A stretch of DNA of 64,000 nucleotides from Terriglobus roseus (GTDB taxonomy: Bacteria > Acidobacteriota > Terriglobia > Terriglobales > Acidobacteriaceae). Below the pieces are notes generated by a model. The model searched no databases. It was not told the DNA's origin and was given only the letters and a program-made list of their open reading frames with translations. Every line of letters begins with the position of its first letter. The stretch's first letter is position 1. A program made the translations under genes and the position numbers. Positions 1-64,000 of this stretch are shown here, one piece after another. The stretch spans positions 1,984,001 through 2,048,000 of the forward strand of contig NZ_FNSD01000001.1 in assembly GCF_900105625.1 (NCBI RefSeq), written 5' to 3'.

Positions 1-2
1 TT

Positions 3-1184
3 AACGGCTTCTTCGCCGACGCAAGTAAGGTGAGCCTTGAAGCCCGCACGGAGCTTCACCGCTCGCTGACGGACCTCCTTCAGAAGAATGCTGCGGGCCA
101 GCAGGAGTTGCGTGATGCCCTGCAGCGCTCGCTCGCGACCATGGGTGCCGACCAGCGCGACGCGGGCGAAAAGCTGCGTGGCACCGTCGAGGCAGGACTC
201 AAGAGCCTCAGCGCAGAGAACTCCGAGAAGCTGGAACAGATGCGCATCACCGTCGACGAAAAGCTCGAAACCACGCTCAACGACCGCCTGACGAAGAGCT
301 TCGGCCAGGTCACAACTCACCTCGGAGAAGTCCAGAAGGGTCTTGGTGAGATGAAGGAGCTGGCGACCGGCGTCAGCGACCTGAAGAAGGTCTTCAGCAA
401 CGTGAAATCCCGTGGCATCGTTGGCGAGTTCCAGCTCGGCATGCAGTTGGAGCAGATGTTCTCGCGTGACCAGTACGAGGTCAACGTGGCGATCAAGGCC
501 GGTTCTGGCGAACGCGTGGAGTATGCACTGAAGATCCCGGATGGCGACCGAGACCACATCCTTCTGCCTATCGATGCAAAGTTCCCTCGCGAGGACTGGG
601 AGCGCCTCGAACACGCCTATGAGCACGGCACGCTTGAGGAGCAGGCGAAGGCCGGCATCGCCTTTGAGCGCGCCATTCGGACGGAGGGTAAGCGCATCTG
701 CGAGAAGTACATCGATCCGCCCAACACGCTTCCGTTCGGCATCATGTTCCTGCCAACCGAGGCCCTCTACGCCGAAGTCATGCGTAGACCGGGTCTGCAT
801 ACCGAGTTGCAGTCCTCGTGCAACGTGACGGTCGCTGGACCATCCAGCTTCATGGCCATCCTTACCAGCTTCCAGATGGGCTTCCGGACGCTCGCCATTC
901 AGAAGAAGGGCAACGAAGTCTGGAAAGTACTCGGCAACGTAAAGAATGAGTTCAACAAGTTCGAGCTGCTGATGAACAAGGTGGAGCGCAACGTCTCAAC
1001 GGTCCAGAACACGCTCAACGAGATCGGCACTCGCACCCGTGTGATCAATAAGAATTTGCACAACGTAAGTGAACTGAACGCGCCGCCTGTCCCCATGGCA
1101 TCGGGGTTGTTGTCCTTCGATGGCGCTGCAGGCATCGCGCCGCTGCTTGCCGCCACGAGCGAAGAGGAAGAGCCCGTCGCATAA
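3..1184 (+). CDS. rmuC: DNA recombination protein RmuC family (5' end outside window)
   Basis: RmuC-family proteins are implicated in limiting inversions and recombination at inverted repeats and carry a nuclease-like fold. The first ~110 residues are charged and heptad-rich (LEARTELHRSL, LQRSLATMGADQ), as expected for the family's coiled coil. The conserved RmuC core follows, with GIVGEFQLGMQLEQMF, LPIDAKFPREDWERL and FGIMFLPTEALYAEV. A GTG at 30 could serve as start, but the frame stays open back to base 3 (NGFFADASK...). Family members have more coiled coil and usually an N-terminal membrane anchor, so the true start is probably upstream of the window. The product ends in an acidic tail and a TAA stop. 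Confidence 0.9.
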   Translation, partial: NGFFADASKVSLEARTELHRSLTDLLQKNAAGQQELRDALQRSLATMGADQRDAGEKLRGTVEAGLKSLSAENSEKLEQMRITVDEKLETTLNDRLTKSFGQVTTHLGEVQKGLGEMKELATGVSDLKKVFSNVKSRGIVGEFQLGMQLEQMFSRDQYEVNVAIKAGSGERVEYALKIPDGDRDHILLPIDAKFPREDWERLEHAYEHGTLEEQAKAGIAFERAIRTEGKRICEKYIDPPNTLPFGIMFLPTEALYAEVMRRPGLHTELQSSCNVTVAGPSSFMAILTSFQMGFRTLAIQKKGNEVWKVLGNVKNEFNKFELLMNKVERNVSTVQNTLNEIGTRTRVINKNLHNVSELNAPPVPMASGLLSFDGAAGIAPLLAATSEEEEPVA

Positions 1185-1272
1185 CGTCTATCACCGTATA
1201 CGAAATACGAAGACAATGCTTCTAGGTGAGAAGCGATCGAGCAGGTAAAGGGGCCAGCCAGACGCCCAGCCC

Positions 1273-2598
1273 CTAGGCGGTCCGCAACGTTAGTGGGGCT
1301 TTCTCGCCGGTCTGGCGGAGGCGTGCCCGCTCCTTCTTCTGGCCGTACATGCGGTGATCCGCCAGGCGCATCAGGCTCGTCGCGTCGGTGCCATCTTCCG
1401 GAAAGAACGCGACGCCAACACTCGCTGATACCCGCGCCACGTTATTTCCGTAGGCAGGGCCTAGAGGCACCGGCAATTCCACGGCCTCCAGCATTGAGGC
1501 GAAAATCCGCTCTGCCTGCGGCAGAAGGATCGGGTGCGGCACGGGGCCCATGGGATCGTCGCCGATGTCGACGGCGACCAGGGAGAACTCATCGCCACCC
1601 ACCCGCGCCAGCGTGTCCGTTCTACGGGTTGCGTTTTCCAGATTTCGGCCGACGGTCTTCAGGAGCACATCGCCGGCGTCGTGGCCCAGTGTGTCGTTGA
1701 TCTGCTTGAAGCCGTCCAGGTCCAGGTTGAAGATGGCAACCCGGTGGCCGTCGCGGGCAGCACGATCCAGCGCGTTCTGCAGGCGGTCGTCGAACAGCCG
1801 CCGATTGGGCAGGCGGGTTAACTCATCGTGCAGTGCGAGCCACTGGTTGCTTATAACCTGTCGTTCCAGCCTCACCAGCAGAAAGCCGACGGTGATGATG
1901 AACTTCTGCATGTTCCAGAGTTCGTTCAGGAAGTCTGTCCAGTCCGGGTGAACCTCCGAGACCCAGGGATGAGCGAGAAAACAGCCTGACCAGATCAGAA
2001 ATCCTGCGACGACGGCGATTCTGCCTCGACTGCTGGATGGCAGTGTTCGCGCGAAGGCGATGGCGCACATCACGTACAGCAAGGCCAGGCTGAGGTAGGC
2101 CGCCATACGGAAATGCCCACCACTCGAGTAGATCGCCAGAGGAACCCAGAGTCCGGCGATGACGGCGTAGTAGGTCCAGCGCCGGCGCATAAGCAGACAG
2201 GTCAACAGGCCCCCAAGCAGGCCGAAGCCGATGAGTGCCTGGTAGAGCGCAACTGTACGGGAATCAAGCGCATAGATGGCGAGCATCGCCATGGCAGGAC
2301 CGATCGTGATGATCAGGAAAGTTCTGCTGCGCGGCATCCGACGGAGACCCGGTGAGGCCGAAAGCAGGAACATTACGCCCGCCAGCAGGTACGCATCCAA
2401 TGCCACCACATGAGAGACGCGGTGCACCGCCAGGCTCTCGCGCATGGTGTAAACGATGCGTGCAGCGCATTCCAGCAGGATGAGCAGCAGCCCAGCCGTC
2501 CACAGGCGCATATCGTCCCGCTCGCGCCGTCCGCTGAACATCAACACGGACACCAGGAGAGCCATTGCAAACAAATCAGGCAGTAAGAGGTAATTCAT
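1273..2598 (-). CDS. membrane-bound GGDEF diguanylate cyclase
   Basis: Predicted to make cyclic di-GMP from two GTP at the inner membrane. The ATG at 2598 gives 441 aa beginning MNYLLLPDLFAMALLVSVLMF. The frame is open further upstream to 2850, but that part is arginine-rich and unlike a membrane protein N-terminus. Residues 5-245 hold several hydrophobic helices forming a sensor module I cannot assign to a named family. The GGDEF domain starts at LHDELTRLPNRRLF (about 257). The active-site GGDEF is at 334-338, and an RxxD inhibitory site (RRTD, 325-328) lies exactly five residues before it, so product inhibition is likely. There is no EAL domain. The gene stands alone, convergent with the rmuC-like gene. 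Confidence 0.9.
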   Translation of the reverse strand: MNYLLLPDLFAMALLVSVLMFSGRRERDDMRLWTAGLLLILLECAARIVYTMRESLAVHRVSHVVALDAYLLAGVMFLLSASPGLRRMPRSRTFLIITIGPAMAMLAIYALDSRTVALYQALIGFGLLGGLLTCLLMRRRWTYYAVIAGLWVPLAIYSSGGHFRMAAYLSLALLYVMCAIAFARTLPSSSRGRIAVVAGFLIWSGCFLAHPWVSEVHPDWTDFLNELWNMQKFIITVGFLLVRLERQVISNQWLALHDELTRLPNRRLFDDRLQNALDRAARDGHRVAIFNLDLDGFKQINDTLGHDAGDVLLKTVGRNLENATRRTDTLARVGGDEFSLVAVDIGDDPMGPVPHPILLPQAERIFASMLEAVELPVPLGPAYGNNVARVSASVGVAFFPEDGTDATSLMRLADHRMYGQKKERARLRQTGEKAPLTLRTA

Positions 2599-2770
2599 TT
2601 CGAACCGGCGCCTGAAGGCTTTCCTTGGAATCCCTGAACATACCGACGATACGACTTCGAAAGGGGTAAAACGGATTGTAGCGTTCGTTTTGGTGCCGTG
2701 CGATTTATTTCCATGACGAGCTGCGTACGCTGCTTCGAGGCGCTCTCTGGTAACGTGGCATGAGCCTCTG

Positions 2771-2776
2771 TACACT
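2771..2776 (+). promoter_or_regulatory. possible -10 box for acpP-fabF
   Basis: TACACT about 120 bases before acpP resembles a sigma-70 -10 element. I see no convincing -35 at the right distance, so this is tentative. Confidence 0.25.
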
Positions 2777-2896
2777 AGGGAGCGGCCCGCACGTCGCACA
2801 GGGTGCGAAGAAGTTGGAGCTCGCAAAGCGCAGAATGGCTGGGAACGCATCCAACTTTCGCGGCACAGTTTGAGATTTGTTTAGGAGAAAAGCAAG

Positions 2897-3139
2897 ATGG
2901 CATCGGTTGACGAGAAGGTAAAAGGCATCATCGTGGAGCAGCTTCAGGTGGACGAGGCTGAAGTAACCCCCGGCGCGTCGTTCCAGGAAGACCTGGGCGC
3001 GGATTCGCTCGACGTGGTCGAACTGGTGATGCAGTTTGAAGAGGCCTTCGATATCCAGATTCCGGATGAGGACGCCGAGAAGATCAAGACGGTGAAGGAC
3101 GCAACGGACTACATCGAAGCGCACGCAAAGGCAAAGTAA
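2897..3139 (+). CDS. acpP: acyl carrier protein
   Basis: An 80-aa acidic protein that carries growing acyl chains on a 4'-phosphopantetheine arm in type II fatty acid synthesis. The attachment motif [18 protein letters not shown] is intact, with Ser37 as the modified residue, and helix II is the usual recognition helix. Length and sequence fit the housekeeping carrier rather than a specialised one. A purine-rich AGGAGAAAAG ribosome binding site lies about 8 bases before the ATG. fabF follows after 2 bases, so the two are surely co-transcribed. The product is cytoplasmic. Confidence 0.97.
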
Positions 3140-3141
3140 AC

Positions 3142-4410
3142 GTGGCACAAGCAACAACCATTCCCGCGCGGCGTGTGGTCGTAACGGGCATCGGACTCAT
3201 CTGCGGCATCGGCAACACCGCCCCTGCTGTCTGGGACTCTCTGATGGCCGGCACGAGCGGCATGGCGGAGATCACGGCCTTCGATCTTGAAGGCCATCCC
3301 GCCCGCTTCGCCGCGGAAGTCAAGAACTTCGATCCGCACGTGTTCATTGAGAAGAAAGAGGCCCGGAAGATGGGCCGCTTTATTCACTTTGCCATCGCTG
3401 CGGCCCAGGAGGCGATGGACCATAGCGGTCTCCAGGTGACCCCAGAGAACGCTGAGGACATTGGCGTCCACATCGGTTCAGGCATCGGCGGTTTCGACAT
3501 CATCGAGCGCGAGCACACCAACCTGATGAACGGTGGCCCGCGTAAGATTTCGCCGTTCTTCATTCCTGCATCGATCGTGAACCTTGCTGCCGGGCACGTC
3601 TCTATCCGCTTCGGCGCGAAGGGGCCAAACCAGGCAGCGGCGACAGCCTGTACCACCTCAGCTCATTCCATTGGCGACGCCTACCGGATCATCCAGCGCG
3701 GCGACGCGGAGGCAATGATTGCGGGTGGAGCCGAAGGCGCTATCACACCGCTCAGCGTCGGTGGATTCGCGGCCATGAAGGCGCTGTCCACGCGCAATGA
3801 AGACCCTACGCACGCTTCGCGTCCGTGGGATAAGGACCGCGACGGCTTCGTCATTGGCGAAGGCGCAGGCATCCTGATCCTCGAATCGCTGGAGTTCGCA
3901 CAGGCGCGTGGTGCAAAGATCCTGGGCGAAGTGGTTGGCTACGGCATGAGTTCGGACGCCTTCCACATGACGGGCATGGCACCGGGCGGCGAAGGCTGCG
4001 CGCGTTCCATGAAGAACGCCATCAAGTCCGCGGGAGTGCAGCCGGATGAGATCAACTATGTGAACGCGCACGCCACCTCAACGCCCCTGGGCGATGTGAT
4101 GGAGTCGAAAGGCATGGAGACGGTCTTTGGTGATCACGCACTGAGCCACAAGCTGCTGGTGTCTTCCACAAAGTCCATGACGGGCCACCTTCTGGGTGGC
4201 GCAGGTGGTCTTGAGGCCGGCATCACGCTGATGGCCATGCAGAAGGGCATCGTCCCACCGACGATGAACCTGGACAACGTGGACCCAGAGTGTCGATTGA
4301 ACTATGTCCCGAACAAGCCGCAAAATGCTCAGCTGAACTACGCCCTGTCGAACTCGTTCGGCTTCGGCGGCACCAATGGTTCATTGATCTTCAAGCGTTG
4401 GGATGAATAA
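3142..4410 (+). CDS. fabF: 3-oxoacyl-ACP synthase II
   Basis: Condenses malonyl-ACP with acyl-ACP in the elongation step of fatty acid synthesis. The product is 422 aa from a GTG start placed 2 bases after the acpP stop, so translational coupling is likely. The full Cys-His-His triad is visible: Cys170 in ATACTTSAHS, His310 in NAHATSTPLGD and His349 in KSMTGHLLGGAGG, with Lys344 in STKSMTGH. The C-terminal SNSFGFGGTNGSLIF motif is also present. The sequence is complete and typical. A hairpin terminator follows 18 bases after the stop. Confidence 0.97.
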   Translation: MAQATTIPARRVVVTGIGLICGIGNTAPAVWDSLMAGTSGMAEITAFDLEGHPARFAAEVKNFDPHVFIEKKEARKMGRFIHFAIAAAQEAMDHSGLQVTPENAEDIGVHIGSGIGGFDIIEREHTNLMNGGPRKISPFFIPASIVNLAAGHVSIRFGAKGPNQAAATACTTSAHSIGDAYRIIQRGDAEAMIAGGAEGAITPLSVGGFAAMKALSTRNEDPTHASRPWDKDRDGFVIGEGAGILILESLEFAQARGAKILGEVVGYGMSSDAFHMTGMAPGGEGCARSMKNAIKSAGVQPDEINYVNAHATSTPLGDVMESKGMETVFGDHALSHKLLVSSTKSMTGHLLGGAGGLEAGITLMAMQKGIVPPTMNLDNVDPECRLNYVPNKPQNAQLNYALSNSFGFGGTNGSLIFKRWDE

Positions 4411-4428
4411 ATACGGAACCTGCTAAAA

Positions 4429-4459
4429 AGAGAAGCCCGGCCATGTGCCGGGCTTCTCT
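4429..4459. terminator. bidirectional terminator between fabF and the convergent membrane protein gene
   Basis: A perfect 12-bp stem (AGAGAAGCCCGG / CCGGGCTTCTCT) with a 7-base loop lies in the convergent gap. The T run is better on the minus strand (TCTCTTTTTAG), so it may mainly end the minus-strand gene. Confidence 0.85.
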
Positions 4460-4481
4460 GCTTGACTGTCCTTCGGCCCGT

Positions 4482-5684
4482 TCAGCGCGCAGAGACCCAG
4501 AGCCAGGTTCCGCACAGGATCGCCTGGGCCAGGACTGTGGTCACCACGACCGCCAGGAACAGTTTGCGCTGTCGGGTCTCCGTTGCATCGGCGAATGCAC
4601 CGCCAACGAAGGTAAGCAGGAAGGGATAAGCCCAGACGACGGGAATGCTGCTGATTTGAGTCGTCTCAATCGGGAGAAGCGCCAGCGTCACGAGCAGCGG
4701 AACAGTGTTGCCGAAGTAGCGTGCCGGACGCAGCAAAACCATCAGCACCAGGGCGATCCCGGCCGCAGCCGTCACCGCGAGTTGCAGTGGATCGCGCACC
4801 AATTCCAGAGCAGGCATGTAGTCCAAGGTGAAGCGCCCCGCACCTCCAGTGAACACGTACGTGAACAGGCTTAGCCGGAAGGTGTACGACGCGAATACCA
4901 GCATCAACGCGCCGAACGAGGACACCAGCAGCACGGGGATGACGAGGGTGCGTCGCCGCTCTGCGACGTAGAGCATGAAGACTGCCGAAGCCAGCAGACC
5001 GAAGACCGCTGCCAGCAGGTGCGCGCACGCCGTCAGCCCAAGCGCCAACGTGAACAGCACAATTCGCGGTCGCCACTTGCGCGGCGGCCCGTACATGGCG
5101 TGCGCGATCCCGATGGCTGTGTAGATAACGGCATACAGGCCCCAGGCGGCCAGAATTTCGTTGTTCGGTGTTGTCGCATAGCGCAATACCACCGGCGAGA
5201 GGCAGTAGAGCGCAAGCGACATCGCTCCACCCACATTGCCGAAGAGTCGTCGCGTCACCCACCACAGGCCCGCGCCGAGCATGACAGCCGCCAGCGCGAA
5301 CGGCACCCGCAGCAGGTAGCGGGTTCCCACAATCTGGTGACGCAGGTCATAAACCGATCCGCCAATGGGGTCGGACTCCACCGTGGCATGACTCCGCTTT
5401 GCAGCGATCCAGTCTTCCACGCGCAGGGTGGTCACGTACACGCTCAGGGGCAGCGCAGCTGCGCGGTAGGCCAGCGTCCCATCGCCCTGCATGTTGCCGC
5501 AGGTGGTGAAATAGCCGGCGGCGGGCGCAGGCTTCTCCCACATCTCGCGGCCGCACAGGGCATAGCGATAGTCGCTCTCTGACAGCGGCGCGCGACCGAT
5601 GACAAACAGCGTTCCCGCAAAGAACAGCAGGAGGATTAGGGCGGCGATCTTCTGGGGCAATCCAAAGTGAAAACGAAAGCTCAT
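4482..5684 (-). CDS. polytopic membrane protein, GT-C glycosyltransferase-like
   Basis: A 400-aa protein with about nine to ten hydrophobic helices. The layout recalls ArnT/PMT-type (GT39) lipid-linked sugar transferases. A first membrane helix is followed by a loop with an acidic pair (SESDYRY), then RYLLRVPFALAAVMLGAGLWWVTRRLFGN and SPVVLRYATTPNNEILAAW, which match the shape of the GT39 region after the second loop. The strongest catalytic acidic motifs are not clear and the C-terminal periplasmic domain is short. The glycosyltransferase call is therefore an inference and the substrate is unknown. The gene is convergent with fabF and divergent from the next gene. Confidence 0.5.
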   Translation of the reverse strand: MSFRFHFGLPQKIAALILLLFFAGTLFVIGRAPLSESDYRYALCGREMWEKPAPAAGYFTTCGNMQGDGTLAYRAAALPLSVYVTTLRVEDWIAAKRSHATVESDPIGGSVYDLRHQIVGTRYLLRVPFALAAVMLGAGLWWVTRRLFGNVGGAMSLALYCLSPVVLRYATTPNNEILAAWGLYAVIYTAIGIAHAMYGPPRKWRPRIVLFTLALGLTACAHLLAAVFGLLASAVFMLYVAERRRTLVIPVLLVSSFGALMLVFASYTFRLSLFTYVFTGGAGRFTLDYMPALELVRDPLQLAVTAAAGIALVLMVLLRPARYFGNTVPLLVTLALLPIETTQISSIPVVWAYPFLLTFVGGAFADATETRQRKLFLAVVVTTVLAQAILCGTWLWVSAR

Positions 5685-5759
5685 GAGGCGGCACTTCGAG
5701 TGTACCGTCCACAGGCATTCGGCACCGAGGGGCCGGCGCTCCGCATTTATCCTTACAGC

Positions 5760-6209
5760 ATGGATTCGTTGGAGTTGCAGGTGGGCGCCGGTCGCCTAGT
5801 GAGTTACTCGCCCGCGCGCGAGTTGCCGTGGCGCGTGGTGTTTGAGGATGAGGGCGCTGCGGGGTACTGCTACGCCTGTGACGGCCGCCGCGCCACCGTG
5901 GACGAGGATTTTGACGTCACCGTCATGGACGCCATGCTCGTCTACAACGTGGAAGCCATGCAGCGCGAAGACGACGGTGACCGCAAGCGCCTGCTGACCG
6001 TCGAGTGGTCGCGCGACGGACAGCGAGCGGCGGTGAGACTGGATGGTGTGCCCCAGGTATTGATCGACTTTGAGCACCGCGAGAGCCGCTGCCGAAGCAA
6101 CTTTCCTAACTTCATGGACGACGGCCGGAACCAATGGCGCAGCGCTGACCACGCGTGGGATGATGCGGCGATGACACAGTTCGAAGAGGCCGCACTGACA
6201 GCCGAATAA
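5760..6209 (+). CDS. DUF2251-like cytoplasmic protein
   Basis: A 149-aa protein from the ATG at 5760. An earlier in-frame ATG at 5667 would overlap the divergent gene's start and is less likely. The segment WRVVFEDEGAAGYCYACDG followed by VMDAMLVYNV matches my recollection of the DUF2251 family, whose function is unknown. There is no signal peptide or membrane segment. It precedes the PIG-L/NodS/GT2 cluster by about 140 bases on the same strand, so it could share transcription, though nothing in the sequence ties it to that pathway. Confidence 0.6.
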   Translation: MDSLELQVGAGRLVSYSPARELPWRVVFEDEGAAGYCYACDGRRATVDEDFDVTVMDAMLVYNVEAMQREDDGDRKRLLTVEWSRDGQRAAVRLDGVPQVLIDFEHRESRCRSNFPNFMDDGRNQWRSADHAWDDAAMTQFEEAALTAE

Positions 6210-6353
6210 CTGCTAAGTAGGAAACCCTTCTTAGTCATCGCATGAACGGATCGCAATGCGAATTGATGCGGGGCGCACGCATCGCCGTCTGCTATCACGC
6301 ACAGTAGCCATGTAAGCGACGCTGCTTTGCGAGCGTGCATCACACGACTCGCT

Positions 6354-7055
6354 GTGATCATCTCCATCATTGACGACCAACAATGGCTTACCACGCTCAC
6401 GCAGGTGCCGGCATGGACTCCATTGCCCTTGCCTGCGCTGGTTGTTGCGCCGCATCCCGACGACGAAACCCTGGGCGCCGGCGCACTGATCGCGACGCTT
6501 CGTGCGCAGGGCATACCCGTTACCGTGGTGGCCGTGACCGATGGAGAAAATGCCTACGACACCTCTCCAGAGGAGCGTGAGCATCTGCGCCGCGTACGCG
6601 AGCGGGAACAGGCCGAAGCACTGCAAGAACTGGGCGTACGCGCCGACAGCGTCCATCGACTGCGCCTGACCGACAGCGGCCTGATGGAGCGACAGGAAGA
6701 ACTGACGCGACTGTTGCTTGGACTCGCCAGGGATGGCATGCAGATCATCGCTCCGTGGTCTGGGGACTTTCATCCTGACCATATGGCCTGCGCGCACGCC
6801 GCGGAATCTGTTGCGAATGCGAAAGGTCTGCCGCTGGTCAGCTATTTCTTCTGGACGTGGCATCGCGGCACCATCGATTTGCTGGCTGGCCTGCCCATGG
6901 GCCGTTTTGTACCGGACGCGGCCGCACTGCGGGCAAAGTCTGACGCGCTCGCCTGCCATCGCTCGCAGTTGGATCATTCGAGCGGCGAACCCATCCTGCC
7001 TGATCGCCTGCTTGGCCCGGCACGCTGGCCGTTTGAGGTCTTCCTTCAGGGATGA
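6354..7055 (+). CDS. PIG-L/LmbE family N-deacetylase
   Basis: Zinc-dependent deacetylases of this fold remove acetyl groups from N-acetylglucosamine-type substrates. The metal-binding motif PHPDDE is at residues 33-38 (GTG start at 6354) and the second motif HPDH at 140-143, so the active site looks intact. A TTG at 6327 is an alternative start; neither has a strong ribosome binding site. The stop overlaps the next gene's ATG by 4 bases, the first of three such overlaps in a row. In databases the same domain is sometimes fused to a NodS-like methyltransferase (recalled, not checked), which supports a joint role. I infer that it deacetylates the amino sugar that the next gene's product methylates. 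Confidence 0.85.
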   Translation: MIISIIDDQQWLTTLTQVPAWTPLPLPALVVAPHPDDETLGAGALIATLRAQGIPVTVVAVTDGENAYDTSPEEREHLRRVREREQAEALQELGVRADSVHRLRLTDSGLMERQEELTRLLLGLARDGMQIIAPWSGDFHPDHMACAHAAESVANAKGLPLVSYFFWTWHRGTIDLLAGLPMGRFVPDAAALRAKSDALACHRSQLDHSSGEPILPDRLLGPARWPFEVFLQG

Positions 7056-7657
7056 GCATTCTCACCACAACTTCCTCGGAATTCTTCGAGGCAAAGTATC
7101 GCGGGGGAACCGATCCCTGGAACTTTGCAGCGAACGCCTACGAACAGGCGCGCTATCGCACCATCCTCCGCGCGTTATCGCCAGGCCGATACCAGCATGC
7201 GTGGGAGCCCGGCTGTTCCGTCGGCGTCTTGACGGAACAGCTTGCAGGCATCTGTGAGCAGGTGGATGCCTGCGACTTCGCGCAGTCGGCCGTGGAGCAG
7301 GCGCGTGTTCGTTGTGCGGGTCTGCCGGGCGTATCGGTTTACTGTGCTTCACTCACCGAGGATGCGCCTATCGCGATGTTTGACCTGGTCGTGCTCAGCG
7401 AGATTGGCTATTACTTCACTGCGGAAGAGTGGCATGACCAGGTTGCGCGGATCGCGCACGCCTTGCAGCCCGGAGCGACTTTGCTGGCCGCGCATTGGCT
7501 CGGACACTCTCCCGATCACATCCAGGGCGGCGATGCCGTGCACGCGGAGCTACTCGCATGCCCCCGGCTCCTGCTCGACCACAGCGAGCGACACGAGCAG
7601 GCGGACAGCGGTTTCCGTCTGGACCGTTTCAGCGTTCGAGCAGGTAAATACGCATGA
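7052..7657 (+). CDS. NodS-like SAM-dependent methyltransferase
   Basis: A 201-aa class I methyltransferase. It opens with FFEAKYRGGTDPWNFAANAYEQARYRTIL, the N-terminal signature of the NodS family, which N-methylates the free amino group of a deacetylated glucosamine in rhizobial Nod factors. The SAM-binding motif I is AWEPGCSVGVLTEQLA, and the acidic residue of motif II is in VDACDFAQSAVEQAR. ATG overlaps the PIG-L stop (ATGA) and its own stop overlaps the next ATG. Coupled synthesis with a deacetylase makes a sugar amine the most attractive substrate, but that is inference. Confidence 0.85.
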   Translation: MSILTTTSSEFFEAKYRGGTDPWNFAANAYEQARYRTILRALSPGRYQHAWEPGCSVGVLTEQLAGICEQVDACDFAQSAVEQARVRCAGLPGVSVYCASLTEDAPIAMFDLVVLSEIGYYFTAEEWHDQVARIAHALQPGATLLAAHWLGHSPDHIQGGDAVHAELLACPRLLLDHSERHEQADSGFRLDRFSVRAGKYA

Positions 7658-8385
7658 CTACAGCTCCCTGGCATATGGCAGTGCTGATCCCGGCACGCGA
7701 CGAAGAGTCGCTTTTACCTCGCTGCCTGCAGTCGGTTGAGGCCGCTCGGGCGATGCTGCCAGCCGGTGTGACCAGCGATGTGATCGTCGTTTCAGACGGT
7801 TCCACCGATGCCACGGTAGATCTGGCGCGAGCGATGCTTCACCATTCGAATGGTGCCGTGCTTAACGCAGATGCCGGCAAAGTCGGTATCGCCCGGGCAC
7901 TTGCGGCTGAACTGGCTCTGCAACGCTACTGCGGAGACCTTTCGCGCTGCTGGCTGGCTAACACAGACGCTGACTGCGAGGTGCCGCAGACCTGGCTGCT
8001 GGACCATCTGCGTCTGGCGCAGCGCGGCTACACTGCCGTTGCGGGCATTGTCGATGTGGACTGCTTTGCGGAACATCATGCCCATGTGGAGACGAGGTTT
8101 CGCCTGACCTATCAGATCAACGAGGACGGATCGCACCCGCATGTACACGGCGCCAACCTGGGTGTTCGTGCGGACGCTTACCTTCTGGCCGGTGGATGGA
8201 ACGCGCTCGAAACGGCAGAGGACCACGATCTTTGGGGACGCCTGCGTACCGCAGGAACACACCTATCCGATGCGGCACTTCGCGTGGTAACCAGTGGACG
8301 CCGCGTGGGCCGTGCTCCCCTGGGCTTTGCCGGTGCGCTTGCGGCACACAACGACTTTGTCGCCGATAGCGAGAACGCCGCGTGA
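7654..8385 (+). CDS. family 2 glycosyltransferase
   Basis: A 243-aa inverting GT-A glycosyltransferase. The nucleotide-sugar part starts with VLIPARDEESLLPRCLQSV and VIVVSDGSTDAT. The metal-binding DAD is at 105-107 in LANTDADCEVP, and the acceptor-side ETAEDHDLWGRLR resembles the ED catalytic motif of GT2 enzymes. No transmembrane anchor is evident, so unlike NodC it is probably cytoplasmic and not processive. It overlaps both neighbours by 4 bases. Likely adds or supplies the sugar modified by the two upstream enzymes. Confidence 0.85.
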   Translation: MTTAPWHMAVLIPARDEESLLPRCLQSVEAARAMLPAGVTSDVIVVSDGSTDATVDLARAMLHHSNGAVLNADAGKVGIARALAAELALQRYCGDLSRCWLANTDADCEVPQTWLLDHLRLAQRGYTAVAGIVDVDCFAEHHAHVETRFRLTYQINEDGSHPHVHGANLGVRADAYLLAGGWNALETAEDHDLWGRLRTAGTHLSDAALRVVTSGRRVGRAPLGFAGALAAHNDFVADSENAA

Positions 8386-9284
8386 CCCCGCAGGAGATCG
8401 TCACCCGCTTCGCCGATCTGTGCTCGGAAGATCTTCCGTCCCCTGGAGGCGGTCGCACGTCTGTGCGGCATCGACGCATCTTCGACGCAGGCCGCGAGGA
8501 TTTAAGCCTGGCCAAGCTGGCCGAAGCGCATTGGGACGCGGTTGCGATCCTGCGGGAGAGCGGACGGGAGCCTGTCGAAGGCGCAAAGTATGCGGTCTGG
8601 GCAAGCGAAATCCCGGGCCGGGCGATGGAATTCGCCGAGGGCAGGCTGACCGGGATAAAGGAGTTTTGCAGCGGCGCAGGGCTTGTAAATCGCGCGCTGA
8701 TCTCCGCGGGAGCCTTGCTGTTGGAAGTGGATCTGACGGCTCACCCGGAACAAATCCAGACCGACTCGACTGGATGGCAGACGGAGGCATTTCGAGCCAC
8801 ACAGACCTCCGCGCTGACCTTCGTCAACTACCCCGCAACAATCGTCGGAGAGAATAGTTGGTATGTCGAACGGCCCGGCTTCTGGCAGGGTGCATGTGGA
8901 CCCGCCGCAGCGTGGGCGGGTGGCGCCGCAGGGCTTTTGGACTATGCAATGACAGCCAAACGCGACGACGCGCATACGTCTGCTCATCTGGCGGCCATGC
9001 ATGCCAACGTCTGGGCCACGGAAGCCATCCTGTCGGCAGCAGCCGCCGAGTTCGACCTCGATCCTGCCCGGAATGCGATGGAGCGTGCCTTAGAGGTACG
9101 TCACCTCGTTGAACAACTTTGCACGGATACTCTGCGGCGATTCGCTCGCGCTCTTGGCCCTGCCCCGCTGGCGAAGAATGCCGGAATGGCACGGCGCTAC
9201 GCGGAGCTTGACCTGTTCCTGCGGCAGTCGCACGCGGAGCGAGATCTGGAATCGCTAGGCCGCTCATTGCGGTCGCAGGGTTAG
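8382..9284 (+). CDS. acyl-CoA dehydrogenase-like protein
   Basis: A 300-aa protein starting at a GTG that overlaps the glycosyltransferase stop. GIKEFCSGAGLVNRALISA matches the conserved middle region of acyl-CoA dehydrogenases, and the C-terminal half is helical as in the flavoprotein's bundle. It is 70-90 residues shorter than typical family members and I cannot identify the catalytic glutamate, so it may bind acyl chains or flavin without acting as a classical dehydrogenase. Its place as the fourth coupled gene suggests it acts on the lipid or acyl part of the cluster's product. Confidence 0.7.
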   Translation: MTPQEIVTRFADLCSEDLPSPGGGRTSVRHRRIFDAGREDLSLAKLAEAHWDAVAILRESGREPVEGAKYAVWASEIPGRAMEFAEGRLTGIKEFCSGAGLVNRALISAGALLLEVDLTAHPEQIQTDSTGWQTEAFRATQTSALTFVNYPATIVGENSWYVERPGFWQGACGPAAAWAGGAAGLLDYAMTAKRDDAHTSAHLAAMHANVWATEAILSAAAAEFDLDPARNAMERALEVRHLVEQLCTDTLRRFARALGPAPLAKNAGMARRYAELDLFLRQSHAERDLESLGRSLRSQG

Positions 9285-9429
9285 CAACCGCACCGGCCTC
9301 GGTATACGGACTCAAACTGGCTTAGCACCTCGGTACCGTCGCGACACGCCTCGGCGCGAAGTAGACTTGCAACCGCGACCGTTCACGAAGTCGCGGCCAG
9401 CTCTATCGGCACCAATTTCCGAGGTTACC

Positions 9430-10203
9430 TTGCGACACTTTGCTTCCGTGCTCTTCCTCGCCTGCGCTATGACGCATACCTCCGCGCCCGCGCAAACACC
9501 TTCCTTTGAGGTGGCGACGATCAAGCCGGTGGATCCTGCGCCAAAGGCAGGCAGATTCATGCGCGTCGAGGGAACGCATCGGTTCGTGGCACGCAATTAC
9601 ACGCTGCGCCTGCTGATTGCAGCGGCATACGACCTGAATCCACGCACTATCTCAGGCGGTCAGGGTTGGGTCGATACAGACAAATATGAAATCCAGGCGG
9701 TTACACCGGGCGAAACAGCTCCGGATCACGATGCGCAGATGCTGATGCTGCGCTCGCTGCTGGCCGAGCGATTTCACCTGGCGTTCCATCGGGAGTCAAA
9801 GATCTTCGCCATCTACGAGATCACCGTCGCCAAGGGCGGCCCAAAGCTGGCGCCAAGCCTTACACCGGAGGCGCCGCCGCAGACCGTAAGCGTCGTATAT
9901 CCCGACAAGATGGTCATGCCAGCACGCAACGCCACCATTGGCGACCTGGCCCGCGTCATGCAGCGAGCCATCCTGGACCGGCCTGTGGTGGACCGCACGG
10001 GACTGACCAACCGTTACAACTTCAATCTGGAGTGGGCCCCGGACGAGACGCAGTTCAGTGGTGATGTCCCGCCGCCGGAAGAGTCGCAAAGCCCGCCACT
10101 GCTGCTGGCCATGCGACAACAGCTTGGGTTGCAGATGACCGCCGTAAAGGGCCCGGTGGACACAATCGTGATCGACCGCGCGCACAAGCCGACCGCGAAC
10201 TGA
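9430..10203 (+). CDS. secreted TIGR03435 (DUF3738) family protein
   Basis: A family strongly expanded in soil Acidobacteria; molecular function unknown. The hallmark segment PSFEVATIKPVDP, then RNYTLRLLIAAAYDLNPRTISGGQGWVDTDKYEI, is intact, as is the late VVDRTGLTNRYNFNLEW. A TTG start at 9430 fits best: it directly precedes a signal peptide (RHFASVLFLACAMTHTSAPAQ) and follows a GAGG ribosome binding site at 9421. A TTG at 9367 would add a non-signal-like leader. The mature protein is presumably periplasmic. It stands alone between the four-gene cluster and a convergent membrane protein. Confidence 0.85.
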   Translation: MRHFASVLFLACAMTHTSAPAQTPSFEVATIKPVDPAPKAGRFMRVEGTHRFVARNYTLRLLIAAAYDLNPRTISGGQGWVDTDKYEIQAVTPGETAPDHDAQMLMLRSLLAERFHLAFHRESKIFAIYEITVAKGGPKLAPSLTPEAPPQTVSVVYPDKMVMPARNATIGDLARVMQRAILDRPVVDRTGLTNRYNFNLEWAPDETQFSGDVPPPEESQSPPLLLAMRQQLGLQMTAVKGPVDTIVIDRAHKPTAN

Positions 10204-10206
10204 CCG

Positions 10207-10866
10207 CTACGATTCCCGGGCGGCTCGAAGTCGGGCGATCAGAGCAGCTGCCTGCATGAGGATTGCGACCGCAAGGCAGGTGAAGCCCAGGGCGTGCATG
10301 CCCTGCGCTGCCTTCTCATTCCACTGGTACAAGATCGTATGCACGCCGGCGAAGGCAAATGCGGCGTAGTTCCAACGCTGCAGCCGTTTCCATTGCCTTG
10401 GGCCAAGCCGTCGAAGCAGAAGATCACTGGACGTAGCAAAGAGTGCGAGGACGATCAGGGCCGAGAACAGCCCGGAGAAGTTCTCGATGCCGAACTGGTC
10501 GTGTCGCAGCGGAAAACCGGGATGGCTACCAGCGGGATAGACGTAGTAAAGCCAGGGACGCCCCCGCAGATGCACACACTGGCCTACCACTGCGTGGAGG
10601 GTCGAGAGGATACCGGCCCAGATGCCAATATCGCGTCGCAGATCGTAGGAGAGCGGAAGACTCTGGCCTCTCAGAACTCGCCACGGGCCCAGGAGGAGCG
10701 TCAGTGTCAGCAAGATGAGGGCAGGGTAAGCCGTCGCAAAGCTGGCGCGGCTGATGGTGTCGCGATAAGGCCGGGTTACGAAGAGGATGGCAACTGCCGA
10801 GCTGCATAGAAGCAAAAGCGGGATATGGTGACACAGGAACCGCTGCTTGAGCCTTGGCAGAAACAT
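10207..10866 (-). CDS. ferric-reductase-like transmembrane protein
   Basis: A 219-aa protein with about six membrane helices and the pattern of the ferric reductase/MsrQ haem-binding domain. Histidines in STLHAVVGQCVH and AFAGVHTILYQ lie in two different helices and could ligate haem. RRDIGIWAGILSTLHA is the family's most typical stretch. No NAD/flavin domain is attached, so electrons must come from a partner. No msrP-like gene is adjacent, so a role in methionine sulfoxide repair is not supported here. Confidence 0.65.
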   Translation of the reverse strand: MFLPRLKQRFLCHHIPLLLLCSSAVAILFVTRPYRDTISRASFATAYPALILLTLTLLLGPWRVLRGQSLPLSYDLRRDIGIWAGILSTLHAVVGQCVHLRGRPWLYYVYPAGSHPGFPLRHDQFGIENFSGLFSALIVLALFATSSDLLLRRLGPRQWKRLQRWNYAAFAFAGVHTILYQWNEKAAQGMHALGFTCLAVAILMQAAALIARLRAARES

Positions 10867-10916
10867 TCCGGAAGTACATCATGGCAAAGGGTCCGTCGAC
10901 CAGCTCTCATCGCTTC

Positions 10917-10945
10917 TTGACCCAGCCTCAAATTCCCGGTATTCT
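10917..10945 (+). promoter_or_regulatory. sigma-70-type promoter for rplU-rpmA
   Basis: TTGACC (10917-10922) and TATTCT (10940-10945) are separated by exactly 17 bases. This predicts a transcript with a leader of about 165 bases before rplU. The leader has a GC-rich potential hairpin around 10995-11025 but no element I recognise. Confidence 0.55.
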
Positions 10946-11116
10946 TGTCAGGTTTGGCGTAGCAGGATTTTTGGCTGTGTGCCTTGGCGGTTTTCCTGCG
11001 CCGGGCCAGCCCTGCCGGGCAGGCGAAGGTACCCTGAATCCTTCCCCGCCGCCTTTCATTTTGAGCTCAATGGTTTGTGAGGCGCACCGGCGGACGGCCG
11101 GGCGTGGAGGTTTGTG

Positions 11117-11449
11117 ATGTACGCAGTGATTCGCACCGGTGGAAAGCAGTATCGTGTCGCTCCCGGAGACACCCTGAAGATTGAAACGACCGCGCACACC
11201 GATGGCGCCATTGAGTTTGCTGACGTGCTGGCTGTAAGCGGCGAAGAGGGCAAGTTTGAGCAGGAGCTGACGGGCGCCAAGGTCACGGCAACCGTGCTCG
11301 GCGAAGGCCGCGGCGAGAAGATCCTGGTCTTCCACTTCAAGCGCAAGAAGCAGTACAAGAAGATGCAGGGCCACCGCCAGAACTTCGTTGAAGTAAAGAT
11401 CAACGAGATCCTGGTCAACGGCAAGAGCTTCAAGGCTGAAGCCAAGTAG
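11117..11449 (+). CDS. rplU: 50S ribosomal protein L21
   Basis: A 110-aa large-subunit protein that contacts 23S rRNA. The start MYAVIRTGGKQYRV is diagnostic and the C-terminal half has the usual basic stretch FKRKKQYKKMQGHRQ. The ATG at 11117 sits 6 bases after GGAGG; a GTG one codon earlier is too close to that site. It is co-oriented with rpmA, the usual pair. Confidence 0.97.
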   Translation: MYAVIRTGGKQYRVAPGDTLKIETTAHTDGAIEFADVLAVSGEEGKFEQELTGAKVTATVLGEGRGEKILVFHFKRKKQYKKMQGHRQNFVEVKINEILVNGKSFKAEAK

Positions 11450-11541
11450 TTTTGCAGCATCTGCCGCACCAGCGGCAAACATTTTGAGATATCTGCGGGA
11501 CGTCTCCCTGACGAGAACCAACCCCGCAACGAGGCAATGTA

Positions 11542-11802
11542 ATGGCACATAAAAAAGGTGGCGGTTCTTCTTCCAACGGACGTGACTCAAACGCGCAGCG
11601 TCTGGGCGTGAAGAAGTTTGCAGGCGAAGTGGTAACCGGCGGCAGCATCATCGTGCGTCAGCGTGGAACACCGCTGAAGCCGGGCCTGAATGTTGGCCGT
11701 GGCAAGGACGACACCCTGTTCGCCAAGATCGGCGGACGTGTGCAGTTCATCGACCGCGGCAACCACGGTCGCTTTGTGTCGATCGACCCGGTCGTCGCGT
11801 AA
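11542..11802 (+). CDS. rpmA: 50S ribosomal protein L27
   Basis: An 86-aa protein whose N-terminus reaches the peptidyl transferase centre. The sequence [26 protein letters not shown] is the family signature, with no N-terminal cleavage extension of the Firmicutes kind. It ends with [16 protein letters not shown]. It follows rplU by 92 bases and is closed by a strong hairpin. No obgE gene follows, unlike the order in many bacteria. Confidence 0.97.
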
Positions 11803-11821
11803 GAACCTCTCAAGCAATGAC

Positions 11822-11847
11822 AAAGGCCCTGCGCAAGCAGGGCCTTT
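11822..11847. terminator. terminator after rpmA
   Basis: A perfect 11-bp stem AAAGGCCCTGC with a GCAA tetraloop, followed by a T-rich tail, lies between convergent genes. It can act in both directions. Confidence 0.9.
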
Positions 11848-11887
11848 CTGTTTCTGCAGTCCGAGAGCGGGCCGCTGCAGCCGAATC

Positions 11888-12256
11888 CTAATTCGACATC
11901 TTCAGGGAAATCGTCAGCGCACTCTTGTTATCGAACGAGCTGATGGTCTTGACTGCGCTCTTGTCGCCATTCATATCCGCCCAGATCTCGTAATCCGTTC
12001 CGGTCGAGAGCTGGCCAAACTTGAACTGGCCATCGTCGGCGGTGATATAGCTGCGCTGCGAGAGAGACTTGGTGTCCTTCAGGTGCACCACTGCACCCTT
12101 GACCTTGTCCCCGCTCTTGCTCGTGACGTCGCCGCTGACGGAACGGAAGGTGGCGGCCTGCCCCCATGCCTGCGCCGTAGGCAGGAGGAGTGTGGCGGGT
12201 GTCAACAATGCGGCTGCGGCAAGTGCCGTGCGGAGTGTGCGGGCGATGCTCTTCAT
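11888..12256 (-). CDS. secreted carboxypeptidase-regulatory-like domain protein
   Basis: A 122-aa protein with an N-terminal signal peptide (MKSIARTLRTALAAAALL... to AQAWGQA). One small beta-sandwich follows, of the kind that precedes or follows peptidases and TonB receptors: VSGDVTSKSGDKVKGAVVHLKD, then ITADDGQFKFGQLSTGTDYEIWAD. There is no enzyme domain. Such single-domain secreted proteins are common in Acidobacteria and presumably bind ligands or scaffold; their function is unknown. Starts three codons earlier are possible. Confidence 0.7.
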   Translation of the reverse strand: MKSIARTLRTALAAAALLTPATLLLPTAQAWGQAATFRSVSGDVTSKSGDKVKGAVVHLKDTKSLSQRSYITADDGQFKFGQLSTGTDYEIWADMNGDKSAVKTISSFDNKSALTISLKMSN

Positions 12257-12370
12257 GGTCATCACTGTAGGCGGCAGATCGTCTGCGACCTATCCTCTTC
12301 CATTACAGACACGGGAAAAGCCACACAGTCGCGCCCTGACGGCCCGACGGTGCGCTTCCCCGTACTGTGT

Positions 12371-12580
12371 CTAGTCTTCTTCGTCGTCGGTTGCTTCACG
12401 ACCGTAGTCGTCATCTTCGTCGTCATAGCCTTCAGCGTCGACGGGCACAATCTGCAACGGTTCGGTGGAGATGATGTCGAACTCCGATCCGCACTCGTCG
12501 CAGGTGATGGTTTCCCCTTCTTCGACTTCGTCCGGGTCAATGTCGAGCGGGTTATCGCACTCGGGGCAAGTCACTGCCAT
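12371..12580 (-). CDS. LysW-like zinc ribbon protein
   Basis: A 69-aa acidic protein beginning MAVTCPECDNPLDID. Two CxxC pairs (Cys5/Cys8 and Cys27/Cys30) form a zinc ribbon, followed by EFDIISTEPLQIVPV, which closely matches the amino-group carrier LysW used in lysine or arginine synthesis. Genuine LysW ends in EDWGE, whose last glutamate is the attachment point. Here the corresponding stretch reads DDDYGRE and runs on for ATDDEED, so carrier function is doubtful. No lysX, lysZ or argC-type gene is nearby. An upstream in-frame ATG at 12643 is possible but adds non-conserved residues. Confidence 0.7.
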   Translation of the reverse strand: MAVTCPECDNPLDIDPDEVEEGETITCDECGSEFDIISTEPLQIVPVDAEGYDDEDDDYGREATDDEED

Positions 12581-12851
12581 GGATCGCTCCCTCTTATCTT
12601 GTTCGGTGGTTGCTGTTAGCCCGGCGAAGTCGCCCGGGTCCATAGATTCTACGATGCTCGCTGTCCATGCCGGTTACACACGGGACAGGCTGCCATCTGT
12701 GGTTGTGAAGACGCGAAGGGTCGCGCGTAGGTTGTTTAGCCCCTGTGACGGGATGCGCAAGAATTTGATTACAGGCCGATTTTGATGCTGCATGACGCTA
12801 CGAAGTTCCATAGACGACACGCGGTGGTCCAGCGCAGTGCGCTGTGGTGAA

Positions 12852-13724
12852 ATGGAGTGGATGCCCATCGGCCGCGGTCCAGTCACGCTCTCCCTGCCTG
12901 CCTTCCGCGGCGCCGTCCGCCGGCTGGTGATCCTGTTGGTGGGCGCATTCTTCGCCATTGCCCTGCTGAACTTCATCTCCGGGACCGTCGCCACAACGGT
13001 GGTCGGGCTGATGATCCTGATGCCGTCGGCCGTATTGGGCCGCCTTCACATCTGGGAGCTGGTCACCTATGCCTTCCTGAATGTCGGCATCCTGAACACG
13101 GCCTTCTCGCTGCTGACCCTCTGGTTTACGGGCTCCATGCTGGAAGACAGCCGTGGCTCGCGCTGGTTTACCGAACTTTTTTATACCTCCGTTGTGGGTG
13201 GTTCGTTGCTCGCGACGCTGCTGGCCGGCCTGCCTCTGTTCACCGGCGACCGCATCAGCTTCTTTGGCATCCACCCGGGCGTGGGGCTTGTTGCGGCGGG
13301 TATTTCGGCCCCGCTTTTTGGCGTGCTGGTCGCGTTTGCACTCCTGTTTGGCGATGTCGAGTTCATGCTGTTCTTCGTCCTGCGTATCAAGGCGAAGTAC
13401 ATGGTGATTCTGGGCGCCCTGCTGTATGTGGCTACGCTGCTGCGCGAGAAGGACAGCTTCGGTGCGCTGCTGGCGCTGTGCTGTGGCCTGGCAGGCCTCG
13501 CCTATGTGAAGCTGGCTCACCGCCGTGGTATGTCCGCTACCGCCGCAGAGCGGTACTACGGACTCCGCAATGACTACATCCGGTGGAAGCGCCGCCGTGC
13601 CGCGCGCAAGTTTGAGGTCTACATGCGAAAGCAGGATCGCATCGTGAAGTTTGACGATGAAGGCCGCTACATCGCACCGGAAGACGAAGCCCGCAAACCA
13701 AACGACCGCAAGTGGATGAACTAG
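12852..13724 (+). CDS. rhomboid-like membrane protein, probably inactive
   Basis: About 290 aa with six membrane helices. IWELVTYAFLNVGILNTAFSLLTLWFTGSMLED resembles rhomboid helix L1-TM2. GISAPLFGVLVAFALLFGD aligns with the rhomboid GASGAIFGLL segment, keeping the serine but losing the GxSG context. The helix that should carry the catalytic histidine reads ALLALCCGLAGLAY with no histidine. A basic cytoplasmic tail (RWKRRRAARKFEVYMRKQDR) ends the protein. I read it as a rhomboid-fold protein without protease activity. The start is uncertain: ATG at 12852 or 12861. Confidence 0.6.
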   Translation: MEWMPIGRGPVTLSLPAFRGAVRRLVILLVGAFFAIALLNFISGTVATTVVGLMILMPSAVLGRLHIWELVTYAFLNVGILNTAFSLLTLWFTGSMLEDSRGSRWFTELFYTSVVGGSLLATLLAGLPLFTGDRISFFGIHPGVGLVAAGISAPLFGVLVAFALLFGDVEFMLFFVLRIKAKYMVILGALLYVATLLREKDSFGALLALCCGLAGLAYVKLAHRRGMSATAAERYYGLRNDYIRWKRRRAARKFEVYMRKQDRIVKFDDEGRYIAPEDEARKPNDRKWMN

Positions 13725-13886
13725 CCACTTCGTGCGGTTCTCGACACGCTTCGCGTGTGTCCCCTGAATGAAATCTTCGCGATAACAAAGGCTCTCGCAA
13801 AGTCACGCCGCATTGCGTCGTGAACCATGCGCCACAAGCGTTCTCAGACGGGTGTCCCGCATCCAACGCCGTGAGGAGAAACAACC

Positions 13887-14279
13887 ATGGCTGATCTGGC
13901 AACGCTGCAGCAGAAGTACGAACCCGTTCTGAAGGCAATCGACCGCTTCACGCCTGAAGGCGCTGCGCTGCAGGATGTATCGCTCGACGGTGACAAGCTT
14001 CATGTAAAGGCAACACTGCCCTCGCAGGTATGTCTGAACTTTGTTTGGGATCAGATCAAGAAGGTCGATGCCACCTATGCCGACCTGCATCACGAACTCA
14101 TCAACACCGGCGGCGACACGCAGCCCTACACGGTAAAGCCCGGCGACATGCTGAGCAAGATTGCGCAACATTTCTACGGCGACGGAAACCTCTACCCGCA
14201 GATCGTGAAGGCAAATAGCATCGCGAATCCTGACGCGTTGAAGGCCGGCGAAAAGCTCACCATTCCGCCGAAAGCCTAG
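13887..14279 (+). CDS. LysM domain protein, Kbp/YgaU-like
   Basis: A 130-aa protein with no signal peptide. Residues 1-75 form a small alpha-beta domain (LQDVSLDGDKLHVKATLPSQ) like the BON-type module of the potassium-binding protein Kbp. Residues 80-128 are a LysM repeat: YTVKPGDMLSKIAQHFYGDGNLYPQIVKAN, ending LKAGEKLTIPP. The architecture matches E. coli Kbp. Absence of an export signal fits that cytoplasmic family rather than a wall-binding LysM protein. A good GAGGAG ribosome binding site precedes ATG. Confidence 0.8.
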   Translation: MADLATLQQKYEPVLKAIDRFTPEGAALQDVSLDGDKLHVKATLPSQVCLNFVWDQIKKVDATYADLHHELINTGGDTQPYTVKPGDMLSKIAQHFYGDGNLYPQIVKANSIANPDALKAGEKLTIPPKA

Positions 14280-14297
14280 CGGTCGTTCCCTTGAAAT

Positions 14298-14333
14298 GAC
14301 TCAGTCATCCCGCGACAGTGGGATGACTGAGTC
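14298..14333. terminator. long hairpin between convergent LysM and VWFA genes
   Basis: A perfect 14-bp inverted repeat (GACTCAGTCATCCC and its complement) with an 8-base loop lies in the convergent gap. There is no strong T run, so it may act as a transcript-end stabiliser as well as a terminator. Confidence 0.7.
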
Positions 14334-14355
14334 GTGACCAGGTCCGGCGGTACCG

Positions 14356-15399
14356 CTACTTCACGTCCGATGGCGGAACATCGCCAGCGTAGTAATTTCT
14401 GCGCGCGCGGATATCAGCTTCCGGGTATTCCGGTACCGTCACCTTGATCTCGTGCAGACCGTTCTCTGCCCCGCTGGGGACAGGGAAGCTGAGCAGGTAG
14501 TAGTTGTGCACACGATTCGTCAGCTTGCCTAGGCTCTCATCAAAGCCCGCGCGATTATTGAAGTGAAAGTAGTCTCCGCCTGACTCTTCGGCGATTGCCT
14601 TTGCCGTGTTCTTGCGCATCCCCTGCACTGCCATGATCAGGGTGCCAATGGGACCACGGCCTCCCGAGAAGTGCTTTAGGTCGTCCATGGTCTCATTGCT
14701 GCCGGGCGAGTATGCGACTGCATCCACCACCGTATTGCTGCGGCCCAGCTGCGCGATCAGATCCTTCTCTTTGACCGACGAGCCGTGGTCGCGCGCCTCC
14801 CCCACCAGCAACACCGCATGGCGGTTATGCGTGTCACGGTTCTCCAGGATGGAGCTCGCATAGCTGACGGCATCACGCGTCGCCGCTTCATCGTCTTCGC
14901 AGGGCCCCATGCGAGACATCGCGCTTGCGACCTTGTCCAGCGACCGCGTAAAAGGCTGCACAAGCTCCGGGTGCGCGCCATAGCGAATCAGTGCGATCTC
15001 GTGCGGGCCACCCCCCACCAATGATTCCACCAGTGTGGGCAGGCCTTGCAGCTTCTCGTACTCCATCATCGCCATGCGCGAGCACTGCACAGCGACGACC
15101 AGCGACAGGCCGAAGCCCTGGGCATCCTCATCCAGCGTGACGGCCTGCGAAACGCCGTTGTCGAGTATGCGAAACTTGTCGGCCTTGAGGCCATAGACGA
15201 TCTGGCCCTTGATACTGACGGTCGCGGGCACCAGCACGATCTTCGCGCCGGCCTTCAGTGTGTACGTCTGCTGTGACGGATCCTGCGTGGGCGCGGCATC
15301 GGTGGCAGGCGGCGCGGCAGGTGTTTGCGCATACGCAGCTGAGCCCAACGCCAGGAACAACATTGTCACGAACTTCCTTGCGGCCATCATTCCCAACAT
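14356..15399 (-). CDS. acidobacterial VWFA-related secreted protein
   Basis: A 347-aa protein with an N-terminal signal peptide ending near SAAYAQT. The VWFA-related domain covers residues ~45-310: IVLVPATVSIKGQIVYGLKADKFRILDNGVSQAVTLDED, then a Rossmann-like region with HAVLLVGEARDHGSS. This matches the VWFA-domain family (TIGR03436) common in Acidobacteria, usually with an FxVxDnGkxQ motif as here. The classical DxSxS metal site is not clear (QCSRMAM). It is presumably periplasmic; partners unknown. Confidence 0.85.
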   Translation of the reverse strand: MLGMMAARKFVTMLFLALGSAAYAQTPAAPPATDAAPTQDPSQQTYTLKAGAKIVLVPATVSIKGQIVYGLKADKFRILDNGVSQAVTLDEDAQGFGLSLVVAVQCSRMAMMEYEKLQGLPTLVESLVGGGPHEIALIRYGAHPELVQPFTRSLDKVASAMSRMGPCEDDEAATRDAVSYASSILENRDTHNRHAVLLVGEARDHGSSVKEKDLIAQLGRSNTVVDAVAYSPGSNETMDDLKHFSGGRGPIGTLIMAVQGMRKNTAKAIAEESGGDYFHFNNRAGFDESLGKLTNRVHNYYLLSFPVPSGAENGLHEIKVTVPEYPEADIRARRNYYAGDVPPSDVK

Positions 15400-15463
15400 T
15401 CTCTCTCAAACACCTTCGCCATATTGATGATTAGACTTTCATCAGCAGCAAAGGAGCAACGCC

Positions 15464-17515
15464 ATTCTTCCCTACCCCAAGCCGCACACTGTCGATCAGG
15501 TTGACGATTACTTTGGAACGCAGGTCGCCGATCCCTTCCGCTGGATGGAAGATATCGATGCGCCCGAAACGAAGGCGTGGATCGATGCGGAGAATCGCGT
15601 CACTGCAAGCTACTTTGAACCGCTGAGCTTCCGCGCGGGCTTGCTGGACCGGATGGAGTCGCTGACGAACTACGAGCGATTCTCTGCACCGTCGCGCTAT
15701 GGATCGCGCTACGTCTATGCGCACAACAGCGGTCTGCAGAACCAGTCCGTCGTGTATTGGACGGAGGGGCTGGAGGGTGAGCCGCAGGTGCTGGTCGATC
15801 CCAACACCCTGGCTGCCGACGGGACCGTCGCCCTGGCAGGGATGAGCGTCACCGAAGACGGCCGTCTCGCAGCGCTCGCCTTCGCCGATGCAGGCAGCGA
15901 CTGGAAGAAGATCATCGTGCGCGATGTTACAACTGGCGCTGATTTGGAGGACTTAATCCAGTGGACCAAGTTCGGTTCACCGGCATGGCTGCTGGACGGA
16001 TCCGGTTTCTATTACAGCGGCTACGACGCTCCGCCCGAGGGCGATGCACTGAAGGCGCTGAATCACTTTGCAAAGATCTTCTTTCATAAGCTGGGCACGC
16101 CGCAGAGCGAAGATCTTCTTGTTTTCGAGCGTGCCGACGATCCTGAAATCTTCCTGCACGCTGGCATTACGGATGACGGCCGCTACCTTGTTCTGTCGCA
16201 ACATAAGGGCACCAGCCCGAACAATGCCCTGGCATTTCTGGACCTCTCCGATCCACGGGCGAAGGTGCAGCGCGTGATCGATACACCGGATGCGGCTTAC
16301 TCGCCCATTGGCAATGATGGCGCGTGCTTCTGGCTGTACACAACGCTCGATGCACCGAATGGCAAGATTATCTCGATCGACCTTGCATCCCCGGAACGCG
16401 AACACTGGAAGACGATCATCGCCGAGTCCTCTTCGACGCTGGAAGGCGTTTCGCTGGTGCATCGCAGGCTGATTGCAAGTTATCTGAAGGACGCGCGATC
16501 CCAGGTGGAGATCCATGCAGAAGACGGTACACATCTGCAGACACTGGCGCTGCCTGGTGTCGGATCGGCTGGCGGTCTCGGTGGGCGTCGCGAGGATGCC
16601 GAGACCTTCTACACCTTCACCAACTTCACGACGCCGGGCGTGATCTATCGGCTTGACCTTGAGACGATGACCTCGGCGCCATATCGGGAGCCGAAGTTAC
16701 TCTTCGATCCTGCAGCTTTCACCACGGAACAGGCATTTGTAACTTCGAAGGACGGAACGAAAGTCCCGCTATTTCTTACTTACAAGAAGGATCTGGTCCG
16801 CGATGGCAATAACCCGGCGCTGCTGTATGCCTATGGCGGCTTCAATGTATCTCTGACACCTGCGTTCTCACCGACAAACATTACCTGGCTGGAACGCGGC
16901 GGCATCTATGCACAAGCCTGCCTCCGTGGGGGTGGCGAGTATGGCGAGGCATGGCACGAGGCTGGCACGCGTACCAAGAAGCAGAATGTCTTCGACGACT
17001 TCATCGCGTGTGCACAGTGGATGATTGCGGAGCGCTACACCTCCACGCCGAAGCTCGCCATCCAGGGTGGATCGAATGGCGGCCTGCTCGTGGGTGCAAT
17101 GTTGACGCAGCGTCCGGATCTGTTTTGCGCAGCGAATGCTGCGGTAGGCGTGATGGACATGCTGCGCTTCGACAAGTTCACAGTCGGCTGGGGATGGAAG
17201 CAGGACTACGGAGCCCCCAGCGAGGACGAAGCGGAGTTCCGCGCGATTTACGCTTATTCGCCCCTGCACAACCTGCATGCGGGCACGCGCTATCCTGCCA
17301 CGCTGATCACAACGGCAGACCATGACGACCGTGTGTATCCCGCGCACAGCTTTAAGTTCGCCGCGGCGATGCAGGCAGCGCAGGCGGGCGAGGCTCCCGT
17401 GCTGATCCGCGTGGAGACCCGAGCGGGGCACGGAGGCGGCATGCCCGTGCGCAAGCGTCTGGAGCTTGCGGCTGATACCTTCGCGTTCTTCCTGCATGAA
17501 CTCGGCTGCGCCTGA
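15464..17515 (+). CDS. prolyl oligopeptidase (S9A) with apparent ATT start
   Basis: A serine peptidase cutting after proline in short peptides. From ATT at 15464 the protein is 683 aa, the usual S9A length, and starts LPYPKPHTVDQVDDYFGTQVADPFRWMED, the conserved N-terminus of the family. No ATG, GTG or TTG lies in frame between the upstream stop (15428) and the ATG at 15545, which would remove 27 conserved residues. AAGGAG at 15451-15456 is 7 bases from ATT. The beta-propeller is followed by the catalytic Ser537 in QGGSNGGLLVGA, Asp in DHDDRVYPAHS and His in AGHGGG. No signal peptide. Confidence 0.9.
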   Translation: MLPYPKPHTVDQVDDYFGTQVADPFRWMEDIDAPETKAWIDAENRVTASYFEPLSFRAGLLDRMESLTNYERFSAPSRYGSRYVYAHNSGLQNQSVVYWTEGLEGEPQVLVDPNTLAADGTVALAGMSVTEDGRLAALAFADAGSDWKKIIVRDVTTGADLEDLIQWTKFGSPAWLLDGSGFYYSGYDAPPEGDALKALNHFAKIFFHKLGTPQSEDLLVFERADDPEIFLHAGITDDGRYLVLSQHKGTSPNNALAFLDLSDPRAKVQRVIDTPDAAYSPIGNDGACFWLYTTLDAPNGKIISIDLASPEREHWKTIIAESSSTLEGVSLVHRRLIASYLKDARSQVEIHAEDGTHLQTLALPGVGSAGGLGGRREDAETFYTFTNFTTPGVIYRLDLETMTSAPYREPKLLFDPAAFTTEQAFVTSKDGTKVPLFLTYKKDLVRDGNNPALLYAYGGFNVSLTPAFSPTNITWLERGGIYAQACLRGGGEYGEAWHEAGTRTKKQNVFDDFIACAQWMIAERYTSTPKLAIQGGSNGGLLVGAMLTQRPDLFCAANAAVGVMDMLRFDKFTVGWGWKQDYGAPSEDEAEFRAIYAYSPLHNLHAGTRYPATLITTADHDDRVYPAHSFKFAAAMQAAQAGEAPVLIRVETRAGHGGGMPVRKRLELAADTFAFFLHELGCA

Positions 17516-17677
17516 ACGCGGGATAAGCAACGACTCGTGTCGCCACAGGAAAGTTGTTGATGCCACAGCTCTGTGGGGTGCCCGACATGGCGGCGGATGG
17601 CCAGATCAACAGGCCACTCGCCGTCCTCTGAACCCGTCTATGGGTACTGCAGGGACGCCCTGCGGGAGAACAGAGCA

Positions 17678-18421
17678 ATGGCAGAGACAGAGCAGGTAAG
17701 GTTTCCGCGGCAAGGCAGTGACTACAATCCGCTGCCACGCAGTAAGAAGGATGGCCGCGTTGTAGCGCATGCGGTACAGACCATCGCCGCAACACCACAC
17801 GAGGTCTACCAGGTCTACAGTCGCGGCGAGTTGCTGCCCACGTGGCAGGAGGGTGTCATTTCCGTTACTGCAACAGGGGAGAAGACCTTTCATTGGTTGA
17901 TCGAAGACCCCGCCACGAAGAAGCAGATGGAGTTCGACTCGGAAGTACTGGAGGCTGTACCCGGCGAGCGGCACGTCTCCCGCATCGTGAATGGTCCGCT
18001 TGAAAGCACCACGGACACGGTCACCTTTGTCCAACATCCGGCCGGCCGCGGCACCATTGTCACCATGATCAGCGACTACAAGATCCCTGGTGGTGTTCTA
18101 GCGAACGTTTTCGCAGCCGTTGTCTCTCGGAGCCCTGAGCAGCTCACCATTGAGAACCTCCGCCACTTGAAGGAACTGATCGAGAGTAAGGAGATCCCCA
18201 CTGTGGAGGGGCAGCCTGCCGGACCGCGTGGCGTGATGGGTAAGTGGAAGGAATTCCTGATGGGTGAGAACCTGCCCACACCTCCCGGCACAAGTGATCG
18301 CGCACGTCCTCAGGATCTACCGGAACAAGCTGGCAGACTATCGCCGTTGCTGATTGGCGGTGTGGCTGTCGCCGCCGGTACAGCCGCCTGGTTCGGCGTT
18401 CGCGCCATGCTGGATGAGTAA
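17678..18421 (+). CDS. SRPBCC (START-like) domain protein with C-terminal membrane segment
   Basis: A 247-aa protein from the ATG at 17678, nine bases after GGGAG. Residues ~20-160 form a helix-grip lipid-binding fold of the cyclase/dehydrase type: VVAHAVQTIAATPHEVYQVYSRGELLPTWQEGV, then VTFVQHPAGRGTIVTMISDY. A hydrophobic helix near the end (LLIGGVAVAAGTAAWFGV) could anchor it. It lies 72 bases before the dehydrogenase gene on the same strand, and I expect co-transcription. The ligand is unknown. Confidence 0.75.
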   Translation: MAETEQVRFPRQGSDYNPLPRSKKDGRVVAHAVQTIAATPHEVYQVYSRGELLPTWQEGVISVTATGEKTFHWLIEDPATKKQMEFDSEVLEAVPGERHVSRIVNGPLESTTDTVTFVQHPAGRGTIVTMISDYKIPGGVLANVFAAVVSRSPEQLTIENLRHLKELIESKEIPTVEGQPAGPRGVMGKWKEFLMGENLPTPPGTSDRARPQDLPEQAGRLSPLLIGGVAVAAGTAAWFGVRAMLDE

Positions 18422-18493
18422 CAGCGCTCACTTACCGACTTTTTACAACGATTCAAAGCAGCAGTATGAGCGCTCAGCGCCGGGAGTAACACG

Positions 18494-19702
18494 ATGAAGG
18501 CAGTTTGCTGGATGGGAACGGGCAAAGTAGAAGTGCACACGGTGGATGACCCAAAGATTCTGAACCCGGGCGACGCAATTCTGCGGATCACGCGCACTGC
18601 AATCTGCGGTAGTGATCTGCACCTGTATGACGGCTACATTCCGACGATGGAGTCGGGTGACATCCTTGGTCACGAGTTCATGGGCATCGTGGAAGAAGTT
18701 GGCAGTGAGGTGAAGAAGCTGAAAGTTGGCGACCGTGTCGTGGTGCCGTTCACCATCGCCTGCGGTAATTGTTTCCCGTGCAAGACAGATTTGTGGTCCC
18801 TCTGCGATAACAGCAATCCGAACGCGCATGTTGCCGAGGCTATGTATGGCTACAGCGGATCCGCGTTATTTGGTTACTCCCATATCTATGGCGGCTACGC
18901 CGGTGGACAAGCGCAGTATGTTCGTGTCCCGTTCGCAGACGTGGGGCCGATCAAAATCGAAAGCGACATTGCGGATGAGAAGGTACTCTTTCTGTCGGAT
19001 ATCTATCCGACCGGCTACCAGGGTGCAGAGAATGCACAGATCAAGCCCGGCGATAACATTGCGGTGTGGGGAGCTGGACCCGTTGGGCTATTCGCCGCTG
19101 CCAGTGCGTACATGCTCGGAGCGGGAAAGGTGTTTGTGATCGACCGCTTACCGGAGCGGCTCGCTCTCGCACGCGACTACTGCGGCGCTACCGTCATCGA
19201 CTACAGCGATGGCAAGAGCATCGTGGAAGCGTTGCGCGATCTGACCGGTGGCATCGGTCCGGATAGCTGCATCGATGCTGTCGGCATGGAGGCACATGGC
19301 ACCGACGTGTCGGCAATGTATGACAAGGTCGAGCAGGGGCTGATGCTCGAGACCGATCGCCCGACAGCGCTGCGTCAGATCTTCCAGAGTGTGCGCAAGG
19401 GTGGCACGGTCTCTATTCCGGGCGTCTACGGCGGCGTGTTGAACAAGCTGAATTTTGGGGCAGCATTTGGTAAGGGTCTGACGTTGAAGATGGGCCAGAC
19501 CAACATGCACAAATATCTGAAGCCGTTGCTGGAACGAGTGGAACAGGGGCAGATCGATCCGAGCTTCCTGATCTCGCACCGTATCGGGATCCAGGACGTG
19601 CCGGACATGTATAAAATTTGGCGCGACAAGAAGGACCAGGTGACGAAGATTGTCATCGATCCCTTCCGCGAGACAGGTATCGAGAAACTGCGCGCTGCAT
19701 AA
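18494..19702 (+). CDS. zinc-dependent alcohol dehydrogenase, formaldehyde-dehydrogenase-like
   Basis: A 402-aa medium-chain dehydrogenase. The catalytic zinc site is seen in [14 protein letters not shown] and [17 protein letters not shown]. The structural zinc site appears as [15 protein letters not shown], and the NAD(P) site as [20 protein letters not shown]. The long insert and the [11 protein letters not shown]-like C-terminal region resemble glutathione-independent formaldehyde dehydrogenases, but the real substrate cannot be read from sequence. The ribosome binding site is GGGAG at 18482. It is downstream of the SRPBCC gene and followed by a repeat element. Confidence 0.85.
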
Positions 19703-19722
19703 GTCGGATTAAGAAAAGTACG

Positions 19723-19848
19723 GTGCCCCATTCTTTCGCGGCCTTTTTGCGAAGGGTGGGGCACTCGTATGAAGCGCGAACCTTCTTTGTTCCCACAGGT
19801 AGCGCTGTGCGATGACCCACGAGGTGCTGCGCAAAGAATGGCGCCCGA
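19723..19848. repeat. short interspersed hairpin repeat, copy 1
   Basis: The left end GTGCCCCATTCTTTCGC pairs with TGCGAAGGGTGGGGCAC (ends at 19764). A right-end motif GCGCAAAGAATGGCGCCC closes the element near 19846. Similar ends recur at 29515-29627 and 47180-47307, with half copies at 40833 and 52849. It occupies the gap between the dehydrogenase and a convergent methyltransferase gene. Confidence 0.75.
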
Positions 19849-19853
19849 TCCTT

Positions 19854-20576
19854 TTAGGGCTTCAACCGCCAGATGCCACAATCCTCGTAGCCTGTGGTGA
19901 CGTAGAGGCCATCCGCGTCATGCTCGATGACTGCCTTGTCGGCGACGCGATCTTCTTGGGAATGATGGATGCGTCCTCGCCATAACTCCTGGAACTCAGG
20001 ATGCTCTTCCTGCATTAATCTGCGTTGTTCGTCATTGACATACAGGATATCGAGTTCACCCGGTCGATTTCGAAACTGCGTCTTCAGGCGATCCAGCAGG
20101 CGATCCATCAGCACGATATCGAATGGATTGAAGAGGAAGATAAGGCAGGGACCGGACGGTATGCGGAGCCCCATCGCATCGCCCTCTTCGAGTCGTATTG
20201 CCGGGCCAGCATGTGTTGCCTGCCAATGTTCCAGATTGCTGCGTGTGGTCGCTGCCAGCGCGGGATGAAGTTCGACACCGACGATACGGCGAAAGGAATA
20301 CCCGGCCGCCAGCAGCATCGCACGGCCCTTGCCCGCGCCGATATCGAGAAACGCGGTACGCTCCACGGGATGAAGCAATAGTTGCAGCCAGCGGTCCATC
20401 AGCTTGCGAAAGAGCGACGGAGCGACACCGTGATACGCGGTGATGTGACGATCATGGCGGTGACCGGTGGCAAGATCTTCGCCTGGAATCAGCGAGCCCG
20501 TGTCGGTGCCATGCAGTAGATCGAAAGGATGAACAGGCGCCGGTCCGCGGCGTTGACGTCGGCGTGCGGGAATCAT
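19854..20576 (-). CDS. class I SAM-dependent methyltransferase
   Basis: A 240-aa protein with SAM motif I as FLDIGAGKGRAMLLAAGYSF, an acidic residue of motif II in VGVELHPAL, and IFLFNPFDIVLMDRLLDRL in the motif IV position. N/D-PPF-type motifs often mark N-methyltransferases; FNPF here is only suggestive. An arginine-rich N-terminus and RHDRHITAYHGVAPSLFRKLM precede the domain. No operon partner shows the target. Confidence 0.75.
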   Translation of the reverse strand: MIPARRRQRRGPAPVHPFDLLHGTDTGSLIPGEDLATGHRHDRHITAYHGVAPSLFRKLMDRWLQLLLHPVERTAFLDIGAGKGRAMLLAAGYSFRRIVGVELHPALAATTRSNLEHWQATHAGPAIRLEEGDAMGLRIPSGPCLIFLFNPFDIVLMDRLLDRLKTQFRNRPGELDILYVNDEQRRLMQEEHPEFQELWRGRIHHSQEDRVADKAVIEHDADGLYVTTGYEDCGIWRLKP

Positions 20577-20659
20577 GCTTAGGCGAGTTTATCGGAACGT
20601 TGCGTGCATATTCCGTGCGACATGCATCGATACGAGTTGATCACATGTTTCCAAACAAA

Positions 20660-20687
20660 AAGGGGCGCCGCTTTTGCGGCGCCCCTT
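20660..20687 (-). terminator. terminator of the ribosomal-protein block after rplI
   Basis: A 12-bp perfect GC-rich stem (AAGGGGCGCCGC) with a 4-base loop is followed on the minus strand by a T run (TTTTTGTTTGG). Confidence 0.92.
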
Positions 20688-20709
20688 CTCATGACTTTGA
20701 ACGACGAGC

Positions 20710-21255
20710 TTAGTCGCGCTCGCGCTCATTCTCGTAGTCGCCGCGACCACGCACCGCGCCCTCATCGGCGGCGGCAGCGGCTGCTGCGTGCGCACCGGGA
20801 ACGTAGTTGGGATCATCGCTCTTGATGGTGACCTTCACGTGTGCAGAGATGTCGCGGAACAGCTTGACCGGTACGTGGAACTCACCGATGGCCTTCAGGG
20901 GCTCATCCAGCGCGATCTTGCGACGGTCAATCTCGTAGCCCTGCTTGGCCAGCTCAGCCGCGATGTCCTGCGACGTAACCGAACCGAACAGCACATCGTT
21001 CGCGCCAACCTTGCGCTCAAAGGTGACCTCAACAGCGCTCAGCTTGTCAGCCTGCTCCGTTGCGGCAGCCTTATCCTTCACAGCCTTGCGAACTGCCGAT
21101 TCCTTCATCTGCACGATGACGGCCTTGTTAGCGGCGGTGGCTTCAATTGCCAGGCGCTGCGGCAGCAGGTAGTTGCGGCCGTAGCCGGTCGCAACCTTCA
21201 CGACGTCGCCGCGATGACCAAGCTTCTCGACGTCTTCCTTCAGAATAACTTCCAT
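20710..21255 (-). CDS. rplI: 50S ribosomal protein L9
   Basis: A 181-aa protein from the ATG at 21255, 7 bases after GGAG; a TTG two codons earlier is unlikely. The N-terminal MEVILKEDVEKLGHRGDVVKVATGYGRNYLLP is the family signature. A long helix (residues ~40-80) joins it to the C-terminal domain. The tail is unusual: alanine-rich then arginine- and glutamate-rich (AAAAAADEGAVRGRGDYENERERD), about 30 residues beyond typical L9. It is the last gene of the block. Confidence 0.97.
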   Translation of the reverse strand: MEVILKEDVEKLGHRGDVVKVATGYGRNYLLPQRLAIEATAANKAVIVQMKESAVRKAVKDKAAATEQADKLSAVEVTFERKVGANDVLFGSVTSQDIAAELAKQGYEIDRRKIALDEPLKAIGEFHVPVKLFRDISAHVKVTIKSDDPNYVPGAHAAAAAAADEGAVRGRGDYENERERD

Positions 21256-21300
21256 GTTCAATCTCCTTGCGGATGCGTATGCGCAGTCCGGTGAGAGCGC

Positions 21301-21342
21301 GACTTAGTTTCTAAGTCACGCTTCGAATAAGTCGTGACTTAG
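21301..21342 (-). promoter_or_regulatory. mutually exclusive hairpins at the rpsR-rplI junction
   Basis: CTAAGTCACG (21311-21320) and CGTGACTTAG (21333-21342) form a perfect 10-bp stem that includes the rpsR stop codon. The same middle segment can instead pair with GACTTAG (21301-21307) across a 3-base loop. This is a switch-like arrangement without a T run. Confidence 0.5.
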
Positions 21343-21686
21343 TACTTCGCGGCGAAGGGAAGAAGGGCGATGTTGCGCGACTGCTTAATGGCCTGCGACA
21401 GCTGGCGCTGGTGCGTGGTGCAGACACCGGTCAGGCGACGCGGCGTGATCTTGCCGCGCTCGGCAACGAAGCCCTGGAGCAGGCGAACGTCGCGGTAGCT
21501 GATGGCGTCAATCTTCTCCACGCAGAACTTGCAGACCTTCTTGCGGCGGAAGAACTTACGGCCACCGGGACCGCCCGACGGACGCGGAGGACGCGGGCCG
21601 GAGTTGTTGCCTTGGTATCCGCCACCGGTCGCCGGTGCGGAAGGAGTGGTGCTGGGTGCGCTTGGGGTGCTGGTTTCGTCAGCCAT
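21339..21686 (-). CDS. rpsR: 30S ribosomal protein S18
   Basis: A 115-aa protein from the ATG at 21686. The core [67 protein letters not shown] is standard S18, with the CxxC-like cysteine pair found in some lineages. The N-terminal ~45 residues are a low-complexity Ser/Pro/Gly extension not present in E. coli S18. It pairs with S6, encoded just upstream, in the small-subunit platform. Confidence 0.97.
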
Positions 21687-21838
21687 GTTGCCTGATCCTT
21701 TCAAGTGGTTCGGCGAAGTCATGCTCCGGGATTGCGTTGAATCCCATGGTCATCTGGAAGCAGACCCTCGCGGGTGCGGATATCTTGTAAGCCGGCTTTG
21801 CCGTTCTTACACAACTTGATAAGTCGCCTTGCGATGAC

Positions 21839-22303
21839 TTACGCGGTGACGGGGGCTGCTTCCGACTCAGCAGCAGCGGCCGGTTCGGCAGCAGCTACAG
21901 GCTCAGCGGCAACCGGTGCAGCTGCTGGCGGTGCGACGGGAGCGGGTGCCTGCTGTGCAGAGACCTTAACCTTGCTGTCGCGCAGTGCCTTCACCTTGGC
22001 CAGGCGCTTGTTCTCCTCGTCCGTGCGGACGGTGATGAACTTGATGACCTGTTCCGTAACGCGCAGACGACGCTCCAGTTCGAGGACCAGCGGGCCGTCC
22101 GCGGAGATGTGCAGCAGGATGTAGATACCGTCCTGGAACTTGCGGACGATGTAAGCCAGACGGCGACGGCCAAGCTTCTCAATGTTGGTAACTTCGCCAC
22201 CACCATTAGTTACAACGGTATTGAAGCCTTCGATCAGCTTCTCCAGATCGGCCTCTTCGAGGTCCGGGCGGACGATGTACATTACTTCGTAAGTACGGTT
22301 CAT
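21839..22303 (-). CDS. rpsF: 30S ribosomal protein S6
   Basis: A 154-aa protein from the ATG at 22303. The family start MNRTYEVMYIVRPDLEE is clear, and the conserved RRLAYIVRKFQDGIYILLHI follows. The last ~45 residues are an Ala/Pro/Glu-rich tail (AAPVAAEPVAAAEP), different from the glutamate tail of E. coli S6. rpsR lies 152 bases downstream with no ssb between them, unlike the common rpsF-ssb-rpsR order. The stop codon lies inside a TAAGTC...GACTTA inverted repeat (21820-21841). Confidence 0.97.
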   Translation of the reverse strand: MNRTYEVMYIVRPDLEEADLEKLIEGFNTVVTNGGGEVTNIEKLGRRRLAYIVRKFQDGIYILLHISADGPLVLELERRLRVTEQVIKFITVRTDEENKRLAKVKALRDSKVKVSAQQAPAPVAPPAAAPVAAEPVAAAEPAAAAESEAAPVTA

Positions 22304-22445
22304 GTGTTTCTCTTTCTGCGGGCCTTCGCTCGCACCTTCGCATTGGAAGGTTTGGAAGATACGGTTTCGTTGTTGCCGTCTCTTTCGTTGATACCGTTCT
22401 TCACGTCTTACAACGAGTGCAACGAACAACGTGAGCAACGGTTCT

Positions 22446-23033
22446 TCAATCGCGGCGGTTGAACTGGTTCATTGCTACTGCAATGCCCTGTCCCACCACT
22501 ACCTCGATCGCCTTATTCACGCGATCGAGTACTTCATCCAGCACCGCGAGCTCGGTCTTGCGCAGCGGAGTCAGTAAGTAATCCTTACCCCCCGCCTTGA
22601 TCTCGCGGCCGTCCGGCAGTGCGGGTTTCCCGACACCAATCCGAACGCGAATCCAATCTTCTGTGCCGAGCACACCGGTGATGGACTTCACACCGTTATG
22701 CCCGTTGCTGCTGCCATTCGGCCTCAGCCGGAACTCGCCAAGAGCGAAGGCCAGTTCGTCATACAGCACGATCAGATCTCGCTTTGGATCAAGTTCGTAT
22801 TCCTGAACCAGCGGCGCGACAGACAGACCGCTCAGGTTCATAAAGGTCTCTGGCTTCACCAGCAGGCACTCTTCGCCTGCGATGACCACCTTGCCGGTAA
22901 GTGCCCGGCTGCGGCGGTTTGCCACAACCGCACCGCGGTCTTCTGCGATGCGATCGATGGCAAGAAAGCCCGCGTTATGCGGCGTGAAGGTGTACTCGGG
23001 GCCAGGGTTACCGAGGCCGACAATCAGCTTCAC
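22446..23033 (-). CDS. pth: peptidyl-tRNA hydrolase
   Basis: A 195-aa enzyme that recycles tRNA from prematurely released peptidyl-tRNA. MKLIVGLGNPGPEY and the catalytic-histidine motif PHNAGFLAID (His19 or His20) are intact, as are KPETFMNLSG and RLRPNGSSNGHNGVKSI. Length is typical. It follows rplY by 13 bases, the common ctc-pth arrangement, and is presumably co-transcribed from prs. A 142-base gap separates it from rpsF. Confidence 0.96.
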   Translation of the reverse strand: MKLIVGLGNPGPEYTFTPHNAGFLAIDRIAEDRGAVVANRRSRALTGKVVIAGEECLLVKPETFMNLSGLSVAPLVQEYELDPKRDLIVLYDELAFALGEFRLRPNGSSNGHNGVKSITGVLGTEDWIRVRIGVGKPALPDGREIKAGGKDYLLTPLRKTELAVLDEVLDRVNKAIEVVVGQGIAVAMNQFNRRD

Positions 23034-23046
23034 GCCGCAGTCCCGC

Positions 23047-23721
23047 TTACTTCTTTGCCGCAGGTGCTGCAGCAGCAGCTTCCGGCTTACCCTTGCCCTT
23101 GGTTACTTCGGGCTCAGCTGCAGCAGGAGCAGCAGCAACATCAGCAGCTTCTTCCTTGATGATCGTGACGTGCGCAACCAGTGCCGTCTCGTCCGCGAGG
23201 AACTTGACCGAACCGGTATGCGGCAGGTCGGAGACGTGGATCGCGCCATGCAGCTCCAGGTTCGAGACATCGAGGTCAATGTGCGACGGGATATCGCCCG
23301 GGAAGCACTCTACTTCGATCTCACGCAGGATGTGATCCAGGATGCCGCCGCCCATCTTCACGCCAACGGGAATGCCCGACAGCATGACCGGCACGGAGAC
23401 CTTCATGGTCTTGTCCATGGCGATGCGCTTCAGATCGATGTGCAGCAGCTTGCCCTTGATGGGCTCGTACTGCCAGTCAACGATCATCGCCTTCGCGCCT
23501 GCACCGTTTTCAATGTTCAGATCGAAAATCGTGTTGTGGCCCGACTCCGAGTGAAGGATCTTCAGGATCGACTTCGGATCGACAGCGATTGCCTGCGACT
23601 CAACGCCTGCACCGTAGATGACTGCGGGGATAAGACCGGAGACGCGAACGCGACGCGCTGCGTTCTTGTTGAACTTACCGCTGCGGAGTGTTGCCTTGAC
23701 TGCTTCTGTGGTGTTTGCCAT
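23047..23721 (-). CDS. rplY: 50S ribosomal protein L25 (Ctc type)
   Basis: A 224-aa protein of the long general-stress (CTC) form. The N-terminal 5S-rRNA-binding domain has RRVRVSGLIPAVIYGAGVES, and the C-terminal TL5-type domain has VPVMLSGIPVGVKMGGGILDHILREIEVECFPGDIPSHIDLDVSNL. An alanine-rich and lysine-rich tail ends it. It is co-oriented with prs and pth as in many bacteria. Confidence 0.96.
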   Translation of the reverse strand: MANTTEAVKATLRSGKFNKNAARRVRVSGLIPAVIYGAGVESQAIAVDPKSILKILHSESGHNTIFDLNIENGAGAKAMIVDWQYEPIKGKLLHIDLKRIAMDKTMKVSVPVMLSGIPVGVKMGGGILDHILREIEVECFPGDIPSHIDLDVSNLELHGAIHVSDLPHTGSVKFLADETALVAHVTIIKEEAADVAAAPAAAEPEVTKGKGKPEAAAAAPAAKK

Positions 23722-23759
23722 GTTGTCCTTTCGGGCTCGGAATGCAGGGAACAGGGTTC

Positions 23760-23916
23760 AGGCAACAGGGAACAGAACTCTCCCCGGTTGCTGAATCCAT
23801 CTCTGCCTCCACTCCCTTTGCGACGTTGATCGCTGTTATTGGCCTTGCCGTTGCGAGGCTCAGTCGTTTCGTTTCAAACCGGCTCGGGACAGGCTGTTTC
23901 CTGTTCCCTGTTGCCT
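23760..23916. repeat. widely spaced inverted repeat between prs and rplY
   Basis: AGGCAACAGGGAACAG at 23760-23775 recurs as its exact complement at 23901-23916. The spacer is 125 bases, and looser GGGAACAGG copies flank each arm. It fills almost the whole gap between the two genes. Confidence 0.75.
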
Positions 23917-23929
23917 GTTCCCTAAAAGT

Positions 23930-25030
23930 TTAGGAGAAGAGCGAACTCACGCTCGTCTCCATGTGGATGCTTTCGATCGCGCGGCCAAGCAGGCCGGCGA
24001 CGGAGAGCACCTTGATCTTGGCCAGCGCTGCGGCCTCAGGCTGCAGCGGGATGGTGTTGGTGACGACCAGCTCCTTCAGCGGGCTGGCTGCAATGCGCTC
24101 GATCGCGGGCCCGGAGAGCACAGCGTGTGAGGCGCAGGCATAGACGTCGGTTGCGCCATTCTTCAGGAGCGCCTCCGCCGTCTTGGTGAGCGTGCCGGCC
24201 GTGTCGACGATGTCGTCGAGGATGATGCAGGTGCGGTCCTTCACATCGCCGATTACGTGCATCACTTCGGTGACGTTGATATCCGTGCGGCGCTTGTCGA
24301 CGATTGCGAGTGGCACGCCAAGCTTCTGCGCGAAGAAGCGTGCACGCTCCACGCCACCGGCATCCGGACTGACAACCGTCAGGTTCGGCAGGTTCAGATC
24401 GCGGAAGTAACCGACGAGGACAGGCGATGCGAACAAGTGATCGACCGGGATGTTGAAAAAGCCCTGGATTTGCGCGGCGTGCAGATCCACCAGCAGGGCT
24501 CGGTTCGCGCCTGCGGCCTGCAGCAGGTCGGCGACCAGCTTTGACGTGATGGCGACGCGCGGACGATCTTTACGGTCCTGGCGGGCGTAGCCATAGTACG
24601 GAATGACGACGGTAATACGGCCTGCCGAAGCGCGCTTCAGCGCGTCAATCATGATCAGCAGTTCCATGATGTGGCGGTCCACCGGGAAGCTGGTGGGCTG
24701 AACGAGGAAGACATCTGCGCCGCGCACATTCTCAAGAAGCTGGAAGTGGATCTCGCCATCAGAAAACTGGATGAGTTTGGTCTGGCCCAGGGGCACGCCA
24801 AGGAAGCTGCAAACCTCTTCTGCCAGTGCCTGGTTTGCGGAACCACAAAAGATCTTGAATCGGCGGTCGTCCGCAAGGCGATTGGATCGCTTGCCGGCCG
24901 CAGCGGGCTGCTTGACCCGGTCCGTAGCCATCAGCGTGGCACGATCCGGCTGCAGCGCGGTCGCGCTGACTGCCTGGTTTTCTGGTGTTGTTGCGGGAGC
25001 GACGGGTGCCATCGTGTTCTGAGCGGTCAT
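23930..25030 (-). CDS. prs: ribose-phosphate pyrophosphokinase
   Basis: Makes PRPP from ribose 5-phosphate and ATP for nucleotide, histidine and tryptophan synthesis. From the ATG at 25030 it is 366 aa, about 50 longer than E. coli Prs. The extra residues are an N-terminal Ala/Thr-rich stretch (MTAQNTMAPVAPATT...) before the family start RFKIFCGSANQALAEEV. An internal ATG (MATDRVKQ) would shorten this. Catalytic motifs YYGYARQDRKDRPR and the PRPP loop LDDIVDTAGTLTK are intact. It follows ispE and tRNA-Gln on the minus strand. Confidence 0.95.
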   Translation of the reverse strand: MTAQNTMAPVAPATTPENQAVSATALQPDRATLMATDRVKQPAAAGKRSNRLADDRRFKIFCGSANQALAEEVCSFLGVPLGQTKLIQFSDGEIHFQLLENVRGADVFLVQPTSFPVDRHIMELLIMIDALKRASAGRITVVIPYYGYARQDRKDRPRVAITSKLVADLLQAAGANRALLVDLHAAQIQGFFNIPVDHLFASPVLVGYFRDLNLPNLTVVSPDAGGVERARFFAQKLGVPLAIVDKRRTDINVTEVMHVIGDVKDRTCIILDDIVDTAGTLTKTAEALLKNGATDVYACASHAVLSGPAIERIAASPLKELVVTNTIPLQPEAAALAKIKVLSVAGLLGRAIESIHMETSVSSLFS

Positions 25031-25157
25031 GCGGTGCGAGCCTCCAAGCCGTTTAGCGTTGGTTGGTTCTGCCGGATTGTCCTGTCTCTGCTCCCTTCCT
25101 GACGATTCCGCACGGTTGCATGCGGGATTCTTTCGCCAAGGGAGCATCGACGCATCA

Positions 25158-25231
25158 TGGCTGGGCGACTAGGATTCGAACCTAGACAAAGTGCTTCAAA
25201 GGCACTGGACCTACCATTAGTCGATCGCCCA
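25158..25231 (-). tRNA. tRNA-Gln (anticodon TTG)
   Basis: A 74-base cloverleaf. The acceptor stem is TGGGCGA/TCGCCCA with a G discriminator and encoded CCA. The anticodon arm is AGTGC-CTTTGAA-GCACT, giving TTG. The T arm is CTAGG-TTCGAAT-CCTAG. It sits between ispE and prs on the same strand and is probably cut from their common transcript. Confidence 0.96.
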
Positions 25232-25344
25232 AAGATCATTCCGGTTGAGTTGCCCGGAAGAGCTCTGCCGCAACCAGTGTACTAAGGACACCCGTGCGGC
25301 CGATGGCCAATTTTCGCCTCATCTCGAAAACCGCAAATTGCGGA

Positions 25345-26403
25345 CTACGAAACGAAGAGACCGCGCCAGTACGCCTTGCGGGTTAAGGTGGTCGTCAGAA
25401 ACGACCGCACACCCATCGCCTGCGCGCGCGCCTGTGCCGCTTCAGCGGAAGCCATTGATCCATAAAGGCCAAACAAGGAAGATCCGGAGCCGGAGAGCGA
25501 AGCCATGAGGGCGCGCTGCTCCCGCGGGAGGGCCTCGTCACCGCCTGGAACGTATCCGAGCAGGGCGTGCAGAATGTCGCGTAAAAAGGGATGCTGCGAA
25601 AAGACGACCTCTTGGAAGTCGTTTTCCATCCCGGTACGGACAAGCGCAGGAAGAGGATTCCCGGCCAGGCTCCCAGATTCGTGCGGGAAAGTTTCCCCGG
25701 CATCGAGTGCCCCGGAAGCACCGGAGGCGCCGGTCTCGCTCGCCGAACCCGTTTGGGCAAAGGCTGACGCGTAGACGCGGCTCAACTCATTGAGTCTATC
25801 CTGTGCGGCCTCAGGGGTCAATGCAGACACACGCTCATCCCACGCGCGAAAGGCCAGCGGTGTCGACGATCCGACGCCCGGTGCGACGATCACACAATGC
25901 GTCTCCGGAATATCCGGGTACGGCATCACCAGTTCGCCGCGGTTGTGACCGTAAACCGTCCCTCCGATCAGGAAGAGAGGCACGTCCGACCCGATACGCT
26001 CGGCCAGCGTCAGGCGCTGCGCACCCGGCAGAGCGATGCCCAGCTGGCGCTCCAGCCCCAGCAACGCGGCGGCGGCATTCGCCGATCCGGCTCCAAGCCC
26101 ACCCTGCATCGGCAGGTTCTTGCGCAGATAGATTCTGACCCGGGCCGTCACCCCCATGGCCAGCAGCGCCGCCTCCACCGTGCGGTAGACCGTATTACGG
26201 CCGTCCGTGGGGACGCGCGGATCGCTGCACTGCAAATGGATCTCCGTAGCACTGACGCGTTCCGCTTCAACCGACAGCTCATCGAACAGACCAATAGTCT
26301 GGTACAGCGTGTGCAGGTGGTGGAATCCGTCCGCGCGTGGTGGGCCGATGCGCAGGCCCAGGTTGATCTTCGCGAAGGAGCGGACAGCGGTGACTGTGGG
26401 CAT
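25345..26403 (-). CDS. ispE: 4-diphosphocytidyl-2-C-methyl-D-erythritol kinase
   Basis: GHMP kinase of the non-mevalonate isoprenoid pathway. The start MPTVTAVRSFAKINLGLRI is typical, and the ATP loop PMQGGLGAGSANAAAALLGL and the C-terminal SLSGSGSSLFGLYG are intact. The protein is 352 aa, about 65 longer than E. coli IspE. Most of the excess is a low-complexity insert (SETGASGASGALDAGETFPHESG) around residue 235. It is first in the ispE-tRNA-prs-rplY-pth run. Confidence 0.94.
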   Translation of the reverse strand: MPTVTAVRSFAKINLGLRIGPPRADGFHHLHTLYQTIGLFDELSVEAERVSATEIHLQCSDPRVPTDGRNTVYRTVEAALLAMGVTARVRIYLRKNLPMQGGLGAGSANAAAALLGLERQLGIALPGAQRLTLAERIGSDVPLFLIGGTVYGHNRGELVMPYPDIPETHCVIVAPGVGSSTPLAFRAWDERVSALTPEAAQDRLNELSRVYASAFAQTGSASETGASGASGALDAGETFPHESGSLAGNPLPALVRTGMENDFQEVVFSQHPFLRDILHALLGYVPGGDEALPREQRALMASLSGSGSSLFGLYGSMASAEAAQARAQAMGVRSFLTTTLTRKAYWRGLFVS

Positions 26404-26571
26404 ACCATCTGAGTCTAAAGCGCTGTTGCGCCGCGACAATTCCCGTTACTTTCATGGTTCTTTTTTGTGCTTTCCTCAGCCCTGCTGCCTACTCTGAGAA
26501 GAAGATGCCGAAACCCGAAAGATTTCGGGATCAGACCGCCTGCGGTTTGCGTATTGGCCTGCAGAAGCCTG

Positions 26572-28974
26572 ATGAATCTGTTCCCCCATACCTCAGCTCG
26601 CCCCGTTTTTCCTTACGCAACACTCCTCGCAGCCATCGGTCTACTGATGTGCGCGCCGGTGCGCGTTCACGCGCAGGATTCCGCGAATTCCCAAAGCGGT
26701 GTGAGGGCCAGCCGCACGCCTGCCTCCCCACGGGAAGTCCACGGAGCGAACCTGCGGGCCACAGTGCCGAAGCTTGATCGCGATGTCACACTGGATGATT
26801 TTGACGGCATGAACCCCTCTGCCTGGGTACGCGCCCACATGGCACCGGTTGAAGGATTTGTTCAGAACTCCCCGATCGATAACGCTCCGCCGAGTGAGCG
26901 AACGAACGTTTGGCTGGGGCGAACCGCGACAACCTTCTTTGCAGTCTTCGTCTGTTACGACCACCACCCGGAAACTATCCGTGGCCACCTTGCGCGTCGC
27001 GAGAATATCGAAGCGGACGACTCGGTCGGCATCCTGCTGGACCCTCTTCAGGATCGCCGCCGCGGTGTGCTCTTCCAGGTGAATCCTGCAGGTGTGCAGG
27101 AGGATTCCAACTGGGTCGATCCGGGCAACAGCGACAACAGCTACGACCAGGTGTGGAACAGCGATGCGCGCCGAACATCCCAGGGATGGATCGCAATGAT
27201 GGCGATTCCCTTCCGCAGCATTCGTTCGCGTGCCGACGCACCGGAGTGGGGCGTGGTGCTGCGCCGCGACCTGCCTCGCAACAGCGAGACAGACTACTGG
27301 CCGCGCGTCACACAATCCATCAGCGGCACGCTCAGCCAGGAAGGTACGCTGCTGGGCATGCAGGGTGCGTCGTCCCACAACATTCAGCTGAACCCGTACG
27401 GCATTGCTCACCGCATCAAGCAACTGAATAACGACGACCCGAATAATCCATTCTTCAGTAATCGCAACCTCGGCGGCACTGCCGGCGGAGATATCAAGGC
27501 GGTCGTGAAGGACACCATCGTCCTGGATGGAACGATCAATCCTGACTTCAGCCAGATTGAGAGCGATCAGCCGCAATTTCGCGTGAATCAGCGCTTTGCC
27601 CTGTACTACCCGGAACTTCGCCCTTTCTTCCTCGAGAACAGCAGCTATTTCGACGCGCCGATCACGCTGCTGTACACACGCACCATCGGTAATCCGGAGT
27701 TTGGAGCGCGCGCCACCGGCAAGATTCACCACACCAACATCGGCTTCCTGTCGATCGATGACCGCGATCCCGGCATCTTCGTCGCACAGGACGATCCTCT
27801 GTTTCACAAGCGCGCGGTCACGGTTGCAGCGCGGGTCTCGCAGGATCTGGGCAGACAGTCCAGCGTAGGCGCCATGTACGTGCAGCGGACGCTGGACGGA
27901 CACGCAAACCGTGTGGGCGGCGTGGACTTTCGCTGGCAGATCAACCATCACTGGACGGTTAGCGGCATGGCCGTGGCCAGCAGCACGCACCAGCAGGATG
28001 GCACCTACTCGGCTGGACCGGCAGAGCGACTGCAGGTGATGCGCATCGGGCACAGCTTCTTCTTCCAATCGAACTATCGTGACTTCAGCCAGGGCTTCGA
28101 GACAGACTCGGGGTTCGTCTCAGTCCCGCAGGTGCGCCAGTCGAATACACAGGCCAACTACCAGTGGTACCCCACCGCTCCATGGGCGAAGCGCCTTGGC
28201 CTGCAGTCCTACGGCATCGAAACGAATCTGCGCGTAGCCTTCAACCGCAGCGGTCAGCGACTCTTCCGGTATACGAATGACGACGTCTTCATCGCGCTGG
28301 CTCACAATACGGTCTTCGCGCCGATCTTCGACGGCAACAGTGACACACTGGGGCCGAACGACTTCTCTGCGCTGACGCGCCGTACCAATTTTGCGGAGAA
28401 CAAGATCGGGTTTGTCTTCCGCTCCGCACCGAAGCCGCAGTTCTCCGTGAATCTACAGGCTTTCCATGGTGCGACTGTGAACTACAACCCCGTCGGGACG
28501 GCAGCGCCGACGCTACTGACGGATGACACCGTCAATGCAACGTTGACCCTGCAGCCCATCAGCCCGTTGACCGTCGACAACATCTACCTGCTGGACCGCG
28601 CGGACGATGCGCATACGCACGTACACACCTACGAAAGCCAAACCTTCCGCACGAAGATCAACTACCAGTTCACGCGGTCGTTCAGCCTGCGCGCCATCGT
28701 GGAGTACGACTCCGTGGCCCGCAATCCACTGGTCAGTTCTCTGGAACGCACCAAGCAGGTTGGTACGCAGGTGCTGTTCACCTGGCTGCCGCATCCCGGC
28801 ACAGCGATCTATGCCGGCTACAACAGCGATCTGCAGAACCTGGACCGGTCGCTCTGCACGCGACTGTCCACAGGCAGCTGTGACACCAACCAGGCGATCC
28901 TGCCGCGCGCCTCGCAATATCTGAACGATGGGCGAGAGTTCTTCGTGAAGGCAAGCTACCTGCTGCGGTTTTGA
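26572..28974 (+). CDS. DUF5916 outer-membrane protein with CBM9-like N-terminal domain
   Basis: An 800-aa exported protein; the ATG at 26572 directly precedes a signal sequence ending RVHAQ. Residues ~60-250 resemble the carbohydrate-binding family 9-like domain (SVGILLDPLQDRRRGVLFQVNPAGVQED). Then comes the DUF5916 beta-barrel region with DFSQIESDQPQFRVNQRFALYYPELRPFFLENSSYF. It ends in LLRF, an outer-membrane barrel-like terminus. In Acidobacteria and Bacteroidetes such proteins are linked to polymer or peptide use, but the ligand is unknown. An upstream open frame to 26467 is not needed. Confidence 0.8.
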   Translation: MNLFPHTSARPVFPYATLLAAIGLLMCAPVRVHAQDSANSQSGVRASRTPASPREVHGANLRATVPKLDRDVTLDDFDGMNPSAWVRAHMAPVEGFVQNSPIDNAPPSERTNVWLGRTATTFFAVFVCYDHHPETIRGHLARRENIEADDSVGILLDPLQDRRRGVLFQVNPAGVQEDSNWVDPGNSDNSYDQVWNSDARRTSQGWIAMMAIPFRSIRSRADAPEWGVVLRRDLPRNSETDYWPRVTQSISGTLSQEGTLLGMQGASSHNIQLNPYGIAHRIKQLNNDDPNNPFFSNRNLGGTAGGDIKAVVKDTIVLDGTINPDFSQIESDQPQFRVNQRFALYYPELRPFFLENSSYFDAPITLLYTRTIGNPEFGARATGKIHHTNIGFLSIDDRDPGIFVAQDDPLFHKRAVTVAARVSQDLGRQSSVGAMYVQRTLDGHANRVGGVDFRWQINHHWTVSGMAVASSTHQQDGTYSAGPAERLQVMRIGHSFFFQSNYRDFSQGFETDSGFVSVPQVRQSNTQANYQWYPTAPWAKRLGLQSYGIETNLRVAFNRSGQRLFRYTNDDVFIALAHNTVFAPIFDGNSDTLGPNDFSALTRRTNFAENKIGFVFRSAPKPQFSVNLQAFHGATVNYNPVGTAAPTLLTDDTVNATLTLQPISPLTVDNIYLLDRADDAHTHVHTYESQTFRTKINYQFTRSFSLRAIVEYDSVARNPLVSSLERTKQVGTQVLFTWLPHPGTAIYAGYNSDLQNLDRSLCTRLSTGSCDTNQAILPRASQYLNDGREFFVKASYLLRF

Positions 28975-29166
28975 GGAGCGCCTCCGTGCTGCTACGCCGC
29001 AGCATTTCTACGCGCGGCTAAGCAGTACGGAGAGGCCCCCTAGGCTTGTCCGGGTGATTTTGCTCAAGGTAATGACCCTCCGTTGGGACGAGTCTGACAA
29101 AGCGTCGGAACCCGCGAGACGCCCGAGGTCCACGCTGCATCTCACGATGCGAGGAGATTACAAGTC

Positions 29167-29490
29167 ATGAAAGCTTTCCCGTGGTTGATTGCAGGTCTTA
29201 CCATCGGCGCGGCCGTCGCCGTGATTCTGAATGAGCCGGCACCCGCCTACGCCGATCCCGATGTAGAGAGTGCTGCGAACAAAGCCGGTGCATGGGGAGC
29301 AAAGCAGCGCGTGACCGGCAGTGGCGGCAGCATCCTGGGCGCGGCCAAGCAGAAGATTGGTGAGGCCACCGGAAATTACGACCTGGCAGATGAAGGTGCA
29401 GGCGACCAGCTGGTCGGCCACGTGAAAGATGCAGCAGGCAAGATCGCAGGCGGCGTCAGCGACGCTCTGAAAGACATTAACCGCTCGTAG
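29167..29490 (+). CDS. CsbD-like small stress protein with N-terminal membrane/signal segment
   Basis: A 107-aa protein starting MKAFPWLIAGLTIGAAVAVILNEP, a signal peptide or anchor. A CsbD-like repeat region follows (AWGAKQRVTGSGGSILGAAKQKIGEATGNYDLADEGAGDQLVGHVKDAAGKI). CsbD proteins are small hydrophilic general-stress proteins of unknown mechanism; an exported version is less usual. GAGGAG lies just before ATG. A repeat element follows 25 bases after the stop. Confidence 0.7.
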   Translation: MKAFPWLIAGLTIGAAVAVILNEPAPAYADPDVESAANKAGAWGAKQRVTGSGGSILGAAKQKIGEATGNYDLADEGAGDQLVGHVKDAAGKIAGGVSDALKDINRS

Positions 29491-29514
29491 CATCGCTAGC
29501 ATAGCGCCCCCCGA

Positions 29515-29627
29515 GTGCCCCATTTTTCCGCAGATTTCATCGCGAAAGAATGGGGTATTCGTCTGTAGGCGCAGACCTTGCCACACAAAGAGAAACCCCA
29601 CTCTCTGCTTCGCAAAAAATGGGGCAC
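29515..29627. repeat. short interspersed hairpin repeat, copy 2
   Basis: The left end GTGCCCCATTTTTCCGC pairs imperfectly with GCGAAAGAATGGGG (29542-29555). The right end GCTTCGCAAAAAATGGGGCAC finishes at 29627 and is complementary in outline to the left end. The element lies between convergent genes. Confidence 0.8.
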
Positions 29628-29655
29628 GCAATCTCTCGAAAAGTACGAAGAGCGC

Positions 29656-30930
29656 TTACTTGATGATGATCTTCGTGCCCTCTTCCTTCACCATCGCTTC
29701 GCCGCTCGTCGGCTTGATGACAACGTTGTGCATCGTCACCTCCGCATTGCGAATCTGCAGACCCTTTTCGCCCGAGATGTTAATGTCCGTCAGCATCAGG
29801 TTCTTCACCGGGTACTCCGGAATGCCGATGATGATGGCATCCTTCGCCCCGGTCGCCGTAATGTTCTCAAGCGAGATGTCGTGGAAGCGCGGCGTGTGTG
29901 CGTCCATGGGCTTCGCCGTGTCCGTGCCTGCTGCGGGAGCCTTCGGGTAGTATTCGGTGATCTGGATGGGCTGGCCCACATCCGTCATCTTGATGTTCTT
30001 GTAGTGCAGGTCATGAATGTCGTTGCCGCGGGTGCGATTGCTCTTGATGCGCACGCCCGCCTCCGTGCCTTCCATCACAACGTTCTCCACGCGCACATCG
30101 CTGATGCCGCCCGCGAGTTCGCTGCCTACCGAAAGGCCGTGCCCGTGGCGGAAGATGCTGTCGTGAATGTAGACATGCTCTACCGGCCCGATCTTCGGGT
30201 CACGCTCCACCAGGCCGCTCTTCAGCGCGATGTCATCGTCTCCCGTGTCGATATCCACGTGCGAGATCTCGATGTTCTTCGACGAGAATGGATCGATGCC
30301 ATCCGTATTCGGAGCGCCCTTCGCCGGGTTGCGAATGATCGCGTGGTCGATCTTGATGCCATCGCAGAAGAAGAACGTGAAGTTGTACATCGGCGAGTTC
30401 TGCACCGTGATGTGGTCGAAGGTCAGATGCTGCGACTCCGTAATGTCCAGCAGCATGGGCCGTGGAAAACCGCCCGAACCGCTGGTGTCATTCGGCACGC
30501 GGTGCATGTGCGCCAACTCCCAGAAGACCTCGCCCGAACCATCGATGACGCCGCCCTCCGTCTTCCCACCGGTGATGCGCAGGTTGCTCACGTGGTCCGC
30601 ATGCAGCAGGGCCACGCGACGCCACTTGGCATCCTCGCGCAGTGGGTAGTCGTCGAGGTCGCGCGATCCCTGCAGCGTTGCGCCCTTATCAATCTCCAGC
30701 GTCAGATCGCTGCGCAAGGTCAAGGGAGCGGAGACGAACGTGCCGCCCCTGAGAATCACCGTTCCATGCTTCGGGGCGCAGGTATCGATCGCCTTCTGGA
30801 TGGCAGCGGTGTCCTTGGTCTTGCCGTCCGCCTTTGCGCCAAACGTATGCGGGTCACAGACGGTCTGCGCTGCGGCTGGAAGACTGAAGGCAACGGCGGA
30901 AAGCGCGGCGAAAAGAACAACAGACTTCAT
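29656..30930 (-). CDS. secreted glycoside hydrolase family 28 (polygalacturonase-like)
   Basis: A 424-aa protein with signal peptide MKSVVLFAALSAVAFSLPAAAQ and a right-handed beta-helix. All family catalytic motifs are visible: NTDGID (Asp210), GDDDIALKSG (Asp231/Asp232), GHGLSVGSE (His264) and RIK (294-296). It should hydrolyse pectin-type galacturonan in the periplasm or outside the cell. It stands alone. A rhamnogalacturonan-esterase-type gene lies 20 kb away on the same strand. Confidence 0.92.
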   Translation of the reverse strand: MKSVVLFAALSAVAFSLPAAAQTVCDPHTFGAKADGKTKDTAAIQKAIDTCAPKHGTVILRGGTFVSAPLTLRSDLTLEIDKGATLQGSRDLDDYPLREDAKWRRVALLHADHVSNLRITGGKTEGGVIDGSGEVFWELAHMHRVPNDTSGSGGFPRPMLLDITESQHLTFDHITVQNSPMYNFTFFFCDGIKIDHAIIRNPAKGAPNTDGIDPFSSKNIEISHVDIDTGDDDIALKSGLVERDPKIGPVEHVYIHDSIFRHGHGLSVGSELAGGISDVRVENVVMEGTEAGVRIKSNRTRGNDIHDLHYKNIKMTDVGQPIQITEYYPKAPAAGTDTAKPMDAHTPRFHDISLENITATGAKDAIIIGIPEYPVKNLMLTDINISGEKGLQIRNAEVTMHNVVIKPTSGEAMVKEEGTKIIIK

Positions 30931-31039
30931 ATAGTTCAGGCTCCAAAGGAATCCGCTCCATCATACCGATCCGCGTCAACCACTGTCTGCGCAGGAATCA
31001 CGGCACTGATGAGGCCACTCACCTCTTGAGAGACGCTTG

Positions 31040-32137
31040 TTAGGGCTGCGTTGGGTTTTTGGCGGCGCCCGGTGTCGACTCAGCGGTAGCGCTAGGCATG
31101 CGGTCGCGATCCACTGCCCAATTTGTTACGAGCGAACGAACCACAACGTCACCCACCCGGAAGGCCGAATCCAGCGCTGGAAGAAAAGCGCTGTACTTGG
31201 TGATCTTTGTCTCGGCGAGGCTATCCGCGGCGGAGATGCCCTGACGCTGCTGGTCATAGTTGCTGGCGGTGCGCAGGATGAGCACCCGTTTGGCATCGAC
31301 CTTACCGGCACGATCGAGCCACGTAAGCGACTGCATGGTTCCCGTGTCTTCCATGCCACAGATGGCATATGTACCCGCACCGCCTGTCTGGTATCTCACC
31401 CAGTCGCGCGCCCACTGATTCAGCAGCTTGCCGTGCCAGAAGGTGCCCGCAGACAGGTTGTCGCCGCGCAGTACAAACGGTGGCCGCTTCGCGTTGTCCC
31501 CGGCATACTCCTGGCGACGGTCACGGATCTCCGCCGTGTCCGGTAGTTTCACATCATGCGTAAGCGTGTAGGCCCAGTCGACAAGGCCGGTGTTCAGGTG
31601 AAAGGCGATGCCGTTCTCATCGGTGCGCGGCAGCTCGTAGGGCGTGCTCTTACGCAGCGGAACGTAACCCGTCTTCCAGTCTTTTGGCGCTTCGCGTGGG
31701 TCAATCTCATGCGCGATGTCACCGTCGACGATCCAGTCCGACCAGACAGCAGAGCCGAGTGACCCCATCTGCGGATCGATGCCACCAATGCCCGCGACGA
31801 GCCAGTAGGCATGCGTCAGATCGAAACGCGGGTCCGTTCCCAGCGCCATGACCGTTGCCGCGGCCCGCGCGGTGCCGATCCCCGTGACGATGCCGAGCAC
31901 GCCGTCGTCGTTCATCATGGCATCGTGATACGCGGCGGGCATGGCGTAGCGCCTGGTCAGGTGCTCGCCTTCTGCCCAGTGTTGAAACTCACCGGGAAAA
32001 TCACCGGTATCGTTGCCAACCTCAAACATGGCCAGGACGACGACTTTTACGGGAATCTTCGCAGGGGTCTGCGCAGAAGAAGATGCGAACGGGTACACGA
32101 GTGCCGCGGCTAGCAGCAGAAGAGCAGTTGGGCGCAT
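31040..32137 (-). CDS. secreted purine nucleoside permease (NUP) family protein
   Basis: A 365-aa protein with an N-terminal signal peptide (MRPTALLLLAAALVYPFASSSAQ). VKVVVLAMFEVGNDTGDFPGEFQHW, VTGIGTARAAATVMAL, LVAGIGGIDPQMGSLGSAVWSDWIVDGD and GMEDTGTMQSL match the NUP family first described in Candida. The fold is close to nucleoside phosphorylases, so a periplasmic nucleoside-binding or cleaving role is more plausible than a membrane permease: there are no transmembrane helices beyond the signal. Confidence 0.85.
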   Translation of the reverse strand: MRPTALLLLAAALVYPFASSSAQTPAKIPVKVVVLAMFEVGNDTGDFPGEFQHWAEGEHLTRRYAMPAAYHDAMMNDDGVLGIVTGIGTARAAATVMALGTDPRFDLTHAYWLVAGIGGIDPQMGSLGSAVWSDWIVDGDIAHEIDPREAPKDWKTGYVPLRKSTPYELPRTDENGIAFHLNTGLVDWAYTLTHDVKLPDTAEIRDRRQEYAGDNAKRPPFVLRGDNLSAGTFWHGKLLNQWARDWVRYQTGGAGTYAICGMEDTGTMQSLTWLDRAGKVDAKRVLILRTASNYDQQRQGISAADSLAETKITKYSAFLPALDSAFRVGDVVVRSLVTNWAVDRDRMPSATAESTPGAAKNPTQP

Positions 32138-32183
32138 GACGCCATGCTATCGCGCCGGAATGGCAATGGCATGACCGTGATGT

Positions 32184-32894
32184 CTAGACCTGGCCGAAAG
32201 GCTGGTTGTACAGATTGTCGATTAGTTTGCGCGTGATGCCATAGCAGTCGCATGCGGCGTCAGTCAGCGCCTGCCGGTCCAGGATTTTTACCAGGCCGCG
32301 TCGATAGCCGATCATGCCCGCACGCTGCAGCGTACCGGCGACCAGCGCAACCGTTGTGCGGCGCGTTCCCAGCATCTGCGAGATCGCTTCCTGGGTCAGG
32401 CTGACGGTGTCGCTGTTGACGCGGTCCGCCGCGGTCAGCAGCCAACGGGCCAGTCGTTCCGAGGCCTGATGCAGCTTGTTGCAGCCTGCAATCTGATCCA
32501 GCATGAGCATCTGCAACTGTAGCGCTTCCAGAATGCGGGCACGCAGTTCCTCAGATTCCAGAAAGAGCCTGCGGAGTTCTGCAATGGTCACACGCAATCC
32601 GCTACCGGATACCTGCATGAAGCACTGTGCAAGCGGCGGTCGAGGTCCCAGGAGCGCGTGTGCGCCGGCGACACCCTCGGCGCCGATCATGCCTACCTCG
32701 GCAGAGCTGCCGTCAGAGACGCTCACCACCACGGAGGCGACACCGGCCGTCAGGAAATATGCGTAGTGACATGGCTCCCCGGAGGTGTACAGCACCGTGC
32801 CTTGCGGCAGGTCGATGGTCCGGGCAGCACCGAGAATCTGTTTCCGCAGTTCGGGCGAAAGTGCTTCGACCAAAAGGTTTGTCGGCGCGGGCAT
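32184..32894 (-). CDS. Crp/Fnr family transcription regulator, paralogue 1
   Basis: A 236-aa protein from the ATG at 32894, 5 bases after AAAGGAG. It has an N-terminal cyclic-nucleotide-binding-like barrel (GTVLYTSGEPCHYAYFLTAGVASVVVSVSDGSSAEVGMIGAEG) and a C-terminal winged helix (VSLTQEAISQMLGTRRTTVALVAGTLQRAGMI). The CNKLH segment and the tail ACDCYGITRKLIDNLY recur in the next two genes. No Fnr-type iron-sulfur cysteine cluster is present at the N-terminus. The signal is unknown. It is first of three tandem relatives, all on the minus strand. Confidence 0.9.
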   Translation of the reverse strand: MPAPTNLLVEALSPELRKQILGAARTIDLPQGTVLYTSGEPCHYAYFLTAGVASVVVSVSDGSSAEVGMIGAEGVAGAHALLGPRPPLAQCFMQVSGSGLRVTIAELRRLFLESEELRARILEALQLQMLMLDQIAGCNKLHQASERLARWLLTAADRVNSDTVSLTQEAISQMLGTRRTTVALVAGTLQRAGMIGYRRGLVKILDRQALTDAACDCYGITRKLIDNLYNQPFGQV

Positions 32895-32966
32895 TATCGC
32901 TCCTTTGCCCCCAGGAGCAATAGACATGAGGTCCACTGCGAAAATTTGTTGAGGACGGGATGGCTC

Positions 32967-33082
32967 ATGTTTCTCATATGCTTGCGGGAACGACCTCACG
33001 CGAATGTACGTCGCGGCGGTGCAACACTTCTGCCGCCTATCGGACATTTCAGGGGCCGCTGAAAATTTATGTTTCTCATATG
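32967..33082. repeat. paired 14-base direct repeat upstream of Crp/Fnr paralogue 1
   Basis: ATGTTTCTCATATG occurs at 32967-32980 and again at 33069-33082, 102 bases apart, each near an AAAATTT tract. Position and spacing suggest operator sites for the 32184-32894 gene. Confidence 0.5.
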
Positions 33083-33138
33083 GAACAGTCGAGAAGATCG
33101 CTATCGCATCGCGGCGTGAGCGGCTCCAAAAGGCGGAA

Positions 33139-33834
33139 TCAGCGTCGAAGATTGTCTAATGCGCGCTTCGACACGGCATAGCATTCGCATGCAAGAGATG
33201 TCAGGAGCGTCCGATCCAGAATGCGCACAATTCCGCGACTGTAGGCGATGGCGCCTTTTTCCTGTAGTTGCCCTGCCACCAGGACGACGGTGCTGCGCTG
33301 GGTTCCCAGCATCTCTGCCAGGAACTCCTGCGTCAGGGCCAGCGTGTTGCTCTCGACGCGATCTGAGACCATCAACATCCAACGAGCAAGCCGTGATTGG
33401 GCGTCGTGCAGCTTGTTGCAGGCGACCGTCTGTAACGCAACCACTACCTGCTCCTGCACATAACCAAGCGCCAGACGGCGAAACTCCGGCAGTGCATCGA
33501 AACATTCGCGCGCGGAGGCCAGCGGTATGCGATAGCCCTGCCCAGTGACCTGCATGAAGCATTCGGCGTACATGAAGGATGGCCCAAGCAGCGCATTCAC
33601 GCCAACCATGCCTTCCCTGCCGCACATGCTCACTTCGGCAGAGCCGCCATCCGACATCACCACTACTACGGACGTAAGCCCTCCCGTCAGGAAGTGGATG
33701 TACTCCGGAGGTTCTTCGGGACGGAAGAGCGGAGTGTGTTGCGGCAGGTCCAGGAACGAGGCCGACGCAATAACCCGGTCCCGAGCCCCCTGAGGCAGCT
33801 TGTCAAGCAGGAAGTTGCCAGTCGTCGAACTCAT
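33139..33834 (-). CDS. Crp/Fnr family transcription regulator, paralogue 2
   Basis: A 231-aa protein from the ATG at 33834 (an ATG 12 codons earlier is possible). It has the same two-domain plan: a sensor barrel with YIHFLTGGLTSVVVVMSDGGSAEVSMCGREGMVG, and a helix-turn-helix with LALTQEFLAEMLGTQRSTVVLVAGQLQEKGAI. The conserved ACNKLHDAQSRLARWML and the tail ACECYAVSKRALDNL are shared with its neighbours. The ligand pocket differs from Crp and lacks an obvious cAMP-phosphate arginine, so cAMP binding is not supported. Confidence 0.9.
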   Translation of the reverse strand: MSSTTGNFLLDKLPQGARDRVIASASFLDLPQHTPLFRPEEPPEYIHFLTGGLTSVVVVMSDGGSAEVSMCGREGMVGVNALLGPSFMYAECFMQVTGQGYRIPLASARECFDALPEFRRLALGYVQEQVVVALQTVACNKLHDAQSRLARWMLMVSDRVESNTLALTQEFLAEMLGTQRSTVVLVAGQLQEKGAIAYSRGIVRILDRTLLTSLACECYAVSKRALDNLRR

Positions 33835-33956
33835 CGCCGATAGGTGCCCTTTCGGCCTGTTCCCAGGCATGACATTGAACTGCGCTCTACAACTTCGTAG
33901 ATAAAGATGCAGATTGTCAAAAAAAGGGAAAGCCGGGGCCAGCGACGGCAGGCGAT

Positions 33957-34664
33957 TTATTGGTACAGACGATCGGTGATCTGACGCGTGATCGCATAGC
34001 AGGTACAGGCAGCCGCGGTCAGTCCTTCACGATTTGTGATCTTCACCATGCCGCGCCTGTAGTCGATCAAGCCAGCCCGCTGCAGCACACCCGCAACCAG
34101 TGCGACGGTGGTCCGCTGCGATCCGAGCATCTGCGCGAGGTATTCCTGCGTCAGGCCCAGAGCCTCAGTGCCAGACCGGTCGGCCGCTGTGAGCAGCCAC
34201 CGTGCCAGGCGCGCCTCTGCCTCATGGAGCTTGTTGCAGGCGGAGATCTGACCGGAGATGTTGATCTGCGCCTGCTGAAATTCCAGAACGCGACCGCGCA
34301 GTTCTTCATGTTCGAGAAAAAGCGACTCCATGGTCTTGACGGGGATGCGCAGGCCGGCACCGGCGATCTGTACCACCGTATCGACCGTGCTCGGTGCGGG
34401 ACCCAGCAAAGCATCGCCGCCCACCAGGCCCTCACGGCCAATCATGCCAACCTCGGCCGAACCGCCCTCCGACATATGAACGACGAGTGAGACAGCCCCG
34501 CGCAGAAGAAAGTAAATGTGAGTGGGAACTTCATGCAGGCGGTGTAGGTGCACACGCGCGGGTAGATCAACGGGTCGCGCAGATGAAAGAATCGTCTTCT
34601 GTACAGGTTCGGATAGTTTATCGAGCAGACGATTGCCTGTGGCAGCCAAAGCACTTCCTCGCAT
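33957..34664 (-). CDS. Crp/Fnr family transcription regulator, paralogue 3
   Basis: A 235-aa protein. The sensor barrel has HIYFLLRGAVSLVVHMSEGGSAEVGMIGREGLVGGDALLG. The winged helix has LGLTQEYLAQMLGSQRTTVALVAGVLQRAGLIDYRRGMVKI. CNKLH and ACTCYAITRQI match the other two paralogues. The ATG at 34664 is preceded by an in-frame TTG. It is transcribed away from a divergent pseudo-receiver gene with a 224-base shared region, which suggests co-regulation of the two. Confidence 0.9.
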   Translation of the reverse strand: MRGSALAATGNRLLDKLSEPVQKTILSSARPVDLPARVHLHRLHEVPTHIYFLLRGAVSLVVHMSEGGSAEVGMIGREGLVGGDALLGPAPSTVDTVVQIAGAGLRIPVKTMESLFLEHEELRGRVLEFQQAQINISGQISACNKLHEAEARLARWLLTAADRSGTEALGLTQEYLAQMLGSQRTTVALVAGVLQRAGLIDYRRGMVKITNREGLTAAACTCYAITRQITDRLYQ

Positions 34665-34750
34665 CAAGTCGCAAGGAGCGCATCGCGCTGATCACGGCAT
34701 GAACATCACCGGTTGATCCGGAGGATGCTCTTCCACCTTATGGGCGGCCC

Positions 34751-34764
34751 ACAATTTTCATTGT
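34751..34764. promoter_or_regulatory. candidate operator in the divergent Crp/pseudo-receiver region
   Basis: ACAATTTTCATTGT is a dyad with 5-base arms (ACAAT/ATTGT) and a 4-base centre. It lies between the two divergent genes and could be a Crp/Fnr-type site for autoregulation. Confidence 0.35.
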
Positions 34765-34888
34765 TGTTCAGCCGACACAAATCGAACATACTCCTTTTCG
34801 GGACGGGACGTACGGACATGTGTCGCTCAGGAGACAGACGGCTCAGACAATTCCGTCGAAAGTAGAGTGCATCTCCGCGAGAACATGC

Positions 34889-35293
34889 ATGATGCCCGAC
34901 ACACCCTTGCGATATGTCGTCCTATGTTTTGGCAACTACGCACCACTGCTCATGACGCGCCAGCGGTTGCTGCAACGGGAGGGATACGCGGCCCTTACCG
35001 TCAGATCGCAGGCGGATTTCCGAATGGAGATCTGCCGCAACACTGTGGCTCTCGTATTACTCTGCGAGACGCTGAGCGACGAGGAACGACGGAAAGCGGT
35101 GCTCTTCTTGGTGGAGTATGCGCCGGATGCACGCTGCGCCGTACTGACCGCCCCTGGCGGAGATCGAATGGGTCAGGATTTGATCGCGATCGACATGTGC
35201 AACGGGCCGGTGAACTTCCTGCAGACGATCGCAAGCATGCTGCCCTTACGCTCGCCGATCCTTCCCATCTCTACGACAGGCTTGCCCAGCTAA
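34889..35293 (+). CDS. degenerate response-regulator receiver protein
   Basis: A 134-aa single-domain protein. RYVVLCFGNYAPLLMTRQRLLQREGYAALTV has the shape of a receiver's first strand and helix. The third strand reads TVALVLLCETLSDEE, with cysteine where the phosphoacceptor aspartate should be, so phosphorylation is unlikely. The C-terminus has FLQTIASML as the last helix. No output domain. It diverges from a Crp/Fnr gene and its stop overlaps the convergent queE stop by 4 bases. The start may be either of two adjacent ATG codons. Confidence 0.6.
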   Translation: MMPDTPLRYVVLCFGNYAPLLMTRQRLLQREGYAALTVRSQADFRMEICRNTVALVLLCETLSDEERRKAVLFLVEYAPDARCAVLTAPGGDRMGQDLIAIDMCNGPVNFLQTIASMLPLRSPILPISTTGLPS

Positions 35294-35994
35294 ACGCCTT
35301 TTTTCTGTGGCTCCCAAACGAACTTATGGATCTGCAGCGATAGTCGCGCGGGCAATCCATCCGCCAGCATCCAGTCCACCAGTTCGCGGCCGTCCAGCTC
35401 CATGTTGTCGGCCGTGCGCAGGATCGATGGCGCCTTCAGAAACGCGGGCGACAAAAGAATGTGGCCCACTGTACCGTCCGCGATCTTCGATGCAAGGTGT
35501 TCCCGGATGAAGTCACGCGCGAATTCGTAATCCACCCGATCCCGAAGGACGAATTTCACCTCGTCGCGCGCGGTGAGCGCATCCAGGTTGCTGGTGCGGA
35601 AGGAGCCGAACGCACTGCCGCTGCCGGGGCACTTCACATCCACGATCTTGTGTACTTCCCTGGGAACTTCGCCAAGCGGGCGCTCGCCGCTCGTCTCCAT
35701 CATCAGGGTGTACTTCGTGGTCGTATCGGCCAGCAGGCGATGCATCAACGGCAGCAATTCCCGCTCGTGCAACATGGGTTCGCCGCCCGTGAACTCAATC
35801 AGAGGGCAGGGCGCCAGCGCCTCAATCTGCGCGATAACCTCATCCTCGGTAAACGGCTTACCGCCGGTAAAGGTGTACTCGGAGTCACACCATGCGCACC
35901 GCAGGTTGCAGCCCGCAAAGCGCACGAAGATACACGGCACGCCGGTGAACGACGATTCCCCCTGCACGGATTTGTAGAGTTCAATCAGGCGCAT
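35290..35994 (-). CDS. queE: 7-carboxy-7-deazaguanine synthase
   Basis: Radical SAM enzyme converting carboxytetrahydropterin to CDG in the preQ0/queuosine pathway. The cluster motif is Cys29-x3-Cys33-x2-Cys36 in FAGCNLRCAWCDSEYTFTGG, and FTGGEPMLH follows as the SAM-binding GGE motif. Length (234 aa) is typical of the full-length form. It starts 3 bases after queD, so the two form an operon. Confidence 0.94.
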   Translation of the reverse strand: MRLIELYKSVQGESSFTGVPCIFVRFAGCNLRCAWCDSEYTFTGGKPFTEDEVIAQIEALAPCPLIEFTGGEPMLHERELLPLMHRLLADTTTKYTLMMETSGERPLGEVPREVHKIVDVKCPGSGSAFGSFRTSNLDALTARDEVKFVLRDRVDYEFARDFIREHLASKIADGTVGHILLSPAFLKAPSILRTADNMELDGRELVDWMLADGLPARLSLQIHKFVWEPQKKGV

Positions 35995-35997
35995 GGG

Positions 35998-36375
35998 CTA
36001 CTCGTAGTACGTCGCCTGGCTGGTGTCCGTTTCGAAGATCGTGCTCTGCTTCACCCGCACGCGACCGCCTGTGATCTCTGACAAACGTAAGTTCGTCTCG
36101 TCGAAGAAATACTTCGCTAGATTTTCCGCGGAAGGGTTCACCACGTCGAAGGGCGGCAGCTCGTTGATCATGTGATGATCGAGGTAGTTCACCACGGGCC
36201 TCAGAATGTCTTTCAAAATCTTGAAGTCGAGCAGAAGGCCGTTCGGTTCCAGCTCTGCGCCGGCCAGCGTCACGAGCACGCGATAGTTGTGGCCGTGCGG
36301 GTTCTCGCACTTGCCGTAATATTCGCGAAGAAAATGGCCGGATGAAAAATGGGCCTCTACGGTGACTTCGTACAT
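35998..36375 (-). CDS. queD: 6-carboxy-5,6,7,8-tetrahydropterin synthase
   Basis: A 125-aa enzyme preceding QueE in queuosine synthesis. Zinc ligands His14 (FSSGHFLR) and His27/His29 (ENPHGHNY) and the catalytic Cys23 are visible. YLDHHMINELPPF and PSAENLAKYFF complete the tunnel-fold signature. It is followed immediately by queE. No queC, queF or tgt lies in the window. Confidence 0.94.
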   Translation of the reverse strand: MYEVTVEAHFSSGHFLREYYGKCENPHGHNYRVLVTLAGAELEPNGLLLDFKILKDILRPVVNYLDHHMINELPPFDVVNPSAENLAKYFFDETNLRLSEITGGRVRVKQSTIFETDTSQATYYE

Positions 36376-36459
36376 GGTCCGTCCTGGGGAATGCGCGTCG
36401 CCGCGCGAATGCTTCCGTTCTAAGTTTACCGGTCAGGACGCTTTCCGGCCCGTGCGGAT

Positions 36460-36768
36460 CTAACCTCGTCCGGAGTTGGGCGGTCTCGAAGCGTTCTTCT
36501 GCGCCTGGCGGCGCCGCTCATATTCGCGATGCACGCCCGCCTGACCACCCGGCGTGCGGCGGTCTGCCTGCTCAAACATGGACTGCAGAACGCCCAGCAG
36601 CGCTATCACCAGCCCAAGCAGCAGCATGACGATGCCGATGGTGCGCCACAAACTGGCGTCAGACGGCGCTCCGGGCTCGTGCGCCAAACCGGTGACGGCC
36701 ACCACATAGGAGATCGTAGCGAACAGGACCAGCGTTCCGGACAGGATGTAAAGATTGCGGCTCAGCAT
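36460..36768 (-). CDS. small two-helix membrane protein
   Basis: A 102-aa protein with two hydrophobic helices (LYILSGTLVLFATISYVVAVTG and IGIVMLLLGLVIALLGVL). A basic, glutamine-rich cytoplasmic tail follows (REYERRRQAQKNASRPP). I do not recognise the family. It starts 5 bases after the DUF6580-like gene's stop, so it is co-transcribed with it and probably precedes queDE in one transcript. Confidence 0.65.
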   Translation of the reverse strand: MLSRNLYILSGTLVLFATISYVVAVTGLAHEPGAPSDASLWRTIGIVMLLLGLVIALLGVLQSMFEQADRRTPGGQAGVHREYERRRQAQKNASRPPNSGRG

Positions 36769-36773
36769 GGCAG

Positions 36774-37328
36774 TTATGCGGCGGTAGCGCCGTGATTGCC
36801 CATCGCCTGCGCCCATCCCTTGACGGTGGCGATCGACGGAAGAAGGAAGAAGATCGCCGTGAAGACCAGCGTGGATGCCAGGTCATTCCGGTAAAACGGC
36901 AGACCAGCCACGTAGCACTGGGTCAGGCCGGCGGCCGTATGGTCGTACATGTTGCCACGCAGCCACACCATGCCGTTACTCAAAAGGAAGAAGCTCGTCG
37001 ACGATGCCAGCGCAGCGAGGCCCAGTCGCATTACCGACTTGCGCTGCAACAGCGCGGATGCGCCCAGGCAGACAGCAGCGTACCAAAGCCAGGTGACGAC
37101 ATAGCCGGAGATGTGAAAGGGGTACCCATAGGCATAGATGGTCAGCCACCAGTCGGTTGCCGCCATCGCCAGCACGGCGAACAGCGCCAGGGCCCGGTTA
37201 CGGCCACGCAGGCTGGCCCCGAAATACAGCAGACCCGCACCGACGCACGTCACATTGCCGCCAGTGGTATGCAACAAATGCGGCACCACACGGCTGAGGA
37301 CGGCGATCAGAAGCACAAAGAATGCCAT
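36774..37328 (-). CDS. DUF6580-like putative transport protein
   Basis: A 184-aa membrane protein with five to six helices. TGGNVTCVGAGLLYFGASLRGRNRALALFAVLAMAATDWWL and SSTSFFLLSNGMVWL resemble the DUF6580 family of putative transporters (from memory, resembling the substrate-binding subunits of ECF transporters). The substrate is unknown. Its position directly upstream of queD-queE suggests a deazapurine-related compound, but there is no direct evidence. Confidence 0.55.
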   Translation of the reverse strand: MAFFVLLIAVLSRVVPHLLHTTGGNVTCVGAGLLYFGASLRGRNRALALFAVLAMAATDWWLTIYAYGYPFHISGYVVTWLWYAAVCLGASALLQRKSVMRLGLAALASSTSFFLLSNGMVWLRGNMYDHTAAGLTQCYVAGLPFYRNDLASTLVFTAIFFLLPSIATVKGWAQAMGNHGATAA

Positions 37329-37395
37329 AGAGACATTCTCCCACGCGAGGTACGCGCTGCGGCAGGCTTATTTCGACCGAAGGAGCAGGCGCGCC

Positions 37396-38502
37396 CTAGT
37401 GAGCGCCGACCTGCTCCGCCCCGCCGAGAAAAGCCTCCTGGACACGCCGGTTGGCATCCACCCATGCTTCCGCAGAGAGCACATTACTACTGGAACGCAA
37501 GCCCAGGACGTCATAACGGAAACGCAGGTCGCTGAATACGACATTCCGCAGCGCTGCCTCCGCTGGCGTTGGCGAAAGCTCAGGATGCGTCTCGCCCACC
37601 GTTCCCTCGTCCACCACCAGCGGAAACTTCGACCAGTCAAGGTAAACCTCGCCCAGCCAACTCTGCTTCGCGGCTAACGTCGCCAGCGTGACCTGCGGCT
37701 TGGCATAGATCTGCTGGGGATCGGTCTCGAAAAGGCCCTGGCGTGTGTCAACGGTTCCGATCTGAAAGTTCTCGGGTGTCTCCACCACAACGTGCCAGCG
37801 GTATGGGTCGATAGGATATGGGTTCAGCGAACGCCGCATAATCCGGCCTCCACGAAACTCGTGCGCGTCGACCACGGTAGCTGCATCGTCACGTTGAGAG
37901 CCGCGGTAGCCCCACAACCCCACCATCATCACCAGCGCAGCGGCCGACAGCGCCCTGCCCTGGTAGCGCGGCCGGCGAATCCCCATCTCGCGATGTACCA
38001 GCGAAAACAGGAATGGCAGCAACAGTGCCAGGGAAAGCACTAGCAGGAGCAGGGGCTCCACGATGTACACCAGTTCCCCCGCGTACCAGCGAGGATTGAA
38101 CGGCGCAAACGGTCGAATGCCATAGTTGTTCGTCCAGTCCAGCAGCAGATGGCTCAACAGGGCTAACAGCGCCATGCCAGAGAGCATCAGCCATCGGGTG
38201 GGCGCCGGCTCCTCTACGGAACGGCGCTTCTTCCACGTTCGTCGCGTCGCATGCAGACCATAAAAGACGCCTACCAGCAGCGCCGCCTGCAGCGGCAGCG
38301 ACCACAGAGCGTGCGTCCAGCCGCGATGATGCTGGAAATAGACCAGCGGACCACCGAGGCGATAGACGAAGTCAGCGTCAGGCAGTTCCGCTGCGATGAC
38401 ACACGCGGCCGTTGCATAGCGTGCCCGCGCCGGGAATCCGAATGCGCGCGAGAGGCACGCGCCGGTCAACAGATGGGTGACTGGTTCCACGAGGCAAAGC
38501 AT
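37396..38502 (-). CDS. membrane-bound metal-dependent hydrolase (YdjM family)
   Basis: A 368-aa protein. The N-terminal PVTHLLTGACLSRAFG, AAELPDADFVYRLGG, FQHHRGWTHALWSLP and ALLSHLLLDWTNNYGIRPFAPF carry the His/Asp residues of the PF04307 family. Five membrane helices span residues 1-180, and a soluble C-terminal domain (YPIDPYRWHVVVETPENFQIGTVD) follows. The reaction is unknown. The start is MLCLVEPVTH or three codons earlier. Confidence 0.8.
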   Translation of the reverse strand: MLCLVEPVTHLLTGACLSRAFGFPARARYATAACVIAAELPDADFVYRLGGPLVYFQHHRGWTHALWSLPLQAALLVGVFYGLHATRRTWKKRRSVEEPAPTRWLMLSGMALLALLSHLLLDWTNNYGIRPFAPFNPRWYAGELVYIVEPLLLLVLSLALLLPFLFSLVHREMGIRRPRYQGRALSAAALVMMVGLWGYRGSQRDDAATVVDAHEFRGGRIMRRSLNPYPIDPYRWHVVVETPENFQIGTVDTRQGLFETDPQQIYAKPQVTLATLAAKQSWLGEVYLDWSKFPLVVDEGTVGETHPELSPTPAEAALRNVVFSDLRFRYDVLGLRSSSNVLSAEAWVDANRRVQEAFLGGAEQVGAH

Positions 38503-38538
38503 ACACGGCAACCAACAGCACCGTGCTTCAAGGCCATC

Positions 38539-39204
38539 TCAGGCTGCGGGAAGAGCGCCCGCGATGCTCCAGCCGTCACTATCCGTGAAGAACGGACCGG
38601 TTGACCGCAAAAATCCCTCAAAAAAACGGATGGCTCGATACAAGCGGGACTTCACCGTGGGCATGCGGATACCCGTGACTTCCGCAATCTCTCGCATGGT
38701 CAGATCTTCGTAGAAGTGCAGCACCAGAACCTCGCGGTGGATGGGATTGAGCTTCGCCATGGCATCGGCCAACGCCGCCGCCCGCTCCAACACGCCGATC
38801 TGCTCCAGTGGCGAGGGCGACTTCGCAACCACGTCAAACGGTGCCGAGCCGTCTTCCGGCTGCATCAGGCCGTCCAGTGACAGCAACGAGCGGCGACGGA
38901 AGTAGTCCAGCGCTCGATTGCGGGCAATGGTGAATAACCACGCGTCGAAGCTGCCGCGATCGTCGTACTGTTGCCCGCGTTCCAGCACACGTATCCACGT
39001 CTCTTGGAAGATGTCCTCCGCCAGTTCCGGCCGGCCGGTCATCGCAGTCAGGTAGCGCATCAGCCGATGCTGATACTGCGCAATCAGTTCCTCCAGCAGT
39101 CCGGCATCTCGAAGCTTCAGACCTCGGGCGATGCGCTGACGGTCTGACACGTCAGACCCCATGGGAGCTGCAGCCGAAAAGAACGAAAGCGATGGTGTGT
39201 GCAT
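38539..39204 (-). CDS. ECF-type RNA polymerase sigma factor
   Basis: A 221-aa regulator. Region 2 is LAEDIFQETWIRVLERGQQYDDRGSFDAWLFTIARNRALDYFRRR. Region 4 is LNPIHREVLVLHFYEDLTMREIAEVTGIRMPTVKSRLYRAIRFF. Sigma regions 1 and 3 are absent, as in extracytoplasmic-function factors. No anti-sigma gene or zinc-binding partner is adjacent; the last ~20 residues (STGPFFTDSDGWSIAG) are non-conserved. It diverges from a marR-type gene. Confidence 0.9.
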   Translation of the reverse strand: MHTPSLSFFSAAAPMGSDVSDRQRIARGLKLRDAGLLEELIAQYQHRLMRYLTAMTGRPELAEDIFQETWIRVLERGQQYDDRGSFDAWLFTIARNRALDYFRRRSLLSLDGLMQPEDGSAPFDVVAKSPSPLEQIGVLERAAALADAMAKLNPIHREVLVLHFYEDLTMREIAEVTGIRMPTVKSRLYRAIRFFEGFLRSTGPFFTDSDGWSIAGALPAA

Positions 39205-39235
39205 GTTATTTTCGAGACTCCGCGGAACGCCCCTG

Positions 39236-39291
39236 ATTCACGTTGTGAATATTACCATTTTGGAAGTATCCCTTTTGCGAATTATTTTCGC
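39236..39291. promoter_or_regulatory. two dyads in the sigma factor/marR divergent region
   Basis: ATTCAC-GTT-GTGAAT (39236-39250) and GCGAA-TTATT-TTCGC (39277-39291) are perfect inverted repeats in the 157-base divergent gap. Either could be a MarR operator. Confidence 0.45.
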
Positions 39292-39361
39292 TACGGATAA
39301 TCCACGGTTTTCGCAGGCTTCTGCTTGGCAAGGGAACGCCGGGCTGCATAGGATGGGCGTA

Positions 39362-39829
39362 ATGGCTACACGAACCAGGACGTCCGCCGCCCAGCCAGCG
39401 GCGACACCCGCTAGCGACGAATTGCCGCGCGAACTGATGCGCGCCATGGACGGCATGTTCCTCCGCATGCTGAAACAGACCAACGTGCAGGAGATGTCGC
39501 GCATGAACACGTCTCCCCACGAGAGCCGATCGCTGGGGATACTGCTGCGCGAAGGGCCGCTGCTGATGAGCGAACTCGCCAAGAGCATGGAGATCCCGCT
39601 CAGCTCTGCCACGAATCTGGTCAACCGGCTGGTGGAAAAAGGTCATGTCGCCCGGGAACGATCCGACGAAGACCGCCGGATCGTCCGCGTGACGGTAACG
39701 GCCAGCGGTCGACGCTTGATGGCGAAGCTGGAGCAGTTCCGTCTGGAGGCAAGCAGGCATGCGCTGACACGACTCGATACTGCGGAACAACGCACGCTCA
39801 TCGCTCTGCTGCGCAAGACCGCAGAGTAG
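39362..39829 (+). CDS. MarR family transcription regulator
   Basis: A 155-aa winged-helix repressor-type protein. ESRSLGILLREGPLLMSELAKSMEIPLSSATNLVNRLVEKGHVARERSDEDRRIVRVTVTASGRRL is the recognition helix and wing; dimer helices flank it. The start is at MATRTRTSAAQ (39362); a longer frame back to 39161 overlaps the sigma factor start and is unlikely. It is followed by a DprE2-like gene 67 bases away, which it may control. Confidence 0.85.
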   Translation: MATRTRTSAAQPAATPASDELPRELMRAMDGMFLRMLKQTNVQEMSRMNTSPHESRSLGILLREGPLLMSELAKSMEIPLSSATNLVNRLVEKGHVARERSDEDRRIVRVTVTASGRRLMAKLEQFRLEASRHALTRLDTAEQRTLIALLRKTAE

Positions 39830-39896
39830 ATCCCTGCCTGGGATACCACCGCCCACATGTCCGAGCTTTGTTAGTCTCGTTGCAAAGGATCAAACC

Positions 39897-40697
39897 ATGG
39901 CTGAGACGACACCTGCACTGGAAACACCGCTGGCAAAGCATGATGCATCGCACACTCCGAAGCGCTACCTGGTGCTGGGCGCTACCTCCGGCATTGCGGA
40001 GGCTACCTGCCGCATGTGGGCGGCACAGGGCGCGAACATCTTCCTGGTGGGTCGGTCTGAGAGCAAGTTGAACGCCATGGCCGGTGACCTGCGCGTGCGC
40101 GGCGCGGCCTTTGTGGACATTGCCGTGGCGGATCTGGACAGGCTTGAAGACCATGCCAGCCTGATGGCCCATGCCATCACACAGCTCGGCGGCCTCGACG
40201 TGGCGTACCTCGCCTTCGGCATCCTCGGCGATCAGCCTCAGGCAGAGATGGATGCCGCACACGCAGAACAGATTCTGCACACCAACCTGACCGCGCCCGT
40301 CAGCATGCTCACCTGGCTAGCGAACTTCTGCGTGAAGCAGGGACGTGGGACGCTTGCCGTACTGTCCTCCGTCGCCGGGGATCGCGGTCGCAAAAGCAAC
40401 TATGTCTATGGAGCGTCGAAGGCCGGCCTGACCGCTTTCGTCGACGGCCTGCGCAATCGCGTGGACCGCGAAGGCGTTGCTGTGCTGACGATCAAGCCCG
40501 GTCCAGTAAAGACCGCGATGACTGCCAGCATGAAGGGCAATGAAAAGTTTGCAGATGTGAATGCGGTCGCGAAATCCATTGCGGATGCCATCGCCAAGGG
40601 CGAAGGCGGCGTGATGTACGTGCCGGCCAAGTGGCGTCCCATCATGGCTGTCGTCCGAGCGATCCCGGACTCGATGTTCAAGAAGCTCAATCTCTGA
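39897..40697 (+). CDS. short-chain dehydrogenase, DprE2-like
   Basis: A 266-aa Rossmann enzyme. The cofactor motif is VLGATSGIAEATCRMWA, the catalytic residues are Ser157/Ser158, Tyr171 and Lys175 (YVYGASKAGL), and the C-terminal KWRPIMAVVRAIPDSMFKKL resembles mycobacterial DprE2. DprE2 reduces decaprenylphosphoryl-2-keto-ribose to the arabinose donor. A DprE1-like oxidase is at 52958-54376. Substrate specificity is inferred; other SDR roles remain possible. Confidence 0.75.
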   Translation: MAETTPALETPLAKHDASHTPKRYLVLGATSGIAEATCRMWAAQGANIFLVGRSESKLNAMAGDLRVRGAAFVDIAVADLDRLEDHASLMAHAITQLGGLDVAYLAFGILGDQPQAEMDAAHAEQILHTNLTAPVSMLTWLANFCVKQGRGTLAVLSSVAGDRGRKSNYVYGASKAGLTAFVDGLRNRVDREGVAVLTIKPGPVKTAMTASMKGNEKFADVNAVAKSIADAIAKGEGGVMYVPAKWRPIMAVVRAIPDSMFKKLNL

Positions 40698-40754
40698 GCA
40701 CTTTGCGCTGACTCGACGCGCTTCGCGCGTGTCCGTGCAACCGCAAGCAACATC

Positions 40755-40781
40755 GAAAGCCCGGCCTCGCGCCGGGCTTTC
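40755..40781. terminator. terminator between convergent SDR and FAD monooxygenase genes
   Basis: An 11-bp stem GAAAGCCCGGC/GCCGGGCTTTC with a 5-base loop follows the SDR gene. The plus-strand tail is short (CAGTCTTC). Confidence 0.8.
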
Positions 40782-40832
40782 AGTCTTCGTGACGTCATCC
40801 TGAAAAACTATCGTCGCCTCGAATCCGGCCGC

Positions 40833-40868
40833 GACAGCCCACCCTTTGCTTCGCAGGATTGGGGTTAC
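40833..40868. repeat. half copy of the interspersed hairpin repeat
   Basis: CCCACCCTTTGCTTCGCAGGATTGGGG matches the right end of the copy at 47180-47307 (CACCCTTTGCTTCGCAAGGAATGGGG). The left end is absent. Confidence 0.55.
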
Positions 40869-40896
40869 CCAAACAACACGAGTATCGCCCGGATAC

Positions 40897-42051
40897 TTAC
40901 TTGTTATCGATTTCCGAAAGTCGCCGCGCGACCGCGTGTCCCAGCACCGGTACATGGCCAACCAGGCCAAGCACTGCATCCCGCACCGCATGCATCACCG
41001 GCGACGACGTTGCCGCGAGCTTCGTCATGGTGTCTGTCGTGCTGACAACGTTGCGAGCGATCTTCAGCCGCTCCGCCTCCCACTTCGCGATGCCGCTCTC
41101 GTCGCCCGTTGCGATGGCCTGATGCAGAGCAGCGGCGAGCGTCGTTGCGTCTTGGATACCGGTATTCATACCCTGTCCGCCGGCGGGCGAATGCACATGC
41201 GCTGCATCACCTGCGATGAGGATCCGGCCCTGCCTCAGCTTGCGCGCAACGCGATGCTGAATGCGAAAACGTGAAGACCAATGCACGTTGTGCACGACAG
41301 CGCCGGGAACGGTGCGCTCGTTCAAAATCTTCTGGCAGTCGGAGATCGTGGGATGCTTCGGTGCGTCCGCAACCGTGGCGATGATGCGATACAGGCCACC
41401 CGGCAGAGCGACCACGAGCGTCAGGCCCGCCTCATGCAGGAAGAGTTCCATCGCGTCGCGGCCCAGCGGCCAATCCATCTCGACATCGGCGAGGATGAAG
41501 CTCTCTTCGTAATCGCCGCCTTCGAAGGCGATGCCGGCGGCTTGGCGCACGATGCTGTGCAGCCCGTCGCAACCAACCACCCAGCCTGCGGTGATGTCCT
41601 GTACCAGGACGCCCGCGGCCGTGTACGTCAGCGTGACGGAGTCGGGTGTATGCGCCAACGATGTGACGTCGATGCAGCGAGTGACGTGACCGCCCAGCTC
41701 CTGCAGCCGCTGGGTCAGCACGGACTCCGTGCGGTCCTGCGTGCACACCAGGATGTAGCTGTATGCTGTGGGCAAATCATCAAAGCTGATGGTCGCCTTG
41801 ATCTCCGAGCCCTCACGCAGGTGCGCCGTATGCAGGATCAGGCCGTTGTCGATGAGTCGCTTCGAGATGCCCAGAGGTTCCAGCACCTCAAGCGTACGGG
41901 CATGTACGACCGTTGCACGCGAAGTGGTGCCGGCGTACGACTCTTTCTCGAAGAGCATCGCATTCACGCCCAGCCGGCGAAGCTCCGCGGCCAACGCCAG
42001 ACCGGTGGGGCCAGCGCCCACTATGATCACATCCTGTTGTTTCGCCGCCAT
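40897..42051 (-). CDS. FAD-dependent aromatic-type monooxygenase
   Basis: A 384-aa flavoprotein of the PheA/TfdB/UbiH fold. FAD is bound by VIIVGAGPTGLALAAELRRLG; the DG motif is VVGCDGLHSIVR, and GRILIAGDAAHVHSPAGGQGMNTGIQDA closes the flavin site. The ATG at 42051 is preceded by AAAGGAAAG; the open frame extends another 66 codons upstream but these are arginine-rich and unlikely to be translated. Substrate unknown; possibly a phenolic compound. Confidence 0.85.
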   Translation of the reverse strand: MAAKQQDVIIVGAGPTGLALAAELRRLGVNAMLFEKESYAGTTSRATVVHARTLEVLEPLGISKRLIDNGLILHTAHLREGSEIKATISFDDLPTAYSYILVCTQDRTESVLTQRLQELGGHVTRCIDVTSLAHTPDSVTLTYTAAGVLVQDITAGWVVGCDGLHSIVRQAAGIAFEGGDYEESFILADVEMDWPLGRDAMELFLHEAGLTLVVALPGGLYRIIATVADAPKHPTISDCQKILNERTVPGAVVHNVHWSSRFRIQHRVARKLRQGRILIAGDAAHVHSPAGGQGMNTGIQDATTLAAALHQAIATGDESGIAKWEAERLKIARNVVSTTDTMTKLAATSSPVMHAVRDAVLGLVGHVPVLGHAVARRLSEIDNK

Positions 42052-42252
42052 GTTCTTTCCTTTACTTCTACGTTCCGATGCACCGCGAGGCCGGTGAATC
42101 GCCTGTCTGAAAGTCCTTTCAACAGGATGCTTCCTCGATACGGAAGGATGCGGCGGCGGATCTGTATATGCCCCAAAGGTTGCGCCTTTCCTGCGCCAGA
42201 TTGACATCGCCGGCTGCAACCCGGCCACATCGCGCTGCCATCCATTCAATGC

Positions 42253-43008
42253 ATGGGTATAGTCACTTCAATCCTGGCGGCGGCATTGATCGGCGCAGCC
42301 GCGGTCTCGCCTCAAACTGTGGCTACAGCTCAAAGTGCTGCGCCATCCTCTGCCGGGAGCACACAGGCAGCAGCACCGGCGGCGATCAGCCCCGCGGCTG
42401 CGAGTGCGCAAGCCGCCTCGGCTGCGGCCACGGCTAACTCCGCGACACTCGGCTCGCAGGCAAAGCAGGCCGGCGACGCTGGCACACGCTCTCCTGCAGC
42501 CGGTATCACCGGCGTGCCGCGGTATCGCGCAGGCTTTCGCGGCCCGAAGGGCACAAGCGCGCCGAACGCAACAGCGTCGGTCGGAGTAACGGGAGATGCA
42601 GACGGCAATGGCCTGCCGGATGGAACGGCACTCCTGCCCGGCATTGCAACCTTTCGGAATGGCGTGAAGGCAGGCACACCCATCCAGGTGCGATTGCAAA
42701 GCCCCGTCGACAGTGGCCACGCCAGGAACGGTGACATCGTACGCGGCATACTCGTGGCACCGGTTGGCGACGCTCCGGCGGGCGCACCCGTCGAACTGAC
42801 CGTTGTGGCCGCGGCGGCAGCCGGACAGATGACCAGCGCAGGCGAACTGAGCCTGCAGGTAGTCAAAGTAAACGGCACCACCGTCTTGTCGGAGGTGATC
42901 ACTGCGACCGGCGAAGAGGGCAAGAAGATCATCCCGGATGCTGCACCGGAACGCGGCACCGAGGCCATCTTCACCCCGGAAAAACCACTCACACTGCCAG
43001 CGGCATAG
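42253..43008 (+). CDS. secreted alanine-rich protein of unknown function
   Basis: A 251-aa protein with a signal-like N-terminus (MGIVTSILAAALIGAAAV). A ~60-residue Ala/Ser-rich linker leads to a folded C-terminal domain: GTPIQVRLQSPVDSGHARNGDIVRGILVAPV, then GAPVELTVVAAAAAG. The latter looks like a beta-rich domain I have seen in acidobacterial secreted proteins but cannot name. No catalytic motif is visible. It is divergent from the monooxygenase and convergent with bcp. Confidence 0.55.
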   Translation: MGIVTSILAAALIGAAAVSPQTVATAQSAAPSSAGSTQAAAPAAISPAAASAQAASAAATANSATLGSQAKQAGDAGTRSPAAGITGVPRYRAGFRGPKGTSAPNATASVGVTGDADGNGLPDGTALLPGIATFRNGVKAGTPIQVRLQSPVDSGHARNGDIVRGILVAPVGDAPAGAPVELTVVAAAAAGQMTSAGELSLQVVKVNGTTVLSEVITATGEEGKKIIPDAAPERGTEAIFTPEKPLTLPAA

Positions 43009-43087
43009 TCCTGCGGGTCTGAAACCCCGACCAAAGAATGTATAGCTGCGCTTGCGGGGCAAGCCGTGTAGAACACGGCACGGATAT

Positions 43088-43546
43088 TTAGCTGACGCCC
43101 TTTACCAATGCGAGCATCTCTGCCGCGTGGCCTTCCGGCTTCACCTTGCGGAACTCGGCTTCCAGCTTTCCCGCACGATCGAAGACAAACGTGGACCGCT
43201 CGATCTTGGTGACGGGCTTGCCGTACATGCTGCCCTCGCGGACCAGGTCGAACTGCTTGCAGACCTTCAGATCAGGGTCGGCCAGCAGCGTGTAGGGCAG
43301 CGAAAATTTATCCGCGAACTTCTTCTGCGCCTTCACCGCATCGCGCGAGATGCCGAGCAGGACTGCGCCTTCAGCCTTGAGATCACTATAGAGATCGCGA
43401 AACTCGCAGGCCTCCACGGTGCACCCGGGCGTATCCGCGCGCGGGTAGAAGAACAACACAACGGGCGATCCGCGGAATTGCGCAAGCGAGACCGTCTCGC
43501 CGTTCTGGTTCTGGAGTTCGAAGTCGACCTGGTCACCAATCTGCAT
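43088..43546 (-). CDS. bcp: thioredoxin-dependent peroxiredoxin (Bcp/PrxQ)
   Basis: A 152-aa thiol peroxidase. The peroxidatic cysteine is in YPRADTPGCTVEACEFRD, with the resolving cysteine five residues on (C-x4-C), the typical PrxQ arrangement. VVLFFYPRA and STFVFDRAGKL are standard. It is cytoplasmic and detoxifies hydrogen and organic peroxides. The start lies just across from the divergent MOSC gene. Confidence 0.94.
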   Translation of the reverse strand: MQIGDQVDFELQNQNGETVSLAQFRGSPVVLFFYPRADTPGCTVEACEFRDLYSDLKAEGAVLLGISRDAVKAQKKFADKFSLPYTLLADPDLKVCKQFDLVREGSMYGKPVTKIERSTFVFDRAGKLEAEFRKVKPEGHAAEMLALVKGVS

Positions 43547-43610
43547 GGCAACAGCTTACCCGGCGGCTGCCGCCTCCGCCTGTGGAATCATCAGGGAGGC
43601 CATGCCCGAT

Positions 43611-44309
43611 ATGATCGCCACCATTGCCGAGCTGTGGCGCTACCCGGTGAAGGGCATGCGCGGTGAACGCTTGTCCTCTTTGCAACTGGACGAACACGGC
43701 ATCGCGGGCGACCGGCGGTGGGCCGTCCGAAGTTCTGGTGCGCCACGCGGCAAACCGATGCTCTCCGGTGCGGAACGCGCGGCGATGCTGCTCTTCTCTG
43801 CGTCGGGCGACGGTGACTCTACCGCAGTGACGACTCCGGACGGCGCGCGCTTTTCCATCCATGACCCTGCCCTGCTCGCAGCCATCGCCCATCACCTGCC
43901 GGGCGAGCACTCACTACAACTCGTCCGTTCGCAGACACCGATGACAGACGTGCGGCCGATCGCCATGCTGGGTTACGCGACCGTCCGGCAGCTGGGGCAG
44001 GAACTCGGCCGGCCGGTGGACGCGAGACGGTTTCGTGCGAATCTTCTGCTGGATTTTCCGCCGGCCAACGAGGGTTTCGCTGAGGATGGTCTGGTCGGCC
44101 GGTCGATCCGTCTTGGTGCAGATGCCATCCTGCACATCACAGAGCGCGACCCACGATGTCGCATCGTCACCCTCGATCCGGAGACCGCTGCCGCCGATCC
44201 GGCCCTGATGAAACACCTGGATCGGCATCATGAGGGACGCGTGGGCGTCTACGCGACTGTGGAAACGATGGCCTGCTTGCGCGTCGGCGACCCCGTCAGG
44301 CTGCCGTGA
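43611..44309 (+). CDS. MOSC domain protein
   Basis: A 232-aa protein with an N-terminal MOSC beta-barrel domain (MIATIAELWRYPVKGMRGERLSSLQLDEHGIAGDRRWAV) and the MOSC domain proper (RFRANLLLDFP...). ITERDPRCRIVTLDPETA carries the cysteine that binds molybdenum cofactor sulfur in MOSC proteins. It probably handles Moco or reduces N-hydroxylated bases, as YcbX and mARC do. An ATG three codons earlier (43602) lies only 2 bases from the ribosome binding site and is less likely. Confidence 0.82.
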   Translation: MIATIAELWRYPVKGMRGERLSSLQLDEHGIAGDRRWAVRSSGAPRGKPMLSGAERAAMLLFSASGDGDSTAVTTPDGARFSIHDPALLAAIAHHLPGEHSLQLVRSQTPMTDVRPIAMLGYATVRQLGQELGRPVDARRFRANLLLDFPPANEGFAEDGLVGRSIRLGADAILHITERDPRCRIVTLDPETAAADPALMKHLDRHHEGRVGVYATVETMACLRVGDPVRLP

Positions 44310-44365
44310 ATTGCCGAGCGGGCGCCGGGTGTGCCTTCCGCGTAGAATCGTCGTCCAACACTTTG

Positions 44366-46303
44366 ATGAAGCACGCCCGCTCGTCCCTTCGCCGCTTTGT
44401 GACCCATGTACTGCCGCTTGCTGCCGCTGCGGTGGCAGCGCTGCCGATCGCAGTCCCTTCCATGCGGGCGCAGATGCACAAGGTGGCCGCACCTGACCAG
44501 GTGACGCGGGCCGTGGGTGTCTACGAGTATGTTGGCGACGCACAGCACCCCAGGGCAGCCCGATTCATCCCGGTTTCCCTTTTCATCGGCGGTCATTTCG
44601 AAGATGCGGGCGTCTACCTGGCCCGGCCCATTCCCTTTGCCATTCAGACCGGCTTCCGGTACGAGTTACAGAAGTCCGGCACACAACAAAACTTCCTCGA
44701 CCTGCTGGTCGCGCGCAACTTCGCCAGCTCTGCCTCAGCGGCAGCACAGAGTTTTGACGATGGCTGGTTCGCCTACGGCCACGTGGTGCCGCCGACACCA
44801 CCGCGGACCGCGAAGCTGAAGGCCAACTGCAACCCCAGTACGGCGCGCGTGGTGAAAGAAAGCGACAACGGCAAGAAGGACGACAGCAAACCGCACTTCG
44901 GCTCGAAGTCCGATTCGACGGACGATGCCAAGTCCGATGTTAAAGCCGACGCGAAGCCGTCGGACACCAAGGCTGACAGCGGTCCCCGCTTTGGCCGTCG
45001 CTCGGCCCCCGATCCCTGCCAGGATGACGATCCGTCGGAACACATCACACTGTCGGACGATTCGCCAAAAGACAAAAACACACCGGACCCCGAGCGCCCA
45101 ACGCTGCACCGCTCGCCCGAGACCACCGCGAACAATACCGGCGCGGCGGGCAAGCCGGACAAAAAGGCTCCCAAGCCACCACCGGCGACGGTGACCGCGA
45201 ACAGCGGCCCCGCGGATGACCTGGACCGGCCGAAGATCCGTCATCGCACGACCGATGAGGACGATCCAAACGCTTTGCCACCGGATCCCATCGATCTTGC
45301 CAGTCACGAAGCAAAGGCTGCGAAGGCGAAAGACACAACGGTGGCTGCGAACAATGCGCCAGCAAAATCTGCGCCGACCGCCGTCAACGCGGATGGCAGC
45401 GCGTCGACCAACACCACCTCGGACGACGGGTCGACCATCAGCGCCGGCTCCACCATGTCCGGCGGCCCGGTACTGCGTCGTGGCCGGGTCTCTGCCCCTC
45501 CGCCAGAACCCGCTCAACCGAAGATCACCGCCGGGCAGGCTGCTGCGCTTGCGAAGTCCGCTCCAAAGCCCGGAACGAATCCGAACGCGATCGCGCCGGC
45601 GATCCCGGCTCCGCTTGATTCGCTTGTCGCTGTAAGCGATGCGAAGGAACGCGCGCCACACGACTACCGCTACAAGTTCGCCAGTAATACCGAGCGCGCG
45701 ACCGTCGTGAACACCCTGGAGGATATGGCCCGGGCTGTGCTGGCGAATCCAGCACTCGCGACCGACGCTCCCTCCGGCGCAGTCTCCGGTGCGAACACCG
45801 CCAACACCCCTGCCTCAAAACCCTCGACGACAAAGCCCGTTGCGACGAAAGCTGCAGGCGCCCACACGACGGCTCATACCGGCAGCGCCGCAACCCGCAC
45901 CACGACGCGAAGCCATGCCGCCGCGAAGCCGGTGGCAGTAGCAACCGCCGAGTTTGCGGACGAAGAGGTCAACGCCTTTCAGCTCTATTTTTCTGCGCCG
46001 ATCACCTACACCTTCAGCGCGCGTATGCCGGCGACGGACAGCACGCCGGAGCGCTACGTAACCATCGTGGCGCAGACCGATGCCGAAGGTCGCCTGCAGC
46101 CCGCGATGCGCTCCGTGACGGACGCGATGCATCTGGACCGCACACCGCGCTACCGCCTGATCGACGTGGTCGACGCGGACGGCAGCAATCGAGCCAGCCT
46201 CCTGATGGAACTGCGCATGCAACACGCGCGGCAGTTCGCTCTCTACCGCCTGCTCGGCAACAAGCCGGACCAGATCTTCGTGAGCGGCTCGACCCTGCTT
46301 TAG
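44366..46303 (+). CDS. large secreted low-complexity protein, conserved ends
   Basis: A 645-aa protein with a signal peptide (MKHARSSLRRFVTHVLPLAAAAVAALPIAVPSMRAQ). Residues ~45-140 form a conserved N-terminal domain (AVGVYEYVGD, ARFIPVSLFIGGHFEDAGVYLARPIPFAI). Residues ~170-520 are a long disordered stretch rich in Lys, Asp, Pro, Thr and Ala. A C-terminal folded domain follows (AFQLYFSAPITYTFSARMPAT, RYVTIVAQTDAEGRLQPAM, RYRLIDVVDADGSNRASLLMELR). It resembles uncharacterised acidobacterial proteins. The middle probably spans the envelope or wall; role unknown. Confidence 0.65.
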   Translation: MKHARSSLRRFVTHVLPLAAAAVAALPIAVPSMRAQMHKVAAPDQVTRAVGVYEYVGDAQHPRAARFIPVSLFIGGHFEDAGVYLARPIPFAIQTGFRYELQKSGTQQNFLDLLVARNFASSASAAAQSFDDGWFAYGHVVPPTPPRTAKLKANCNPSTARVVKESDNGKKDDSKPHFGSKSDSTDDAKSDVKADAKPSDTKADSGPRFGRRSAPDPCQDDDPSEHITLSDDSPKDKNTPDPERPTLHRSPETTANNTGAAGKPDKKAPKPPPATVTANSGPADDLDRPKIRHRTTDEDDPNALPPDPIDLASHEAKAAKAKDTTVAANNAPAKSAPTAVNADGSASTNTTSDDGSTISAGSTMSGGPVLRRGRVSAPPPEPAQPKITAGQAAALAKSAPKPGTNPNAIAPAIPAPLDSLVAVSDAKERAPHDYRYKFASNTERATVVNTLEDMARAVLANPALATDAPSGAVSGANTANTPASKPSTTKPVATKAAGAHTTAHTGSAATRTTTRSHAAAKPVAVATAEFADEEVNAFQLYFSAPITYTFSARMPATDSTPERYVTIVAQTDAEGRLQPAMRSVTDAMHLDRTPRYRLIDVVDADGSNRASLLMELRMQHARQFALYRLLGNKPDQIFVSGSTLL

Positions 46304-46342
46304 ACACACAAGCGGGTAATCTTTCATGCGCGCCGGGCCCGC

Positions 46343-46377
46343 CCCACTCATGCGCGCTCTGCGCACGAGTGGGTTTT
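46343..46377 (+). terminator. terminator after the low-complexity protein gene
   Basis: A 13-bp stem (CCCACTCATGCGC, one mismatch) with a 5-base loop is followed by TTTTA. Confidence 0.85.
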
Positions 46378-46473
46378 ACACGCTTACTGAAACCCAATCC
46401 TGACGGTAGAGCTGTCATGAAGGGGGCACCCGGTCTTGTGGCTACCACATGGCGACTCGGCGATAATCAGTCG

Positions 46474-47151
46474 ATGCCTAACGGAGACCTTTTCGCAGCC
46501 GAAGCTTCCACCAGATCCCGCAGCACGGGCGGCACTGTTCTTGCCCATTGCGACGGAGGCGCGCGCGGCAATCCTGGCCCGGCCGGCTATGGCGCAGTCA
46601 TCGCCGCGGAAGACGGCACGGTGCTCGCCGAACTCAGCGAGTTCCTCGGCCATAAGACGAATAACTACGCGGAGTACAGCGGCCTCCTCGGCGTCCTGCA
46701 GTGGGCCATCGATCACAACCACCTGCGCGTGCGCCTGGTCAGCGACAGCGAATTGATGGTCAAGCAGATCCAGGGCAAGTACAAGGTCAACAGCCCCGAT
46801 CTGAAGCCGCTGTGGGAAGAGGCAAAGCGCCGCATTGCGAAGCTGGAGTTCTTCAACATCAGCCACGCCCTGCGCCACAAGAACAAGACCGCCGATCGCC
46901 TGGCCAACGAAGCCATGGATCGCGGCATGGGCCGGCCCGCAGCCGCACCGCCGCTTAAGGCAATTCCCTATCCCACCAAGTCCTCCGAGCCACCTGCGCC
47001 GAAGCGGATGGATCCTCTACCGGCCGAGCCACGTCCATCTGCCCCTGCTGCCGGCGAGATGCTGCGTGGCTTTGTGCGCGATGGCTCGATCGTTCTACTG
47101 GGTGGCAAGACTCTGCCGGACGGCGTCTTCGTCAAAGTCATCCGCGAGTAA
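46474..47151 (+). CDS. rnhA: ribonuclease HI with C-terminal extension
   Basis: A 225-aa enzyme cutting RNA in RNA-DNA hybrids. The catalytic carboxylates are Asp27 (HCDGGARGNPG), Glu67 (NNYAEYSGLL), Asp91 (VSDSELMVKQIQGKY) and Asp141 (KNKTADRLANEAMD). Residues 1-20 and 150-190 are low complexity. The last ~35 residues (MLRGFVRDGSIVLLGGKTLPDGVFVKVIRE) look like a small beta-barrel, unlike E. coli RNase HI, which ends near 155. No hybrid-binding domain is seen. The start is the ATG at 46474. Confidence 0.88.
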   Translation: MPNGDLFAAEASTRSRSTGGTVLAHCDGGARGNPGPAGYGAVIAAEDGTVLAELSEFLGHKTNNYAEYSGLLGVLQWAIDHNHLRVRLVSDSELMVKQIQGKYKVNSPDLKPLWEEAKRRIAKLEFFNISHALRHKNKTADRLANEAMDRGMGRPAAAPPLKAIPYPTKSSEPPAPKRMDPLPAEPRPSAPAAGEMLRGFVRDGSIVLLGGKTLPDGVFVKVIRE

Positions 47152-47179
47152 GTTCGGGTACCAGCCACGCTATCCCCGG

Positions 47180-47307
47180 GTGCCCCATTTCTTTGCAGCT
47201 TCCTCGCAAAAAGGGTGGGATATTCGCGCTCGCGCGAACCAGATACTCAATGGAAAGATCGCGTTTCACGCGATATCGCACCCTTTGCTTCGCAAGGAAT
47301 GGGGTAC
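47180..47307. repeat. short interspersed hairpin repeat, copy 3
   Basis: The left end GTGCCCCATTTCTTTGC pairs loosely with GCAAAAAGGGTGGG. The right end CACCCTTTGCTTCGCAAGGAATGGGG resembles the half copy at 40833 and copy 2. Inside it, GATCGCG...CGCGATA forms a further small hairpin. Confidence 0.8.
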
Positions 47308-47311
47308 GCAA

Positions 47312-47491
47312 CTACCTGGGCCGCACCAGATATCTGGCCAAGAGCACCATCACGGCAATGCAGATCGCGACCGCCGGCAGATGCCAGACTCGCCAGTGAC
47401 GGAGCAGATCGCGCACGACATAGAAAAGGGCCGCCAGTGCGGCGACCCCAATCCCCAGCAGAATCTGCCCGGTCTGATTTGAAACCCGCAC
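47312..47491 (-). CDS. small 59-aa membrane protein coupled to yqeY
   Basis: GTG at 47491 opens a 59-aa frame with two hydrophobic helices: GQILLGIGVAALAALFYVV and AVAICIAVMVLLARYLV, separated by RDLLRHWRVWHLP. GAAGGA lies 8 bases before GTG, within the end of yqeY, whose stop is 4 bases away, so the two are co-transcribed and probably coupled. I do not recognise a family. Two helices plus positively charged ends suggest an inner-membrane microprotein. Confidence 0.55.
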   Translation of the reverse strand: MRVSNQTGQILLGIGVAALAALFYVVRDLLRHWRVWHLPAVAICIAVMVLLARYLVRPR

Positions 47492-47495
47492 GCGG

Positions 47496-47966
47496 CTAGT
47501 CCTTCGCCAGTTCTTCCTTGAGGATCGTGCTTACCGTTTTGTTATCGGCGTGCAGGCCGCTGGCCATGATGCGGGCCTGGACAACACGCATGGCTGCGCC
47601 CATGTCCTTCGGGCCGGGCTTCGGACCGTCCTTCGCCAGGTGCGCAATGGCACCTTGAATCACTGTACGGATCTCATCATCGCCCGCGGTCTGCGGCATG
47701 TAGATCTCCAGCAGCTTGATCTCCTCATGCTCCTTCGCAGACAGTTCCGGCCGATTGCCCTTGGCAAACTGCTCGGCTGCGTCCTTGCGCTGCTTGATCA
47801 TGGTCTGCAGGATCGAGATCTCTTCGGCATCCGTCAACGCCTCACGCTTGTCGATCTCCTTGCTCTTGAAGGCAGACTTCGCCATGCGCAGCGTCTCTAC
47901 CTTGAACGGCTCTTTGGCCTTCATGGCCGTGATGATGTCTTTACCAATTTGTTCGCTGATCGCCAT
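47496..47966 (-). CDS. yqeY: YqeY/GatB-like domain protein
   Basis: A 156-aa protein related to the tail domain of GatB and glutaminyl-tRNA synthetase appendages. MAISEQIGKDIITAMKAKEPFKVETLRMAKSAFKSKEID, then QRKDAAEQFAKGNRPELSAKEHEEIKLLEIYMPQ and KDMGAAMRVVQARI are family hallmarks. It is thought to bind tRNA; the exact role is unsettled. The ATG at 47966 is preferred over one seven codons upstream. It is divergent from the aminotransferase-like gene. Confidence 0.92.
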   Translation of the reverse strand: MAISEQIGKDIITAMKAKEPFKVETLRMAKSAFKSKEIDKREALTDAEEISILQTMIKQRKDAAEQFAKGNRPELSAKEHEEIKLLEIYMPQTAGDDEIRTVIQGAIAHLAKDGPKPGPKDMGAAMRVVQARIMASGLHADNKTVSTILKEELAKD

Positions 47967-48213
47967 CTTCGATGTTCCTCGTCCCATCCAGTTTAGCGCC
48001 GTGGGGCGAGCCAGCCAGCGATGTTCTTCCAGGCGCGGGACGCACCTTTCTCTCCTGCGACCAGCCTTGGCCGCGCGTTTCGTGAGGGTGCTATTTCGGC
48101 ACTGCTGAAGCCGTGCCCTTCCGAAAGAGAGCTTCAGGCAAAGCTCACAAGATCCCGCAGAATGGCAGAAGGCCTAACCCGCCGACCGCTCGCTGACTCG
48201 CTAAACTATCATC

Positions 48214-49488
48214 ATGATCCGCAAGACACGCCTCTTCACGTCCGGTCCGACGCCTTTGCTTCCAGCAGCGCAGTTCGCGATGGCCGCCGCGGACATGCAC
48301 CATCGCACGCCCGAGTTCCGTGCCCTGTTCACGCGCGTGCTGGGCCAGTTGAAAGAGTTTGTCGGCACAAAGAATGACGTTGTTGTCCTGTCCTCCAGCG
48401 GCACGGGAGCAATGGAAGCCGCTGTGTCGAACCTGACCTCGCCCGGCGACCGCGTGCTGGTATTGACCGCTGGCAAATCAGGCGAGCAATGGGTTGCACT
48501 TGCAAAGTCTTTTGGCTGCGCGGTCGACGTCGTGCGTGCGCCCTACGGCGAGACCTTCGCGCTGGACGCGGTCAAGTCCGCGCTCAAGCTGGAGACACGC
48601 GCCGTCTTCATGCAGGCGACCGAGACCAGCACAGGCGTTCGCCATTGCGTACCGGCCGTGGCCAGGCTGCTGAAAGACACACGGAGTGAGGCCCTGCTGG
48701 TCGTCGATGCGGTGACGGGCCTCGGAACCACGCATCTGGACATGGATGCCTGGGGCGTAGACCTGATGATTGGCGGATCGGAGAACGCTGTGATGATCCC
48801 GCCCGGCCTGTCTTACCTTGCCGTCAGCGAGAACGCGTGGGACCGCATGGAGGCAAGCTATAACCCGCGCTATTACTTCGATCTACGCAAGGAGCGCAAG
48901 AACAACAGGAGCGGCGAGAGTGCTTATACGCCACCGGTTTCGCTGATCGCCGCACTGGGTGCGGCTCTGGACTACGTCGCAGCGCAGGCCGACGGCAACC
49001 TCGTCGAGGGTCGTAAGAAGTTCATCGAGAACGCCGAGACGACTGCCGCCATGACCCGCGCGGCGTGCCTCGCCATGGGCATGAAGCTCTTCAGTGCCGA
49101 TGTTTCGTCGGCAGCAGCAACGGCAGTGATCGCATCCGAGGGCATCCCCTCAACGAGCATCGTGCAGGCACTGAACGATCGCTTTGGCGCCATCATCACC
49201 GACGGAGAAGGCGAGATGAAAGGCCAGATCCTCCGCATCGCACACCTCGGCTTCTTCGATTATCTCGACACCATCGCCCTCATCGGCGCGCTGGAACAGG
49301 TGCTGGTGCAGGATCTGAAACTGACCGGCTTCGCATTCGGCACCGGCCTCATCGCCGCACAGAAGATCTACGCAGAGCGAAGCGCCAACGCGGCAGCCGA
49401 ACGTAGCTGCTTCTGTGGTCGTACCGACAGTTGTTGCAGCCTGCTCAACCCCGGCTACGGCGTGACTGACGTGAAGGCTGTGATGTAA
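48214..49488 (+). CDS. serine-pyruvate/alanine-glyoxylate aminotransferase family protein lacking the PLP lysine
   Basis: A 424-aa protein with the fold-type I aminotransferase plan: FTSGPTPLLP at the start, LSSSGTGAMEAAVSNL for phosphate binding, ETSTGVRH, and VDAVTGLGTTHLDMDAWGVD. The family then has GSQKxxMxPPGL, where Lys holds PLP; here residues 188-191 are GSEN, so Asn191 replaces the lysine. The rest of the motif (MIPPGLSYLAVS) is intact. Normal aminotransfer is not expected unless the bases are misread. The last ~40 residues are cysteine-rich (SCFCGRTDSCC) and unusual for the family. Confidence 0.8.
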   Translation: MIRKTRLFTSGPTPLLPAAQFAMAAADMHHRTPEFRALFTRVLGQLKEFVGTKNDVVVLSSSGTGAMEAAVSNLTSPGDRVLVLTAGKSGEQWVALAKSFGCAVDVVRAPYGETFALDAVKSALKLETRAVFMQATETSTGVRHCVPAVARLLKDTRSEALLVVDAVTGLGTTHLDMDAWGVDLMIGGSENAVMIPPGLSYLAVSENAWDRMEASYNPRYYFDLRKERKNNRSGESAYTPPVSLIAALGAALDYVAAQADGNLVEGRKKFIENAETTAAMTRAACLAMGMKLFSADVSSAAATAVIASEGIPSTSIVQALNDRFGAIITDGEGEMKGQILRIAHLGFFDYLDTIALIGALEQVLVQDLKLTGFAFGTGLIAAQKIYAERSANAAAERSCFCGRTDSCCSLLNPGYGVTDVKAVM

Positions 49489-49510
49489 CCGGCAATCCGA
49501 GCAACGAAGA

Positions 49511-49537
49511 GGACCCGCAGCCGGATCGGTGCGGGCC
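49511..49537 (+). terminator. terminator after the aminotransferase-like gene
   Basis: CCCGCA and TGCGGG pair across a 9-base loop, with flanking G/C pairs, followed by CCTTTCTGTT. Confidence 0.7.
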
Positions 49538-49573
49538 TTTCTGTTGCGCACAAACTACTGGCAGCAAGCGTAT

Positions 49574-49927
49574 TCAGAAAATGTGTTTGATACCGCGCCC
49601 GGTCCCCTTGACGATCTTGCCGGTCCCCTTCACCGCACCGACGCCGACGTCTTTGCCTGCGGTTCCGGCTCCCTTGCCCACGTCGCCTGCGGCGTTCAAC
49701 GGGTGTAGCGTGGCCAACTGCCCAGCTCCCTTGCCGGTGTCTTTCGCAGCAGACCCGGCCCCCTTCCCAACGCCTTTGCCGATGTCGCCCGTGCCGCTGC
49801 CCACATCACCACCCGGACTGCGGCCTTGCGACTGCTGCGGGGCGGGGCCGTTCGTCTGCTGTTGCGCGTAAGCCCCCAAGGTGGAAGCGAGCAAGGCAAT
49901 TGAAAGGAGTTGGGCAGTTCGTCTCAT
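49574..49927 (-). CDS. small secreted glycine/lysine-rich repeat protein
   Basis: A 117-aa protein from the ATG at 49927 with a signal peptide (MRRTAQLLSIALLASTLGAYAQ). The mature part has tandem short units rich in Gly, Lys and Ala: GDIGKGVGKGAGSAAKDTGKGAGQ, later GDVGKGAGTAGKDVGVGAVKGTGKIVKGTGRGIK. It resembles glycine-zipper type stress proteins. No enzyme motif. It probably interacts with the envelope; function unknown. Confidence 0.6.
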   Translation of the reverse strand: MRRTAQLLSIALLASTLGAYAQQQTNGPAPQQSQGRSPGGDVGSGTGDIGKGVGKGAGSAAKDTGKGAGQLATLHPLNAAGDVGKGAGTAGKDVGVGAVKGTGKIVKGTGRGIKHIF

Positions 49928-50073
49928 GGCTATGACTCCATCATTTTTGATGCCCAGAGCCGCATGGCTGGAATGCCCTAAGCCCTGCAGTGCTGCGTCC
50001 ACCCGACGCCATAAAACGCAATGACTCCCATTGCAGTCAAGACACTGCCTCGAGACAGAAAACGCGCTGTTCC

Positions 50074-50895
50074 CTACTTCAGGTATCGGGCGAGCGTGCC
50101 GTCGCGACGCAGGGCCTCAGCAACGCTGCCGGCCACCAGTTCCGCCCCATCCGCGCTAGTATGCGTGTGGTCGATGGGGAATAACTTTGCTGTGGCTTCG
50201 GGCCCCAGCTTCTCCAGACGGTCTGCCTCAACGTTCGAGACGTCGAGATAGGGTACGTGGGTCTGGACGCCTACCTGCTGGATGAAGCCGTCATAGCCCA
50301 TGTCCCGCTCGATGTGGCCAGCCGTCCAGATGTTGCGCACGGTCAGCCCCAGCAGCAAGGGCGTCGCGCCCTTTGCGCGCGCATCCGTAATGTACTTGCG
50401 CAGATACCAGCCGAAGGTGTGCACCGTCTCATGCGATCCGTTCGGCAGAGTGACTTCCTTGCTCTCTTCCCCCACGCCCTTCAGCGTGCCACGCGGCTTG
50501 GCTCCGTCCAGATCGCCGCCGTCATTGTGGCCCATCTGAATTAGGACGTAGTCACCGGGCTTCAGGCTGGCGAGCACGAGATCCCACGCGCCCTCGTGCA
50601 TGAAGGTCCGGCTTGATCGACCGGCACGCGCCCGGTTCACCACGTTGATGCGCGAGGTGTCGACGTAGTGCGAAAGATGATCGCCCCAGCCGAGGTCAGC
50701 CTTGTTCTGCGCGGTGGAATCGCCCACGATCCAGAGGCTGGGCAAGGAAGGATTCGCCGGCATGGGCGCCTGCGCCGCATACGCGTCAACAGGCCGCGCG
50801 ACATTGTCATCCTGATTCGTGACTTGTGCATGCGCCGCCACGGACAGCAGCGCGGCCAGGGCGAATCCAGCGAGACGAAGCGTGTATTTTTTCAT
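50074..50895 (-). CDS. secreted rhamnogalacturonan acetylesterase-like (CE12/SGNH)
   Basis: A 273-aa protein with signal peptide MKKYTLRLAGFALAALLSVAAHAQ. The SGNH hydrolase motifs are present: IVGDSTAQNK (Ser60), RARAGRSSRTF (Gly block), IQMGHNDGGD (Asn block) and FPIDHTHTSADGA (Asp/His block). The family deacetylates pectic rhamnogalacturonan. With the GH28 enzyme at 29656-30930 this suggests pectin use. The two genes are not in one operon. Confidence 0.9.
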   Translation of the reverse strand: MKKYTLRLAGFALAALLSVAAHAQVTNQDDNVARPVDAYAAQAPMPANPSLPSLWIVGDSTAQNKADLGWGDHLSHYVDTSRINVVNRARAGRSSRTFMHEGAWDLVLASLKPGDYVLIQMGHNDGGDLDGAKPRGTLKGVGEESKEVTLPNGSHETVHTFGWYLRKYITDARAKGATPLLLGLTVRNIWTAGHIERDMGYDGFIQQVGVQTHVPYLDVSNVEADRLEKLGPEATAKLFPIDHTHTSADGAELVAGSVAEALRRDGTLARYLK

Positions 50896-50922
50896 GGGCA
50901 GAAGCTTACTGCTTGCACAGAA

Positions 50923-51738
50923 TTAATGCTTTTCCTGCAGGTTCTCCACTGAGTCAGCATTGACGTCGAAGAGTCTGCAACTCTCCGTGACTTGGTGGAA
51001 ACGATAGCTGGGGTGCATGAACAGGCCGACGCGAGCATCGCCGGAACCCCACACCTCCTGCACCAGCCACACGCCGTCAGCCTTCGGCGCTGTAACGATG
51101 TGCAGCAAAAAGCCCTTATGAATGTTGGCCAGCAGGCCACCGGCCAACTTCACATCGCGCGTGCCATGCACATTGGTGTCCTGCACGTGACCGCTCGCTT
51201 CGTCGACCGATATGGTCCCGGCCATGGCTTCGACAGCCTTTTCAATCATGCCGTTGGCCTTCTGCGATGGATCGCCAACGCCATCGAACACGATGGTCGG
51301 CCTGCCCGACACCATCACGCGACGCTCGTTGGTCAACTTGATTAACCGCAGAATCTCCGACTGGCTGATGCCATTTGGATTTGGCTTACCCGCTTCGGCA
51401 TCCTTGATCTGCTTCTTGACCTTATCGATCTCTTTCTTCGCATCGCCGCCGGTTAAAGGTTTCCCATTGTGCGTGACCGTCTGCGTGATCTGACGCTGCT
51501 TCACGAAGAAGATCTCGCGCTCATCGTCATCGACCTTCTTTTCGCCGCCTTTACCGTCCAGCTGCGTCGTTTCGGTGCGGACCCGGCAAAGGTATCGCTC
51601 GCGCTGCTTCTCTGTGGCTGCGTTCTGCTCCAGCGCCAGCTTGCGCAGCGTCTCAATCGCGGGAAGCGGCTTCTCCTGCGCGTGAAGGGTGAGGGCTGCA
51701 GCCAGCAGGGGCACTATCGTAAGGCTTCGGTAGATCAT
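50923..51738 (-). CDS. secreted acidobacterial protein of unknown function
   Basis: A 271-aa protein with a signal peptide from the ATG at 51738 (MIYRSLTIVPLLAAALTLHAQ). The mature protein has a charged helical N-terminus (LRKLALEQNAATEKQRERYLCRVRTET), then FDGVGDPSQKANGMIEKAVEAMAGTISVDEASGHVQDTNVHGTRDVKLAGGLLANIHKGF and a late QEVWGSGDARVGLFMHPSYRFHQ. These recall outer-membrane lipoprotein-sorting-like sandwich proteins, but I cannot assign a family. It is 27 bases from the esterase gene on the same strand. Confidence 0.55.
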   Translation of the reverse strand: MIYRSLTIVPLLAAALTLHAQEKPLPAIETLRKLALEQNAATEKQRERYLCRVRTETTQLDGKGGEKKVDDDEREIFFVKQRQITQTVTHNGKPLTGGDAKKEIDKVKKQIKDAEAGKPNPNGISQSEILRLIKLTNERRVMVSGRPTIVFDGVGDPSQKANGMIEKAVEAMAGTISVDEASGHVQDTNVHGTRDVKLAGGLLANIHKGFLLHIVTAPKADGVWLVQEVWGSGDARVGLFMHPSYRFHQVTESCRLFDVNADSVENLQEKH

Positions 51739-51906
51739 CCACTCATACGATGCCAGAAGTGGCGCGCGGCTTCTGGCATCTTTGCGAGTGGCGTGGAACT
51801 TCCGCACCAAAGTGGCGTACCACTCATGGGGACAACCTTCGGGGTCTCGCCGCGTCCCACTTGTGGACGCGCAGGCGTCGTGGAATCCAGGAGAGAAGGC
51901 AAGGGC

Positions 51907-52836
51907 ATGACACAGCAGGAACAGCAGCTTCTGAATGGCTTGATCGATCGCGTCAACGGCACACAGCTCGCCAGCAAGGACACGGAGGCCGAGGCGCTGC
52001 TACAGCGCACGCTCGGCACGAATCCTGACGCGCTCTACATCCTTTGCCAGACCGTCCTGGTGCAGGGCTTCGCCATGGACAAGGGACAACGCGACCTTGC
52101 AGCAGCACGTGAAGAGATCGACTCCCTGCGGCAGGCGCAGCCTGAGAAGCACGGCAGCTTCCTCGGGAATCTCTTCGGACTTGGCAAGGATGATGAGCAA
52201 CAGCAGCAACCGCCCCGGCAAGGGAACCCGGCTCCGGGATATTCCAATCCGACCGGCTACGGCGCTCCCTCCTCCACACCCGGCTATGCCCCGGTAACGA
52301 ACGCACCGGCACCGCCGCAACAGGGCTACCCCGTGCAGCCCGGCTACGGACAGCCGGGATACGGACAACCCGCCTATGGATACCCACCCCAGGGCGCACC
52401 GTATGGCTATGGCGGTCAGCCTCAGGGCGGCATGTTCGGCGGAGGCGGCGGTGGGTTCCTGCAGGGCGCGATGCAAACTGCGGCAGGCGTCGTCGCAGGT
52501 GAGTTCGCCTTCCGAGCGATCGAAGACGTCTTCAGCGGCTTCGGTCACGGCGGTGGAGAGCGTGGCTTCGGTGGCGGAGAAGTCGTAAACAACTACTACG
52601 AAGACCGTCCCGCTGACAGCGGCGGGGGTGGCTTCGGCGATCGCCTGGCCAAGGCAGACGATTACAACGGCGGCGTCAGTTCGGACATTGAAGACCGGCG
52701 CGGTGAATCCCATGGCTTTCTGGGATCCAGTGACGACAGCGGCAACGACGGTTCAAATTTTGCCGATGACTCTGGCAGCTTCGACGACGGCGGCTTTGAC
52801 GGCGGAGATAGAGGCGGGGACGACAACAGCTACTAG
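51907..52836 (+). CDS. DUF2076 family protein
   Basis: A 309-aa protein from the ATG at 51907. The N-terminus MTQQEQQLLNGLIDRVNGTQ...TEAEALLQRTLGTNPDALYILCQTVLVQGFAMDKG is the DUF2076 signature. A Pro/Gly/Tyr-rich section follows (QPGYGQPGYGQPAYGYPPQG), then a hydrophobic patch (FLQGAMQTAAGVVAGEFAFRAI) and an acidic, glycine-rich tail (FDDGGFDGGDRGGDD). There is no signal peptide. DUF2076 proteins are thought to be periplasmic ligand-binding proteins; I see no direct clue to the ligand. Confidence 0.8.
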   Translation: MTQQEQQLLNGLIDRVNGTQLASKDTEAEALLQRTLGTNPDALYILCQTVLVQGFAMDKGQRDLAAAREEIDSLRQAQPEKHGSFLGNLFGLGKDDEQQQQPPRQGNPAPGYSNPTGYGAPSSTPGYAPVTNAPAPPQQGYPVQPGYGQPGYGQPAYGYPPQGAPYGYGGQPQGGMFGGGGGGFLQGAMQTAAGVVAGEFAFRAIEDVFSGFGHGGGERGFGGGEVVNNYYEDRPADSGGGGFGDRLAKADDYNGGVSSDIEDRRGESHGFLGSSDDSGNDGSNFADDSGSFDDGGFDGGDRGGDDNSY

Positions 52837-52848
52837 CCACCAGATTAG

Positions 52849-52880
52849 GTGCCCCACGTCTCGCTCGATGGGTGGGATCC
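52849..52880. repeat. left-end fragment of the interspersed repeat
   Basis: GTGCCCCACGTCTCGCTCGATGGGTGGGAT resembles the left hairpin of the other copies but is shorter, and no right end follows. Confidence 0.4.
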
Positions 52881-52912
52881 GAGACACAAACTGTCACAAT
52901 CCTGAATGTAAG

Positions 52913-52936
52913 GGGGCGCGGCCAAAGCCGCGCCCC
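52913..52936. terminator. terminator between convergent DUF2076 and DprE1-like genes
   Basis: A perfect 10-bp GC stem (GGGGCGCGGC) with a CAAA loop is followed by TTTCATT on the plus strand. Confidence 0.85.
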
Positions 52937-52957
52937 TTTCATTGCCTGCAGGCAGAT

Positions 52958-54376
52958 CTACTGCTGCGTGACCCGCTCCCAGAAGCTGCTGGTCAGCAAC
53001 GGATCCTTGTAGCGCGCGAACTGCTGCCACTGCGGATACGCTGTCTGGAACTGCGCCGCAGTCATACGCGCATCCTTCGCGGGATACAGCTTGCCGCCGT
53101 AGTCCAGCGTCATGCTCGCGAGACGGTCGAAGAGCGGGAAGCTCTTGTCCGGTTTGATCGGGAAGTCCAGGGCCAGCGTAATGCCCGGCTGCGGAAAGCT
53201 CATCAGGCCGGGCGATGGCACATCGCCAAATGCCTTCAGCACCGCAAGGAAGCTGGCCAGGCCGGACTTCGCCACCTCGTTCAGAATGGCAATCGTGCCC
53301 TCGCGCGCGCTCTCCCACGGGATGGCGTACTGAAACTGCAACAGGCCGCTCTTGCCGTACATACGGTTCCAGTGCAGCACCTTGTCCAGCGGATAGAAGA
53401 ACGGCTCGTAGTCCTGCAGGGCACGCACACGCGGCTTGATCTGCTTATGGAAGAAGACCGTATTGAACGCCGACACCGTAGCCGAGTTCAGCGCCATGCT
53501 GGGCGCGTCAAACGGGAAGACCAGCTTCGGCTCCGGTGAGATCGTCAATTGATCCGGAATCTTGGAGTGATCGCCCAGCATGAAGATGCCGCGAGCAAAG
53601 TTCTTGCCGGTGCTGCTGCAGTCGATCCAGCTAACGGTGTACTCCACGTGTTTGTACTGTTCGGTCAGCGCGAGGAACTCGTCAACGCCGTGAAACTGAA
53701 TCCCCTCGTAATCAATCAACCGCGAGACAACGGGCTTCAGCCGGATCTGGATCCATGTGATGACGCCGGTCAGCCCAAGTCCACCGATGGTGGCCGCATA
53801 CCAGTCGGGGTTTTCCGTTGGGGAGCAGAGCATGTGCGTGCCATCACTACGCACCAGCTCAAACTGCGTGACATGCCGACCAAAGGTACCGTTCACGTGA
53901 TGGTTCTTACCGTGGATGTCGTTCGCCACCGCTCCCGCAAGGGTTACGTACTTCGTGCCGGGCGAGACGGGCAGGAAGTATCCACGAGGAACAGCAAAAT
54001 CGAGCAGCTGAGCCAGCGTGAGGCCCGCTTCGGCGGTCAGAATACCCGTCTCCTGATCCCAGGCCAGCAGGCGGTTCATTCCCGTCGTCACCAGCAGGTG
54101 ACCATCCTTCAGCAGGCAGCTATCGCCATAGCTGCGGCCCATTCCCACGGCAAGCGCGCCACTGGCCATACCGTCGTACTTCTTCACAACGGCAGGAAAA
54201 TCCGTCTGCCAGCTTAGTGGCACCACGGTCGCGTTGTAGTTCGGGTAGCGCCCCCACGACGAAAACGGTGCGGCCCCTTCAAACTGATCGTCAACGTGAG
54301 ACTGCGGCCGCACAGGCGGCTCCGTGGAGGGAGACGTGCGATGCAAAAGCTCCGGGGACTGTGCGGGGTTAGCCAT
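52958..54376 (-). CDS. FAD-linked oxidase, DprE1-like (decaprenylphosphoryl ribose oxidase family)
   Basis: A 472-aa vanillyl-alcohol-oxidase-type flavoprotein. The FAD domain has GMGRSYGDSCLLKDGHLLVTTGMNRLLAWD, GYFLPVSPGTKYVTLAGAVANDIHGKNHHVNGTFGRHV and IGGLGLTGVITW. The C-terminal part resembles mycobacterial DprE1: FYPLDKVLHWNRMYGKSGLLQFQYAIP and LDFPIKPDKSFPLFDRL...GGKLYPAKDARM, with the lysine of YPAKDAR kept. At the benzothiazinone-target cysteine position (N-x-C-V-DFP in mycobacteria, from memory) the residue is alanine (TLALDFP). Likely partner of the 39897-40697 reductase. Confidence 0.78.
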   Translation of the reverse strand: MANPAQSPELLHRTSPSTEPPVRPQSHVDDQFEGAAPFSSWGRYPNYNATVVPLSWQTDFPAVVKKYDGMASGALAVGMGRSYGDSCLLKDGHLLVTTGMNRLLAWDQETGILTAEAGLTLAQLLDFAVPRGYFLPVSPGTKYVTLAGAVANDIHGKNHHVNGTFGRHVTQFELVRSDGTHMLCSPTENPDWYAATIGGLGLTGVITWIQIRLKPVVSRLIDYEGIQFHGVDEFLALTEQYKHVEYTVSWIDCSSTGKNFARGIFMLGDHSKIPDQLTISPEPKLVFPFDAPSMALNSATVSAFNTVFFHKQIKPRVRALQDYEPFFYPLDKVLHWNRMYGKSGLLQFQYAIPWESAREGTIAILNEVAKSGLASFLAVLKAFGDVPSPGLMSFPQPGITLALDFPIKPDKSFPLFDRLASMTLDYGGKLYPAKDARMTAAQFQTAYPQWQQFARYKDPLLTSSFWERVTQQ

Positions 54377-54457
54377 TATGCCTAGGATACTGGAGCGGGA
54401 AGCGCGGCGGCCTGTGGTTTTTGCACGAATCACCGCTTCGATAAGGGGATGGCCGAC

Positions 54458-55660
54458 CTACGGATTCGCACGGCCAGCCGCTATGGCGGCAGGCGTGTAT
54501 CCCTCCCACTCCCAAGGGGTCACTGAGTCGCCCAGAATCTTCTCCAGCAGCGGACGAAACGCGAGTTCGCCGTTGTCACTGTTCGTCAGCACGACCATGC
54601 AGTCCCGCCGCCGCGTGAAACAGATCATGTAATTTTGCGCACCATCGCCGTGCCCTTCCTTAAAGAAAGCCGGCCCGAAGCGCGTATGCGTCAACAGACC
54701 CCAGCCCACACCGTAGGCGAGGCCGACCTGCTTCGCCTCCACTCCCTCAGGCTCGTTCTTCGCGAAGGCAAATTGATGCAGCGTCTGAATGCGTACTTGC
54801 GGAAAGAGCATCTGCTGCTGCGTCTTTGCACTGAGGATTTTCCCGGCGAAGAGTGCCTCGGCAAAGCGCCCCAGGTCCTCCGCGCTCGTTGTCATATTGC
54901 CGGCAGCTCTTGCAGGAAAACGTCGCGTTTGTGCATGAAATCTCTCATCCCGGTCGAATCGGTCAGCCACGTTATCTGCGAACCGCTTCTGGTAGATCTC
55001 CGATGTCCGTGTCATCTCAAGGGGCCCGAAGATAGCGTCCTGCATGAGGATGTCCAGCGGCTTGCCCTGCTGTTGCTCAAGAACAAATTGCACCAGGTTG
55101 ATGCCTTCACCGGAGTACGAATAATGGTCGCCGGGCTCAGAGTGGAATCGGAGCTTTCCTTCCGGCTCCTGCATACGCGCGATGTTCAGCAGACCGGACG
55201 TATGCGAAAGACACATGCGCGGCGTCAGCTTGGACCAGCGAGGATCTTTCACGATCTCGGATGCAGCATCCTTGTACGCTTCGTACTCGTCCAGCGGCTT
55301 CGGCAACTGCTGCGCAATCGGCTTATCCAGATCGAACTGATGCCGCTCCACTAACTGCATGACATACGTCGCAAAGACTGCCTTCGTAATCGACGCAGCC
55401 CACGTTGTCGTCTCCGTAGTCATGGGTTGATCGGGATCTTTATGCCGCAAACCGTACGCATAACTCCACACCGTCTTGCCATCGTTAAGAACGACGATCT
55501 GCGCTCCGGTAACGTGATCTTCTTCAAGCGTCTTCGCGGCAAACTGACCGGCATCCTCAGCCGCGATGCGCGTTCCATCCAGACGGCGAATACTCTGGCC
55601 GGAGGCACTCACTGAAACAAGCAAGGCTCCAAGAACAACTGCACTGCGCGTGGCGGTCAT
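54458..55660 (-). CDS. secreted serine beta-lactamase/esterase family protein
   Basis: A 400-aa protein with signal peptide (MTATRSAVVLGALLVSVSASGQ). The SxxK nucleophile is Ser90-ITK93 in TWAASITKAVFATYV. YSYSGEGINL is the second motif (Tyr-Ser-Gly rather than Tyr-x-Asn), and EGHGDGAQNYM is the HxG-like third motif. This fits the broad class C beta-lactamase/EstB family, which includes peptidases and esterases; antibiotic hydrolysis cannot be inferred. Its start overlaps the upstream GH13 gene's stop by 4 bases, so the two are coupled. Confidence 0.82.
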   Translation of the reverse strand: MTATRSAVVLGALLVSVSASGQSIRRLDGTRIAAEDAGQFAAKTLEEDHVTGAQIVVLNDGKTVWSYAYGLRHKDPDQPMTTETTTWAASITKAVFATYVMQLVERHQFDLDKPIAQQLPKPLDEYEAYKDAASEIVKDPRWSKLTPRMCLSHTSGLLNIARMQEPEGKLRFHSEPGDHYSYSGEGINLVQFVLEQQQGKPLDILMQDAIFGPLEMTRTSEIYQKRFADNVADRFDRDERFHAQTRRFPARAAGNMTTSAEDLGRFAEALFAGKILSAKTQQQMLFPQVRIQTLHQFAFAKNEPEGVEAKQVGLAYGVGWGLLTHTRFGPAFFKEGHGDGAQNYMICFTRRRDCMVVLTNSDNGELAFRPLLEKILGDSVTPWEWEGYTPAAIAAGRANP

Positions 55661-57327
55661 GCCAACACAATACGTGCCTCCCAGCCTCTAAGTTCCCCAA
55701 ATTTTCCCTCCGTGTTCGAAAGGACGACACGGCCGTTCGCGACTGGCTCCGGAAGCGCAACCGTATCCCGCGAAAAGTTCAGCGCGATCAGGTAACGTTC
55801 GTCCCCCAGAGTTCGTTCGTAAAGGAAGAGCGACGGATGCTCCGGCGCCATGTCTTCAAAATCACCGTACACCAAGGCCAACGTGGCCTTGCGTAAAGCG
55901 AGCAGATTTCGCGTGAACTGATAGACCGAGTAGGGATCTGCAACCACCTGCGCCGCGTTTATCCCGGTGTAATTGGGATTGACTGCCAGCCACGGCTTGC
56001 TCCCACTCGTGAAACCCGCATTCGCCGATGCGTCCCACTGCATGGGCGTCCTTGCATGATCGCGACTTACTTTGGCAAGGTTCTCCAGATAATGTTCCGC
56101 CGATTCATAACCGGTTAGTACATCATGAGCCCAGGCGTTCTTTGCCTCAATGTCGTCGTATTCTTCAATGGATCGGAAGGGATAGTTCGTCATCCCGAGC
56201 TCGTCACCCTGGTATAGATACGGCGTCCCTTTCAGCGTGAGTAACATCGTCACGAGTAATTTGGCGCTCTTCTCGCGATATTCGGGAGAATCATCACCGA
56301 AGGCGCTCACCAGCCTGGGATTGTCATGGTTGGCGAGGAAGATCGTGTTCCACGAGTGCTTGCCAAGAGCAACATCCTGGCGCGTGTAGATCGCCTTCAA
56401 CTCGGGCAGCGACCAGCGCCGCCAGTTGCGCCCATCGCGATTCAAGCGCACCGTGTCGAAGTTGAAGATCATGTTCAATTCGTGGCGACGCTCATCCACT
56501 AACTGCGGAGTGTCCTCGATGGTGATGCCATGTGCCTCACCCACCGTCGTGCAGTCATAGTGCGAGAGCACACGATCGTTCATCTCCCGCAGATACTCGT
56601 GCAGATGCGGACCATTGGCGTTGATGTGCACCTGGCTCTCATGCGGCAGCACATCCGGAAAAGCCGCGTCCTTGCTGATGAACGGAATCACGTCCATGCG
56701 GAAGCCATCAACACCCTTGTCCAGCCAGAAGCGCATCAGGTCGTAGACCTCGTCACGCACCTTCGGATTGTCCCAGTTCAGGTCCGGCTGCTTCTCCGCG
56801 AATAAGTGCAGATAGTATTCGCCGGTCGATGCATCCAGCGTCCACGCAGGACCCGAAAATGCAGATCCGAAGTTATTCGGTGGCAGCAACTGGCCGTCTG
56901 GCTGAGGCTTGCCAGGGCGCCATAGATAGTAATCGCGATAGGGATTGTCTTTGGATTTACGGCTCTCAACAAACCACGCATGCTCGTCCGATGTGTGATT
57001 CGCGACAAGGTCGACAATCATACGCATGCCACGTCCCTTGACACCGGCAAGCAGGTCATCAAAATCCTGCATGGTGCCAAACTCTCGCATCACCTTGCGA
57101 TAATCGCGGATGTCATACCCATTGTCGGCATTCGGCGAATCATAGTGTGGCGAAAGCCACAGGACATCAACGCCAAGATTCTTCAGATAATCCAGGCGCG
57201 ACGTGATGCCCGGCAGATCGCCGATGCCATCCCCATTCGAGTCCTGGAAGCTACGCGGATAAATTTGGTAAACAACCGCTTCTTTCCACCAGTGACGCGT
57301 GTAGCCGTTGATGCTCTCTTGTGCCAT
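55657..57327 (-). CDS. glycoside hydrolase family 13 alpha-glucosidase (oligo-1,6-glucosidase-like)
   Basis: A 556-aa cytoplasmic enzyme, no signal peptide. The TIM-barrel motifs are DLVANHTSDEH, GFRMDVIPF (Asp212 nucleophile), TVGEAHG (Glu264 acid/base) and FLANHDNPRLVS (Asp335). YLYQGDELGMTNYPF and the C-terminal beta domain complete the family. It should cleave alpha-1,4 or alpha-1,6 glucosides such as isomaltose, maltose or sucrose. It overlaps the beta-lactamase-like gene and lies downstream of the rplT terminator. Confidence 0.93.
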   Translation of the reverse strand: MAQESINGYTRHWWKEAVVYQIYPRSFQDSNGDGIGDLPGITSRLDYLKNLGVDVLWLSPHYDSPNADNGYDIRDYRKVMREFGTMQDFDDLLAGVKGRGMRMIVDLVANHTSDEHAWFVESRKSKDNPYRDYYLWRPGKPQPDGQLLPPNNFGSAFSGPAWTLDASTGEYYLHLFAEKQPDLNWDNPKVRDEVYDLMRFWLDKGVDGFRMDVIPFISKDAAFPDVLPHESQVHINANGPHLHEYLREMNDRVLSHYDCTTVGEAHGITIEDTPQLVDERRHELNMIFNFDTVRLNRDGRNWRRWSLPELKAIYTRQDVALGKHSWNTIFLANHDNPRLVSAFGDDSPEYREKSAKLLVTMLLTLKGTPYLYQGDELGMTNYPFRSIEEYDDIEAKNAWAHDVLTGYESAEHYLENLAKVSRDHARTPMQWDASANAGFTSGSKPWLAVNPNYTGINAAQVVADPYSVYQFTRNLLALRKATLALVYGDFEDMAPEHPSLFLYERTLGDERYLIALNFSRDTVALPEPVANGRVVLSNTEGKFGELRGWEARIVLA

Positions 57328-57362
57328 GCGAGGTTCGATGCGGGCGGCGGGCGGGGGAAAGC

Positions 57363-57394
57363 AAAAGGGCGCCGCTTTCGCGACGCCCTCTTTT
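57363..57394 (-). terminator. terminator after rplT
   Basis: A GC-rich imperfect stem (AAAAGGGCGCCGC with GCGACGCCCTCTTTT) and a 4-base loop, with T residues on the minus strand, sit 20 bases after rplT. Confidence 0.85.
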
Positions 57395-57413
57395 CGAATC
57401 GATGAATCGGAAC

Positions 57414-57797
57414 TTACGCTGCAGCGCGTTCGCTCTTGGCCTTCTCGTTCGCTGCCTTGGCGGTTACGGCCAGGGCGGCGAAGCCGGCTGCATCGCGGGT
57501 TGCGATGTCGCTCAGGACCTTGCGATCGAGTTCAACGCCAGCCTTCTTCAGGCCGGAGATGAAGGTCGAGTAGCTCATGCCGTTCAGGCGGGCGCCTGCG
57601 CCGATGCGGACGATCCACAGCGAACGGAACTGGCGCTTCTTCTGCTTACGGCCGGTGTAGGCGAACTTGAGTCCGCGCTCAACAGCTTCCTGGGCAGCCT
57701 GGTAGAGCTTTGATTTTGTGAGGAAGTAACCGGACGCGCGGCGAAGAATCTTCTTGCGGCGGTCGCGGCGCTTTGTGCCACGTTTAACGCGGGGCAT
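57414..57797 (-). CDS. rplT: 50S ribosomal protein L20
   Basis: A 127-aa 23S-rRNA-binding protein. [65 protein letters not shown] is typical, and the alanine/lysine-rich C-terminus ([13 protein letters not shown]) is a little longer than usual. It follows rpmI after an unusually long 220-base gap. In many bacteria L20 represses this operon by binding its mRNA. Confidence 0.97.
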
Positions 57798-58017
57798 GTA
57801 TTTCTCCTTTTGCGTACTACGTTGGTCAGCGGCTGGAGGTAAGGTCGCCGGATTGCACCGGCTACGGCCTCTTCACACGCTTGCTGCTTTCCGTCTCCTA
57901 TCGAGCGCTTTCACGCATCGAGGGCCCGTTAACGCGTTCGGACCGATGTGCAGAACCACCTGCACGGCTGGACGGAAAAACTGTCTTGCCTGCGCTTCAT
58001 CCCCGGAGGGTGAAAGC

Positions 58018-58215
58018 TCAGGCGTAGGGGATCATCCGGCTGACCTTGGCGTGATCGCCATCGGATACGTAAGCCTGACGGGTAAGCTTGCGCTTTACCT
58101 TGGTCGACTTCGAGGTCAGGATGTGACGCTTCTTCGTCTGGCCGCGCTTGATCTTGCCGGTGCCAGTCTTGCTGAAGCGCTTTGCAGCCCCTGAGTGGGT
58201 CTTCATCTTAGGCAT
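58018..58215 (-). CDS. rpmI: 50S ribosomal protein L35
   Basis: A 65-aa basic protein starting [25 protein letters not shown] and ending [10 protein letters not shown]; complete and typical. The longer open frame upstream (18 codons) lacks family residues. infC, which normally precedes rpmI, is not here: the next gene upstream is gyrB in the opposite direction. Confidence 0.97.
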
Positions 58216-58276
58216 TGGGTGTTCCTGTCTAAAGGGACTACTGAATGCGTTGACCGGTGTTTTGGACAACCCTCTG

Positions 58277-58282
58277 AGTATA
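58277..58282 (-). promoter_or_regulatory. possible -10 box for rpmI-rplT
   Basis: On the minus strand TATACT lies about 60 bases before rpmI. I see no good -35, so the assignment is weak. It fits the absence of infC upstream. Confidence 0.3.
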
Positions 58283-58446
58283 GCCCAGATTGGGGTACCG
58301 CCGGAGGTTTCCCTGGGAAAAAGCTGCTTTCAAGACACCGAACGACGCCGACACGTCCCCATTGCGGGACAGCCTTCCGCGTACTCAAAATCCGGCAGCC
58401 GAATGGTAGAATGAAAGGTGAAAAGAGCCAGTCGAAAACGTGCTAA

Positions 58447-61176
<2,730 letters not shown>

Positions 61177-61197
61177 ACGGTTGCTGAATCAAGAGCG

Positions 61198-61227
61198 AAG
61201 GCGCACGGGTTAGCCCCATGCGCCTTT
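61198..61227 (+). terminator. terminator after gyrB
   Basis: AAGGCGCA and TGCGCCTT pair, with further G/C pairs inside, followed by TTGC. It lies 22 bases after the gyrB stop. Confidence 0.75.
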
Positions 61228-61272
61228 TGCTTTGGGATCATGAATGACAGCCAGTTGCCTTGCTATGACGGG

Positions 61273-61286
61273 TTTGTCATGACAAA
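61273..61286. promoter_or_regulatory. perfect 14-base palindrome after gyrB
   Basis: TTTGTCATGACAAA is an exact palindrome in a stretch without a gene. It could be an operator left by a lost gene, or chance. Confidence 0.35.
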
Positions 61287-61354
61287 TGTTTTCGGCCTAC
61301 CAGCCGTGGCTCGATGCATGCATTGGCCTGTTATCTCCAATTAACTCAGCAAGG

Positions 61355-61676
61355 TCAACGCACGCCACCATTATGGAAGTTCGTGGCTGCTTTTGCTGGA
61401 CCTTGGAGCCGCTTGCGCGGCATCATGGAGTCGCGCTCGCTAGTGTTCCATAGGAATATCGCTTCGACAATGGCCGCTTGCTCCAAGTCTTCCGCATGAA
61501 GATGATCAACGGTGTCCAAGTTTGAGTGATGTGTGCGCGTCTCATATTCGAGCTCATCCTGCACAAACTCGAATCCAGGCAGGCCATCCGCGTCGAAGCT
61601 TTCGTGATCGGACCCAACATAAACTCGGTTGGTGACGATTGTGACGCCGAGCTCCTTGAGCGGGGCGATACGTTCG
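61355..61676 (-). pseudogene. C-terminal fragment of an M28 family zinc peptidase
   Basis: The frame reads ERIAPLKELGVTIVTNRVYVGSDHESFDADGLPGFEFVQDELEYETRTHHSNLDTVDHLHAEDLEQAAIVEAIFLWNTSERDSMMPRKRL and ends at a TGA. This matches the last ~100 residues of M28 aminopeptidases (SDHxSFDxxGLPGFxFxQDxxxYxxRTHHxNxD). The N-terminal three quarters, with most zinc ligands, is missing and no start is present. At its 5' side the frame runs into the head of a different gene. It is a remnant. Confidence 0.7.
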
Positions 61677-61758
61677 TGGAACCGTCTTCGTTACGCGTAC
61701 TGATGAGTACGACCGGTGTTCCGAAGTAGAGAATTGAGGGTTCGATAGTCTTGTGCAT
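61677..61758 (-). pseudogene. N-terminal fragment of a flavin-reductase-like (FMN split-barrel) gene
   Basis: From an ATG at 61758 the frame reads MHKTIEPSILYFGTPVVLISTRNEDGSTNVSP, which I recognise as the start of a flavin reductase family protein. After about 30 residues the match stops, and another frame continues as the M28 fragment. The two fragments meet near 61665-61680, suggesting a deletion that joined two genes. Confidence 0.5.
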
Positions 61759-61762
61759 ACAG

Positions 61763-62068
61763 CTAGTTTCGGGCAGGTCTTATGATTGCTGCATCCCGGT
61801 TCTTGCTCTTGAATTCGTGCGTGAATCGCTGAAAGCAAAAGCTCTTACAAGAGACGCGTGAGGCTGTCTTCATCAAGCGGAATATCTCGCCTGAGCCAAG
61901 GATCAGCAAGCGCGTAGCATCGCTGTTCTCCAGCATTGCATCCGGGTCAACGCAGGTCTCTCTTCCTAACGAAGAGCCGGTGGACGCGATCTCGGAGGCA
62001 CTCGCGACGAACTGCTGCCCATAGTTGACCCGGCCACACCGTTGTAATCGTAAGCTGCATCTGCGCAT
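61763..62068 (-). other. unrecognised open stretch, probably degenerate
   Basis: A frame of ~100 codons (MRRCSLRLQRCGRVNYGQQF...) with no family I recognise. Local base composition is less GC-rich than the neighbours and the fragment lies among remnants, so it is more likely decayed DNA than a gene. Confidence 0.25.
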
Positions 62069-62071
62069 GCT

Positions 62072-62728
62072 CTACCCCGCGAACCGGAAGGTAATGTTGT
62101 AGCGTACAGAGCCTAGACGGATGTGCTCTCCACGCTTGATGGGTGCCACTCCATGGAATCGGAGCCGTGATTGTCCGCCCCACACGGCGACGTCCCCGTG
62201 CTGCACCTGGATCTTTGTTACCGGGTCGGTACGTCGCTCCCCACCGAAGAGAAAGGTTGCTGGTAGTCCCAGCGAAACAGACACAATCGGCTTCGTGAAG
62301 TCGCCTTCATTCCTGTCTTGATGAAGATTGAGTTTGGTTCCGATCTCGTAGCGATTCAATAGACATGCGTTTGGAATGAATCCCGGATAGCCCGCGCGCT
62401 CCGCAGCTAGGGTGGCAAGCAGGACAAATGCCTCCGGCATCGTAGGCCAAGTTTTGCCGGTTGCTGGATCGGCCTGCACATAGCGGTAACCAGACCGGTC
62501 CGAAACCCATCCGAGGCTCCCGCAGTTGGTCATCGCGACTGACATGCGATGTCCTCCAGGTGTTTCCATGTTTCGTAAAGGTGAAGCATCGATCACACGA
62601 GCCAACGAAACGAGAACGGCATCCTCGGTGGCCAGAGCAAACCCCGGCAACAACGCTGCCCCCGGACCCAGAACGATCGGCGTGACCGCTCTTGGCTCGG
62701 GAGACGTGGCGAAGAGAAAAAGAGCCAT
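62072..62728 (-). CDS. alkB: alpha-ketoglutarate-dependent DNA dioxygenase AlkB
   Basis: A 218-aa enzyme that oxidatively removes methyl groups from 1-methyladenine and 3-methylcytosine. The iron ligands are His136, Asp138 (NLHQDRNEGD) and His192 (RFHG). The 2-oxoglutarate arginines are in RYNITFR (209-215). PGGHRMSVAMTNCGSLGW and IVSVSLGLPATFLFGG are near-identical to the E. coli pattern. The protein looks complete and active. It follows the truncated 2OG oxygenase by 7 bases; the ada/alkA part of the usual adaptive-response set is absent. Confidence 0.94.
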   Translation of the reverse strand: MALFLFATSPEPRAVTPIVLGPGAALLPGFALATEDAVLVSLARVIDASPLRNMETPGGHRMSVAMTNCGSLGWVSDRSGYRYVQADPATGKTWPTMPEAFVLLATLAAERAGYPGFIPNACLLNRYEIGTKLNLHQDRNEGDFTKPIVSVSLGLPATFLFGGERRTDPVTKIQVQHGDVAVWGGQSRLRFHGVAPIKRGEHIRLGSVRYNITFRFAG

Positions 62729-62735
62729 GTAACTC

Positions 62736-63140
62736 CTAGTTGGCGTCGTGGAAGATGATGCCCAAGACGTGTCGATGGCCAGAGCGGATTCGGCTCACAC
62801 CGTGTCTCAAATTGACACGGTAGAAGCCTCGAGTTCCCTGGTGCGGCCGATGATGAACAGCAAAAGCTACTGCGTCCCCCTGACGAAGCGGAACGACCTC
62901 CGGGCGCGACTGCATGCGAGGACGTTGCTCCGTGAGTACAAACTCCCCGCCCGTAAAGTCCCTGCCGGGTTCGGAGAGGAGGAACGCTACCTGAATGGGG
63001 AACACATGCTCACCATATAAATCCTGGTGAAGGCAGTTGTAGTCCCCGGCTTCGTATTGAAGTAGCAAGGGCGTGGGCCGCTGCTGACCAGCTTCATGGC
63101 ACCTTTGGATGAAAGCGTCATGTTGCTCGGGATACCGTGT
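62736..63140 (-). pseudogene. 5'-truncated 2OG-Fe(II) oxygenase
   Basis: From about 63140 the frame reads [134 protein letters not shown]. This is the C-terminal two thirds of a 2OG oxygenase often found beside alkB, with the HxD iron motif. The N-terminal part is missing: upstream codons overlap the divergent NIPSNAP gene's start and bear no similarity. No good start remains, so I call it a truncated gene. Confidence 0.65.
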
Positions 63141-63165
63141 AGCGATAGGTACTTCAGGAGAACTT

Positions 63166-63987
63166 ATGAAGTTGAAACAGTTTCTGCCTGCATTCCTGAT
63201 GTGCGCCTCGTGGGCGTTGGCGATCCCTGCACGTCCGCTTGCAGCGCAAGTTTCGACGTCCAAAGTTTACGAGCTTCGCATTTACACCGCGAATGCAGGG
63301 AAACTTGCCGAACTCGAAGCACTCCTGGGTGCCCAGGGAATCCGCATCTTTGGGAAACACGGCATCCAGAATGTATTCGATGGCACGGTCCTTGAGGGCG
63401 CGCCGATCGACGGTGCCGACGCGACGAACATGCTTATTTGCATTCTTGGCCATAAGAGCAGCGCGGCTGCAAACAAGGACTGGGCAGAGGTCGACGCCGA
63501 TCCTGCATGGAAGACTGCCTGGGCTGGTGCGGAGAAGAGTGGTCCGCTCCTGTCCAGGCCTGCTTCTTCCTTGCTGCTGGAGGCGACAAGTTTCACGCCT
63601 GTGCTTGAGGCACCCACGGCTGCCGGCGCTCCAACGAGAGTGTTTGAGCTTCGTAAGTACAACACCGGCGCGGAGAGGCTTCCGGCAATGGTGGATGAGT
63701 TTCAATCTGGCCTAGCGGCGATCCTTGTGAAGGTCGGGATGACACCCATCCTCTACACAACCGCCGAGGATAAGAGTTCGTTCGTCTACCTGCTTGCGCA
63801 TAAGGATCGTGAGGCGGCCCGCGCGTCCTGGACGGCGTTCACGCCAGAGTTCCGCCCCTTCATGGCGCAGTTCAATGCCAAACAGGCAGCCACTGCACCA
63901 CCTGCTGATCCCGCAGCGCCACCACGTCGGCGAACGCCGGACGACAACCGCTTTCTGGTACCCACGTCGTTTTCGCCGATTCGATAG
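63166..63987 (+). CDS. secreted protein with two NIPSNAP domains
   Basis: A 273-aa protein from the ATG at 63166, 5 bases after AGGAG. Signal peptide [28 protein letters not shown]. Two ferredoxin-like dimeric alpha-beta barrel units follow: [21 protein letters not shown] and [21 protein letters not shown], each followed by a strand with [15 protein letters not shown]. This is the NIPSNAP family; function unknown. A Pro/Ala/Arg linker and a short LVPTSFSPI end it. Its start coincides with the truncation point of the oxygenase on the other strand. Confidence 0.85.
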
Positions 63988-64000
63988 ATCTAGGTCGAAG

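Follow-up and report, generated by a model that had tools for sequence, protein, structure and literature searches.

A compact, patchily distributed four-gene unit with a small methylated amino-sugar compound as its probable product

Four genes, encoding a PIG-L deacetylase, a NodS-like methyltransferase (MT), a GT2 glycosyltransferase and an acyl-CoA-dehydrogenase-like (ACAD-like) protein, form one unit that almost certainly represents a real pathway and probably makes a small methylated amino-sugar compound. The fuller reading, of a compact, patchy and probably horizontally moving operon for one short small-molecule pathway, perhaps for stress protection, we consider to be evenly balanced between right and wrong. 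No description of the four-gene set was found in the literature searched. All four genes lie on the + strand of the window, the whole 64,000-nucleotide stretch that was analysed:

6354..7055, + strand: PIG-L/LmbE-family N-deacetylase, 233 aa (Pfam PF02585, 6.3e-27)
7052..7055, + strand: ATGA overlap of 4 bases, PIG-L stop and MT start (sequence)
7052..7657, + strand: NodS-related SAM-dependent methyltransferase, 201 aa (Pfam PF05401, 2.1e-16)
7654..7657, + strand: ATGA overlap of 4 bases, MT stop and GT start (sequence)
7654..8385, + strand: GT2 (GT-A fold) glycosyltransferase, 243 aa (Pfam PF00535, 2e-15)
8382..8385, + strand: GTGA overlap of 4 bases, GT stop and ACAD-like start (sequence)
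8382..9284, + strand: ACAD-fold flavoprotein, short form, 300 aa, probably monooxygenase-like (model, profiles)

As the earlier note had observed, each of the three junctions is a 4-base overlap (ATGA at 7052, ATGA at 7654, GTGA at 8382). The PIG-L gene was read from GTG at 6354, and the resulting 233 aa equal the length of the Terriglobus roseus ORF (L018, 7303-8004); an alternative in-frame TTG start lies at 6327.

The same genes keep company well beyond the window. All four were found within 4.7 kb in 70 of 80 loci retrieved through the MT alone, with presence scored by our own profiles at 120 bits for MT and PIG-L, 150 for the ACAD-like protein and 60 for the GT; since these loci are the best 80 of at least 587 confirmed candidates from a scan seeded with the cluster MTs, this proportion does not describe a random sample. 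Co-occurrence in distant taxa, which had been proposed as a test, was observed: the complete set spans six phyla (Acidobacteriota, Pseudomonadota, Actinomycetota, Bacteroidota, Cyanobacteria and Verrucomicrobiota), and loci from Chloroflexota, Thermomicrobia and Deinococcus have three of the four genes. Gene content was kept across five gene orders, and 153 of 213 neighbouring same-strand junctions in the 80 loci were compatible with a 4-nt overlap, scored as an in-frame ATG, GTG or TTG overlapping the stop as NTGA, the starts in relatives being predicted. The PIG-L/MT fusion proteins that the earlier note had mentioned do exist, one of them in Neolewinella: profiles found them in seven of the 80 loci (L039, L042, L043, L054, L074, L078 and L080), three of which (L039, L074 and L078) were also checked with Pfam, as was a single ACAD/PIG-L fusion.

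Closer relatives gave a consistent picture. Among 200 same-family genomes, the ACAD-like gene (>200 bits) was present in 13, the MT (>180) in 12 and the GT (>100) in 12, by cut-offs chosen after the score gaps had been seen. All three were present in 11 genomes and the genes were adjacent in every one, so that the separation in close relatives against which the pathway idea had been set was not observed. These cut-offs leave uncounted G338 (two ACAD-like genes, 170 bits), G263 (MT, 104 bits) and three GTs of 78-84 bits. Of the carriers outside the 11, G345 and G328 have parts of the unit at the ends of contigs, and in G260 an MT was seen with none of the other three genes found nearby; G304 has a short PIG-L ORF of 60 bits.

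Within the genus the unit is patchy, occurring in three of eight genomes, and its surroundings differ outside Terriglobus roseus among the same-family loci compared, T. roseus DSM 18391 being largely syntenic with the window. The FabF gene (3142-4410) was considered as evidence of a lipid product and rejected, because in that comparison no loci other than those of the window and T. roseus have it next to the unit. Eleven annotated plasmid regions (L010-L016, L137-L140), picked from match lists rather than at random and leaving out L017, which is without annotation, contain the whole unit or the larger part of it; among them, the unit of a Cupriavidus plasmid (L012) comes without a close PIG-L, and in that of Deinococcus (L014) PIG-L and MT are separated by a helicase gene. 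A putative ABC-exporter family also recurs near the unit in 11 genera, at least 0.9 kb away. Such a unit would probably be one that moves horizontally. The description of these genes as lying outside rhizobia is incomplete: on a plasmid of Bradyrhizobium japonicum, genes for ACAD-like, PIG-L, MT and GT2 proteins lie a few kb away from Ku/LigD, and the 12.5 kb viewed contains no nod gene.

By Pfam, NCBIfam, and PDB profile and single-sequence matches, NodS is the closest family of named function to the MT (3.6e-12 to NodS 3ofj as a single sequence). The closest solved relative is PDB 4isc (5e-23 as a single sequence, 1.5e-56 by profile), the molecule of which is named 'Methyltransferase', a name that gives no function. 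The residues DPW, E-GC--G, SE--YY and HW are invariant in ten members. The MT misses the NCBIfam NodS equivalog cut-off (73 vs 300 bits). In a tree with a bootstrap not fully settled and a weak rooting, the rows used as root not falling together on one side of a branch and several outgroup rows being long or off-side, the seven rhizobial NodS rows form one clade (support 100/100) apart from the cluster MTs, and a branch holding all 47 cluster MTs and six other rows has support 97/76. The placements of five very long rows (L113, L116, L117, L126 and L111) were not used, and read-through stops in L113, L116 and L126 were treated as gaps. An origin of NodS from the four-gene unit is not supported, because NodS branches apart from the cluster MTs in this weakly rooted tree. 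Separately, a Sinorhizobium polysaccharide-type cluster contains a NodS-like MT stretch within a 1000-aa glycosyltransferase.

The idea that the unit makes a Nod-factor-like lipo-amino-sugar signal draws on the same three reaction types being encoded together, by a GT2, a deacetylase and an MT for which NodS is the closest named family. We regard it as highly improbable: the NodS clade is separate, the unit showed no acyltransferase, the fourth protein is without the dehydrogenase catalytic Glu, and the Bradyrhizobium unit sits near Ku/LigD, whereas rhizobial nodS sits with nodA/B/C and nodU. Pfam and NCBIfam searches of the four genes and six neighbours, and Pfam searches of further window proteins, returned no NodA, NodB or NodC, and NodC was not among the NCBIfam matches of the GT. 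NodB itself is not a PIG-L protein. What survives of the Nod-like chemistry first put forward is the kinship of the MT with NodS; membership of a Nod pathway is not supported, given the separate clade and the score of 73 against 300 bits.

The deacetylase is a clear PIG-L protein (PF02585, 95.1 bits vs a cut-off of 28.2) with intact HPDDE and HxDH motifs, of which H34, D36, D37 and E38 (HPDDE) and H140, D142 and H143 (HPDH) are invariant in seven aligned members. By profile, its nearest solved structures are diacetylchitobiose deacetylase (4.1e-23), BshB1 (2.6e-19) and MshB (7.2e-14), and other solved relatives are the teicoplanin deacetylase Orf2, Dbv21 and LnmX. MshB and BshB act on a GlcNAc glycoside of a small molecule. 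This relationship, the ferritin/Dps and catalase genes near the unit in some genomes and the sulfur-compound monooxygenases nearest to the profile of the fourth protein would all suit a low-molecular-weight thiol or redox buffer related to bacillithiol or mycothiol. Such a product is nonetheless very unlikely, as the PIG-L protein falls far below the NCBIfam equivalog cut-offs for BshB1 (60.9 vs 182.5 bits), BshB2 (59.9 vs 195.25) and MshB (37.1 vs 224.35), the cysteine-adding enzyme is absent from the unit, and the GT of the unit is a GT2, unlike BshA and MshA, which are GT4.

Assignment of the glycosyltransferase to GT2 is similarly clear (PF00535, 57.6 bits vs a cut-off of 23.3). Its predicted structure (pLDDT 96.4) matches the GT-A fold with Z up to 21.4 (WrtF), and across 46 members the DAD and ED residues are invariant or reach at least 90% conservation. 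In 14 loci (Bacteroidota, Cyanobacteria, Labrys) the GT lies on the opposite strand and belongs to a longer and divergent type of GT2; the acceptor may thus vary from lineage to lineage. Instead of making a free small molecule, the unit might decorate a cell-surface glycan or glycolipid, for example a polysaccharide that would carry a methylated amino sugar. The fold matches of the GT2 include the polymer and surface enzymes WrtF, TarS and chondroitin polymerase; in Novosphingobium, the gene run with the unit includes four glycosyltransferase genes, of which one is GT4; a Deinococcus ACAD-like protein is fused to an extra domain; and the Sinorhizobium glycosyltransferase carries its NodS-like stretch. 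Against this, neither a polymerase nor a flippase stood out among the recurrent neighbours, whose families were partly identified, the putative exporter family of 11 genera keeps its distance of at least 0.9 kb, and the GT and ACAD-like models appear globular. We consider a surface role unlikely, and prefer a small compound as the product.

The fourth protein found no Pfam family at E 0.01 and, searched alone, no NCBIfam or Pfam model at 0.001. Its ACAD kinship comes from a profile search, the annotation of plasmid homologues and structure prediction. The prediction, which the earlier note had proposed, gave an ACAD fold (pLDDT 97.1) over residues 1-300, with Z of 26.5-27.9 across 283-295 residues among the matches listed. 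Dehydrogenases such as 2dvl and 4kto top the fold list and Z is tied between dehydrogenases and monooxygenases, so comparison of the predicted fold does not separate the two. The Glu at the GEGT position, which we take to be the catalytic base of acyl-CoA dehydrogenases, is replaced by Gln282 in an alignment with four ordinary ACADs, or by the neighbouring Arg281 if that alignment is off by one position; all 55 members compared have Gln282. At the alternative position presumably used by isovaleryl-CoA dehydrogenase, inspection by eye also found no Glu. A classical acyl-CoA dehydrogenase is accordingly doubted from the catalytic residue and not from the fold.

Family profiles lean towards oxygenases. 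DszC is the best PDB match of the 55-row family profile (9.6e-22), the NCBIfam models for SfnB and DszC match 43 and 18 of the 55 members, and ordinary ACAD models also match some. On this family kinship the fourth protein would probably be monooxygenase-like, although the window protein by itself matches none of these models and the fold scores are tied. Of the single lipo-amino-sugar product suggested earlier, the single unit is supported and the lipid is not: the protein has no catalytic Glu and its family profile is nearer to flavin monooxygenases. In Deinococcus, where the ACAD-like protein carries an extra domain of ~400 aa, an ACAD-GT fusion was considered and rejected, the N-terminal 420 aa matching none of 12 GTs from unit loci.

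The profile matches of the fourth protein also include nitrososynthases and relatives (3mxl, 4kcf and 4zxv), ACAD-fold enzymes that act on amino sugars; Foldseek likewise listed 3mxl and 4kcf. Together with the PIG-L relatives Orf2, Dbv21 and LnmX and the patchy distribution (three of eight genomes of the genus), they lend something to an aminoglycoside-like or other specialised natural product, toxic or signalling, made by antibiotic-style deacetylation and N-methylation. This is quite unlikely, since the unit contains no self-resistance or exporter gene and many phyla keep its gene set, a pattern that a toxin pathway would not usually show.

For the short pathway that we prefer, the GT2 would take a small acceptor and transfer to it an N-acetylated amino sugar, which is probably GlcNAc. 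The PIG-L protein would then remove the acetyl group from the transferred sugar and the NodS-related MT would methylate the freed amine. Deacetylation followed by N-methylation is suggested because fusions join PIG-L and MT, the PIG-L protein is nearest to GlcNAc deacetylases and, of its matches that have a named function, the MT is nearest to NodS. The ACAD-fold protein would be a flavin-dependent oxygenase or oxidase with the product or the acceptor as its substrate, and not a fatty-acyl dehydrogenase, a reading prompted by the missing catalytic Glu, DszC as best PDB match and the SfnB and DszC models that match family members.

A possible role in stress comes from the neighbours of the unit, examined in 40 loci or records (33 genomes and 7 plasmids, mostly one per genus). 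Ferritin/Dps lies within 10 kb in seven of the 33 genomes, vs 0.30 expected (P 1.5e-8, post hoc), catalase in two (0.18 expected) and trehalose phosphatase in two, both Legionella (0.12 expected); these families were first noticed in the tested loci and the P values are therefore optimistic. None of the three is within 10 kb in 25 of the 33 genomes, ferritin is near the unit in none of the seven plasmids, and none was seen among the window proteins scanned. Catalase is within ~5 kb in four of the 11 annotated plasmid clusters (chosen, not random). In Comamonas the four genes lie inside a trehalose operon, otsA-[four genes]-otsB, and trehalose as acceptor or co-produced protectant is a lead only. 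Upstream of the unit, two SigF-like patterns occur in three and four of 50 actinobacterial loci (0.20 and 0.13 expected) and two EcfG-like patterns in three and two of five alphaproteobacterial loci (0.47 and 0.31 expected); these excesses are small, and promoter patterns support stress regulation weakly. For Mycobacterium smegmatis, a SigF-dependent 'Methylase, putative' (MSMEG_1771) and GT2 MSMEG_1097 are listed (PMC4694148).

The boldest extension would be a new class of bacterial stress metabolite, a small glycoside, trehalose-linked or similar, with an amino sugar that is N-methylated and flavin-oxidised (N-oxide or N-hydroxy), serving as a zwitterionic protectant and moved between phyla as a four-gene cassette; we give it little probability. 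More broadly, genes of the unit are annotated singly under possibly misleading names such as 'nodulation' and 'acyl-CoA dehydrogenase'. As the MT scan confirmed at least 587 candidates, identifying the product would help to interpret hundreds of loci or more, and may bring to light a new amino-sugar metabolite, one that possibly helps cells to survive drying or oxidative stress. NodS also gains a wider, non-symbiotic family context.

Several known systems resemble the unit in part. Mycothiol and bacillithiol synthesis have the PIG-L family in common with it through MshB and BshB, and differ in the class of glycosyltransferase and in a cysteine ligase that the four-gene unit does not encode. 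The DszC, SfnB and MsuC monooxygenases and the nitrososynthases are the best profile matches of the fourth protein's family and have its fold; the window protein is ~70-100 residues shorter than solved chains of these types, with 13-17% identity by Foldseek, and the unit contains no flavin reductase. Fusions of PIG-L to a class I methyltransferase, for which no described function was found in the literature searched, correspond to two overlapping genes in the window. With NodS, NodB and NodC of Nod factor synthesis the reaction types are alike in principle and the MT is homologous to NodS, in an operon of different layout from the rhizobial nod genes.

Four genes on the plus strand of the window (6354-9284) encode a PIG-L/LmbE-family deacetylase, a NodS-related SAM methyltransferase (MT), a small GT2 glycosyltransferase (GT) and a protein of acyl-CoA dehydrogenase (ACAD) fold, and all four family or fold assignments of the earlier note were upheld. 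The 4-base overlaps it had described at each of the three junctions (ATGA, ATGA and GTGA) were confirmed in the sequence. The genome is 4.8 Mb in size and its kin are Acidobacteriaceae. Terriglobus roseus is the closest named relative at the locus, with the four proteins 75-84% identical and the majority of the window's genes on both flanks also matched there. The unit and the neighbouring features discussed here are:

5667-6209: DUF2251 protein, directly 5' of the unit; its T. roseus counterpart is 97% identical
6354-9284, plus strand: the four-gene unit
9367-10203: TIGR03435/DUF3738 paralogue-family gene, just 3' of the unit, likewise in T. roseus
17573-19702: polyketide-cyclase-like gene and alcohol-dehydrogenase-like gene

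Several flanking proteins (30-15400) are 87-97% identical to T. roseus, against 75-84% for the four cluster proteins; because other proteins in the same flanks are also lower (73-82%), these sequences do no more than suggest that the unit has diverged faster.

An MT alignment was scanned against one genome per species, and the best 80 of at least 587 confirmed loci were used. These came from Acidobacteriota, Pseudomonadota, Actinomycetota, Bacteroidota, Chloroflexota, Thermomicrobia, Cyanobacteria and Verrucomicrobiota, and Deinococcus loci came in addition from plasmids. The neighbourhood search in distant taxa proposed in the earlier note found all four genes together in 70 of these 80 loci, across several phyla, with three in nine and the MT alone in one; Chloroflexota and Thermomicrobia were among the incomplete loci. 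Profile matches spanned at most 4.7 kb per locus. The most frequent gene order, seen in 37 loci, was ACAD-PIGL-MT-GT; 14 loci had ACAD-PIGL-MT and, on the opposite strand, a divergent GT2, 11 had PIGL-MT-GT-ACAD (as in the window), six had GT-ACAD-PIGL-MT and two had GT-PIGL-MT-ACAD. An exact 4-nt overlap fits 153 of the 213 adjacent same-strand pairs, and eight pairs are in-frame fusions: one ACAD-PIGL and seven PIGL-MT, the kind mentioned in the earlier note.

As the 80 loci had been selected by MT similarity, a search was also made in 200 genomes from the family to which the window belongs (ACAD-like >200, MT >180, GT >100 bits). Carriers numbered 13, 12 and 12, respectively, with all three genes in 11. 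Scattering in close relatives, which the earlier note had set against its reading, was not seen: the four genes are adjacent in all ten regions fetched from the carriers (the window's genome being the eleventh), one of which has a short PIG-L ORF. Outside the 11, G345 and G328 hold pieces of the unit at contig ends, and G260 has a lone MT, the other three genes not being found nearby. The unit is almost certainly real and conserved, and very likely represents one pathway. A further genome of the family, G338, encodes two intermediate ACAD-like proteins (170 bits; C48:72256 and C36:63156) and no MT scoring over 180 bits; these may mark a distinct, though related, unit.

The unit is patchy and probably mobile. 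It occurs in only three of eight genomes of the genus, and copies were found on plasmids too. Across its initial 26 kb, the window shares with the ten other same-family loci nothing but genes of the unit, the exceptions being a remote TIGR03435 paralogue (28% identity) and the two adjacent genes at 17573-19702, present in locus L148. The alcohol-dehydrogenase-like gene of this pair has 72-73% identical homologues in L148, ~2 kb from the unit, and in L151, where it adjoins an MT without its partners. In the MT tree, Legionella and Acidobacteriaceae copies form one clade of eight rows (100/96), and Acidipila splits off ahead of this clade (94/85; paired values are branch supports). The window's full gene order recurs in two of three Legionella loci (L010, L026 and L028) compared with the Acidobacteriota loci L018-L024; with the shared clade, this suggests transfer between the two groups.

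Recurrent neighbours were sought across loci first, and three families were then counted genome-wide in 33 genomes. Ferritin/Dps lay within 10 kb of the unit in 7/33 genomes (0.30 expected), catalase in 2/33 (0.18 expected) and trehalose phosphatase in 2/33 (0.12 expected; both Legionella), figures biased toward a stress role because the families were picked from the same loci. None of the three lay within 10 kb in 25/33 genomes; near the unit on seven plasmids the counts were zero, three and two, respectively. Some individual loci are informative: in Comamonas, otsA and otsB flank the unit and all lie on the same strand, with otsA and the ACAD-like gene overlapping by 4 bases; in Legionella lytica it follows otsB and a GH65 gene; in Sulfitobacter catalase follows it; and in Bradyrhizobium Ku/LigD lies a few kb away. 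Among those of the window's proteins that were scanned, no such neighbour appeared, and promoter scans were only weakly positive. We consider the chances of a stress role to be evenly balanced.

The fourth protein (300 aa) had no match in a Pfam scan. The structure prediction proposed earlier gave an ACAD fold along its entire length (pLDDT 97.1). The Glu of the GEGT motif in four ordinary ACADs aligns with its Gln282, invariant in 55 family members. DszC was the top PDB match of the family profile (9.6e-22); 43 of the 55 members matched the SfnB model and 18 the DszC model, while the window's protein alone reached neither model at 0.001 and 27 of the 55 matched the Pfam ACAD middle domain. 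On this evidence "acyl-CoA dehydrogenase" names the fold rather than a probable activity. A better guess, though not proven, is flavin-dependent oxygenation, and an oxidative role is somewhat favoured. On a Deinococcus radiodurans plasmid (L098:2202-4541) the ACAD-like protein carries an extra N-terminal domain of 400 aa with no Pfam match, which presumably resembles a TIM-barrel glycosidase; two homologues lie near the unit in Spirosoma locus L085 (15282-16448 and 13139-14479; 3.5e-78 and 8.2e-19). The GT belongs to the GT-A type (model pLDDT 96.4), and its matches gave nothing telling on function.

The PIG-L protein keeps its metal-site motifs, and GlcNAc deacetylases are closest to its family. 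Together with the fusions, the enzyme families make it likely that one and the same amine is first deacetylated and then N-methylated. In a Sinorhizobium sp. B11 plasmid cluster, a NodS-like MT stretch lies within a 1000-aa protein annotated as a glycosyltransferase (L136:3417-6419), alongside further glycosyltransferases and an ABC transporter. The lipid part of the product proposed in the earlier note found no support. The window's MT is closest to PDB 4isc, which has no stated function, and to NodS 3ofj; it falls below the NodS cut-off (73 against 300 bits), and seven rhizobial NodS proteins group by themselves (100/100), separately from all of the 47 cluster MTs (97/76), in a tree with weak rooting and a bootstrap not fully settled. 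The comparison with Nod-factor chemistry stands for the types of reaction only.
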